From Tetrahymena thermophila SB210 (lineage: Eukaryota; Ciliophora; Oligohymenophorea; Hymenostomatida; Tetrahymenidae), in contig NW_002476342.1 of NCBI RefSeq assembly GCF_000189635.1, forward strand, positions 124,001 through 188,000: a stretch of DNA of 64,000 nucleotides. The letters run 5' to 3'. Position numbers and translations under genes: made by a program. Below are positions 1-64,000 of the stretch, piece after piece. Numbering within the stretch: position 1 is the stretch's first letter; the number at the start of each line of letters is the position of its first letter. The notes below the pieces were generated by a model. That model searched no databases, was not told the DNA's origin, and saw nothing but the letters and a program-made list of their open reading frames with translations.

Positions 1-1708
1 GATTATTGAATTAAAAAAATTGCTATTGAATTTAATGTGGAATAGAAACATTGTGTTAATTCGAAAGTTTCCTGAATAAGTGCATATGCAACTTAGACAA
101 TTTTTTCAGTAAAAGCTTTAAGAAAAATATAACTTTGCGGATTAGCAGATAGTAGATCTTAATAGCTCAATAAATAATTAGCAAGTGCTTGGCTATGAAG
201 TAAATAAAGACTAAGTAGAAGAAATATCATCTTTCATTAAATCATAAACAATCAGTCTGTTAACAAGTGGAAGTCTAATTAACTTCGACAGTTCTATTTA
301 AATAGGAATTCTGCACAACTTTATCCTTGCTAAGTTTAAAGATAAATCCACTATTAGTAAATTTATAGAATAGAGCTAATGTATTAGTGTAATATTTTAT
401 TCACTTCATTAGCACGATCAATCTATTAATTTATTCTATTTTAATAATTAATTAACAAGTACGAAAAAATAAATAATGAGGAGATTAAACTTTATTATGA
501 TAGTGATTTGAAGTCCTTAAAAGCAATTGATATTATTAAATCTAATTTTCAAGATAAAATTATTATTGACGATTAAACATTTAGATTGATTTTTAATAAT
601 CATGAAATATCTTCTGGTACCAATCAATCAACATTGAATTTACATTATTTATTTATTTGTTAAAAATCTAATATTTGCATTCAAATCTTATTATTTCTTC
701 ATATTAATAATTATCAATATTTATTTCTTCAAAAGACCTCTTTGATCCAAGTTGCGATCAAATATAAAAATAACAAATAGAAAGCCATCCAAAAAGTAAA
801 CTAATATATTAATCGATAATTAGTCGCCAAGATACTCCTCCTCGTCCACCAAGTATCAGTAAACCTTTTTCAGAATACAAAATATCATTCTAAATTTAAT
901 ACAAAATAAATTCAGAGTAAAAACCTAGATAAAAGATACAGCTAAATTACCCTAATTGTTTATTTTATTTGAGAGATCAAATAGAATTTCATAATTTTAT
1001 ATAAAAATATTTGAATGAGTGAATAAATAAATTTATTCTGAAATATTTTATCAAAAAAATAAATTAAAAAATAAGTTATAAATTTAAAATAGGTGTTTTA
1101 AATAATGAAAAGTAGATTTCAAACCAAATTTGCTCTGATAATACAAGTAATGAAGATCAAATTTAATAAAAATAACAAGATAATAAAGAAAATGATTAAT
1201 AAAATGAAATAAATTAAGTGAAAAAATAAGAAAATGTAAATAGATTAAATAGGAATAATGAGAATATAGAAGAAAATTGTTAAATAGTATAAAAGTAAAA
1301 TACAGCTTAAAACATATTACTTGCTGAAATTATTCATAGTGATGATGGTGATGATAATGAAGAAGACAAAGTTCATGAAATCAGTGATCTTTAAAATTTT
1401 TATAGTTGCAAAGAATGTAATGATTAGCTTATATATTAATAACTATTAACATAATTTATCATTAAGTAGTTGACCAACATTAAAATAAGTCAGACTCAAT
1501 AAATGATGAAAAGAAAAAAATAAGGAGAGCTTAGTCACTTTATAATATTGAGTAAAAACCAAAAAAAATATTGCATTCTGAGTAGCAAGAGAAATAAAAG
1601 GATATTAAAAGTGGAATAGACAAATTAAATTCAGACTAAAAATACTTCATAAATATTTTATTAAATTGTATTGTTATTTTGGTTATATATAAGATATTAA
1701 TCAAGTGA
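1..1708 (+). CDS. Hypothetical protein with ubiquitin-like stretch and C-terminal membrane anchor (5' partial)
   Basis: Read with TAA/TAG as Gln, the plus strand encodes a protein running in from the left edge to a TGA at 1706-1708. Two introns are supported by GT...AG ends and matching phase: 659-735 (77 nt) and 1019-1075 (57 nt). Around 480-650 the product has a pattern like a ubiquitin fold: a short strand, a helix-like stretch, then a TFRLIFNNHEI segment resembling the 'RLIFAGK' strand of ubiquitin. The middle is Pro-rich (DTPPRPPS, about 840), followed by a Gln/Asn/Glu-rich stretch. The last 20 or so residues are hydrophobic and end at IYKILIK, so it may be a tail-anchored protein facing the cytosol. 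The frame changes once between about 360 and 465 and I could not place an intron there. The function is not known; the ubiquitin-like call is an inference from pattern only. The gene is convergent with the flippase gene to its right. Confidence 0.5.
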
Positions 1709-1944
1709 ACATATTTAATTCATTCAAGAACATAAATTGTTTTTTTCAATTAAAATTCAATTTATTCACACAAATATTTATATTCTCACAATTTAAAGAT
1801 ATAATTTAAATTTTATATTACTTATTTTTAATTATTTGCATTTAAATATTTTGATATAAATAAATAATTACTCCCAAAATTTGTTTTAATAATTTAGTGC
1901 ATTTTATATTAAAGAAGTTTATAAACGTTAATATTGTCAAACAG

Positions 1945-4900
1945 TCAAAATTTTTAAGAAAAATGCTAATTTAAGTTTTAAAGTTCAATTTAATTTTAAG
2001 AATTTTGTAAAAGCATTTGCTGATAGTGATAATTACTGTTTTTAACAACACTCTGCTTTTAGGATGTACTTAGAATCAAAGACATTTATTTTGTAGGTTT
2101 CTCAGGAGGATTATCTACCAGATTTTATTCATGAATACTGGATTAATAGAAGTCAACTAATCTTTGATAAAGTAAGTCAAGCAAAAAGCAAATCGAAGCA
2201 ACTAGAATCGTCAAAAAATATATCGTTAAATTAGAATTCATAAAACTAAAAGATTTATAGAGATCGTTTTTAAGATTGTACTCAGTAAAGAAGTAGTATG
2301 TGATTAGATAAAAAGCATAGCTTCCAAAAACAAAAAATATTGAATAGAATGTATTAGCATAAGAAAATGTGAATATTTTTAAGTTCGAAACCAAAACACT
2401 TAATCCATAAGAAACCATACCAGTCACAGCATAAAAGCTGTATGAGTTGCTTTCTTCATTTAAGTTCCTGTTCTCAAGTGTAGCGAAGGTAAAATACATA
2501 AGAATGAATGATTAAAAGCATCCATTAATGAGATTCATAATATATTTTTTAACATTAAAATGATTGTAACTCATACCAGGTAGGTATAAATCACTGCTAT
2601 AAATTAAGTCTTCCTGTCTGTGTTCTCTGTCAATAATAGCATAAATAACAATAGGCAAAGCTGTATAGAATGTGTTGTATAATTAGTAAAGCCATGGATC
2701 ATAAAACGAAACTCCACTAAACATATTATATAAAAGTCCATACCACCACTGAGGCACTACAAGCAAAACGTTTTTGTAAAAATTATAGAGAACCAATTCA
2801 CTATTTTTTCTATAACATTCTCTCCCAAAATCATACAGCAAATAACGAAGCTACTTAAACTCAGAAATGCTAAAATCACTTGCTCTACTAGCTTAAGATC
2901 CTTCTACACCTTTGATACCAACACCTAAAATATAAATATAAATAATTAGCGTTTTTATTTTTGTAAATTGATTAAGCAGTTATAAATTATTTTAATTGAA
3001 ATCTTTTTTTGATTCATTAGAATGTATTAAATAGAATCTTAGCCAAATAATAAACAGATTCTCAATATCAAATACTTTCAATGATTGAATTTTCACACTC
3101 ATTTTCATCAATTTTTAAAAATTAAAATTCAATAAAATATTTTTTGTTTGTTTTTCTGCTATGAGTGAAATGAACGAACTATTAAAATTTATTTTTTATT
3201 TGATTAAAACAAAAAAAAAACTATATCTAATTTATTTGTTTTTATTTTGAATTGTTGCTTTTGATGATTAAAAATATATATTTATAGAGTGAGAAAAATA
3301 AAATTTAAATAGAAAAATGTTTATACCAACATGTGCTTGCAAAATCATATTGACATCATTAGCTCCATCTCCAATAGCAAGAGTAGGGTAATATTTAGTA
3401 TTTTATCTGACCATTTACACAACAGCTTATTTTTACTTTGGTGAAAATCTGCATCCGATTACTGTTTCGGTTTTAAGACATAGCTTAACAAAAGCACTAG
3501 ATAATTCTTTATTTTTTTCTATAAAATGGAATGTTTCTCCTTATATTATAACAGACTCTTTCTTTTTTTATCCAAAGCAATTTTATGTTTCAAGATCTTA
3601 ATTGTATTATTCAATGCTTTTTCTTAGATCTTCTTCGTTGTTAAAGTCTAAATCTATTAAATGTGTGTCTTAATCTATAATTTTACTAGATAAACTAATG
3701 TTTATAGCTGTTTCCTTTTTATCTCCAGTTAAAACCCAAAATTTAATTCCTGACTATCTAAATTGGTAAATTGTAGGCCCAACATCATCTTAAAGCTTGT
3801 CTTCTATAGCAGTACATCCTAACAACTTCAAGTCTTTCTCAATCAAAAGCCTGATTTTTTCCATTTTTTATTCTCTGTCAACCAACTCTTTTTTAGCATT
3901 ATTGTATTACTATTCCCATTAGTTATAAAAATCGTTGTTGATAGCTCTCTTGGCCAAATACAACGTTCTAAGTCCTTGAGTAGCATACTCGTGAGCTACT
4001 TTCTTAGTTTTCAGTAGCACTTCTCTTTCCCAGTTATCTGGTTCTCCCAATAAGCTCTCAATTATATTATCTGCTCCTTTCATGAACATTTCTATTTCAT
4101 CTATTATTAATTTAATAAATCAATCATCAATTAAAATATTTAAAAATAAATAATTTCTTTTCACCATTTCCAAATAAATCAATTTAGAATTTTTTTTTTT
4201 AATTATAAATCAATTTTTCATTTAATTAAAATTTTTAAATAGAACAAGAACTTTAAAATAGGAAAATGATAGAAATTAAAATTTATTTTGTTTAATTTAC
4301 TTTTTTAGCTTCTTGTGATTATTGTGAATCTCTTTCTAGTGCTATCAAACTCAAATACTTATAAGATCTCATAAACTTCATCTAAATGCTTTATGTTATT
4401 TCTTACATTGTAATATTCCTTATTGTGAATAGTTTCAGCACCCTTAAAAGTAAGTCCAGAAAATTTGGCAAAAGATACAAGAGCCAACTCATCAGGAGAT
4501 GCAGCGTTATACGTAATTTCTTTAGTTTAATCATCTATGTCTGGAAGCTCAGCAATGACATTATGACAAATTGCTAAACAGTAAAGAGCATCCCACACTC
4601 TTTAATTATTTTACTAAAGCTAGATTTGGAAATTATAGTCTTCGAAATCTACATTTTTCTCTTTTTTTAGATTATTTGTGAATGTGCTTATCCTAGATAT
4701 GCTGCTAATTTTAGGATTAGTACCTTAATTACTGCCACCATAGTTAATGCCTTCTACACAGATTGACTTGAATTCCATTTTATTTTATGTTAAGGTGCCT
4801 GTTTTATCAGAAAATATGTGATTTATCTGTCCTAGTTCTTCATTCAAACTACTGGATTAAACAGATACATTATAATAATATTTCTCATCTCTTTAAACCT

Positions 4901-6856
4901 AGAATCCCTAATAAAATTTAACCAATTCCAAAGTAACTAGCAGCGAAATAGGAATAAAATTAGTAAAAATTAAAACCCAAGTACCCCACTTAATAAAGAT
5001 AAACTTAGTTATAGATATGTTTATTTCTGAGTCTTGATTTGAATCATGATGATAGAGATAGTCCATTTCATCCTTGCTATCTTTGAACATAAAATATGAC
5101 AAATAAGCACTAAAAACGCATAATAGCATTTATATTAAAAACAAAACAATAATCAGCTTATTCATCTATCTTTCTAAACTGCTCAGTTTAGGACTTGGCT
5201 CTATTGAATTCATCATAACTTTTGTCTCAGGACCTGTGTAAATGACTAGTCCATAAACATATTCAGTATTTCTTAAATCACTACCCTTTAAAAGGACATT
5301 AGAGTTATTTAAAGAAACCTCAAATTTATCTTAATATTTAATCTTTCCATTAAATTGGTAAAGATATCTATTAGGTGCTTCATAAGTCACAGATATATTC
5401 TATTCTATGTCATCTATTGTTAATTCCTAAACTTCCTTAACACTTGTTTTTTATTTTAGATTAGTTTCACCATCTAAATTCATAGTCTCTACAAAACAAA
5501 TGCCATTTTCATCACTTACTTTTAGTATTACAATATCAGCAGGTATTTATCTTTTATAATATAATAAATCAATTTATTTTCTAAAAATTAATTAATAAAT
5601 AGTTTGCTTGCTTTTTATTTATTTTTTGTAATTTTATTTAATATAGAGGGAGAGCACTCACTTTTTATTCTTTATTCTTTATGATTTGCTTATTTAATCT
5701 TGATCCTTATTAAATAAAGATTTAAAAAAAAAATAACAACCCTCTTTTTATGATTTGAATACTATTCTAATATATTCACATATTTTAATTTAAATTTTCT
5801 ATTTTTATTAAATATTTACTATGCTGAGTTAAAATTAGTTACTTATTTTTTTATGTTTAATGTTTTTTGCTGGATTAAAAGCAAGAAGTTTGAGTTATAT
5901 TCAATATAACTAACTAATTCAATTATGTATTAGAAATTTATTTAATACAAATTATTAATTACTCTTTTCATTTTCCTTTTCTTACTTACTTACTCTTTTG
6001 CTTAGATTTGTTTTAAAAATTTATATCTGTTATTTATCAGTAACTATTAACTAATTATATGTTTGCTTATTTATTTATTATTTATCTATCTATCTTTCTA
6101 ACTAACTGCTAAGAAAATATTCGAACTATACATTTTTTGATTAGCCTATATTTTCATTTTCTTTTATATGAAAAAATATCTATTGAATAAAAATAGAAAC
6201 CCTTGATATATATGAGTCAAATATTTAAAAATTTTAACAAACTTTTGTTGTTTCATGTAAGTGACTCATGCAGAAGTTAAATTTCTATTGCAAATCTTTC
6301 TTTTTAATAATAATAATAAATTAGAAATGGTAAATATTTACTAGTTTTTTTCAATTTTAATCACGTGCCCAGGATAAATATCTTGACTTTAGGTTTAAAT
6401 AACTTCTTATTTGTCAATTCTCTAAACAAATCCCTTGTTCTCTCTTCTATCTTACCTATGTCTTTTCATATCTTCAAGTAATTCTTTGAATGCTGAAACT
6501 CCCATTATGACTGAAAAAGGGAGAAACATGACAGGTTTTCCATCGCTAATAGAAATTGAAGGTATCATTTGCATTAATCCAATAATAAAGAAGTAGATAT
6601 TAGCTAGCTTACTAAATTGATACTATAAAATTTTAGGAATGAAATTTAAAATTGTGTATTTGCTCGTTTAAATTTTATTGCTCTTTAAAACATAATCTGG
6701 AATAAATGCATAAAGCATTCTCTACTTTTTTAAATTATCGCCTCTAGCTCTTCTCTTAACGCAAAACCTATAAGTTTCATATTCTACATTATCATACTAA
6801 ACTCTATTGTTGCTACTGCTGTTGAATGTCAGCAGTCTAGTCAGCATTTCTGACAT
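1945..6856 (-). CDS. P4-type ATPase, phospholipid-transporting (flippase), copy A, 4 exons
   Basis: Aminophospholipid flippase of the P4-ATPase family, expected to move phospholipids from the outer to the cytosolic leaflet using ATP. Exons on the minus strand: 6856-6342, 5550-4301, 4091-3327 and 2924-1945. They total 3510 nt (1169 residues), all with GT...AG introns and compatible phase. Motifs in order: an N-terminal [13 protein letters not shown] segment leading into the first membrane helix, [14 protein letters not shown] (actuator domain, the P4 DGET), PISLLVTLE in membrane helix 4, the phosphorylation loop DKTGTLT with Asp near residue 420, KGAD (nucleotide binding, about 593), LTGDK, and [10 protein letters not shown] near 829. 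The last exon gives the remaining membrane helices and a Gln/Asn-rich tail. Length and motif order fit an intact family member. ATG at 6856 is the first Met before the conserved N-terminus. The gene lies head-to-tail with copy B, an obvious paralogue, and is probably expressed independently. Confidence 0.93.
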
Positions 6857-8185
6857 TTCTATTTTATTTTTTCCGAATTTACAAGACTTTATTTACTACT
6901 AAATAATATCTTTAATTAATAAAGACCTTATTCTACTGCTTCTTGCTTAATTGCTTAATAGCAATTTTTTTGTTTGTTTGATTAGTTTATAAGATTATTT
7001 ATAGACTACTAGTAAATTTTATTGGTTTGATTGATTGATTGATGGATGGATTAATAAATAAATAATTCAAAAATAATCGATTCTTTTCCAACTAATTGGT
7101 TTGTGAATTAATACAAAATCTATGAATCAATCTTTTTTTCTTTCATTCTTTCTTTCTCTCATTCTTTTTATAGATTGAACTTGAAATATTTAATAATATC
7201 ATTATTTTTATGTTTTTATTGTATTTTTTAATGAACTTTGCAATTAATTTAGTAAAATCTAAATATAGCACAGACTAACATATAGTTTAATAATAATTCC
7301 TTAATGTTATTTTTATTATATATTAAATAGAGTAAACTTGCAAAATTCATGCTCAATTCTATTGAAATTTGACAACTATAATATTTAAAATTTTATTTTA
7401 TTATTTAAAATATATTTTGATTTACAAGGGACCTTTATTTTAGAAAGCTTAATTTGGTGAAAACGATATGATTAGTAATACTTTAGAGATTTGAAATATA
7501 TTCATTATTATCCAATTTTATTCATGAAAATAACAACATCTTTTTTGTTAATAGACCTACTGATAAAATTTATAAAACACAGAAAATAAATAATTGATGT
7601 GCATATTTTTTGGTAAGAAAATTTATTTTTTTTAGGATTTATAAACCAAAAAGCTTTTAATTTTATTTATAGAAGAATTAAAAGGCATATATAAATTAAA
7701 GTGTATTTGACACCACTGTGACTTTTTTATCTTTTTTATATATTAAAAAAAAAATTTTTCCTTCTTTATATTTTCCTTTTGGATATTACCCAAGATAGAT
7801 TTAATTTTATATATAGTTCATATTAGGGTTAAATACAATAAATAAGTTTTACAGTAAAAAAAATCTAAATAATTATTAAATTTTTGATTATCATAATTTA
7901 TTTAATTTCCTAATATTTTTTAATTTATTTAGTAAAACTATCAAGGTAAATAATTAATAAAGGTTTTTAATAACTTTAAAGTAAAAGCTTTATTGAAAAA
8001 TAACTCCAAAGCTAAAATTAGTAAAGGATTTATTTATATTTTATTTTTAATATTATCTAAAGATATAAGAATTAATTTAGAAGAACTAATAACAAATAAA
8101 AAAATAATATTTAAACAAAAATAAAGTTAAAGAATTAATTAATTATTGTTCAAATAGTAAAATGATTTTCTTTTTTAATTAATAA
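6857..8185. other. Intergenic, between the two flippase genes
   Basis: Holds the upstream region of copy A and the 3' flank of copy B. It is AT-rich with short GATT and TTTC runs near 7030 and 7140. The only coding-like material is the membrane-protein fossil near 7.5 kb. No other gene seen. Confidence 0.6.
7485..7625 (-). pseudogene. Short fossil of the multi-pass membrane protein family
   Basis: The minus strand encodes a stretch alignable to the large membrane protein at about 56.26-56.37 kb: ILSVGLLTKKMLLFS, stop, IKLDNNEYIS, against DLLTQMISLFSCIKLGNNEYIL. The Cys codon TGC is TGA here (7522-7524). Nothing else of the gene is recognisable nearby. It lies between the two flippase genes. 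Confidence 0.5.
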
Positions 8186-11100
8186 TCAAAGTTGATCACC
8201 ATTAATAGATCCTGAAAATTTATAATAGTTATCTATTTTTTTTGATTTGCCACTAAGCTCAACTCTAACTTCTTTAGAAGAGCTTGAGGTTTCTGTGAAA
8301 TCTCCACTTAATTTACTATAAATTTTGCTGTAAGAGTTAATGGACTAATCATACAAAAAATGTGAGAACCTTTAATATGACAAATCCAATAAAAATAATA
8401 AAGAACAAGCTAATAAAATAGTCATAACTATTCTAAGGTTTCCAAAAATTATAGTAAAGCTTTCCCAAAGAGGATTATTCTAAGCATATGTTGCATCTGT
8501 CATAATATAGTAGCTTAAAATATAAAAAGAAATACTCAAAAATATCCCAAGCACTGAAATGAACGAAAAAGTGTTAGAGAAAGTAATTATCTTTAAGTTT
8601 GCATAAAGGGTTATTATTGTGAAAGACACCATTCCAGTTAAAGAAAGTGATGATTATTATCCATTTTAGTCTAACATTGTATTTTCTAAACAGTAAAATG
8701 ATAAAATTATTATAATAAAACTTTAAAGAAGGCCATTAATTAATGTCTTTATAAATATTTGTGTATTAAACAATTCAAACTTCATTCCTTTTATAATTAA
8801 AAATTTTTTTTAATTTAAAATAAATTGAAAATTTTCTTATTTTCTTTTATTTCAAGCAAAAATGTTTGCCATATTTTATTCATTTTAAAGGATTAGTCTA
8901 CTCTTTATTTTTTAAAGTAACTTACATTAGGACAAAAAAACAAACAATAAATTTTAATTATCCCATTGTTTAAATTAAATTTAGAAAATCGTTAAATATT
9001 TTTGTTGTTTTTTCTATTACAATGCTTAAAAGATATGCTTCAAAATATTAATTAAATTTAAAAATAAAAATAAAAACCTTATTTGTAAAAGTTAGAATTG
9101 GAGAGTAATGTCCTCTTTGAATATTCCCTATCAGTCAAAGCATAAATTACAATAGGAAGAGCAGTAAAAATGGTATTAAAAAGTTGATAAATCCATGGAT
9201 CATACAAATTTGTTCCACTGAATAAACTTAATATAGCTCCAAACCAGAATTGAGGTAAGACTAATAAAAGATTTTTAAAGAAATTAAAGAGGACTAATTC
9301 ACTATTTTTTCTATAGCATTCTCTACCATAGTCAAAAAGTAACTCTTTAAGTTATTTGAATTCATTTACACTAAAATCACTTGCTCTACTAGCCTGAGAC
9401 CCTTCAACACCTTTAACACCAACACCTAATTAATAAGTATTTAAATCATTAACAATAAAACTAATAGTAAAATGAGGATATAAAATTAATATAATGATTA
9501 AAGCATTATTTACCAACATGTGCTTCTAAGATCATGTTCACATCGTTTGCTCCATCACCAATTGCGAGGGTTGGTTTTCTTTTTGTATGTTTTTTTACTA
9601 GCGAAACTGCGTGTTTCTTTTAACTAGGAGTAAATCTGCAGCCTATAACGCTTTATACCATCATGGAAAGTTATACAAATTAATAAGAAACTTCCTGATC
9701 TGTTTCTATGGTATGGAATGACTCTCCACTTATTATCAATGAATACTTAACATGCTAATTATCTTAAACGCTCTAAAAATAGTATCTAATTTTTTGTTTT
9801 ATTAATTATAAATTCTTGTCATCTATATCTATTATTTAAGTATCTGAGTCTATAATTTATGCAGAATGACTGATATTTATTGCTGTTTCCTTTTTGTCTC
9901 CAGTTAAAACCCAAAACTTTATTCCTGAATTTAAAATAATTTTAAAATTAGGTATTAAATTTTTTTCTTGACATTTTTAAACCAAATTTATGAATTAAAA
10001 AGCTTTTCTATTAATTTCTAAATATTTTGAATGAAAACAAAGAATCAGATAAAATTCATTTTTTTTATTGAACTTAAAATTATTTATTTATTTAAATAAT
10101 TTTTTTTTAATTTGAAAATTATTTCAAAGATTTTTTCATTAAAACTTAATTTGGAAGTTTGAAATAAATTAAACTGACCTGCATCTCTTATTGATTGTAT
10201 TGTGTTTCCAACTTCATCTTGCAATTTATCTTCTACAGCTGTTACTCCTAAGAAATTTAAATCTTTTTCCATAGAGTCTTATAGCTTTTCTACTTGTTCA
10301 TCTCTATTTTAAAGGGATCTCTCTGCTTCACTATATTTTTCACTCCATTGATTATATTCTTGTTCAGATAAATCTTTTTTTGCCAAAAATAAAGTTCTCA
10401 AACCTTGATTTGCATATTAATTTGTAACTGATTTAGAAACTGATAGATTTTGTTATTAAAACTCATATTCACTTAATCTTTATTCAATTATTGAGTCAGC
10501 TCCTTTGCAATAAAGCTAAATTTATCCTATTTAAATTGAAATGATATAAATTTTTTTTAAAATTAAATTTTAATGAAAGATAAACTTGAATTTTCTTTAA
10601 AATTTTAACAATGATTGAAATAATTTTTGAATAAAAATTTACCTTAAGAATTTTTTACTATAATACTAACTCTCTTTCTAAAACTGTTAAATTCAAAGAA
10701 TTTTAAGACTTCGTATTCAAATATTTAGTTTTGATGCTTAATAATATAATATTCTTTTCCATTTTCCTTCTTGCTACCTTTAAAAATGTATCCAGCAAGC
10801 TTAGCAAAAGAAATAAGTGCTAGTTCGTCTGGAGAAGATGCGCTGTAGTGAACATCATCGGAAAGCATAGGATTATTGGAATGGTCCTTTTCAACTACTA
10901 CATTATGACATAAAAAAATACAGTGTAGTAAATCAATTGTTTTTTAATCCTTTGATTCAACAAGCTTAAAAAATTCATAGTCATCAAAATCTACATAATC
11001 AACTTTTTTTTTGTTTTCTTAGTTTGGCACACTACTTCTTTTGTAAAGTTAATTTGGTATTTCTAAATTGCTTCCATAATTGACACCATTAACACAAACA

Positions 11101-13309
11101 TTCTTAAATTCCATCCTATTCAATGTCAAAGTGCCTGTCTTATCAGAAAATATATGATTTATTTGTCCTAATTCTTCATTTAAGCTGCTTGATTGTACTG
11201 AAATATTTCCTTATCCTTCTTCTCTCATTAAATTATATCCTTAGTAAAACTTAACAACTTCCAAAGTAACTAACAAAGAAATAGGAATAAAATTAGTAAA
11301 AATAAGCATCCATGTTCCCATACTAATCAGCACAGTAAGTATTGTATCTTGCTGAATATGTTCTTAATCTTTTTCTAAGTAATTCAATTATCCACTATCC
11401 TATTTTCATTAATTATTTAAAAATAAATTAATCAAGTCTATTCCATTTTAATCAAAAAAATAAACAAATTCATTACAAAAAAAGAGAGTTTTTAATTATT
11501 TATTTTAAACAAAAACTCAATAAATTATTTTAATATTTTGAAGAAAATCAATTTTAAAGTCAATAATTAAATCAGAATAATATTTTATTTAAATTGAATT
11601 TCTTTTGAACCAAGAAAAACACAAATTTAAATAAAAAAAATAAATTAATTTATTAAAAAGTTGAATAAAATTTAGATTAAAATAATTAATTAATTACATT
11701 CATATTTTTGGTTAAAAAGTAATTTATTGAAGCTGAGGTGAAGCATGTCAATATTTGAACAGTAAAAAGGATGACGATTAGTTTGTTCATGGTCTTTTCT
11801 AAGCTGCTTAATTTGGGAGCAGGCTCAGAAGAGTTCATCATGATCTTAGTCTCATGGCCAGTGTAAATGACTAAACCATAGACAAACTCAGTATTTTTTA
11901 AAGAACTACCCTTAAGAAGCACATTTATACCTTTAATTGAAATATTGAACCTTCCGTCATAAGCCATAGCTCCATTAAAGTTATATAAATACTTATTGGG
12001 AGCTTCGTATTGGACCTCGATATTAGAAAAGTTTTCCCATGAAAGCAGCTGGACTTCAATTGGAGCTAGTCTTAACTTTAGATTAGATTCTCCGTCTAAA
12101 TTCATAGTTTCAATATAGCAAACTCCACTTTCTTCGCTGGACTGTAAAAGGATAACATCAGCAGGTATTTACCTAAATGTATAAATAAATAAATTTATTT
12201 ATTTAAAAACAATAAGTTCTACTTAAATTTGATTAAAAGAAGAAAATTAATGGATTAATTAATTAATTAATTAAATAGATAGATAGATATTTATTTAATC
12301 TTCTTTTGATAAAAATCAAAATTTAAAAAAAATTTCTATCTTAAATTAAAAGTCGAGTTAGTTAGTGAGTAATTGACTGACTGACTATATAGAATAATAA
12401 TATATTTAGAATATTTAAACTTTATAAATTAAATATTCTAAAATATATTTTAACTAACTAACAATATAACTAGCTAGTTTAATATCTTAAACTTATTCCT
12501 TTTTATCAAAACTTTTATGTTTTTTGCTTGCTTTTTTACTTTTCTTTTTTATTTTTTTATCTTCATTTATTGGTCTTTAAAATATTGAAATAATGCTTTA
12601 AATATACTATTAATGCTTATCGAAAGAGTTTTTTAATTCTTCACTCAACTTAAATAATAAATTTGTAAATTCAAAGTTTAATGAAAATCATTTTGGTCAA
12701 AGATAAAAAGATGATATTATCTTTTAACGCAAATAGCTGGATAGCTGCTATACTTGGTTTTTATACTAGATATTAATTTGGATCATTTTAATAGAAAAAT
12801 TACTCGTTTTTCATAATTTTGATAACATGACCAGGATGGAGCTGGTGACTGTGAACTTAACTGAGATTTTGACCTTCTCTTTAAATAACAAGATGGGAGT
12901 TTTCTAAGTTATCCTAATCTTTACGCTTTTTGTCTTCAAATATCTCTTTAAGAGCCGATATAAATAGTATTACGCTAAATGGCAAGAACATGATTGGCTT
13001 GCCATCACTCATTGAAATGGTTGTAATGCATTACATAAGACCTATAATCAAAAAATATACATTGGCTAACTTACTGAACTAATATATTAGCATTTTTGGT
13101 AGAAAAGTTATAATCGTGTATTTGCTTGTTGAAACTTTATTTGAAACTAAATCATAATCAGGTATCAAAGGATAGATTGTCCTAGTTTTTCTCAATTTGT
13201 AACCTTTTTTGTGCTTTTTAAAAAAACAAAATTTGCTATCATACTCAGCATTGTCATATTTCTACTTCATGTAGTCCATGTTTGATGAACTATTTTTTTT
13301 ACGTTGCAT
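8186..13309 (-). CDS. P4-type ATPase, phospholipid-transporting (flippase), copy B, 7 exons
   Basis: Paralogue of copy A with the same expected role in lipid flipping. Exons on the minus strand: 13309-12804, 12172-11698, 11399-10643, 10526-10179, 9924-9514, 9425-9078 and 8787-8186. They sum to 3447 nt (1148 residues), with every junction GT...AG and in phase. Motifs: [16 protein letters not shown] (Ser where copy A and most P4-ATPases have Thr), [16 protein letters not shown] with Asp about residue 413, [20 protein letters not shown] about 818, then [12 protein letters not shown] and the C-terminal helices. The tail is Ser-rich (TSSSSKEVR). Three introns occupy the same protein positions as in copy A. 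Three more, after NMNVIN, inside DAG/IKFW and after NFYK, are absent from copy A. ATG at 13309 is the first Met ahead of the conserved SKYTI segment. It is intact as far as I can see. Confidence 0.93.
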
Positions 13310-14445
13310 AAAGCTATTAAGTAAAATAATGGGCCTAAAACAGCTGTAAAACAATTATTACTTGCTTATTTTTGCTTACTTTTAATAATCTAAAAACAAT
13401 GCAGTATATTTTATATTAATAAATATTAATTTCTTAATCAATATTATTTGTGATTTTTTGTTACCAGTTCAGCTTAAACTGAATCTTTTTATCTTTTTCT
13501 TACTTTCTTTTAGAAAATTTAAATTACTATTTGGGTTCTCTCCATTTTGTTACAAGTATTAATTATATTTAATTTAAATGATAAATTTTTATATTCCCTA
13601 TTAATTTCAATTATTATTTATATTTATTTATACATACACACACACATTGAACTCTCACATTTTTAGTTTATATTTTTATGTTTTGTTTACATTTTCACTA
13701 ATAGTAGAAGTTCTAAGTATAAGAAACGAGTTAATCGATCCAAAACATCTCTTTTACAAAGTTTTGCTTTATTTAATATTATATTTTATTTATTTTTTAT
13801 TTTTTTAAAGTATTTTGAATCATTCTTAATACTTATAAATAGGTTTTAATCAAAAATTATTAAAAACTAAATTCTATCATAAAATTTAAATTATTTTATC
13901 ATTTATTATGATAAATTGGTAAAAATTTTGTTATTTTTTAATCTTTTACATAAATTAACATAATTAATTTTAAAGATTGAGTTTAAGATATTAGTCAATT
14001 AATAATAATAATTGTTATGCTTATAATATTATTTTTTAAGTTTAAAATTTATACATTTATTTGAAATATCATAAAATTGCCTTTACATTTGATATGTCAT
14101 GTTAATTATCAATTTTAATATTCTTTATATATTTGAAATTTGAAAGAAAGTAAATACCCTATTTTTTTATTTTTAATTACTTAATTTATTGATTAAAAAT
14201 AATCATTAAGTATTTTGCATTTTTTAATAAATATGCAAAACCTCACTGATTCATTTACTCAGCTACTATAAGGTATTAAGGTAAATATGGTAAAACAAGT
14301 AGATATTTATTTAAGTATTTTTCAAGCCAATTTTTTTTTCTGAGTTTAAGAATTATTAGAAAAGTTTGACATTTATTTATTTTTTTTAAGGTTAAAAATA
14401 ATTGTTAAGTTTTTTATAAAATAAAAATATGCAACAAATAGAAAA
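13310..14445. other. Intergenic, upstream of flippase B
   Basis: AT-rich DNA holding the presumed promoter of flippase B and the 3' flank of the methyltransferase gene. It has a short (AC)n run near 13635. No gene or structured element seen. Confidence 0.55.
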
Positions 14446-15952
14446 TCAAATACAAATACCAAAAGATAAATATCCAGTATGACCTTTGATTTCTTTGGGT
14501 CCACTTGAATATACTACTTTAGTTATTTATGGTCTAATAAATTATGGGATAGGTTTGGAGCCATTTTAATTGTTTTATTATTTGTTTCTTTTATCTTTCT
14601 TATTGTTTTTATTTTGCTTTCCTTTTTTATTTGCTTGATCAGCCTCTTCTTGGCTTTCTTCTTCATCTTCTCCTTGTTCATCATCTTGATTGTTTTCTTC
14701 ATCATTATTTTCATTTTCATCTTCTGCTGCTATTTATTATTGCTAATCTTCCTAAATATTTTCTTACTCTTGAGCATTGTCTCCAACTTCGTCTCTCTTT
14801 CTTTTGTTATTGATAAAATTAGGGTTCAAAACTTAGAAGGCACTCTAAAATGTTCTCTCTCTTCTTTCAAAAGGTCTTTAAATGACTTCGATAGTGACAA
14901 TTTAAACGAATTTCTAGATTCTCATTTCTTCACAATTCTTCATTACCTATTCAATGCAAGGAGAAAAGCAGCAAAGTCTGCCACCTTTTTTAAGCACTTG
15001 CTTAGCATGAGTAATAGCCTCATAAGGTCTAGGCAAATCCAAAAATACAGCATCAGCACTGTGTTCTTTAAGATTGTAAACTCTTTCGCCGGGAATAGGC
15101 ATGAAGCCATTTGATAGAACATCTCTCCAGATAACATCAAAATTTTTCAATCCTTGTGCAGCTAAAACTTCAGCACCATTTTTAGCTCTAGCTTCGTTGA
15201 ATTCAAAAGTGTATAAATGACCTTCGTCTTAGATAGTTCTTGCAATAGATGAACTGAGACTAGCACTACCAGTACCTATTTAATTAGTAATAAATAAATA
15301 AATAAATGAATTTAAACATAAATTGGCATATTTGAATTAATATTTATTTAGAATTGTTTTGGCTAATTGTTAGTAAGAACTTCTACCTGATTCGACGACT
15401 ATTGAACCTGGTTAAATATTCATCTTAGAAATGACATAAGAAATATCAGCCTAATATAAAATTTAAGTCAAATGAGATAGAGTATCAGTGATTAAAACAG
15501 GATCAGGTCTAAGTAAATAAATAAAAGCATTCTTCTTCAAGTTAAAAATCTATGATTAAAAATAAAGCAATTAATTTATAAATAAATTATAAATTAGACA
15601 TTCTTGTTAAATAAAAACAGGCATATTTAAAATATGTTTTAATGTATGAAGTAATTTGATTCTTTACCTTTTGACCAAATTGCTTTCCTACTACTTCAGA
15701 ATGTCCAAAGTAGCCAAATCTGTTTTAAAAGAATCCATTTTCAACGATTGTTTACATTTTCATGCTATTTACACTTTCATAAAAAACAACTTAATCTCCA
15801 TATTTAATTGTGTTTGAAAGCAGTTGCTATTGGTTATCGCTCTATTTAACTTCTTCATTTGCAACTTAATTTGCTGACTATTAACTTTGCTCATTTTAAT
15901 TTTTAACTTATTGCTCGGTTTCAGCATTCTAAGCTTAAATCTCTCCTTCCAT
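14446..15952 (-). CDS. tRNA (adenine-58-N1)-methyltransferase catalytic subunit, Trm61/Gcd14-like
   Basis: Catalytic subunit of the tRNA m1A58 methyltransferase, which uses S-adenosylmethionine and works with a Trm6-type partner, usually in the nucleus. Exons: 15952-15668, about 15534-15387 and 15275-14446. Diagnostic segments: NRFGYFGHS and GKQFGQK near the N-terminus, AFIYLLRPDPVL, IVVESGTGSASLS (SAM-binding Gly loop, split by the second intron), FLDLPRPYEA (the conserved DLP motif) and FSPCIEQV. The C-terminus ends GHTGYLSFGI, matching the family's terminal GHTGYL. The N-terminal 45 residues are Gln/Asn-rich. An acidic then Lys-rich insert precedes the terminal motif. The reading frame changes once between about 14870 and 14828, between RPFERR and NPNFINN. 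No normal intron explains this, so the gene is either slightly damaged, mis-assembled or unusually decoded. The family call is firm; intactness is not. Confidence 0.88.
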
Positions 15953-16914
15953 CTTTATTAATATGTCTTTTTCTGTATTTAATTAATTAGACTTTTAGCA
16001 CAAAAAAGATATTGAAATAATATTAATAAATTTTTTATTTTTAATCTTCGTTCCTCAAAGATTATTTATATATAAAACAAGCAAGCAAGCAAGAAAGCAA
16101 AAATCAAAATTTTAATAAATTGTGAATATAATAATTTACATTCAATTTATTAATGAATCAAAAATAATAAATAAACTTCTAGATGCTCTTAACTCTCTCT
16201 TTCTCTCACTAAATCTTATTTTTTTGTTTGTTTATTTATTTATTTAAAAAGAAATCAATTATTGTCATGCTCATTTATAATAAAAATATCGTTAATTAAT
16301 TAGAATATTTATAATATTTTATTTTATCTTAATAAAAATGAAATAAAGTAAATAATATAAACATTTAATAAGAATTCCTAATTAATTAAAAAAATAACCT
16401 TTAATTAGATTTTTTTAAACTCGTTTAAATTGAAACACCAAAATCAATCCATCAACCAATAAATAAATAAATCAAAACACACTGAAAAATTTCTTTACTA
16501 AATTTATTTATTTGATAATCTATTTACTGTGGATTTCAAAATAATTTAAAAATGGAAATTTTATTGAAGAATAAATTAGACAGACAAGATATATAATTTA
16601 TTTATAAATCAATTGATATTACAGATTGATAATATTTATTTTTTTTTAATTGATTTTAAATATCAGAACTATTTAAAAGGAGGTTTATTAACAATAAAGT
16701 AAGATAATAGATAGATAGGAGATATAATTCAACTAACAATATTCGCATATACAAACAAGCAAGCAAGCAAAAAATCAAATAACAAATAAATAAATAAATT
16801 AATAAATCAATCATTCTTACATAAATACAATCTATAATATATTTTTTATTCATAGATATATAATAAATAATACAACAATAACAAACAAATAATAAATTAT
16901 TCTATATTTTAGAT
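15953..16914. promoter_or_regulatory. Divergent promoter region
   Basis: About 960 bp separates the divergent methyltransferase gene (minus) and the Gln/Arg/Ser-rich gene (plus), so both promoters should lie here. It has short GCAA runs near 16080 and 16755 and AT-rich tracts. No specific motif can be named. A 65-residue standard-code frame on the minus strand is simple-sequence derived. Confidence 0.45.
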
Positions 16915-19778
16915 ATGAGTTAGCTTTAGATTAAGAAGAATACAAAGACACTTTCTTTAAGTTAGGCGAGAACTGAACACAAATCTTAAGGGTAGCATCA
17001 ATTTAATAAACAAAATTTGAAGGAAAATTTGGAGCAGCCTTCATAATCATAATAGCCTCAAACTCTGCATCAACATCATATTTAAAATTAAAATCAAGTT
17101 TAAAGTTAGCAAATTCATTAGAATTAGCATCAAATACTTGGTGCATCTAATAGAAAATTAGTACCTAAAGTGCCCCAAGAAACAGTTCAAAATTTAAAAG
17201 CTAATGTAGGCAGATTGACCATTTTTAAGAAAAAGATATACAAAAGTGAAACTTAGAATAGTGCAAATAATTTAATTTCACATCTCAAGATAGTGAAAAA
17301 GCAAAAGCAATTAAGTCGCAGTATCTTCGATAGCACAAATAAACACACACTTTCTATTTAAGATAAAATTAAAGAGCACATTAGGCCTCTCAACCCTAAC
17401 TAATTTGTGAAATCAGAACAAGGAAAGTGGGTTAAAGTAGCTCAATAACCAAAGAAAAAAATATTTTTATCTAGCGTTAATTAAGGTAATGAAGTCTCTT
17501 AAAATAGTTCATAGTTGACTATAAAAGACAGGTAAGCTGATAGCAGCTCTGTTTAAGCTATGGGAAAAAGTACTTAGCTAAAAAGCGAAAATTATATTCA
17601 TAATAGCATTATGGCTGATGAAGCAGAAGAATTTAGCAGCAAGCATCAGTAAAATTATTAAGGCGACGCCTAAATCCTTGATGAGGAAGAAGAATATTTA
17701 GAATAATACAACAACAATGAAATGCACTCATATAGCCATAATGATTTAGCTCACCATCGAGAGGAGCACTTGTCTGTCGAAAGAAATAAACATTAAGATT
17801 CTTTTTAAGAATCACACTGTGCATATTTACAAAATGTGCCATTAAAATTTAAAGCAGACGATATTTTAAATTTAGTTAAACAGGAGAAACAAAATATTCT
17901 TTATATTGAATAGCATGTAAGCTTTTTATTATATTTTTTAAAAAATGATCACAAATTAGTCATTTGCTTTTAAATAAATATTTTTGATAGATAAAAAATA
18001 TAAAAAATACTAATTTAATTATTTAAAAAAACATCAAAAAATCAACAATTAAAAAAGCTAAATTGATCAATTTATTTTACAAAAAAATTTATATCATTTG
18101 AGTTGTTTTTTTAGATGAAATTGTTTAAAAAATTATTTATTTTTAAAGAAAAAAAATTATTTATTAAATAGGATTAATAAGGCGACTGGCTCATTGGTGT
18201 GACTAACGAAGAATCTTCTTACAGAATTATTTCAAGTAAAATAGATAACATTCATCTATCATTTTAATTCAAAATTTAAAAGTGTGTAGAAGTGAAATTT
18301 TATATTGAAAATTTAAAGTAATTTAGAAAAAACTGGAAGGATATCAGATACAAGCACATCCTGCTACATTAGAAAACAAAAACGAAATTGAAAATTATGA
18401 TGGAGAAATCCATCACCACTAATAACTGAAATAAAACGAGTAAAAAGGCACTGAAGTTTAGAATTAGCCAGCAAAAAAATAACAACAAGCTAGATAGCAG
18501 CATCATGAAGATTAAAATCACATTAGATCATAAAAAGCATTGATTTCATAGCATCTAAAAGCGAATGATAACAAATAAGCATAAAATAATAACAGCAGCA
18601 ACATCAGATAGAACTAGCAAAAATTAACACCTTAATCAAAAATCCAAAGCTTTTAAGAATAAAGCCACTACAGCAATAATCAAAGTAGTATCTCTTCAAA
18701 TAGAAATTAAGAATTCTAATCACAATAAAGTCGCAGAGATTCTGGATTGTATTCAGATAAAATGAAATTAGAAGAAAACAACGAAGAATTCGACGAATAT
18801 AAAGACGATAATAATAGAAATAGCCCTGCTAGGTCTTACTCTTTTTAAAAACAGAATCATCAAATATCAAATTAAGTTCAACAAAGTTAAATGCAGAATT
18901 AGCAGAAAGAAAACATAAATAGATATAGTAATATAAAAAGAAACAGCAGGAATATCCAAGAAAATGAACATCAATATTAAGTAGAAGAAGAATAAGAAGA
19001 AGAAGAAGTCAACGATGATCAAGATGATATTCATAATTAAACTCATAATGATGATAATTACTACAAAAATACACCCAGCAAAAAATCAGCTGCTGCAATC
19101 GATGATGAAAAGCATCCCTCAAAGTATCGTAGAGATAACTCACACTCATCCCAAAGGTCTAGAAGCTCTAATAGAAGAGATAACCTATCAAGTGAAGAGA
19201 GGGATCACAATAAATATAGAAATAGCCACAATAATAGAAACTAATCACCTAGGAAGTTAGGAAAAACTATTGAAAAACATAACAAAAATTCTACAAGGAG
19301 AAGTAAAGAATATGAATACAACAGTAAATAAAGAAACAGAGATTCTTCATCTGACAATGAAAGAAACAGTAAATAAAGAAATAGAAATAATAGTGATTAG
19401 TATAAAAATCAGAGAAACGATGATAATAGTCATAGATACAATAGATATTCTAATGAAAGATAAAATAACAGTAATAATAGCAATAACAACAATAGCAGTA
19501 ATAGACACTCTCCTGAAAGGAGACCTTAGAAGTATGGTAGAAATTAAAGTGATTATAATGAAGATCGTGGTGACAGGTACAGAAAGGAAAATAAATACAG
19601 AGAATCAGATAGTTAGCGCCACTAGCATTAGTATTAAAATTAGCACAATAATCATAACTCCCATCAATACTACCATAATCATCACCACAGAGATTCTCAG
19701 CATTAATCTCACTACAAATCGAATTAGTACTAAAATAACAGCAAGTAAAGGTCAGACAATTACTCAAGTAGAAGATGA
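16915..19778 (+). CDS. Large Gln/Ser/Arg/His-rich low-complexity protein, 3 exons
   Basis: Exons 16915-17916, 18172-18235 and 18319-19778 join in phase to 841 residues, ending at TGA 19776-19778. I do not recognise the N-terminal part; it is Gln/His-rich and includes a basic stretch (RLTIFKKKIY). A short segment around residues 320-370, built across both introns, is the most ordered-looking part and contains GDWLIGVTNEE. From about residue 375 the protein is low complexity: many Gln coded by TAA/TAG, acidic runs (EEEQEEEEV), Arg/Ser and Arg/Asp dipeptides (RRDNSHSS, RSRSSNRR, SPERRP), Asn runs and a His-rich stretch (HHHRD). The RS/RD-rich tail suggests an RNA-associated nuclear protein of the SR type, but no RNA recognition motif is visible, so this is inference. 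It is divergently arranged with the methyltransferase gene across about 960 bp. Long open stretches in the standard code at 19.0-19.8 kb are in the wrong frame. Confidence 0.72.
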
Positions 19779-20519
19779 AAAAAAAATAAAACTAAGAAAT
19801 GAATAAATGATTGAATCAATCTAAACAATTTAATAAACGAATAAATTGACCAATTAATAAATAAATAAATGATAAAAATTTAAAATATGTAAAAAATAAA
19901 TAACTTTCTTTATTCAATTATTATTAAGTTTACAACTTATTTAATTTCAAATTAATTTATATATATATATATGATTTCTTAGTTTGTTTTTATTTCTATC
20001 AAATATTTCTTTAATTAATAAGATATTTTTCATACTCATTAAAAAAACATTCAATAAAAATTAGTAAGAAATTTACTAATTAATTAACTTAATTAATTGC
20101 ATTATAAGATATTGGTAATTAATTAATTATGAAGGCTTATTTTTCAACTATATCACCATAGAAATTTTAGACATGAATCTCATTATAAATTGAAGTAATA
20201 TTTAAAAAAAATAAGTTAATATCAAATGATTACTCAAGCAAAAGATGAAAATGAATGAATTATATAACAAATGAGTAAGTTGAAAATATTTTTTTTTGTA
20301 TGAATTTATTAATATTAATAATTTAAATTTCAAATGTCTAAAAATAATTTTATTCCATTCTTATAATGTTTACAACTTATTTATTTGACTTAAAACTAAT
20401 ATTTATTTGATTTCTTATTTTGTTTTTTTTTCTTTCTATTTAGTCTTATTTTAGTTATTAAGATATTTATCATATTCTTTATTTAGTCATTAATTCACTC
20501 TAATATCAATTTTACTTAT
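19779..20519. other. Intergenic with a decayed copy of the preceding gene's 3' end
   Basis: About 20160-20500 resembles 19690-20050 (end of the Gln/Arg/Ser-rich gene plus its 3' flank). Both have CATTAATCTCACTACAAAT-like then GATTACTCAAG.A.AAGATGAAAA, then GTTTACAACTTATTTA and TTGATTTCTTA.TTTGTTTTT. The copy is no longer coding. The rest of the stretch is plain AT-rich DNA. Confidence 0.5.
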
Positions 20520-21270
20520 TCAGATAATTGCTTTTATTAAAAAAAATAAATATTTAATTAACTATAATTTATATTATTTTGCTAATAGATATATAAACAG
20601 CAATTAAAGATAGTGTTTCTCATAATAATTAATGCAATTACTAACAAATATTTAATTTGTAGCTAATTTTTTCTATACTTCTTCTCTTATTTTAATTTAA
20701 CAAAAAAAATGATAGAAATAAATAAGTTCCGATTTTAATTGGCTGACTAATTCATTAATGAAAAGTATATTTATTTATTTTTAAAATAAAATTTTTAATT
20801 TAACACAATTTATAATGAAAATATGAACTTTTAAAAAACAATAATGTAGCAGATATGCAATTACATATCTCCTCTATTTATTTTCAAAGTTTTTTAATTG
20901 ATATTTAATTTCATTTTACTCAAATTGATTCTAAGCTTATTACTTACTTAACTTTTTAAATCAAATTAACAAAATAAAATACAATATACTTTTAAAATCT
21001 TTCTCTTATTAACAAGTTAGATTTACTTGTTCATTAAGAAATGAATGAATAAATAATTTATTTAAATTTAATAAGCAAATGATTCTATTTAAGTGATTCT
21101 TTGTCATTTATTAGAACCAAAATTATTGACATTAACGAATTAATTTTGAATGAATGTCTTAAAAACTAGATAGAATTTTTTTGAATCTTAAAAAAAATAA
21201 ACTAAAATTCTTGAAAGAGTAAATAATATTTTAGTAAATTAATACCAATAACAGATAACTTTATTCATAA

Positions 21271-22473
21271 ATGAATTAATTAATTCAGGAAAAGGATAAA
21301 GCTTTGAAATGCACTAAACATAAAAAGAAATAAATTGAACTGATTCAAGTGATCAACACTGAACGTGAGAATCCAAATAAATCTTTTTTCTACTGCACGA
21401 GCTGCATTTTAGAAGATAAATCTTTTGATAATTCTAAATATCTGCAATTAGACGATATTGTAGATGAAGGTGACAAAAGTGTTATCAACAGATGGCCACC
21501 TATAAATGACTACTAAATAATTGAATAGCTTATAGATTTATGCATAAGGGAAGATGATACTGTGAACATACAAAGAAAAATAGTAGATTTTTTTGATAAA
21601 ATGAGACATGATATTCTTTGCAAACTAGAAATCATTCAGAAGAAAATGATTAATTAATCGCTTGAAAATCCATTGTCAAAATAGAAGATAGTTAAATAAT
21701 ATTAAGATATTTCAAATATCATTAATTTAAGATAACTGATTTTAAATCAGGAAGGTTAGAGTACAGAAGAGCTCTAAGAACGCTACAAGTAGCTTGTAAA
21801 AGAAATGGAGTTGAAAAAAGATCAAAGTACTAATAATCTTGAGAGTCTTCTTAAACTTAGCTAAGATTTAAATATTAATTTTCAGCAAGCAGCTTAAATG
21901 AGGGATGAAATATTGTCTTAAATAGATCAAATTACCTTCTTTGATCAAAATTTTTATTCATCTTAATATTTATAAGCTAAAAAAAGCTCATGTGAGCAAA
22001 TAGTAGATTAAATCTTAACTTTAGTTTCCAACAAAACAAATTTTTGCTCTGATACTTTTTTATCTTCTTTGAGAAAGCAGCTTCAATAAGCTAATCCTGA
22101 TTTATTAACATCTATTTCTCACTAAATATTCTAAGGCAATAAATCACCGATAGATTTTGATAGGCTAAACGAAGAGCAGCTAGAATAAATAAGAAAGTAT
22201 GTTCACCACTCAGTGAAATTAACTAAAGACAAAAATTATGAAAATCTAATTAAAGATTCAGCTTAAATTAAAAATTTTATATCCTTAATTACCTCAGGGT
22301 TATATTAATTTGATAATGACTAAAGACTACAGCTCAATTAATTCTTTATTGAAGTTTTTCCTTTTTTAAAGAAACTAAATTTAAACTCAAGAAATAGCAG
22401 CAACAGTTTTATAAACAATCAGCAGTTAAAACCTTAATAAAAAGATGCACGGGCTTCATTTAAATTTTGGTGA
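21271..22473 (+). CDS. Zinc-ligand/coiled-coil protein, truncated paralogue (copy 1)
   Basis: Single exon of 400 residues, closely similar to the gene at 24114-25832. It starts MNQLIQEKDK and has a C-x2-H (C14, H17) and a C-x2-C (C42, C45) pair, a likely B-box-like zinc site of a kind common in ciliate families. The RWPPINDY segment follows, then a long region with charged heptad-like stretches suggesting a coiled coil (about 100-340). Copy 1 matches copy 2 until about residue 380, then diverges and stops after KFW. It lacks the roughly 150-residue C-terminal domain of copy 2. Upstream DNA is also shared with copy 2, so it arose by segmental duplication. It may still be expressed, but the lost domain suggests a decaying or altered paralogue. 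Function unknown. Confidence 0.75.
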
Positions 22474-23184
22474 AATAAAATATTAAGATCATACTATATA
22501 TATTTAATTTAAAATAATAAATACGATTAATTAAAAAACAATTAGCTTTTAAATAACAAGGAATCATAAAGCAAAAAATTAAAATTTGTATGGAAAAAAT
22601 GACTTGTTTATGATATATTTCTTATGTATCTTAATTTAAATAATTTTTTACTATTTCTTATTGATAGAGTTTGTATTATTTATCCATTTTAATAGACACT
22701 TATCATGAATACGTTTTTTATTACTTATTGATAGCTATTTAATTTTAAAAATTTAATAAATATTTTAATAATTTTTATATCAAATTTCAAAATAAATTAT
22801 TCAGATCAAATCCCGTATTTAATTATACTGTGAGAATCCTAACCCCTCAAATAACTTAAAAACTTCATCATCATGATATTGTACTATAAGTATTTATATT
22901 TAAATCTTTTTCTGAGAAATTATTTTAACCTTAACAAATCAATGACTTATTTAATGATCACTTATTAATAAAATCGGTAATGGACAAATTGTTGGCACAA
23001 TATATTAATATATCAAAATATTTATGTTTTTTTATTGCTAATCCTGTAATATTTCATTTAATTTTTATGATTTTAAGCTAATTTTACATTTTCTATTTTT
23101 TAATTTTTTTATCAACCTATTTTTATTAAATTTTGAAAATAAAAATTTGTTAAAAATGTTTTTTTATATAAAGTTTTAAAAATT
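22474..23184. other. Intergenic with a coding-like scrap
   Basis: Mostly AT-rich. At 22804-22890 the minus strand reads QYHDDEVFKLFEGLGFSQYN in the ciliate code before a TGA, with a GC-richer core. It may be a fossil exon but no family is recognised. Confidence 0.4.
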
Positions 23185-23280
23185 GCCCTCCAGGCGAAAT
23201 GCTTGGAGGGCGGAAAATTAGACTTAATAGGTAGAATTTTTTCTTTCTACCCATTGGCCCATAAAGGCTCTGATTGTAAA
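23185..23280 (+). ncRNA. Candidate structured RNA: GC-rich double hairpin
   Basis: A GC-rich island in otherwise very AT-rich DNA. Positions 23185-23211 form an 11-bp stem (GCCCTCCAGGC with GCTTGGAGGGC) around a GAAAT loop. One G-U wobble pairs only if the plus strand is the RNA. A second hairpin at 23230-23251 pairs GGTAGAA with TTCTACC. A GC-rich tail (GGCCCATAAAGGCTC) follows. I do not recognise an RNA family, and a DNA-level or termination role is possible. It lies about 50-140 bp before the second unit of the segmental duplication. Confidence 0.35.
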
Positions 23281-24113
23281 TTCTCTATTAATTCATTCAC
23301 TACAATTTGAGTTGTACTTATTAAGGAAATTGCTATTATTAAAATAAATTAATTCGTATTTAATTAATTAAAATTTATGTTATTTTACAAAATAGATAAA
23401 TAAATAAATAAATAAATAAATATATAAATAAATTGCAATAAAAGATAATATTCCTTGTAATAATGATTGAAATTACTAACTAATATTTTAATTTGTAGTG
23501 CATCTTTTCTTCTTCGTCTTTTTTTATTTTATTTTGAATTATTAAAATGATAGAATGAAGAGTGATTAATTAATAAATGAAAAGAATATTTATTTTTAAA
23601 ATAAATATTTTAATTTAGAACAATTTTGAATGAAAATATTAATTGTTAAATAAAAATAATGTAGATATGCCTAATTAATTAATTATATATATATATACAT
23701 ACATATTCTATTTAATTTTTCTTGATTTCAAAATTTTAAATAATATTTAATTTCATCTTCCTTAAACTGATTCTAAGCTTATTACTTTTTTAACTTTTTT
23801 AAATTTGTTTAACAAAATAAATTTCAAAAGACTTTTAAATTCTGGATATTCTTTCTCTTATAAACAAGCTAGATTGCTTGTTCATTAGGAAATGAATAAA
23901 TAATTTATTTAAATCTAATAAGCAAATGATTCTATTTAAGTGATTGCTTTACATTTATATTAATAATAATTATTAAAATACAGGAATTTATTTTGAGTGA
24001 ATATCTGAAAAACTAGAATGTTTTGAATCTTTAAAAAAAATTAACTAAATTACTTGAAGGAGTAATTAATAATTTAGTAAGCTAATACCAATTGCAGATA
24101 ACTTTCTTCATAA

Positions 24114-25832
24114 ATGGATTAACTCATTCAGGATAAAGATAAAATTTTGAAATGCACAAAACATAAAAAGAAGTAAATTGAACTGATTCAAGTAATTGAC
24201 ACTTAAAACCAGAATCAAAACCAATCTTTTTTTTACTGCACGGGCTGCATTTTCGAAGATAAGTCTTTTGATAATTCTAATTATCTGCAATTAGACGATA
24301 TTGTAGATGAAGGTCACAAAAGTGTAATTAAAAGATGGCCACCTATAAATGACTACAAAATAATTGAAAAGCTCTCTGATTTATGTCTATGGGGAGATGC
24401 TAATGTGGGCATACAAGAAAAAATAGTAGACTTCTTTGACAAACTGAGAAGGGAAATTCATTGCAAGCTAGAAATTATGCAAAAGAAAATGGTTGATTAG
24501 TCACTTGAAAATACATTCTCAAAGTAGAAGTTAGTGGAGTAATATTAAGATATTTCAAACATCATTGATTTAAGGAATCTGCTTTTAAATCAGGAAGGTT
24601 AGAGTACAGAAAAGGTCTAAGAACGCTATAAGGCGCTCGTAAGAGAAATGGAGTAGAAAAAAGATCAAAGTACTAGTCATCTTCAGAGTCTTCTTAATCT
24701 TAGCGAAATATTAGTGGCAAATATTAATTTTGAGCATGCTGCTTAAATGAGGCAAAAAATAATGTCTTAAATAGATGAAATTACTTTCTTCAATCAACAC
24801 CTTGCTTAAAATAATTCTTTAGAAGCTAATAATAGCTCTTGTCAGTAAATAGTAGATTAAATCCTAACTTTAGTTTCCAACAAAACAAATTTTTGCTCTG
24901 ATACTTTTTTATTATCTTTGAAAGAACAGCTTCAATAAGCGAATCCTTTGTTATTAACATCTATTTCTCGCTAAATATTCTAAGACAATAAATCACCGAT
25001 AGATTTTTATAGGCTAAACGAAGAGCAGCTAGAATAAATAAGAGAGTATGTTCACCACTCAGTGAAATTAATTGAAGACAAAAATTATGAAAATCAAATT
25101 AAAGATTCAACTTAAATGAAAAATTTCACATCCTTAATTGCCTCAGAGTTAGATTTATTTGACGATGACTCAAGATTACAGCTCAATAAATTCTTTATTG
25201 AAGTTTTTCCTTTTTTAAAGAAAGTAAATTTAAACTCAAAATATAGCAGCAACAACATTCAGAACTTCCTGCCTTTAATTAATTTCAAGCAATTATATCC
25301 TTCCAATTTAGTTATCTAGAAGAATAGGGATAACTCTTCTACAATTACGAGTTAAACGAATGAATCCGCTTACTACTGCTTTTCAGACCTCATTTTAGAT
25401 GCGAATAAGAAGTATGTTTTTAGGTTTTAAGTTAAAATGAAGAGTCCTATTAGCTTTGCTTTCATCGGGTTAACTAGATTGCATCCACAAGAATTAGCGC
25501 ATAATCATCCTGTTTTAGATAATCTCAGTCTCATTTTAACTTATGAAAACTCTTTTATTAAAAAGCATGCAAATAGTGGTATTGACAACCAGTTAAAGGG
25601 TTCCAATTTTCAGTTTAAGTCTAACGAATTGTTGTTAGAATTAAGAGTAGACTTATCAAATAAAATTTTACAAATTTTAGATTTGCCTAATAAAGAAACT
25701 ATGCTTGCTTTATCTCAGAATCTAGAATCTCTCCTTCTTTTGGAAAAAAATTTGGTTATATATGTCAGCCTTAGGGGAGAGTAATCCGAATGCAATCTAT
25801 TAGAAGCAAAGCAAGTTCATTAATTTCTATGA
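24114..25832 (+). CDS. Zinc-ligand/coiled-coil protein with C-terminal globular domain (copy 2)
   Basis: Single exon of 572 residues ending at TGA 25830-25832. Residues C14, H17, C42 and C45 form the same likely zinc site as in copy 1. About 50-340 is charged and helical-looking, consistent with a coiled coil. From about 418 to the end is a globular domain (SAYCFSDLIL, KYVFRFQVKM, FAFIGLTRLHP, then LLLELRVDL) whose strand-rich pattern and 'F.FIGL' segment recall SPRY-like domains. That is an inference from pattern and needs a profile search. The overall plan, N-terminal zinc site then coiled coil then C-terminal domain, resembles TRIM-like ciliate proteins without a RING. The start ATG sits in a stretch conserved with copy 1 (ACCAAT...CAGATAACTTT). 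Confidence 0.8.
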
Positions 25833-26589
25833 TTATTTTAATTAGTATTTTGCTGGAGATAGACTTATTAAAAAAGTAATCATCACTCCAAAAGCGATTT
25901 TTTTAAGTGAATATTCTTAATTAATAAAATTAAATATATTTTCAATGATTTATGAGAGGGGTTAAATAGAAGTGATCAAATAAATCTCCTAAGCCTGCAG
26001 CATATATAAAAAATACCGTCACATGATGATTTTTATTTTTTATTTTTTTAGACCCTGTTAATAATCTATTTTATTTGTAAAAGTTAAATTTTATATTACA
26101 AAATTAGTTTAAAAAAATAAGTAAAATAAATAATGAAAAGAAATTAATCATAATTATTTATTTTGTATTTTAAAGCAGCATTCATAATGCGGGCTTCTAA
26201 AAAAATATTAGAAATAAATATTAATTATATCTTTATATAAGCAAACAAAGCCAAATTATTTGTGTTAAATAATATATTGATCGATAGATATAATAATTGA
26301 TATCAGCTCTTATTTTTTTTGATTTTCTATTTATATTTATTAATTTACTTGTTGCTAGAAAGCTTCAAAAACTATAATATCAAATCATTAAAAATATAAT
26401 TTATGTACACATTGAATAAATATGTTATAATAAATTTATTACTTTTTATATTGACTTGTATACATACTTACTTATATTCCTTCTGTGATTTATTTAAAAT
26501 GAATTTTATTTTCATGCAAAAAAAATATTTTCATCTAATTTTAGCATAAGAAAAGTTAAAAATACTCTATAAAAAAATAGCCTATTGAA

Positions 26590-27245
26590 TTCAAAATTAA
26601 AAAAAGAATACAATTTTTCAGACCATTTTTTGATGCTGTTCAGATTTGATTGAAACATGAATGAGTACATAAATTTAATAATTATTAATTATAAGAAAAT
26701 ATAAAAAATTTTTATTTAGAATGACATGAATAATTTAAACACCAATTCTATCTAAATAGTTATTATGTAATTTTCTCAAATAATAATAATAATATAAAAG
26801 AGAGCCAATTAATTAATTATTTTGTATAAGCGTTGAACCTGATTATTTTTTTAAAAAGATTAAGTAATACTTTTCTAAATGAAGATTTACTTATCCTAAA
26901 TAACTAGATTCTTTCTTGCTTTCCAATTTCAAAGAAAATATAAAAAATTATAAAATTGATGAAGCAAACACTATTTTTTATTTAATTCACAATTTTAAAA
27001 AAGAATACAGTTTTTCAAACTATTTTTCAAGCAGTTTAGATTCGATTGAACCATAAATACATAAACTAAATAATTATAAATTATAAGAAAAAAATATTTA
27101 TTTGCAGAATGACATGAATAACTTAAACATAAACTCCAAATAGTTACTATTATTTAATTTATTCAAATAAAAGTATAAAAAGAGAGTCAATTAATTAATT
27201 AATTATTTTGTATGAGATGCAAACCTGAACTGATTTTTTTAATCT
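26590..27245 (+). repeat. Direct repeat, two copies of about 260 bp
   Basis: Segments at about 26590-26855 and 26995-27240 are alike: AAAAAAAGAATACAAT(or G)TTTTTCA, TTCAGATTTGATTGAA, AGAATGACATGAATAA, then AAAGAGAG(C/T)CAATTAATTAAT and TATTTTGTAT. They are tandem copies about 405 bp apart with no coding potential seen. Confidence 0.55.
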
Positions 27246-29973
27246 ATTTATTTAGATTTGCTTCTTATTCTTAGATTAGTAATTGCAAGATTATCAAAAA
27301 ATATAATCGACATAAAGCATTTAATATAGATCTAAGATAGGAAGATCATACATTATATTATAGACAAATATTGTAGAAAAAATATAAAGAATATTGATTG
27401 ATTGATACTATTAAGATTTTTCATTCAAAAACTATTTGCAAACACCTTTAAGATTATCAAAATATTAATGGCTCTAGAAATACTATTAGTAAATTACTAA
27501 AAGGAATTGTATGTATAAAAACAAATAAATATGGAAGAGCATCACTAACCCATTAACTGAAAAATATAAATTTAATACAAATATTAAAATTTTGTATAAG
27601 ATCAGGATTATTAATTACTTTTATTTTGCAAAATATTACAAAATGCAAAACTTGCAAAATGCAAAATTTGCAAAACATTATAAATTCATTTTTAAATATA
27701 TTTTTATTCACAAGAGAGTATAAATAAACCCTGCTTAGTTTATACCTAAACTTTTGAGAAAGCGCATTAGTCATTTTGATTGTTTTGTTGTGATTTATAA
27801 ATATAGATATTTGATAAAAGGAAACCATGAAAAATATGTAAATATAAATAAATTTTTGCATTCAAATGATCTATTTATTATTTAATTATTATAAAAATAA
27901 ATAAGTTCCCATATAATATATGAAATTAACTGAGAAACAAACAAACAAACAAACAAACATAATTTAATAAATGATAATTTTCTTAATATAATTGCAAAAT
28001 CAACAATCTCGTTTTGAAAATATTTTAGCATTATTATCGAATTAATTTTTATTTTCTTTTTATGAAAAGAAAATGCAAAACATAAAGAAACAAATAGAGT
28101 TATCTATTGAAAATATGCATGAAAAAATTTTTCGTAAATATTCAATAATGATCAATAAATCAAAATTTTTTTATTATAAAACTGAATTTTTAATAAAGCC
28201 ATGTTAAGATATTCCTAAATTATAGGATATATTAAACTTCTTTTTACTGTTTTAGGTATACGTTAATTCATTTCAGTAGCTGCAAGTTAACTAAAAACTT
28301 GGCTAGACATAATAAAAAATCACTTTCTTTAAATCATTTTCTAACTTTCTTTATATGATTTTCTAACTTTCTTTCACAAATGAATACATGACATAAGACA
28401 AAGGACATGAGATAAAAATTTTTGCAAAAAATAATGTTGGTGTTGATAAGTAATATTTAAACAAATAATCAATATATTGAAAAAGTATGATCAATAAAAT
28501 ATTTTTCATTCAAACAACAAAAAATAAATAGAGAATTTATAAATAAAAACTAATATCTTTTAAAATAGATTATCATATTATGTATTGATAATATTTATTT
28601 TTTATTTTAAAAAATGGAAGAATTCAAGCAAAATATTATTTGCTTTAGCTTATTCAAAAACTCAAAAAAAAAAATGTTTTATACAAACTATCATGCTATA
28701 GATGAATTTCAATAAGAATGTATCTATCTACCTTTCTTTCTTTAATACATGCATGTTCGATTATATAAGAGCAAAGTTAAGCTAGATATATATTGCTCTT
28801 TAAAAGAAAAAAATTAAATAATAATGAATGAATAGACTAATAATTAATTAATTTTTGTTTATTTGCATTGAAGACAAATTTTCATAAGAATTAATCAATA
28901 TCCTTGTTATCAGATATTGAAGACAAAATTAGATAAGAATTAATTAGCTTTATGATTAAGTGAAGCAATTAGTAAATGGATAGCAGCAAGTCGTAGTGAT
29001 TTTTCAATGATGGAGATTGTTATTTTTAGCTCTGTGAAAAAAATAATTTTAAAAGGAGTTGTAATGAATGAAACTTTAACAATATAATATCTATTTAAGT
29101 TAATATTTTATTTGATAATTACATAAATAAACAAATAAATAATATTAAACATATTACATTAATACAAAAAATGAGGTTTGTTGATCGATCTAAACAAGCT
29201 TTAAAAAAAACAAAATTTTCATACTATTTAAACCAATCAACGAATATATTATAATAAAATAAATATAAGTACTCAGTAAATTATAATATTATTTTAAGCA
29301 AATTTTAGGAATTAAAAATATATATGAAATAGCTAACATATTTAAATTTTACAGAACATAATGCCATTTATTTTTTTATTTTTTGAAAAAAAATCTGTTA
29401 ATAAATGGCAATATAAAAATAATCAATAATTGATACAAGTATAATTATTTTAACTCAATGAAAGAAGTAAAAAATGTTAAATTTTATTATCGAATACATA
29501 CATATACAACTAACTAACTGACTTTTTCTAAATAATTGTTTTAATATTTATTAATTATTATTGCATAATTAATATTTCTGAAAAACATAAAATTATTTAA
29601 GCAAGATTGTAATAAAATAGAGAAATAAAATATTTTTATGTTCTTAAATATCATCTAATAAATATAGTACCCTCAAAAAAAGTGAGGATAATAGGACTTA
29701 CATGAAATAAGATGCAGTTAACATACAAAACATAATATAAATTATATTCATCATTTTTTTTTATTTATCTTCTATATTACTATCTTTATGAAGCAAAAAC
29801 AAAAAACAGATAATAAAATGCTCAAAAATTGATTAGTGATTTTAAATGATACATTTATTATCCGAAAATAACTAAAATATTTTAAATTTATTTTGTAAAA
29901 ATATAAGCATCATTTTAAATAAATTTGTTTCACATTTTATTATTTTTTATTTTCTATTGTATATTTATAGATG

Positions 29974-30044
29974 AATGTATGTATGTATGTATGTATGTAT
30001 GTATGTATGTATGTATGTATGTATGTATGTATGTATGCATGCAT
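29974..30044. repeat. (GTAT)n microsatellite
   Basis: About sixteen uninterrupted GTAT units ending in GCATGCATCAAC. An open frame through it (alternating MYVC) is a by-product of the repeat and not a gene. Confidence 0.95.
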
Positions 30045-30399
30045 CAACTTTGTTTATTTGATAAAATAAAAAGAGGAAATGTTATCATTCTAAACAATAT
30101 TAGAAATATGACTAAATTTGTGTGCTGAGCTTGCAAAAAAAATAAATGTTCAATACATCTAATTCAAATATCTTCTATAAAATATAAATTTTTGTTTATA
30201 TTATTGTTTGAATATATATTTTTTTATTTAAATTAATATTTTAAAAATATTTTATTGATTTCCAAAATTTTTAAATAAATTCTAAGTTTTTCTCTCCTTC
30301 AAGAAAACTTATTTTTTTGTTTAAGAATTTATTTGTTCTTGAAATTATACAGGGAAAAGCATTTTTTTACATATTATATTTAAGATTCAATAAATAAAT

Positions 30400-31430
30400 A
30401 AATATGTATGTTTGATTTAGTTAAATATTGCTTAAAAAAACTTTTTATTATTAACTTTATTATTTTTGCTTGCATTAGATTAAGATATTTGCAATAATAA
30501 ATTAATAAAAAACCAGAGTTAAATTTAATGAAAATAATTTTATAATGATTATTTTTGAAAATATAGATTTTATGAAAACTATTTTCATGTATAGACTTTT
30601 ATTTTTCTATTGAGATTAAATTTATCTTCTTTGAATATAACATTCTTTTACATACAATTGATATAAATAATTAAAAATTTAGTTTTAAATTTCTTTTATG
30701 AAACTTACGTATTACTATCTATTGTTTAAAATATTTTTTTTTTATAGGCAAAGAAAAATTATTCTTAACATATTCAACATTTTCATTTAAAATTACATAA
30801 ATGAATATATTTAAAAAAGTGAAATGATACAAAATAAAATATTAAAAATTTTATTTAATATTTAACATAGAAATAAATTGCATAGAAAGAATTTATAAAT
30901 TAATTAATTAATTTTTAAGTAAACCCTAAATCTTATCAATTTTAAAATTATTTTTTTATATTCATAGTAAAACAAACTTCTAAAATGAAAATAAAAGATG
31001 TATGTAATAGCTTGAGAAAGAGTTATTGATAATTACTATTATGAAATAATTTGTCTACAATATATTTAATAAGATTTGTTAATTAATATAAATTTAATTT
31101 ATATTTTTTGTGAAATATAAAAAAAGAAGGTTGGTTAATAATTAATTATCAAATAAATTAGAAATTCTGTCTCCGAAAGACATTAATTATCATTTTTTTT
31201 TATTGCCTCACATTTCTTATTTTATGGCAATCTTTCTGAGACTGACTCTACTTTTTTCTTCATATAAAAAGTAAAAACGACAATTAATTATGCAAATTAA
31301 CTTTGAGATATACAGGTAGTAGTGGCATTATGGAAAGTATTTTTATATTCAACAACCTAAAATAAGTATTAGAAGATAAAAAATCAAAAACATTTCATTT
31401 TAAAATAAATGTAATATTTTTTGCAATAAA
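30400..31430. repeat. Non-coding interspersed repeat, oldest diverged copy
   Basis: Left of antigen 1, the order TATGTATGTTTGATTTA, AGCTTGAGAAAGAGTTATTG, TATGAAATAATTTGTCTAC, CTTATTTTATGGCAATCTTT, GAGACTGACTCTACTTTTT and GCATTATGGAAAGTATTTTT follows the family pattern with heavy divergence. This suggests the repeat family and antigen genes have duplicated together more than once. Confidence 0.4.
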
Positions 31431-31522
31431 GCTTTGTAAAAGTAAAAATTTTTAAATTAAACTTGTCTCCTCTATATTTAATCAGATTTCTTATAAAATT
31501 TTTGAAATTAGATTTAATAAGA

Positions 31523-31523
31523 A

Positions 31524-31555
<32 letters not shown>

Positions 31556-31569
31556 AATTAATTAATTAA
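31523..31569. repeat. (AAAT)n followed by (AATT)n simple repeat
   Basis: Perfect tetranucleotide run in the gene-free stretch left of antigen copy 1. Similar runs occur at 27934-27959 (AAAC)n, 23397-23420 (AAAT)n and 36759-36786 (TTTG)n. Confidence 0.85.
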
Positions 31570-32494
31570 ATTCAAAAAATTGTCTCCAAAAAACATCATC
31601 AATCAAACGAAATTTTTAATTGAATCCTCTGCTTTATTTTTAAAATAAAAAATGAATGAAAAGAAAGAGGGTTTTTATATAATTTTTTAAGATTTCAAGA
31701 AATAAACCTATTTATTTATTTTTTTCCTAATTAAATCAGTCTCCTTAATATTTAATCAAATTAAATCGAAAATGCTTTGTCTGTTTGTTTATTTATTTAT
31801 TTGTTTGTTTGTTTTTTTGTTTGTTTGCTTGTTTGTCTATTTGCTTTTTTGTTTTTTATCTGTCATTTCTGAAGAAATTATTTTTTAAAAACAAGGAAAA
31901 TTAAAATTTTAAAATAATTTAATAAAATCAATATGAATTTTAGTTAGTCTATCTAACTTGAATAATTTAAGAAAATTACAAGCTCTTAAAAAATATTTAT
32001 TAAAAACACAATTATTAATTAGGTAAAATTAACTAACTTATTTAAAACTTGACTCTGATGACTCAGCAATATTTAATCAAATAAATTTTAATACTAATTA
32101 ATTACTTTTTTATTAATTTCAAACAAGAGATAATCAATCCATAATTAATTATTGAAATTAATTAATTAAAATCTTGTCTCCAAAATAAATAAATAAATAT
32201 CGAATATTTGTCTCCAAAAGATTTAATCAGATAAATAAGAAAAATTTATGCTTAATTAAAAATTTTACCAAACAGTACCGTACGTACGTATATTAGTATA
32301 TGAAAAGTTTCTTTTATTTAAATAAATGAGCAAAATGTTTAGCTATTCAAGCATGCATTTGTTAATGAAAATAATGGAAAATATTTTGTGTAAATTTGGT
32401 TGCTATATTAATATTTTATTTTAAGCTCCTGCGGTTTTTTTAATGTTATAATTAATAAATGGAACTAAACCAATTTTGAATGTTTTAAGATATT

Positions 32495-32666
32495 TTCTTT
32501 GATTTATCTATCTATATATTTATATTTTTTACTTGAATCATTTATTTTAATTAAAAAACCTTATTTTACCGCTTTAATATAAATCTGAAGATTTTAGGTA
32601 CAAGATAATATTAAATAATTAATTAAAAAATCTTAAATTGATAAATTTGTAAAAACACAAACAAAA
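32495..32666 (+). promoter_or_regulatory. Conserved upstream region of antigen copy 1
   Basis: The block before the start codon is shared with the same region of copy 2 (CTTGAATCATTTATTTTAAT, then ATATAAATCTGAAG.TTTTAGGTA). It runs through poly-A-rich DNA up to ATGAGAAAATT. Conservation of non-coding DNA at both copies, after extensive drift elsewhere, suggests promoter or 5' leader function; recent duplication could also explain it. Confidence 0.4.
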
Positions 32667-33797
32667 ATGAGAAAATTAATAACAATCACTCTTGTTTTGG
32701 CTTTAGCCAGTTACTCATACGCATAACTCCAATGTCCTGCTAACTCCTCTTGGGTTTCTGGTTCAAGTGCTTGTGTATGCAATCCCGGATATTATGGTAC
32801 TAGCGCTTCAGCTTGTGTATAATGCCCAAGTAACTCTTGGTCATCTTAAGATTCAAACACAGGATCAAGCATTAAAGCTTCAGCTTGTAATAAATGTGCT
32901 GCTGGATACTATCTTACTACAGCTGCTGTTACAACTGCTGGTTCTGAAGCTCCTGCTGGTTGCACAGTTTGTCCTACTAACTCCACTCCTACTACTATGT
33001 CTACTTCCACTTAAACTCCTTAAAGTTGTGATAAATGCTTACCTGGCTTTTTCTTTGTAACTGCTGCTTCTGCTACTCCCGCTGCTGCTTCATGTACCAC
33101 ATGTGGTTCTCCTGGTGCCGTAACTTCAACTTATCCTACATCAGGTGCTGCATAAAATCTTGGTAATTGTGATACCTGTTCATCAGGTTATTGGCTTGCA
33201 ACTCCTGCTGTTACTGGTGCTACTCCAGCAGCTGCCATTTGCACATAATGTTCAGGTGGTGTGACTGTCTCAACTCCAGCTACTACTCCTGCTCAAACAG
33301 TTGCTGCTTGCGATACCTGTCCTGCTGGCAAATATGTTGCAACTGTTGCTGGCGCTGCTGCCGTTGTTTGTAATCCATGCCCTGCAAATTCTTATTCTAA
33401 TGCTTCAAAAAATGCAGGATTTTGTACTTGTTATGACACTAATGCTCCTGCATTATCTGCCTAAGTTTCTAGCTGCGCTTGCAAAACTGGTTATTTGGGT
33501 ACAGTTGCTGCTGCTCCTCTAGCTGCTAGTGGATGTGTTTTATGCAATGACCCTAGTGCTAGTCCTTCATTAGTAAGCGGTGCTTGCGTATGTAAAGCTA
33601 ATACCTATGGTACCCCAACTAGTAACGCCGCTTCTGCTCCTAGTACTTCTACTTGTACTAATTGCCCAAGCAATACAACTTCCCCTGCTGGTACCACAGC
33701 ATAAACTGGTTGTACAACAACTCCTGCTAGCAGTAGTAATTCAAAAATCTTATTGCCATTAGTAACCTTGCTTTTCTCTTTGGTTCTCTTGCTTTGA
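32667..33797 (+). CDS. Immobilization-antigen-like GPI surface protein, copy 1
   Basis: Single exon, 376 residues, with many TAA glutamines. Residues 1-19 form a signal peptide (MRKLITITLVLALA, cleavage likely after YA-19). The mature part is Ala/Thr/Ser-rich with roughly eleven C-x2-C pairs spaced about 50 residues apart (for example CDTCPAG, CTVCPTN, CVLCND), the hallmark of ciliate immobilization antigens. The C-terminus is SSNSKILLPLVTLLFSLVLLL, a GPI-attachment type tail: small residues, then a hydrophobic end with no cytoplasmic part. The protein is expected on the ciliary and cell surface. A leader-proximal unit (CNPGYYGTSAS) is shared with copy 2. GC content and codon use are richer than the flanks, typical of a highly expressed ciliate gene. 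Several standard-code frames overlap it and are shadows. Confidence 0.88.
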
Positions 33798-34109
33798 GCA
33801 AAATTTAATTGAATTTAAAAATAAAGTTTCTTAAAATTTAATTTTATTTTGAAAATTTTTTTGTCTGTTGGTATATATAATACATACATACATATTTGTT
33901 ATATACACTAATGATTTGAAAAAATTTATATCTAAATCAATCAAATCAAATCCACCGCAATATTTCATATTTATTTTTACTTAATTTATTTACTACTTAT
34001 TATCTCAAAAAAAAAGATTTTATTATTTAATAAACTAATCTAATTTTTTTGGTATTTTTAAAAATTAGAGAAATTAATTAGATATTTTCGCAAAATACCA
34101 ATATGATTG
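33798..34109. other. 3' flank of antigen copy 1
   Basis: The first 150 bp after the stop (GCAAAATTTAATTGAATTTA, then CTGTTGGTATATATAATAC and ACTAATGATTTGAAAAAATT) match the 3' flank of antigen copy 2 and probably include shared 3' processing signals. Beyond this the two flanks diverge, and the membrane-protein pseudogene begins. Confidence 0.5.
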
Positions 34110-36262
34110 ATAGCATAAATAATTAGAGTTAGTAATATTAAATTTCCTTTAACTAGAAAGAAGATATTACGAATAGAAATTCAAAGAGAACATAATAGCT
34201 ATTTTTAAATACAAACACTTTTACAAATTCTTAAAAGAGAGTTTGTTTTTATACTCTTGATATAATATTAATCGTATGTATTTATTTCATTTGTAAACTT
34301 AATTAGTCAAATTTATTTCTATTTAAGAAAATAACCAAAAATAAAATGAACGGAATAACGAATATCCAAGCTATTAGAAATGAAATGACTAAGTAATTAC
34401 TGTATTACTTGTAATCATTTTTATAGCATTCATAAGATAAATTTGCTAAGATGTATTTCTTACTTCCAAATTATATACACGAAGACAGAAAAATCAGTTA
34501 TAAAAGCAAATCTTGCTAAAAATATAATATCAAAAATATTATGATCGAAGTGTATATTTTATGATAAGGAAATTTCCTTAATTTTTATACTTTTTTTCCT
34601 ATTAATAAGGAAACTAAGAAAGGCAAAAAGTGGATCACAGGGATTACCAAACAAAAGAAAAGTTTTAAGTAGATTGATTATTGGAAAGCTTTAGTTTAAA
34701 TTTAATAAAAAGCACTCTATAGAACTCACCTAAGTATCTAAAGTCCCTCCCAGCAAACTTGGTAATCCAGTTATTGCTAATTTAAATTAAATTAGATTTA
34801 AAACTAAATTTTTTGAATTCTTAAATTACTTTTAGATAAGCTTAAATCAAGTTTTCCTTGTGAACTAATAATAAAAATGTAGTTCATAAATAATTTGATG
34901 TAAACTCCTGTTTTATTTTGTCTTAGGCTTAATACTTAATTTTCATATAATGTTTTTTTAATTTTAAGTTTGAAGAAAATTGCTTTCTTTTTCTGTGCTT
35001 TTTGATTTGTAGAAGTATTTTGTAAAAATAGCTGAACTCTTTCTTCTCATCAGTGCATTTTGTTCCAATTTTATAACTGCAATCGATAAGGACAATAGAG
35101 CCCAGAGATTTATGTAGACCAGCTTTAATACTTACTATTTTGATTGAGAAAATAAAGCACACTCATATTAATTGAAACTTTGCGTGTATCTATCTATCTT
35201 TCTCCCCACTAATTAGCATAAATCTTATATTTAATTGAAAATATACATACATAAATAAATAAATAAAAAATGCATAAATTTTACATCACATTCTTAGCAT
35301 AATTCCCCATTAGATTATTTCTTGCATAGTTTATTTACATAAGAACCTCCTATACAATTGCTTATAGAATAAGAGCATTGCAATACTTTGTCATCCAGCA
35401 TATTTGATCTCCAATAACCACCCTTCCATGCATTTTATTTTTTCTCCTTAATTACAAATTGCTCCATTCGGACAATCTAAGCAGATTTGTGGGTCGATTG
35501 AGTAAGCTCCCTATACACAGTCAATACACTCTTAATAATTATTATACTTGCTGATGAGTTCACCTGCTGAACAATTTCTAAAATGTATTAAGACTTCAAA
35601 AGTCTCTCCTTAAATGAATTAATTTGTGTTGGGATCTACTTATTTAGTATAATTTGAAAAAAACTCTACGTATGCAAATGAGCCAGGAATTCCTATAATT
35701 TAAACTTGATCAAAAGTTATCAAACTCAATCAACTATGGATTTTGATTCAATTAATACTTTGATGATTATTATCCTCTAATATAATAACTGCTTGAGTTT
35801 ATTGTTTGTTTTATTGCTAATTTAAATTTAAACATAATAAAGGATCTTCGCCATATTATGGTAGAACTACTTCATTTTAGCTATTCAAAATCTGAAATTA
35901 AATTGTTGAAAGATTCTACCCACTTTTAAAATTATCAATAAAAATTTAGCTATTTATTAATCTTGCATTAGCTGTTTTAGTTAAAAATTCATTTCGATTT
36001 ACAAAATGAGTTTGCTTGCTTGGATAAGATTAAATATTTAATCCATCCATATTTCTGTGATTTTTTATTATCAAAAACAGTTTCTTTATCAATAAATAAA
36101 TAAATAAATAAATAAATGGAAATAAACACTATGAATAGATTGCACCTCAAAAAGATTTTTGATTTTCTATGAATTAACACATATTAATAAATATTTTCTT
36201 GTTAGCATCATTCATTCAGAATTTACATGCAAAGCTCCACCATAAATACATACATAAATAGT

Positions 36263-36297
<35 letters not shown>

Positions 36298-36480
36298 CCA
36301 TTTTTGGATTTGTTTTGTAAAAATGTTGAATTGTTTATGATAATTTAATAATTCTAAAAATAAAAAATAAATAAATTAATCAAATACATTAACTGAAAGG
36401 GTTAAATAATTTAATTACATTTGCCATATATAGCTCTTTGATTATAAATTGAAGTATTATTTTGAAAAAAAAAGTAGTCG
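34110..36480 (-). pseudogene. 3' fragment of a Cys-rich multi-pass membrane protein gene, multiply broken
   Basis: On the minus strand this matches the C-terminal part of the large gene at 55.3-64 kb in order: a Gly/Tyr-rich extracellular stretch, IIGIPGS, RNCSAGELISKYNNYQEC, CLDCPNGAIC, CIGGSYVNK.C, ELCQECD, then membrane segments (YECALFSQ, NLWALLSLSIAV, IKLFMNYIFIISS, AITGLPSLLG, SLNFYSQ). It is broken in several places. A +4 nt change in the GYWRS motif near 35425-35432 shifts the frame and Cys is lost next to it. An indel in an A-run near 34960 leads to a TGA. The frame changes again near 34650. The right (5') end fades at about 36480, and the left end lacks the last membrane segments. 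(AATA)n and (ATAG)n arrays interrupt it at 36.09-36.30 kb. It is a fragment of a paralogue, not an active gene. Confidence 0.8.
36091..36297. repeat. (AATA)n and (ATAG)n microsatellites inside the pseudogene
   Basis: (AATA)n at about 36091-36117 and (ATAG)n at about 36263-36297 interrupt the 5' part of the membrane-protein pseudogene. The intact paralogue at 57.9 kb has ordinary sequence at the corresponding place. They support relaxed constraint on this copy. Confidence 0.85.
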
Positions 36481-36654
36481 TGTATATAGCTTATTTAGCT
36501 TATACTCAAACTAACTAGTAGCACTAACTAGTTAATCACTCCCCCTTGAATTAATTCCCTATGTAAATATCAACCCAAAAAGTTTAATTTATGTCCCAAC
36601 TTACTGACTGACAGACCTTATCGTATCATTTTCTATTATATATATTTACTCAAT

Positions 36655-38340
36655 CAAATTTAATCACTTTTTCAACTTTTATTTCTACTTAGTTTAAAAA
36701 AGCTAAAAAATTACTTATTTAAATACAAACAAATATATTCAATTAAATGCTGTTTTTTTATTTGTTTGTTTGTTTGTTTGTTTGTTTTTAAAAGAGTAAA
36801 TTGATTTTATATAAAATTAAGATAAATAAATATATGAAAAATTTTGAAATAATATCTTAAAAAAATATCTAAATCAAAATTGAATGGATAAATATGTGTG
36901 TTTGATTTACTTATCACTAAATTCTTTTTATTTCTTTGAATTGTATGGAGAAATATGTAACACTAAACTAATAAAAAGCCTTACTTAAAATGATTGATAT
37001 TTATTTGATCAATTTTATTGATTATTTCTATAAATAAATTTAGATTTTAAGAAAATAATTTTCATGTAATTTTAAAATGATAAGACCTAAAGATGTATTT
37101 ATTAGCTTTAGAAAAGGTTATTTATTGATAATTGCTATTATGTGGCTAGTTTGTCTCAGATATATTTAATTAAGCTCGTTTGTGTTCATACATCTAAGAA
37201 AAAATTTTAGCAATCTAATTTAATTACTTATTTTTTCAACTTTTACTTCTACTTAGCTTATATAAGCTAAAAAATTAGTTATTTAAATGCAAATACATTC
37301 AATTAAATGTTTTTATTTTTTAAAAGAGTAAATTGATTTTATATAAACTTAAGATAAATAAATAAATATATGAAAAATAAATATTGAAATTAGCTCTTAA
37401 AAAAATAACTAAATCAATATTTAATGAATATATATGTGTATTATATTTACTTATCACTAACTTTTTTTTATTTATTTGCGTTATATGGAGAAACATGTAA
37501 AACTAAACTAATAAAAAGCCCTACTTAAAATGATTGATAATTATTTTATAAAACCAATTGATTATTTCTACAAAATAAATTTAGATTTTAAGAAAGTAAT
37601 TTTCATGTTGTTTTAAAATTATTAGGCTTAAAGATGTATAAACTTTAGAAAATTTTATCCATAATTGCTATTATGTGGCTAATTTGCCTCAGATGCATTG
37701 AGTCAAGATTATTTTCTTACATCTTAGAAAAAAGTTTAATTAATAAATCTGATTAAATATAATAATTAGATAAAAGTAAATTAATTTCTGATTAAATTAT
37801 GTTTTTAATAAAAGAAATTAATTATCATTAATTTTCTATTGAACATATTTCTTAATTTCAATGGAGTCTTTGTTTGACTGACTGACTGACTTACTGACTT
37901 TACTTTTTTTCTTTAAATCAAATTAAAAAATGTTGTGCATAATACATATTAATTCTAAGATTTGTATGTAGAAGTGAAATTATGCAAAATATTTTTATTT
38001 TGACAACTAGCAAAAACTATTCGAAGAACAAAATTGCAAAAAACAAACTTCATTTAAAAATTGTATTTTTTTTCAAAAATTAAATTAGTTATTTTGTTAA
38101 GAAAACTACAAATCAAACTTAGGAAAAATATTAATTAAATAAATAAGTGATTATTCATTTGATAATAGATATCTTATTAAAAACTTATCTCCCAATGACT
38201 CTGCTATATTGAATAATATTTATATATTTATCAATTATAGGACACCTCGATTATCACTTTACTTCTCAATATGTAGCTAATGATATTTATGTAAGTGATA
38301 ACTTGATTGTTATTTCATAAAAATAATTAGCTGAATAATG
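36655..38340. repeat. Non-coding interspersed repeat, copy 2 (tandem half-units)
   Basis: Contains two successive half-units of about 530 bp, each with TACTTCTACTTAGCTTAT, AACTAATAAAAAGCC.TACTT, TTTAGATTTTAAGAAA.TAAT and TATGTGGCTA.TTTG.CTC. An outer part follows with CTTAATTTCAATGGAGTC, TTTGACAACTAGCAAAAACT and CTTATCTCCCAATGACTCTG. No coding potential is seen. It starts just right of the membrane-protein pseudogene. Confidence 0.65.
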
Positions 38341-38884
38341 AATAAATACTATTAGTTATTATTGATTGTTACAAACAATAGTCTTATTTAAGTAGCCATT
38401 ACTTAATTGATTATTATTTTTGTATTGTCGACAGAAGTAATTTGTCATTACTGATTTTTTGCTATTTTAATTAAAGGTTATTTATTTCTTGTTAGATGAT
38501 TTTTTTGATGAAAATATTGTATATATATATTCTATCATAAAGAAAAAAACAAAAACTGAAAACAAACGATCATTAATCAATATTATCATCATCTTAAAAC
38601 TGTAGGATAATATTTATACTTGCAAATAAATAAATAAATCTACATACCTCTTTTCTACTTTTCAACATTGAATATTCTACTAGCCGCTTCTTTTTAATTA
38701 AAAAATCCAAAAAGTATCTACTTTCCTAAAATTCTTATTTGATGAAAACTACCAAAAAAAAAAAAACACATATGTTGGAGAATATAAATAAATAAATGTA
38801 TATTGTTAAGAAATGGTAAATTTTATTTTGACAAACTCCATACCCAACCCAACCCAAAAAGTTTAATTTATGTACCAACTAACT

Positions 38885-40560
38885 GAAAGACCTTATCGTA
38901 TCATTTTCTATTATATATATTAACCCAATCAAATTTAATTACTTTATCAGCTTTTGTTTCTACTTAGCTTATATAAGCTAAAAAATTAGTTATTTAAATA
39001 CAAACAAATATATTCAATTAAATGCTGTTTTTTTGTTTGTTTTTTAAAAGAATAAATTGATTTTATATAAAATTAAAATAAATAATATTTGCAAAATTAT
39101 GAAATTAGCTCTTAAAAAAATATTTAAATCAAAATTTAATGGATATATATGTGTGTTTGATTTACTTATCACTAACTTCTTTTTATTTCTTTGTATTGAT
39201 TGTATGGAAAGATATGTAACACTAAACTATAATAAATAGCCCTACTTAAAATGATTGCTATTTAATTGATAAATCCTATTGATTATTTCTGCAAAATATT
39301 TTTAGATTTTAAGAAAATAATTTTCATATAGTTTTAATTTGATAAGGCTTAAATATGTATTAGCTTTAGAAAAGTTATAGATAATTGATATAATGTGCCT
39401 AATTTGTCTCAGATTCATTCAATTAAGTTTGTTTGTTTTGATACATCTAAGAAAAAAATTTAACAATCTAATTTAATTACTTACTTTTTCAACTTTTACT
39501 TCTACTTAGCTTATTTAAGCTAAATAATTATCTCTTTAAAAACTATTTCATTCAATTGAATGCTGTTTGTTTGTTTGTTTTTTAAAAAAGTAAATTGATT
39601 TTATATAAAATTAAGATAAATAAATATGAAAAATAAATATTGAAATTATCTCTTAAAAAAATATCTAAATCAATATTTAATGAATATATATATATGTGTC
39701 TTTAATTTACTTATCACTAACTTCTTTTTATTTATTTGCGTTATATGGAGAAACATGTAAAACTAAACTTATAAAAAGCCCTACTTAAAATGATTGATAA
39801 TTATTTTATAAAATCAATTGATTATTTATACAAAATAAATTTAGATTTTAAAAAAGTAATTTTCATGTTATTTTAAAATTATTAGGCTTAAAGATGTATA
39901 AACTTTAGAAAATTTTATCCATGATTGCTATTATGTGGCTAATTTGCCTCAGATTCATTGAGTCAAGCTCGATTTCTTACATCTAAGAAAAAATTTTAAT
40001 TAACAAATCTGATTAAATATAATAATTGGATAAAAGTAAATTAATTTCTAATTAAATTATGTTTTTAATAAAAGAAATTAATTATCATTAATTTTCTATT
40101 GGAACATATTTCTTAATTTCAATGGAGTCTTTCTGTGACTAATTGACTTTACTTTTTTTCTTCAAATCAAATTAAAAAATGATGTGCATAATACATATTA
40201 ATTCTAAGATTTGTATGTAGAAGTGGAATTATGCAAAATATTATTACTTTGACAACTAGCAAAAACTATTCGAATAACAAAATTGCAAAAAACAAACTTC
40301 ATTTAAAAATTGTATTTTTCTTTAAAAATTAAATTAGTTATTTTGTTAAGTAAACGACAAATCAAACTTTAGAAAATTATTAATTAAATAAATAAGTGAT
40401 TGTTCATATGACAATAGATATCTTATTAAAAACTTATCTCCCGATGACTCTGCTAAATTAAATAATATTTATATATATATATATATATCCAGCATAGGAT
40501 GGATACCTCCATTATCACTTTGCTTCTCAATATGTAGCTAATGATATTTGGCTATATTAA
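38885..40560. repeat. Non-coding interspersed repeat, copy 3
   Basis: Closely similar to the preceding copy in the same orientation, offset by about 2.25 kb. The same landmarks are present (GACCTTATCGTATCATTTTC, AAAAGCCCTACTTAAAATGA, CTTATCTCCCGATGACTCTG), so the two are a tandem duplication. An (AT)n run interrupts it near 40480. Confidence 0.65.
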
Positions 40561-41200
40561 TTTTATTATTATTATTTTCTTTGCATTATTTGAAGAAATA
40601 TGCATCTATTATATAAATTAATAAAAAGTCATTCCTATCAATTCTATTGATTATTTATCAAAAAAAACGATAAGACTTAAAGATGTTTTGTTTTAGCTTT
40701 AGAAAAGGTCAATAATAATTGCTACCATATGGCTAATTAATTTCTAAATTTGTTTTTTTACATTTGAGAAAAAAATAAAGATTGGAGACAAAATTAGTGA
40801 TAAGTAAAAAACAAATTAACAATTCTGCTTTTAGTAGAAAGAAATTGTAATTTATTTTCAACTGGATATTATTTCTTAATTTCATGGCAGTTTTCTTAAA
40901 CGAACTGACATTTTTTCTTCAAATATAATTAAAAAATACTATGGATGATAATACAAATTAATCTTTAGGTTTATATGTAGAAGTGAAATTATGCAAAATA
41001 TTTTAATTTTAGCAACTAAAAAAAAGTATTCGATGATAAAAAACTTCTTTTAAAAATTATAATTTTATATTCAAAATTATATGTTTATGAAACGAACAGC
41101 CTTATTTAAGACTTCATTTCTTATTTGATTATTTATTATTTTTGTTAAGCAAAGTATAATTTATATGTTATTATATTTTTGTATCCTTTAATTTGAAATA
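40560..41200. repeat. Non-coding interspersed repeat, diverged partial copy
   Basis: Reduced landmarks of the family remain in order (GATTATTTATC, TTTAGCTTTAGAAAAGGTC, CATATGGCTAATTA, ATGTAGAAGTGAAATTATGC). It is more diverged than the neighbouring copies and ends before the antigen copy 2 upstream region. Confidence 0.45.
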
Positions 41201-41274
41201 TTTAATAAGAAGTAAGCTTATTTTTAATATTCCAAACATTAAAAGCTTAAAAACTATTTGTAAATGAATGTAAA

Positions 41275-41480
41275 ATTTGTAGCCTTGCTAGATGCACTCA
41301 AGGTCAGCCACATCCTCTAATTTTTTACCTAACCATACCTCTTTTTAATTTTAAGTGGCTTCTTTAATAGATAGTTGGTATCCGTTTCGTCATTTCCAAA
41401 TACAAATTTGTAATTTCGATGGTTGGCTGGCTTACCAATCTGTTGTCGATGTGCGGAAGGATTTCTTGATTTAATTTCTA
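41275..41480 (-). other. GC-richer coding-like island, unassigned
   Basis: Clearly less AT-rich than its surroundings. The minus strand is open in the ciliate code with natural-looking composition (HRQQIGKPANHRNYKFVFG, NDETDTNYLLKKPLKIKKRY, MWLTLSASSKATNFT). No start, introns or family could be assigned. It may be a fossil exon or a piece of a mobile element next to antigen copy 2. Confidence 0.35.
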
Positions 41481-41524
41481 GTTCGAACTATTTATTTATT
41501 TTTTTGTAAGCTCTTTAAACTTTT

Positions 41525-41692
41525 CCTTTTAATTATTCTATCTATATTTTTCGCTTGAATCATTTATTTTAATTAAAAAAACTTTGTAAAAGCTGCAATA
41601 TAAATCTGAAGTTTTTAGGTAAAAGATTAATAATAAATAAATAAAAAATTAAACAATTTTTAAGTTATAAATTTGTAAAAGCATAAATAAAT
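41525..41692 (+). promoter_or_regulatory. Conserved upstream region of antigen copy 2
   Basis: Counterpart of the copy 1 upstream block, with CTTGAATCATTTATTTTAAT and ATATAAATCTGAAGTTTTTA in the same order and spacing. It ends in an A-rich leader directly before ATG. The DNA immediately to its left (41.28-41.48 kb) is a different, GC-richer stretch not shared with copy 1. Confidence 0.4.
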
Positions 41693-42808
41693 ATGAGAAA
41701 ATTGATAATAATCGTTCTTGTTTTGGTTTCATACGTATAAAGTCAAATATGCCCTTCTTACGCCTCTTGGGTTGCTGGTTCTACTAATGCTTGTTAATGC
41801 AATAACGGATATTATGGTACTAGCCCTTCAACTTGTAAGGCTTGTCCAGATAACTCTTGGTCAACTTAAGGTTCTACAAATACAGGTCCAAGCATTACAG
41901 TTTCAGCTTGTAATCAATGTGCTCCTGGATATTTTGTTAGTACAGTTGCTGTTACTACTCCTGGTTCTGAAGCTGCTGCTAAATGTACAACTTGTGGTAC
42001 TACTCACTCCACTCCTAATACAATGGCTACTACTCAATAAACTATTTCAGATTGTAATACATGTATGGATGGTTATTACTTAACAGTTGTTGCTGTTACT
42101 GGTGGTTCTGCTGCTGCTGCTACATGTCAAGCATGTGCTTCTTAAGGTGCTATCACTAGACTTCGTGCTACAGATACTCCATAAACAGCCAATGATTGTA
42201 ATCTCTGTTTACCAGGTTATTGGGTTTCAAGTGCTTTTGCTCAAGGAGGACCTGCTATACGTTGCACAGCTTGCCCACCTGGTTTGACTAACTCAGCTTC
42301 AGCTACTGGAGCTACTGGTCTTCAAACTATTGCTAGTTGCGATACCTGTCCTATAGGTTTTTATGTTACAGCTATTGCTTAATCTGGTGGTCCCGTTTCA
42401 TGTGCTCCATGTCCTCCAAATTCTTCTTCTCCTCCTTCAAAGAATTTAGGATTTTGTACTTGCTTTGATACTAATGCACCTGCATTATCTTCCTCAGTTA
42501 CTAGCTGCGCTTGCAAAACTAATTATTTTGGATCTGTTGCAACTGCTCCTCTAGCTGCTAGTGGATGTGTTTTATGCAATGACCCTAATGCTAATTATTC
42601 ATTAATAAACGGTAAATGCGCATGCAGAGCTAATACCTATGGTACCCCAACTAGCAACGCCACTACTCCTCCTACTTCTTCTACTTGCTATAATTGCCCA
42701 ACCGATGCAACTTCTCCTGCTGGTACCACAGAAAAAGCTGGATGTAATAATTCAAAAATCTTATTGCCTTTAGTAACCTTGCTTTTCTCTTTAATCCTCT
42801 TGCTTTGA
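41693..42808 (+). CDS. Immobilization-antigen-like GPI surface protein, copy 2
   Basis: Single exon, 371 residues, paralogue of the antigen gene about 9 kb to the left. Signal peptide MRKLIIIVLVLVSYV, then Ala/Thr/Ser/Pro-rich repeats with C-x2-C pairs (CKACPD, CNQCAPG, CTTCG, CDTCPIG, CVLCND) and the same hydrophobic GPI-type tail NSKILLPLVTLLFSLILLL. The last 110 residues are the most alike between the two copies (APALS..V.SCACKT, APLAASGCVLCNDP). The central repeats differ more, as expected for variable surface antigens. The upstream 130-170 bp and about 150 bp after the stop are also conserved. It is intact. Confidence 0.88.
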
Positions 42809-43139
42809 GCAAAATTTAATTGAATTTAAAAATAAAATTTCTTAAAATTTAATTTTTAAAGTTTTTTTATCTGTTGGTATATATAATACATACATACATG
42901 TTATATGCACTAATGATTTGAAAAAATTTATATCTAAATCAATTAAATCTACCAAATATTTCATATTTTTACTTTACTTACTATTTTTACGCTCAAAAAA
43001 AAAATATACTGCAATTATTAAAGTATTATTAATTTTTTAGAGCAACACAAATTATTATTTCAAATAATAGCCCAGAAATACACAATTTTATTTCCATACC
43101 CAAAATGTTTATTTTATGTCCTAACTTACCCTGTATATC

Positions 43140-44280
43140 ATTTTGCATTAAATATATTTATTTACTCAATCAAATTTAATTACTTTTTCAACTTTTTACT
43201 TCTACTTAGCTAATTTACTTATATAAGCTTAAAAATTAGTTTTAAATACAAATATTTTCAATTAAATTCCATGTTTTTAAAATAGAAAATTGCTTTTATA
43301 TAAAATTAAGATAAATAAAAAATATGAAAAATTTTGAAATAACTTCTTAAAGAAATATCTAAAATAAAATCCAAGCTTTAACGAATATGTTAATATGTGT
43401 GTTTGATTTACTTTTCAATAAATTCTTATTGTTAATTTTTCTTCTTAGCATTATATGAAGAAATATGAAGCGCTAAACTAATAAAAAGCCGTACTTAAAA
43501 TTATTGATATTTATTTTATCAATTCTATTGATTATTTCTACAAAATAAATTTAGATTTTAAGAAAATAATTTTCATAATAAGGCTCAAAGATGTATTTGC
43601 TTTAGAAAAGGTTATTGATAATTGCTATTATGTGGTTAATTTGTCTCTGATACATTTAATCAAGCTAATTTTCATACATCTGAGAAAAAATTTTAATTAA
43701 AAAATCTGATTAAATATAAAAATTAGATAAAAGTAAATTAATTTCTGATTAAATTATGTTTTTAATAAAGGAAATTATCATTAATTTTCTATTGGAGCAT
43801 ATTTCTTAATTTCAATGGAGTCTTTCTTTGACTGACTTACTGACTTTACTTTTTTTCTTCAAATCAAATTTAAAAATGTTGTGCATAATACATATTAATT
43901 CTAAGATTTGAATGTAGAAGTGGAATTATGCAAAATGTTTTTACTTTGACAACTAGCAAAAACTATTCGAAGATCAAAATTGCAAAAAACAAACTTCATT
44001 TTAAAATTATATTTTTTTTCAAAAATTAAATTAGTTATTTTGTTAAGAAAACAATCTTTAGAAAAATATTAATCAAATAAATAAGCGATTATTCATTTGA
44101 TAATAGATATCTTATTAAAAACTTATCTCCCGATGACTCTGCTCTTTTAAATAATATTTATATATACATTCAGCATAGGATACCTCCATTATCACTTTGC
44201 TTCTCATTATGTAGCTAATAATATTTATTTAAGGGATAACTTGATTGAAAGTAATTTCATAAAAATAACTAACTGAATAA
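43140..44280. repeat. Non-coding interspersed repeat, copy right of antigen 2
   Basis: A single unit with the full landmark order, from TACTTCTACTTAGC through TTATGTGGTTAATTTGTCTC and CAATGGAGTCTTTCTTTGAC to CTTATCTCCCGATGACTCTG and GCTTCTCATTATGTAGCTAA. It has the same orientation as the copies left of antigen 2. Confidence 0.6.
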
Positions 44281-44899
44281 TGAATAAATATTATGTGGTA
44301 AAAAAAAGTTGAGCCACTATACCAGCTAAAACATAAGTGAATATGCATTTAGGTTATATAGGATATAATATTAGACAGCTAATTTAATAAATGTGATAAA
44401 TTAATGAATGAAAAATCTGTTAAATGGGGGATATAATTACTTTTATAAAAATGAGTAAACACAATTTTTTTATATATTGGATAGAATAATAATTTCATTT
44501 AAGAGGAAGGATATCGATTAGACTCAATCAATTTATGAAAATTCTATTCAGCACTTTAAATGCTGTTTTGAATAATTTTTCTAAGATCCTTTTATGATAA
44601 AAATGTAATTTGAACAAAGTCTTTAAATTTTTCAATATCCTTTTTTTATTTATTTATATTTTTTTAAATTTTTTAAAAAATATTTATTATTCTACTCAAT
44701 ATTTATTTCCTATTAAAGAAATAATTAATTGAGTATAGAATACCTCTATATATGAAGTTGAATAGGACAAGTTTTTAAATCTTTAAGACCAATTTTCTAA
44801 AAGTAATAAATTAAATAGGATTAAAATAGCAAAAATAAGTGTTTATAAATAAAAAACTAAATGTATTTGTGATAAAATATAATTTAGATGGAAATTGAA

Positions 44900-45960
44900 A
44901 AACAACAACTAACTGACCCTATTATGTCATTATATATTATATATTTACTCAATCAAATTTAATTAATTTTTTAACTTTTTACTTCTACTTAGCTTATTTA
45001 CTTACATAATCTAAAAAATTAGTTAATTAAATATGAATATCCTCAATTAAATACTATTTTTTTAAAATAAATAGTAAACTGCTATTATATAAAATTAAGA
45101 AAATTTATGAACAATATTGAAATTACCTCTTAAAAAAATATCTAAATCAAGATTTAATAAGTATGTGTGTTTGATTTACTTTTTACTAACTTCTTTTTAT
45201 TAATTTTATTATTATTATTATTTTCTTTGCATAATATGGAGAAATATGTAAGTAACTCTAAACTTATAAAAAGCCCTACTTAAAATTATTGACATTTATT
45301 TTATCAAATCAATTTATAACTTCTACAGAATAAATTTAGATTTTAAGAAAGTAATTTTCATGTAGTTTTAAAATGATAAGGCTTAAAGATGTATTAGCTT
45401 TAGAAAATGTTATTCATAATTGCTATTATGTTACTTATTTGTCTTAGTCAGATGCATTTAATTAAGTTCGTTTGTTTTCATACATCAGATAAAAAATTTT
45501 AATTAAAAATCTGATTAAATATAAAAAAATAGCTAAAGTAAATTGGGTTCATAATTTTTTTTCCTAAAATTAGTTATTTAGTTAAGAAAATGACAAATAA
45601 ATCTTTAGAAAAATATTAATTAAATAAGTGATTATTCATTTAATAATAAATATCTTATTAAAAACTTATCCCTTGATGATTCTCCAATATTAATAATATT
45701 TATATTTATATATATATATATCAAGCAAGGAGACCTCAATTATCACTTTGCTTCTCATTATATAGCTAATGATATTTAAGTGATAACCTTATTGTAGTTT
45801 GATAAAAATAATTAACTGAATAATGAATAATATTAATTATTATCTACTGTTTTAATGATATTTTAACTAATGGTTATTCTTTGTTATTTTATTTTTTTGA
45901 AGAAAATATTCATATATATTTTCAAATAAAAAGCAAAAATAAAAATCGAAAACAAAAGAT
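44900..45960. repeat. Non-coding interspersed repeat, rightmost copy
   Basis: The unit carries TACTTCTACTTAGCTTATTT, AAAAGCCCTACTTAAAATTA, TTTAGATTTTAAGAAAGTAA, TATGTTACTTATTTG and CTTATCCCTTGATGATTCTC. The CAATGGAGTC part is missing, so it carries an internal deletion of roughly 300 bp relative to the other copies. Confidence 0.55.
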
Positions 45961-46879
45961 CATTAATCATTATTATCATCATCTTCAGACTCTAATTCTC
46001 TAAAATTTTTATTTAACTATGCCATTTATATCATCTTCTACTCACACCAATATTTTACTAGCCTAATATTTATTTTATTGTTTATATTTGTTTAAACCGT
46101 TTTATAGGTAAATTTTAATCCTTAAATTATTAATTTTGTTCTTTTTTTTATTTCTATTAGTATAATTATATATTACTTTTTAATTTCTATAAAATAAAAT
46201 TTAAATTTAAATTATTTATTTTAAATTAAAAATTAAACAAATAAACATATTAATATAAAATAACATAAAATTTAAAAATTAATTGATTAATTTATTTTTT
46301 ATATTACTAGAATTTTTTCAAATATGACTAACTGGCCATCTCTAATCCCTACTATATTTAAGTATTTGTTTTAAATACAAATAGAAAGATTAAATAATGA
46401 ATGTTAAATTATTTTTTATTTAATATCTCTACATAAAACCAAATTTATAAATTAATAATTGATCATTAATTATTATATTTGTTCTTTTTATCCATTATAA
46501 TTAATTAATTAAATAAATTCCATAAATTGCTATTAAATTTTTTTGAAAAAAAAATAAATGATATAATAGATTAAAAATTATTATAAATTAGAAGAAGTAA
46601 TTATTATTTTTTTTATTAATATCTTATAAATTTATATAAATTAATAAAAAAAGTTTTTAAGCTCTTCACTTTTATCTCATTAGGTTCTCCTTATTGATCT
46701 CAAGTATATTTTATTTATAAATATTATTTTTATTATTATTAATATTTTTTATTTTTTAACTTTCAATTTATCTAAATAAATAATTTTTGTTATAGAAATT
46801 ATCATCATTATTCATTGATTTTTATTAAAAGAAAAATTTTTTAGCTATTTTGACTTAATTTTCAATTCAATTTTCAATT
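45961..46879. other. Intergenic, left of the leucine-rich-repeat array
   Basis: Extremely AT-rich with no recognisable gene, repeat copy or structured element. It separates the rightmost antigen-flanking repeat from the ghost unit of the array. Confidence 0.5.
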
Positions 46880-47131
46880 ATTTTTTATTATTTGATATTT
46901 TTTCTTCATTTTTTGCTTAAAACTTACACTTAATAAAAGTAGTTTATTAGTTTTGGATTGTAATATTTTTAATTATAAAAGTTAATTTAAAACATTAAAG
47001 TTCTTTTAATTTATTTGGTTTATTTTCCTATTTCTTTTTATTGTGGTTTCTTATTTTTTTCATTCTTTGTTAATTTTATTAATTAATCTTATTATTTCAT
47101 ATTTTTTCTTCATTTTTTTCTTCTAATTAAC
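46880..47131 (+). pseudogene. Ghost unit of the leucine-rich-repeat array
   Basis: This stretch carries the array's intron signature (AGTTTATTAGTTTTGGATTG, then AATATTTTTAATTATAAAA and CTTATTATTTCATATTTTTT) but no repeat-coding exon. Only a short CTTACACTTAATA remnant stands where the exon end would be. It marks the decayed left edge of the array. Confidence 0.55.
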
Positions 47132-47240
47132 TAGAGTGAAATGCCTATTTAATTTGTAAAAGGCAAAATGTATAATATCTTAATAACATAATAAATAAAG
47201 CTAAATTAGCTTTAAACAGCTTTATTTTTGAGTTTTTAGA

Positions 47241-50200
47241 ATGCTTTAAATTCACAAAATGTAAAGTTTGAAATAACATGATATTATATAAAGGAAAAAG
47301 TATTATCTATGGCACTTTTTTCAATATTTTTTAAAATAATCATTTTATTCCAAAATTTAAAAAAATGTAAAAACACAGTATATAAAACTCGCTTTTTAAA
47401 AATTTGTATGACAACTTACTCTATTTAATAATATATTTTTTCTTCAATATTTAAAAAGTAACAATGAAATTGGTGACGAGAGTGCATCAGGCTTAGGTTC
47501 TGCTTTAGAAAAGTGTATTAATCTCTCAAATTTAACACTTAAAATTCGGTAAAAACAGTTTATTTGTTTTGGATTGTGATATTTTTAATTATAAAAACTA
47601 ATTTAAAACAATAAAGCTCTTTTTTCTTTTTCTTTTTATTGTGCTTGCTTTTTTTTGTTCTTTCATTATTAATTTAACAACTCACTCATCATTTTATTTT
47701 CAACTTTAACTTTTATTATTAATTCATATTTTTTCTTCATTTTTTCCTTCTTATTAACTATTTAATGATATTTTATTTCTTCAATATTTAAAAGTTACAA
47801 TAATATTGGTTACAAAGGTGCATCAGGCTTAGGTTCTGGTTTAGCAAATTGCATTAATCTCTCAAATTTAGCACTTTATCTTGGGTAAAAACAGTTTATT
47901 TATTTTGGATTGTGATATTTTTAATTATAAAAACTAATTTAAAGCAATAAAGCTCTTTTTTCTTTTTCTTTTTATTGTGCTTGTTTTTTTTTTGTTCTTT
48001 CTTTGTTAATTTAACAATTCATCATTTTATTTCCAATTTTTGCTTTTATTATTAATTAATTAATGTTATTATTTCGTATTTTTTCTTCATTTTTTCTTTC
48101 TAATTAACTATTTAATGATATATCTTTTCTTCAATATTTAAAAAGTAGTAATTACATTGGTGACGAAGGTGCATCAGACTTAGGTTCTGGTTTAACAAAG
48201 TGTATTAATCTCTCAAATTTAACACTTGATCTTGAGTAAAAACAGTTTATTTGTTTTTAATTGCGATATTTTTAATTATAAAAATGTTAATTTAATAACT
48301 CATCATTTTATTTTCAACTTTTGCTTTTATTATTAATTAATTAATTAATTAATCTTATTATTTCATATTTTTTCTTCATTTTTTCCTTCTAATTAACTAT
48401 TTAATGATATATTATTTCTTCAATATTTAAAAAGATGCAATAAAATTGGTGACGAAGGTGCATCAGTCTTAGGTTCTAGTTTAGCAAAATGCATTAATCT
48501 CTCAAATTTAACACTTTGTCTTAGGTAAAAACAGTTTATTTGTTTTGGATTGTGATATTTTTTATAATAAAAACTAATTTAAAACAATAGAGCTCTTTTT
48601 TCTTTTTCTTTTTATTGCGCTTGCTTTTTTTTGTTCTTTCTTTGTTATTTTAACAACTCATCATTTTATTTTAAAATTTTGCTTTTATTATTAATTAATA
48701 AATCTGATTATTTCATATTTTTTCTTCTAACTAACTATTTAATTATATTTTATTTCTTCAATATTTAAAAGTTAGAATCGAATTGGTGACAAAGGTGTAT
48801 CAGTCTTAGGTTCTGGTTTAGCAAATTGCATTAATCTCTCAAATCTGACACTTGAACTTAAGTAAAAACAGTTTATTTGTTTTGGATTGTGATATTTTTA
48901 ATTATAAAAACTAATTAAAAACAATAAAGCTCTTTTTTCTTTTTCATTTTATTGTGCTTGTTTTTTTTTGTTCTTTCTTTGTTAATTTAGCTCATGATTT
49001 TATTTGCAACTTTTGCTTTTATTTTTAATTAATTATTCTTATTATTTCATATTCTTTCTTCATTTTTTCCTTCTAACTAACAATTTAATGATATTTTATT
49101 TCTTCAATATTTAAAAGTGGTAATGTAATTGGTGACGAAGGTGCATCAGACTTAGGTTCTGGTTTAGCAAAGTGCATTAATCTCTCAAATTTAAAATTTG
49201 ATCTAAAGTAAAAACAGTTTATTTATTTTGGATTGTGATATTTATAATTATAAAAATTAATTTAAAACAATAAAGCTCTTTTTTCTTTTTCTTTTTATTG
49301 TGCTTGCTTATTTTTTGTTCTTTCTTTGTTAATTTAACAATTCATCGTTTAATTTTCAGCTTTTTTATTTATTATTAATTAGTCTTATTATTTCATATTT
49401 TTTCTTCCTTCTTTCCTTCTAATTAACTATTTAATGATATCTTTTTTCTTCAATATTTAAAAAGTTGCAATCAAATTGGTTACAAAGGTGCATCAGGCTT
49501 AGGTTCTGGTTTAACAAAGTGTATTAATCTCTCAAATTTAACACTTGATCTTGAGTAAAAACAGTTTATTTGTTTTTAATTGCGATATTTTTAATAATAA
49601 AAACTAATTTAAAACAATAAAGATTTTTTTTCTTTTTCTTTTTATTGTGCTTGTTTTTTTTTGTTCTTTCTTTTTTAATTTAACAACTCATCATTTTATT
49701 TCCAACTTTTGCTTTTATTTTTAATTAATTATTCTTATTATTTCATATTCTTTCCATAATTTAATGATATTTTATTTCTTCAATATTTAAAAAGTTTGAA
49801 TGAAATTTATGACGAAGGTGCATCAGTCTTAGGTTCTAGTTTAGCAAAATGCATTAATCTCTCAAATTTAACACTTTGTCTTAGGTAAAAACAGTTTATT
49901 TGTTTTGGATTGTGATATTTTTTATAATAAAAACTAATTTAAAACAATAGAGCTCTTTTTTCTTTTTCTTTTTATTGCGCTTGCTTTTTTTTGTTCTTTC
50001 TTTGTTATTTTAACAACTCATCATTTTATTTTCAACTTTTGCTTTTATTATTAATTAATTAATCTTATTATTTCATATTTTTTCTTCATTTTTTTCTTCT
50101 AACTAACTATTTAATTATATTTTATTTCTTCAATATTTAAAAAGTTGCAATCAAATTGGTTACAAAGGTGCATCAGGCTTAGGTTCTGGTTTAGCAAAGT

Positions 50201-53200
50201 GCATTAATCTCTCAAATTTAACACTTGGTCTAAGGTAAAAACAGTTTATTTGTTTTGGATTGTGATATTTTGAATTATAAAAACTAATTTAAAACAATAA
50301 AGCTCTTTTTTCTTTTTCTTTTAATTGTGCTTGCTGTTTATTGTTCTTTCTTTGTTAATTTAACAACTCATCAATTTTTTTTAAATTTTGATTTTTATTA
50401 TTATTAATTAATTTATTTTTTCTTCATTTTTTCCTTCTAATTAACTTCTTTTTAATTATATATTTTTTCTTCAATATTTAAAAAGTAAGAATTAAATTGG
50501 TGGTGAAGGTGCATCAGACTTAGGTTCTGGTTTAGAAAATTGCATTAATCTCTCAAATTTAACACTTGACCTTCGGTAAAAAGAGTTTATTTGTTTTGGA
50601 TTGTGATATTTTTAATTATAAAAACTAATTAAAAACAATAAAGCTCTTTTTTCTTTTTCTTTTTATTGTGCTTGCTTTTTTTTTGTTCTTTCTATCTTTG
50701 TTAATTTATTTAGCTCATCATTTAATTTTAAAATTTTACTTTTATTATTAATTAATTAATCTTATTATTTCATATTTTTTCTTCATTTTTTCCTTCTAAT
50801 TAACTATATAATGATATATTTTTTCTTAAATATTTAAAAAGTTTTAATAAAATTAATGACAAAGGCGCATCAGGTTTAGGTTCTAATTTAGAAAAGTGCA
50901 TTAATCTCTCAAATTTAACACTTAAACTTAGGTAAAAATGATTTATTTGTTTTGGATTGTGATATTTTTAATTATAAAAACTAATTTAAATAATAAAGCT
51001 CTTTTTTCTTTTTCTTTTTATCGTGCTTACTTTTTTTTTGTTCTTTCTATCTTTGTTAATTTAGCTCATCATTTAATTTTAAAATTTTACTTATATTATT
51101 AATTAATTAATCTGATTATTTCATATTATTTCTTCATTTTTTCCTTCTAATTAACTTTTTAATGATATATTTTTTCTTCAATATTTAAAAGTTGCAATAA
51201 TATTGGTTACAAAGGTGCATCAGGCTTAGGTTCTTGTTTAGCAAAATGCATTAATCTCTCAAATTTAACACTTTATCTTGGGTAAAAACAGTTTATTTGT
51301 TTTGGATTGCAATATTTTTAATTATAAAAACTAATTTAAAATAATAAAGCTCTTTTTTCTTTTTCTTTTTATTGCGTTTACTTTTTTTTTGTTCTTTCTT
51401 TGTTAATTTAACAACTCATCATTTTATTTTCAACTTATGCTTTTATTATTAATTAATTAATTAATTAATGTTATTATTTCATATTATTTCTTCATTTTTT
51501 CCTTCTAATTAACTATTTAATGATATAGTTTTTCTTCTAAATTTAAAAAGTAAAAATGCAATTGGTGACGAAGGTGTATCAGTCTTAGGTTCTGGTTTAG
51601 CAAATTGCATTAATCTCTCAAATTTAACACTTTATCTTTAGTAAAAATAGTTTATTCGTTTTGGATTGAGATATTTTTAATAATAAAAACTAATATAAAA
51701 CAATAAAGATCTTTTTCTTTTTCTTTTTCTTTTTATTGTGCTTACTTTTTTTTGTTCTTTCTTTGTTATTTTAACAACTCATCATTTTATTTTAAACTTT
51801 TACTTTTATTTTTAATTAATTAATTAATGTTATTTTTTCTTCATTTTTCCTTCTAATTAAATATTTAATGATATATTTTTTCTTCAATATTTAAAAAGTG
51901 ATAATTTCATTGGTTACGAAGGTGCATCAGGCTTAGGTTCTGGTTTAGCAAAGTGTATTAATCTCTCAAATTTAACACTTAACATTGGGTAAAAGCATTT
52001 TATTTGTTTTGGATTGTGATATTTTTAATTATAAAAACTAATTTAAAATAATAAAGATCTTTTTTCTTTTTCTTTTTATTGTGCTTACTTTTTTTTTGTT
52101 CTTTCTTTGTTAATTTAACAATTAATTATTTTATTTTAAAATTTTGCTTTTATTATTAATTAATTAATCTTATTATTTCATATTTTTTCTTCATTTTTTC
52201 CTTCCAATTAACTATTTAATGATATCTTTTTTCTTCAATATTTAAAAAGTAACAATGAAATTGGAGACGAAGGTGTATCAGTCTTAGGTTCTGGTTTAGC
52301 AAATTGCATTAATCTCTCAAATTTAACACTTTATCTTGAGTAAAAACAGTTTATTTGTTTTAGATTGTGATATTTTTAATAATAATTAACTTTTTTAATG
52401 ATATATTTTTTCTTTAATATTTAAAAAGTGGTAATTACATTGGTTACGAAGGTGCATCAGGCTTAGGTTCTGGTTTAGCAAAGTGTATTAATCTCTCAAA
52501 TTTAACACTTTACTTTCGGTAAAAACAGTTTATTTGTTTTGGATTGTGATATTTTTAATTATAAAAACTAATTTAAATAATAAAGCTCTTTTTTCTTTTT
52601 CTTTTATTGTGCTTACTTTTTTTTTGTTCTTTCTTTGTTAATTTTACAACTCTTCATTTTATTTTCAATTTTTGCTTTTATTATTAGTTAATTAATCTTA
52701 TTATTTCATATTTTTTCTTCATTTTTTTCTTCTAATTAACTATTTAATGATATATTTTTTCTTCAATATTTAAAAAGTAACAATACAATTGGTGAAGAAG
52801 GTGTATCAGTCTTAGGTTCTTGTTTAGCAAAATGCATTAACCTCTCAAATTTAGAACTTTATCTTATGTAAAAACAGATTATTTATTTTGGGTGGTGATA
52901 TTTTTAATATAAAAAACTAATTTAAAACAATAAAGATCTTTTTTTTTCTTCTTTTTATTGTGATTAATTTTTTTTTGTTCTTTCTTTGTTATTAACAACT
53001 CATCATTTTATTTTAAACTTTTACTTTTATCATTAATTAATTAATCTGATTATTTCATATTTTTTCTTCATTTTTTCCTTCCAATTAACTATTTAATGAT
53101 ATCTTTTTTCTTCAATATTTAAAAAGTAACAATGAAATCGGAGACGAAGGTGTATCAGTCTTAGGTTCTTGTTTAGCAAAATGCATTAATCTCTCAAATT

Positions 53201-54246
53201 TAACACTTTATCTTGGGTAAAAACAGTTTATTTGTATTGGATTGTGATATTTTTAATTTTAAAAACTAATTTAAAACAATAAAGCTCTTTTTTCTTTTTC
53301 TTTTTATTTTGCTTACTTTTTTTTTGTTCTTTCTTTGTTAATTTAACAACTCATCATTTTATTTTAAACTTTTGCTTTTATTATTAATTAATAAATCTTA
53401 TTATTTCATTTTTTCCTTCTAATTAACAATTTAATGATATATTTTTCTTCAAAATTACATTCAGTAAAAACAGTTTATTTGTTTTGGATTGTGATATTTT
53501 TAATTATAAAAACTAATTTAAAATAATAAAGCTCTTTTACTTTTACTTTTTATTGTGCTTACTTTTTTTTGTTTTTTTCTTTGTTAATTTATCAACTCAT
53601 CATTTTATTTTCAATTTTTGCTTTAATTATTAATTAATTAATCTGATTTTTTCGTATTTTTTCTTCGTTTTTTCCTTCCAATACTTTTTTTTTGTTCTTT
53701 CTTAGTTATTAACAACTCATCATTTTATTTTAAACTTTTGTTTTTATTATTAATTAATTAATGTTATTATTTCATATTTTTTCTTCATTTTTTCCTTCTA
53801 ATTAACTATTTAATGATATATTTTTTCTTCAATATTTAAAATGTTTCAGCTAAATTGGAGAAATGGGTGTATCAGGCTTAGGTTCTGGTTTAGCAAAATG
53901 CATTAATCTCTAAAATTTAACACTTGATCTTGAGTAAAAACAGTTTATTTGTTTTGGATTTTGATATTTTAAACTATAAAAATTAATACAAAACAGAAAA
54001 TATCTTTGAATTTATTTGATAGCTTTTATTTTATTCATTTTTTATCTTATTATTCCACTAATTTTATTTGATTTATCAATTTAAGAAATAATTTTAATTT
54101 AAAAGTTTATTCTATTTGATATTTATTTAAAATTTACACAAATTTATTTTAAAATTTTTAGCAAAATGACTTAATCTTAAAAATTAAAAGTTATAAGCAA
54201 GTGTCTTAAATTAAAAAGATTAGTGGTCTTTGAGATAAATAACTGA
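47241..54246 (+). CDS. Leucine-rich-repeat protein built from 19 repeated exons
   Basis: Nineteen exons each encode one leucine-rich repeat of the form N.IGDEGASGLGSGLAKCINLSNLTLDL, resembling ribonuclease-inhibitor/NLRC-type repeats. Exon starts: 47459, 47795, 48146, 48435, 48772, 49118, 49465, 49795, 50145, 50486, 50842, 51192, 51551, 51899, 52250, 52429, 52778, 53127 and 53850. Eighteen are exactly 90 nt and the last is 84 nt. All introns are phase 2, begin GTAAAAACAGTTTATTTGTT (or close) and mostly end AATATTTAAAAAG. A unique terminal exon, 54162-54246, encodes KCLKLKRLVVFEINN and a TGA. The first exon is tentative: ATG at 47241 with a 20-nt exon ending at GTAAAG is in phase, giving about 602 residues. 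No signal peptide or kinase domain is seen. Such proteins usually act as binding scaffolds; the partner is unknown. Confidence 0.82.
47459..53933 (+). repeat. Tandem array of an exon-plus-intron unit, about 350 bp period
   Basis: Unit spacing is mostly 330-359 bp (336, 351, 289, 337, 346, 347, 330, 350, 341, 356, 350, 359, 348, 351, 179, 349, 349, 723). Each unit has a 90-nt exon and an AT-rich intron whose sequence is itself conserved: GGATTGTGATATTTTTAATT, then AATAAAGCTCTTTTTTC, TTTTTATTGTGCTTGC, TCATCATTTTATTTTC and CTTATTATTTCATATTTTTT. The 179-bp and 723-bp steps are a shortened intron and a double unit whose middle exon has been deleted. Confidence 0.9.
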
Positions 54247-55325
54247 TGAAAAAAGGATGAATAAATATTAAATGTTTGAATAATATTAATATTTTATTAA
54301 AAAATAAATTGAAAAATTTTTTAACCTAAAATAAAAATAGATAGAAATATTTTATTATTGTTTATATATTATAAATATCATTAATATTTTTGTAAGTAAG
54401 TAAGTAAGTAAATAAATTATTTATTAAAAATTAATTAACCTAAAATAAATATAGATAAATAAATTTATTATTTTTTTTATATTTATAAATATAATATTTT
54501 GGTCATTTAATAAATAGTTTATCAAAAAAAATATTTTGGAATTAATCCTTAAATTTGGGTTAAATTTATTCAAATAAAGTAATTCCTCTAAAATCAGCAA
54601 AAGAGATTTTACCAACAACAATCAAATCTTATATTAATTGCTATTTAATACTTTATCATATTAAATTATATAAATTTGAAGCTTCAATCTCATAGTTATA
54701 AATTAGAAGAACTATTAGTTTAAATTTATTCTAATTAAAGCATAAGTAAAGATACAATAAAAACGATAAATTTATTAATTTATTTGTTTGTTAATTATTT
54801 ATTTTAAGAGTGTTTTTATAACTTATCAATCTAGCTAAAATATACAAATACAAATAACCAACTATTCCAGCCAGACTAACTTACAGATATTTTTGGAAGA
54901 GAAGCCGATGAACTCGTAGAAACTAATTGTATTATTTGTATTAATATTAAAAGAAATTAATAAATATGTACGATTTTATCTAATATTTATTTAGTAAAGT
55001 TTACTTTGTTTATTTTAGTAAGAACTTGAAAGAAATCTTTAGAAAAATTATTATAGAATTTTTTATGACTAATTTATTTTTATTTTTTATCTTTGAATTT
55101 ATTTTAAATTTAATAAAAATAATTCGAAATATTGCATTTATTTTTTTATTTAATCAACTGAATAATTTTCTATTTTTTTAGAATGGTTCTAGTTCTATTA
55201 AATTCTTGAATTTGTCAAATTTAGCTATTTATTTTTAATTAATTAAATTAGAATTATTTAATTAATAATAATAAAGAGAGTTTGATTAATTACTTTAGTA
55301 TGAATACATAATTGATTATTTTTCT
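54247..55325. other. Intergenic, convergent 3' flanks
   Basis: Lies between the ends of the leucine-rich-repeat gene and the giant membrane-protein gene. It holds a (GTAA)n run near 54390 and the decayed repeat exon near 55.2 kb. The 65-residue standard-code minus-strand frame at 54424-54621 is unsupported. Confidence 0.5.
55183..55240 (+). pseudogene. Decayed leucine-rich-repeat exon remnant
   Basis: After a TTTTTTAG the plus strand reads GSSSIKFLNLSNLAIYF, matching the end of the repeat unit (KCINLSNLTLDL). No donor-type intron follows and the first half of the repeat is missing. It lies about 940 bp past the stop codon of the array gene, so the array or a relative once extended further right. 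Confidence 0.35.
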
Positions 55326-58300
55326 TCAGATATGCTATATATGGAATTAATCATTTGCTGTTGTTCTGATTATTAAGTTACTTATATCTAAGCAATAGGA
55401 TTTTGAGATCTTTAAGTAACAACACGTTATTAACTTTGTTCTAAAATAAATATTTTTTTTAATATGATAAAAATATAATATAAATTTACAATTGTATCGA
55501 CTTTTTATTTGGATAAGCTTATTCTATTTATCTTCGAAATTATTTGAAAGAAATCTTACAAAAGATTGTTTGAATTTTTTTTTTAATACCTAATTAATTT
55601 TAATTTTTTATTTTGGTATTTAGATAACTTCTTAATCTTTTTTGTTTTTAGATAAAGTCTTCTTCAATTATTAAAATAACCCTATAAAGAAGTTCTAAAG
55701 CTTGTGATAAAATATCCTCTTTAGTATTACTACAATAAAGATAGCATTTATGAAGATAATAATAGCATATGAAATATATTGTTAGTATATAAATGTATTA
55801 TCAGTAGCAAATACTGCTAAAAAAACAGAAACTGAGCATACCAAAGTCGAATAGTAATCAATTTAGTTTACTTCTTCCTCTCTGTAAGGTTTAATTGCTT
55901 TTACCATCCAATTGTATAATATGATAGATAAGAATATTAAATTTCCTTTAACCAATGTATACTGAGAATAGAAATTCAAAGATAGAATAACAGCTATTTT
56001 TAGGAAAATTTTTGAGAATTCCCAATAGAAAGCATGCTCTTTGTATTCTTAATACAAATATCCATATTTAAGCTGTAAATTTACTTGATTTAATTATTTT
56101 CTATTAATAAAAATCATCAGAAAAAGAAAGAGAGGTATCACTAATATCCAAATTATTAAAAATGGTAAAACCAAAAAGTAGGTGTACTTATTATAATCAA
56201 CTGCATAACATTAATATGAAACGTTAGCTAAAATATATTCATTATTACCCAATTTTATACAAGAAAACAGCGATATCATCTAAGTCAATAGATCAGGCTG
56301 ATAATATAAAACCAAGAAAATACATGCAGTGTATATTTTGTGGTAAGGAAATTTATTTAATTTTTAAGTTTTTTTTTCTAAAATAAGATAAATAATGAAA
56401 AGTAGAAAATGAAAGACAGGTATTACAAGAGAAAACATCAGTTTTAAGTAAATTATTGGAACAGAAGTGCTTAGATTCACCAAAAAGCATTCAATGGTAT
56501 TTATAGATGAGTCAAGAGGTCTTCCAATCAAACTTGGAAAACCAGTAATTGCTTTTAAAAATTTAAATAGAATTTAAACTAATTTATTTTCAAAAAAAAT
56601 TACCTTTGGAGAAATTTAAATTAAGTTTACTAAGAGAGCTTATAATAAAAATATAATTCATAAATAGTTTAATATATATTCCAGCTTTGTTTGAAACGAA
56701 ATCGTTTCTTTAAACACAGTATTATTTTTTTTAATTTTTTTCGCTGTTTGTCATTGAACTTATTTAAGACCATGTAAAATATTTTGACAATAATTTTGAT
56801 GTCCTTCTCATCAAGATACTTTCTTCATTTTTTTATACACTAAACAATAAAGAAAAGATAGTCCAAATATTGATAAAGATAATCTTTGCTAATTATTTAT
56901 TTTATTCAGAGCAAAGTTCGCATTCATATTAATTTTTTGACTTTGAGTACTAATCTTTCCAATAATATCCATAAATCTAATAATAATAATAAAAATTAAA
57001 TTAATCAATATAATTTTAAAAAAATATGATTTACATCACATTCCTAGCATAATGCTCCTATACTTCCTCTTTTACAGACATTATTTCCATAAGTTCCGCC
57101 TATACAGTTTGCTTCAGAGTAAGTGCATTAAATTAGTTAATCATCTAACTCACATGATCTCCAATAACCCTATTTGCATTTTAAGCTTTAACCTTCTTAG
57201 CAAATACCACCTACTGGACAATCTAAACATACTTTAGGATCTATTGAATATGTACCTTACGGGCAATTTAGACACTCCTAATAATTATTATATTTATTTA
57301 TAAATTCACCAACTGAGCAGTTTCTAAAATTAACTTGTATCTCAAATTTGTAATTTTAAACAAACTTATTTGTATTAGGATCTATTTAATATATTTTATC
57401 TGAATAAAATTCAACTATTCCTACTGATCCAGGAATTCCTATAATTTAAACTTAGTCAAAAGTTATAAAACTCAGTTAAGGAATTTAATTCATAACATAC
57501 GTAGCATTTTGTTATCCTCTTATATAATAATTATCTGCATTTTTAGTTTTATTACTGATTTTAATGAATACTTAATAAGGATTTTCACCATATTGAGGTA
57601 ATACTAGCTAATTTTTATTATCCATCATTTAGAAAAATATAGTGGAAAGATTCTATCCACTTTTGAAATTTTCTAAAATAATTAAATTATCATGAACTAT
57701 TTGTGAGTTGAGATTTTATTCAAGAAAGTCATTTCTGTTTAAAAAATAAAGCTAAGTTGGGTAACTAAATACATTTTATCCATATTGGGATGCTTGATTT
57801 TATGCAATAGTAGAATTAGCATCAATATAAGGAGATAAACCTTTAAAATATATAGAGCCACCAATCTTTGCAGAATTTTAAACCAAGACAGATTTCTAAA
57901 TGCTTACAACTTAGTACTAATCATTCAAAGATTCAGAGAAAATATATAAAGCTCCACCGTATCCATTTATAGAATGATTTTCAATAAATGTTGAATTGAA
58001 TATGGTAAGTTAAAATACCTAATTTTTAAATAAAAAAATGTTAATTCAAATATTAATTAAGATAGATTTACATTTCCAACATAAGATTACAAGCTCAAAG
58101 CACCTCCATAATAATTAGATGTGTTGTTAAAAAAAAGGCATCCTCCAATTTTGTTTATTGAATTTAGACTTGGGCTATCTATTTATATGACTCCACCTTA
58201 AACTCCCTTTTTTAAAAAAAATTTAAACTTAAAATTTTAAAATAATATTTTGAAAAAAATTACTTTTTAGCTTTAAAAGATTGCATCTTAAATATTAAAG

Positions 58301-61300
58301 GTAGAATTGATAAGTTACAAAGATGTCCCACTGCATTTATAAGTACATGAGATTTCAGAAAATAATGAATTGTCACTTATTTAAACATTACTAGAAGAAG
58401 AAATGATTAAAGAATTTTAGTTGTTAGGCAAAATAACTCCTTAGAGCATTCTTTTAGTTTAAGGTAGTTCATATTATTAAATGTCTAAGAAAGTAGAATT
58501 AATTAATTATAAAGACCCTAATTATATCATAATTAAGCTTTGAGAAAATAAAATGTTGCTAAATTTAGTATTCTAAACAATAACTTATGAATTATAAGAA
58601 TCTATAAAAAGGGGAAATTATTTTTCCATATACTAGTTCCAGTAAGTACAATTTATTATGTTTACAGAGGAATTCTAAGAGAGTATCAAAGACTAATAAG
58701 TCTATAAGGAATATTATAAGTATTTTTCATTAGTTATTTTATTGATATTCTACAGAGTTAATTATGATGCTTATATTTTTATAAAGAACCCATGCTGCTA
58801 TCCAGTAATATTGTTAATCATCCCTGAATCAAAAGTAGCTTAAATATTATTTACAGTCTATGTTTAATTACTTTATGTATAGTTTAAAATAAAAGAAGTT
58901 CAGATAAAAATTTAGCATTTAAAAGCTAATAAAAAATATTTATTAATCAATTTAAGTATTATAAAAAAAATAAATAAAAAATATTAGGGATTATATCCAA
59001 ATAAAAAGTTATTTGGTGGTTTTCTATAATTTTAAAATTTTACCAAAATTTTTATAAAAATTAAAGTAAGTTTTAATTGATCCATATGTATTAATAATAT
59101 AAGATAGTTAATTTTATCTTTTTGTTATCATAATTAAAACTATAAAAAAGTTTAAATTTGAAATAGAAAAGCAAAATTACCTAAAACTAATGACAGCAGA
59201 GGATTTATAAGAATTATACATATTTTAAAAGTTACAATTGAAGCATCTAAAGGTTAAGTTAGAGTTTGGGAGGTTGAAATAAAAAGCACTTCCATCTAAT
59301 ACTGAGTATCCATTAGTAAAATTTGAATTTTCTATTTAAGTATTTAATACTGACTTGAAAGATTCCATAAAAATAAAAGACCCTATTAAACTCACTGAGT
59401 TACTAAATGAACTATTTTAGATATTTAAATATTATATGTTTGCTCTAATGAATCCACCTTCATTTGTTATTTTTTATGTTACCTGATTTTGAATGAGCTA
59501 ATCTTTTAACTAAAATGATGAGCGGTCAAATGTAGTACTAACTATTGTAAAATTAGTAGCTTATATGTAGATATTATTATATACAGAATTACTAGAGCAG
59601 TTTAGAAACTTTGATTATTAAATTATTGTTAATCCTTCCACATTTTAAATCCATAGAGAAGTCACAGAATAAATTAATACAGAGCTAGAAGAGATCAAAT
59701 TATTTTACTAAAATGTACAATTTGAAATTAAAATAGTTGTATTTTTTCCTTAACCGATAATCAAAATAGGATTAACTTATGAGCTAGGTAAATTTTGTAA
59801 TAATTGCAAATTTTAAAAAACTGAATTTGTGATATTTATTTCAGTATTCTAATATTATTGGTTACTAATTATTAAAAGTGATTAATCTTAGATTATTTTA
59901 TCTTAAAAGTAAAGCTAATCTAAAGTAAGTTTATTAACCTCTTAGATGCTAAGACAACCTATGATCGTCTATCCTTGGTATAATTAATTTAATAAATCAA
60001 GGCAATTTAGTATTGATACATTAACTAAAGTAGAAAACTTCAATTCCATTAAAGAAATTTCGTAGTGGTTTGTGAAATTAACATTTTAAATGATAATATT
60101 TTTTATTTTTTCAGTTTGAATAAGGAAACTATTTTCAATTTATGAACTAATACCATTATCAGTCATTTTAAAAGAAGAATATTTGTTGCGATAAAAATTT
60201 GCATTTTAAAGGATAAAATTGTGATCAGGTTCAGATAGCTAAGAATATAATGCACTAAATAGAATCTGCTTAGAATTTATGAAGAAGGAATTAGATGTTA
60301 AATTTATATTCTTAAATGAAAAATAATATTGAGACTATTATAATGAAGGCATTGAAGAAAAAAGCTTTATATTTGTTAAATTATTATTAATGATGTTAAC
60401 ATCAGTTATATTAAATTATCCAGCAGAGAATAGAGATGAAATGCTAGAGATATTAAAATTACCAGTAGAGTTGTTATTTGTTATACTGATAGATCTGCCT
60501 GTAAAATAGATATCACTGGTTGAAGTCATAACCGTAAATCCTGGATTCAAAGAGCAGCTATCAATTGTAAAATTTTACATCAAGATCTTATTTTTAAAAA
60601 TTGAATGAATATAATTTAAGCATAAAGTATTCTATTAAATAAATATTTTAAATGAACAAATGAATATAAAAAAGTGGAAATAATTAATTAATTACTTATG
60701 TTGAGTTATTGATCAAAAAAAGTTATGGCACTTAATTCAAAGTTTAGTTAAATAAATAATAGTTAAAGAGTTGTAAGTAGCTATTATCAATTTATATTAG
60801 ATAGCAATTTTTATTGGAGCCTGTATTTTACTATTAAATTTATATGTTGTCGAGTATTGCAGATTGTAAATTTGATAAAATAATTCCACACAGTACCTGA
60901 GGCTAATTTAGCAGATTAAAAATAATTTATATATCTTTTAATTTCACTTAGTTGTAATTCTAAAAGCTAAGTTAATCAAAAGCCATAATTTAAGTTTAAA
61001 CACCCTATTGACTACTTTGCATAGTTAATGAAATTAGGTTTTAAAAATCAATATTCAAAAATTAATCTTTTATCTGTAGAGTTTTTTATGATTAAAGATA
61101 AATATTTGCATTTATATTTACAACACCCTTAATTGTATCTCTGTAAAACTAAGCCTATTAATTTAATTTATAAATATGTTATTAATTTAAAATTTAATTA
61201 TTATTATTATTACTTTAATCAAAATTTTATATAAACTCAATTTCTAAATATTTGAAAAAAAATCTTAAACATATTAAATCAATATTGAATATTTATTTAT

Positions 61301-64000
61301 AAATTTTTTAAAAAAAATAACTGTATTAAAAATCTATAATTTTAAAAAATATGAGTATTTTTAAAATTGCTTTGAACATATTTAATACCTTAAGTAGAGC
61401 AGTAAATAGGTTATTTGAGCTGGTATAAGGTTAGTTTATATCACCAATACCATAAAATCCGTTGTTTTGCATAGTTTCGTTTACCTAAAAATAGAAGTCA
61501 TATTAACAATTAAGGCAATTTTAAATATCTTATAAGCAAGAGTCAATCGGATAATAAACATCTCTATAGCTATGCTGAATCCATAAAGTTTTTGGTGAAA
61601 CGAGTTATATGAAAATAATTTATTCCAATATTTTTGATGATCCAATTTACATAAAGAAATCAAATAAAGCAGTTTGATTGTTAAATCTATATAAATAGGC
61701 TTATCCATTATTACTACCAATAGCAATTAATCCAACCGATTCAAAAACATTTACAATACTACTCGATGATCTATCAGATTAACTTAGGGTTTAAACAGTT
61801 TTTTTTTGAAAGTCAATAACTTAAGTAAACAAATTCTGACATACTGTAATAAAATATTTATTAATAGAATTATCACTTTATACATTATGATATATATTTC
61901 CATAAAGACTATCATGACAGTTTTCTAATTTTTAATTTAAAATAAACAAAAAATCAGTAAATATCAACTTAAAATTAATAATAATTAACATTCAAATAAA
62001 TAAATAAAGTAAGAAAAAAAGATAAAATTAAAAAAAATTATTTACATAATTCAATTTTCTCAAAACAATTTTGTGTCTATAGATCCCATCTAAATAACAT
62101 GCCATTTCTTGTAACTCCAACAATTTCTTATTAATTTTTATCCATTAAAGAGGTTATTGCATACATAGATTCTAAGCTATTTTCACTTTACAGAGGAGAT
62201 TTTAAGCATAATTGAGAATTGGAATCTTTAATATTAAAGACTAAAAATATGCAACCCAGAGTATTATAATTATAAGAAATGCCTATTGGTACCCAGACAG
62301 TATTATTATAGAAAAAAGGATCTAAATTATTAGTCATTGTATTTGCACGGATGTTGAATGGAGCTAAAGATATGTACTTAATTAAAGCAATGAATTAAAA
62401 ATAATTTCTTTATTAATTATTTAAATTAAAGTGTATTTTACTTAGTAAGGCTATTAAATAGGGATTAGTTAAGTTGTTGCAATATAAATATTTGCAGTAT
62501 CAGCAAATCCTCCTTTATTACAAACTAATACAAAGCATAATGGACAACCTTTAACTTAAAAAAAAGTTCCATGCTTCATAATGTAAGGAAATGGAGGGTC
62601 ATTTTTTCTAAAAATTCTTCTGTTTTAATAGTTCCTATCAGCAAGGAAAAATCCATTTGGATTTATATAAACAAAGTATTCCTTATTTTATATTTCAACT
62701 ATATATCTCCTGTTATTTGCATCAGAATAAAGCTCTTTTTAAGAAAAATAATTTTATGAGAAATTATTTTAATTTGTTTTAATAAATTAAATATTAAGTT
62801 TTTTAATTAATTAAATAATTAATAAATTACAGAGTATAGGCTAATATATTTATGTAGATGCGTCATAAATTAAAGCAGCAAATTCATATCCTATTAGGAT
62901 TTTTGATAGGTTTGGCAAATAATACCATCCATAACCTCCTGGCTTGTTAGTGAAAGTCCATTTTATAAATGTAAGGTGTATATTATTATTTGCATCTACT
63001 TAGAAATCTATATATGCTTAAAATAAATTAGTAGTAAATGTCATTAAAAGAGCATCTTTAGAATTTGGATCACCTTTATTTTTAGGAATGATAAGAGTTT
63101 CATTTGCATAAATACTTGGATTATCAGGCATGAATTCTATTTAAATTTATAAATTTTTTGATATTATTAAATCATTTTCATTATTGAAATTTCAAAGCAT
63201 TAATATAATTTATTACAGAGGGGTATTAAGTTTATAAAATAATAATTTTTTCTTTAAAGTTTGTTTTTTATATTATTTAAACAAACATTTTTAAAGATAA
63301 TTTTTAGTTATAATACCCTCCCTTAATTAGATAAATTATAAAAAAATATTGAAATTTTTTTATTTTTAATAAAGGTTATTAAAAAAGAATCTAACTGTTT
63401 ATATAGTAGCTAGAGAATATAAAAAATATTTACTGTGTTAGAAAACAGTAGGAAAATTTGGTTGCTAAGTATCACTAACTTAGATAAATTGCACATTTAA
63501 GTATTAACTTCCAACAATAATTAAATCATAGCTAGGATGTTTGGCTACAGTAAATTAATTATTCATCTAAAAAGGCAAATAAGCTGTATTTATAAAATTA
63601 ATTGAACGAATAATAATTATAAAAATAAAAGATATTTTTCTAAATAAAATAATAGCATTTCTTATCTCATTTATCTTTTTATCTGAAATATTAAATTTTA
63701 AATATAAATTATCTTATTTCAAATTAAAAAATAATTATTAACTAACTAAGCTTTAACTTAATTATATTTAATTTATAAAAAAGAATAGAATCATGTTGTT
63801 ATTGTTAGTTAATTCTACTTAATTAATCTTAATATATTTATTTATTTATTACTTTACGAAATGTATCCATAAAACAATTGATCTAATGTATCTAAATTTA
63901 AACTCCAAACCTAAACTCCCGAAGTTGTAACAACAAGTAAAGTATTCTATTACTTAAGATTCTTAAAATATAGGCTATACTGATTTACCATTAGCGAGTA
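55326..64000 (-). CDS. Giant Cys-rich multi-pass membrane protein, 5' end beyond the window
   Basis: Minus-strand multi-exon gene of a family common in Tetrahymena and Ichthyophthirius. The right part (61.4-64 kb) encodes propeller-like pieces (LLVVTTSGVQVWSLN, IPKNKGDPNSKDALLM, GVTRNGMLFRWDLQTQNC) and ends in a CLNCQYDFYF / FYGIGDINQPY segment. The middle (57.6-61.1 kb) is AT-rich and many-exoned, probably a beta-helix-like extracellular region; I did not resolve every exon. Then come ENPYQVFIKI, NCSVGEFINKYNNYQECLNC, CLDCPVGGICQEG, GYWRSCELDD, CIGGTYGNN and GALCQECD (57.0-57.6 kb). After two introns there are about 8-9 hydrophobic segments (IKLFMNYIFIISS, VIPVFHFLLFIIYLIL, FLVLPFLIIWILVIPLFLFL, AIIIFINAIFIVVIL). 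The frame stays open to TGA at 55326-55328. It is likely a plasma-membrane protein with a large extracellular region; its role is unknown. Confidence 0.75.

Follow-up and report, generated by a model that had tools for sequence, protein, structure and literature searches.

A Tetrahymena thermophila gene of tandem leucine-rich-repeat exons whose introns are more alike than the exons they separate

The gene described here lies on the + strand of a 64,000-nt stretch of Tetrahymena thermophila DNA (hereafter the window) and belongs to an already published kind, the Tetrahymena group III leucine-rich repeat (LRR) genes with 90-bp exons (PMC6564038). Judged from the DNA, it appears to be a complete gene and a well-preserved member of that family. 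Its introns are more alike than its exons because the exons vary strongly at a few codons for putative contact residues. The explanation that we favour, and hold to be probable, is that such a group III member takes part in a genome-wide pool of units, that units are exchanged in the germline, that selection acts on the contact residues and that the product is a recognition protein. The gene itself is one more example of a published family; the useful addition is a yardstick, namely that each repeat has its own long, apparently neutral intron, and that excess variation at binding residues is measurable within one gene and one genome.

A search with the exon core placed 19 LRR exons at 47459-53933, all exactly 90 nt long but for the last, which has 84 nt; read on the DNA, the introns of the array have GT...AG borders and are in phase 2. 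This is what the first-pass annotation had described (19 LRRs with one exon each, 18 of them 90 nt long, separated by phase-2 introns). The array is a tandem repeat with a period of about 350: units 1-18, i.e. the eighteen 90-nt LRR exons with their phase-2 introns, occupy 47459..53216, and exon 19 (84 nt) is at 53850..53933. From the first to the ninth, the introns between units are 246, 261, 199, 247, 256, 257, 240, 260 and 251 nt long and, from the tenth to the eighteenth, 266, 260, 269, 258, 261, 89, 259, 259 and 633 nt; 15 of the 18 fall between 240 and 269 nt, the outliers being those of 199, 89 and 633 nt. The units are presumably spliced into one message, and the spliced model has 22 exons and 625 codons, with no internal stop in the ciliate code. 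The annotated span, 47459..54246, ends correctly, on the final base of the tail exon's stop codon, but missed two 5' exons. Exon A (46558..46596) carries the start codon and MIQQIKNYYKLEE and is followed by a 57-nt phase-0 intron (46597-46653). Exon B (46654..46703) encodes FLSSSLLSHQVLLIDL, a partial N-terminal LRR strand; the 755-nt phase-2 intron after it (46704-47458) contains an intron-like relic of a unit. The tail exon (54162..54246) encodes the C-terminal LRR cap, ...KVISKCLKLKRLVVFEINN, and then the TGA stop.

The ATG at 46558 was taken as the start since its exon structure is held in paralogues; start exons at the ATGs near 46324 and near 47140 were dropped, their donor or frame having failed, by eye, in the aligned paralogues. 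The head region (query 45900-47150) gave long matches at 41 other places in the same genome and the tail region at 39, the latter being all those scored (about 40 candidates were scored in each search). Translation was confined to head matches that were nearly full and to tail-exon matches of at least 85 nt. The 19 near-full head rows are spread over 15 contigs, counting that of the window; the gene itself accounts for two of the rows, and the remaining 17 correspond to 14 distinct places. At 13 of these 14 the peptide of exon A, up to GT, is M[I/M]QQI....LEE, the fourteenth (C249) having LQE, and an exon B-like peptide followed by two bases and GT is present at 13 of the 14, C219 having been read from the wrong acceptor. 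The tail exon was translated at six other places: an AG where expected, a like peptide (...SKC.KSKRLVV...) and a stop are found in four of them; in C378 the peptide is similar but the AG is missing from its expected position, and the reading of C249 was out of frame. The eight arrays with both head and tail, this one included, contain 5, 7, 7, 9, 10, 10, 16 and 19 recognised units.

Three features of the array could be read as marks of a decaying pseudogene array. The intron after unit 15 (52340..52428) has been reduced to 89 nt by an internal deletion, with its splice sites retained. The 633-nt intron (53217..53849) looks, by eye, like a fusion of two introns brought about by the loss of an exon: there is a donor-like remnant at 53464, where the alignment places an intron start, and a duplication with a 120-bp period at 53560-53802. 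In exon 19 the usual acceptor place is TG and not AG; by eye, the TTTCAG located 6 nt downstream fits, and its use retains the frame while making the exon two codons shorter. All three changes are, however, frame-neutral, and the 625-codon frame is intact, with its start, caps and stop. Moreover, at the 17 least variable codons of the window units (a class outside which nine fairly variable codons were put after the data had been seen), replacement divergence is 0.016 versus 0.095 for silent divergence. We therefore regard decay as very improbable. The exon pattern is not due to chance: among 273 sampled 90-nt exons, those of the window included, TGA, the only stop in code 6, makes up 0 of 7917 in-frame codons, whereas the two remaining frames have 461 in 8190 and 251 in 7917.

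The 22-exon model contains LRRs and short caps, and nothing else. In the spliced protein Pfam found LRR_6 (E 3.1e-38), together with DUF6180 just above the cut-off and YecR below it, both of which we took as chance matches on a repetitive protein; most of the closest named chains in the PDB belong to LRR proteins. Neither a signal peptide nor a transmembrane stretch was seen, by eye, in the predicted protein. In all likelihood the product is a recognition protein that is not secreted and whose binding surface varies, binding being its presumed function. A profile search of the genome with LRR_6 returned two matches only, because the exons are short.

Xiong et al. 2019 (PMC6564038) define group III as LRR genes with a run of three or more exons that are each exactly 90 bp long, and describe phase-2 introns, intragenic repeats at the nucleotide level, a varying number of units and introns of about 257 bp in T. 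thermophila and 232 bp in T. malaccensis. The present gene shares the tandem 90-bp LRR exons, here 18 in a row, and the intron phase and length: on the DNA all 18 of these exons are flanked by phase-2 introns, so that, as had been pointed out in the annotation, phase symmetry preserves the frame; its introns are 91.2% alike, and the sampled introns of its own genome have a median length of 257 (n = 237). Other group III traits given in that paper are masking by the consensus repeats CRS1-8 and a germline location near a centromere or telomere, beside REP elements. Its authors propose unequal crossing-over or ectopic recombination, possibly with retrotransposition, report Ka/Ks values below 1 in most such genes (about 0.4 for the youngest LRR genes) and suggest a role in bacteria recognition-like processes or in adjustment to a changing environment. 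Selection is reported there as purifying, at the level of the gene, which counts against the diversifying selection that we favour; what is added here is a set of variable binding-face codons measured against an intron yardstick. The main text of PMC6564038 is without the terms 'positive selection', 'diversifying', 'hypervariable', 'variable position' and 'solvent', and that of PMC10868616 is without 'LRR' or 'leucine-rich'; among open-licence papers, supplements apart, no report of binding-face selection in Tetrahymena LRR genes was found.

Pairwise identity in the window is 91.2% for introns (the 15 of 240-269 nt, 105 pairs) and 84.7% for exons (153 pairs), which reverses the earlier view that conservation of the introns nearly matches that of the exons. 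Two controls show the intron likeness to be well above chance, 46.6% for 15 random 257-mers taken left of the array and 47.6% for mononucleotide-shuffled introns. With residues numbered x5, x7, x8 and x10 on LxxLxLxxNxL, the intron divergence of the window units (n = 15) is 0.0925 and the silent divergence at the 26 codons outside x5, x8 and x10 is 0.098; since the two are equal, the introns appear to behave as neutral. Replacement divergence at these 26 codons together (0.0945) equals the silent value, and at x5/x8/x10 it reaches 0.613 (bootstrap 0.535-0.665). In a family subsample of 90 units drawn randomly from 202, divergence is 0.074 for introns and 0.092 for silent sites, with replacement values of 0.448 at x5/x8/x10, 0.0946 at the other 26 codons and 0.035 in the least variable class.

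Where the units come from was addressed with one window unit as probe, which gave at least 276 matches at E<=0.001, a figure that counts the units of the window itself; the best non-self matches were on other contigs. In the fetched loci 44 arrays were recognised, counting that of the window. Units with a core more than 14/60 bases away from the probe, or without a recognised donor, were left out, and of 285 deduplicated units 273 were kept, exons other than exactly 90 nt being dropped. Requiring a 225-290-nt intron ahead of a recognised exon left 202 full units from 42 arrays for comparison, among them 15 of the 19 window units. The annotation had taken the gene to have grown by tandem amplification of one exon and its intron, the units being recent copies or homogenised by gene conversion; the matching rival account has a single founder unit amplified recently, in tandem and nowhere but here. 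The copying unit, exon plus intron, was correctly identified in the annotation, and local copies do exist: units 4/8 are 96.8% identical, 14/16 94.6% and 2/12 92.9%. The nearest sampled relative is in the same array for 8 of the 15 full window units and for 54.5% of the 202 units (3.1% with shuffled labels), and over the 202 units, many of whose arrays stop at contig ends, where the assembly is least reliable, mean intron identity is 0.946 within arrays versus 0.925 between them. The window array itself does not support local growth: its mean intron identity is 0.907 within versus 0.910 to the other sampled arrays, although the latter, having been found by similarity to one window unit, are biased towards between-array likeness. 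Adjacency is also without effect, identity being 0.890 at lag 1 and 0.884-0.899 at lags 2-12, and the head and tail are common to some 40 other places. Growth from one local founder is accordingly a decidedly unlikely account. Because between-array intron identity equals that within the array and adjacent units show no excess, we read the pool as genome-wide: local copying occurs, but the pool in which units are exchanged looks to extend over the genome. The assembly looks somatic, and the single RVT_1 match in the whole 101 Mb (445 contigs) fits with this; exact string matching found no telomere or chromosome-breakage motif in the loci searched, C194 contig ends included.

The exon variation is concentrated on few positions. 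Among the 30 residues of the window units, the intron-interrupted codon being counted as one of them, entropy is highest at x10, x8, x7 and x5; elsewhere, in the remaining arrays, the ranking runs x8, x7, x5, residue 7 and x10, which comes fifth. We take x5, x7, x8 and x10 to line the concave face of the LRR. The 11 variable columns have a mean diversity of 0.605, when 20,000 draws of 11 exon or intron columns reach at most 0.360, a comparison that is a partial guard against post hoc choice, the variable codons having been chosen after the data were seen. The invariant codons adjoining the variable ones (bases 5-7 and 11-13) show little variation, third bases too. The excess of variation at the putative contact residues over the introns is thus directly visible, and from it we infer diversifying selection as the cause. 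One complication is that silent divergence, too, is high at x5/x8/x10, at 0.55 for the window units (bootstrap 0.23-0.78) and 0.58 for the family subsample. Where two distinct exons of the family share a residue, they code for it differently in 53% of cases at x8 and 47% at x5, versus 5.7% both at x10 and at the remaining 26 codons; for the window alone the figures are 1/14 at x8, 9/29 at x5, 2/12 at x10 and 244/3255 at other codons. Independent returns to the same residue would give such silent changes, and so would a mutation hot spot. Selection at the predicted binding face is likely all the same.

Exchange of short tracts is suggested by linkage. For 24 common sites of the family sample, r2 is 0.23 at distances up to 5 nt, 0.042 at 6-20 nt and 0.012 at 21-50 nt; it climbs again, to 0.065, at 101-200 nt. 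In the window alone, PHI tests were not significant (p 0.19; 0.28 without the variable columns; 0.46 for exons only). A second indication comes from 44 pairs of units with near-identical introns (at most one substitution plus two gap columns; 21 of the pairs within one array): these pairs differ at 39.5% of x5/x7 bases and 33.7% of x8/x10 bases, versus 4.0% of other exon bases. In array C142, which sits at a contig end and may contain an assembly error, units 1, 2, 3 and 5 present two exon starts and two exon ends in all four combinations. Both the decay of linkage and the codon differences between units with like introns fit with short-tract exchange. Exchange alone, however, should leave the contact codons no more diverse than the introns, so selection or targeted mutation would be needed too.

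Could the variable codons owe their diversity chiefly to targeted mutation at a hot spot, with selection playing a lesser part? Units with introns no more than one substitution apart do differ by whole codons, 44 different codons are found at x8 (261 distinct exons of 273), and silent differences are up at x8 and x5. There is also a bias in the codons themselves: among two-fold pyrimidine codons, those with a final C make up 73 of 114 at x8 (64%) and 111 of 191 at x5 (58%), versus 330 of 1510 elsewhere in the exon (22%) and 150 of 520 in three other frames of the window (29%), an excess whose significance is overstated as the units share ancestry. On the other hand, variation ends at codon edges, x10 shows no effect in either its silent changes or its C-ending codons (4 of 18), and the codon swaps can be accounted for by the short-tract exchange to which the fast decay of linkage in the family points. 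On balance we consider the hot spot an unlikely main cause.

In the explanation that we favour, units of about 350 bp would be drawn from a genome-wide pool of near-identical units, and unequal crossing-over and gene conversion in the germline, a mechanism suggested by the sequence patterns, would cause units to be gained, lost and swapped. The single intron phase would make the frame safe after any such exchange. Selection would keep the LRR scaffold and favour change at no more than four residues per repeat (x5, x7, x8 and x10); the exons would then diverge through their contact residues while the introns and most silent sites stay alike.

A bolder reading, which we advance tentatively and would not bet on, is that the exon arrays supply a unicellular organism with a combinatorial repertoire for recognition, carried in the germline, with exchange of tracts below exon size and nearly saturated contact codons. 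Thousands of near-identical units would swap tracts shorter than an exon, and two contact blocks, x8-x10 at the exon start and x5-x7 at the exon end, would reassort apart from the introns and the scaffold. The intron lies inside the x7 codon, the last base of which is T in 186 of 214 junctions, with TGA in 0 of 214; as that codon usually ends in T, almost any exon join would give a sense codon, and joins would often yield a new contact residue at x7. Selection, possibly with a local mutation process, would hold the contact codons near saturation, against about 9% for neutral sites. Should the excess variation at the binding residues hold across the family, these genes would offer a testable case of recognition diversity arising from germline recombination in a protist, and a parallel to the LRR exons of brown algae.

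The brown algal ROCO genes likewise have one LRR per exon, phase-2 introns and exon shuffling, and positively selected sites on the concave face of their LRRs are reported by Teng et al. 2024 (PMC11378527), who cite Zambounis et al. 2012 for that result. Their exons are of 72 bp and come with ROC-COR domains, whereas those of the Tetrahymena gene are of 90 bp and Pfam found no ROC-COR domain in the spliced protein. Nor did Pfam find NACHT or NB-ARC beside the LRRs, as looked for in a test for an NLR immune receptor. The zinc-finger arrays of PRDM9 are another case of repeats that are alike except at the ligand-contacting residues; they differ from the Tetrahymena array in that the repeats share a single exon, uninterrupted by introns, and bind DNA.

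As to the surroundings of the gene, Pfam matched one of 10 neighbouring frames, a P-type ATPase; in the PDB, three neighbouring frames gave no match for two of them and phospholipid ATPases for the other.

The LRR gene in the window is not alone on its contig. C194, the 243-kb contig that carries the window, both starts and ends within LRR arrays (loci L050 and L051), and similarity searches with the conserved 5' head and the 3' tail-exon region of such arrays gave additional head or tail matches on it at 8074, 14310, 27017 and 66939; C194 therefore carries several LRR genes of this kind. Contig ends lying inside LRR arrays were also found in several other sampled contigs. A search of the 101-Mb assembly for reverse transcriptase (RVT_1) gave a single match, at G000:C134:182753-183433 (minus strand), on another contig.

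Within the 90-nt exons of the window, the codons for the variable residues x8 and x5 of the LRR motif occupy bases 2-4 and 83-85, respectively. Two-fold codons with a final C are 2-3 times commoner at these codons than in the remaining exon, and silent differences are also higher there.

The window holds other protein-coding frames. Two related plus-strand frames of unusually high G+C (32589-33797 and 41129-42808) encode proteins rich in cysteine, which begin with a signal-like stretch and have a hydrophobic C-terminal end, the final residues being KILLPLVTLLFSL.LLL; they look like ciliate surface (immobilisation) antigens. On the minus strand, two frames match phospholipid-transporting P-type ATPases, one in their C-terminal region (1945-4116, Pfam match) and the other in a middle part (10398-11402, PDB match); they probably represent flippase genes split by introns. 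Tetranucleotide microsatellites (ATGT, TTTG, ATAG and others) are grouped at 23-37 kb in the window, for instance at 29971-30041, 31776-31854 and 36242-36296.
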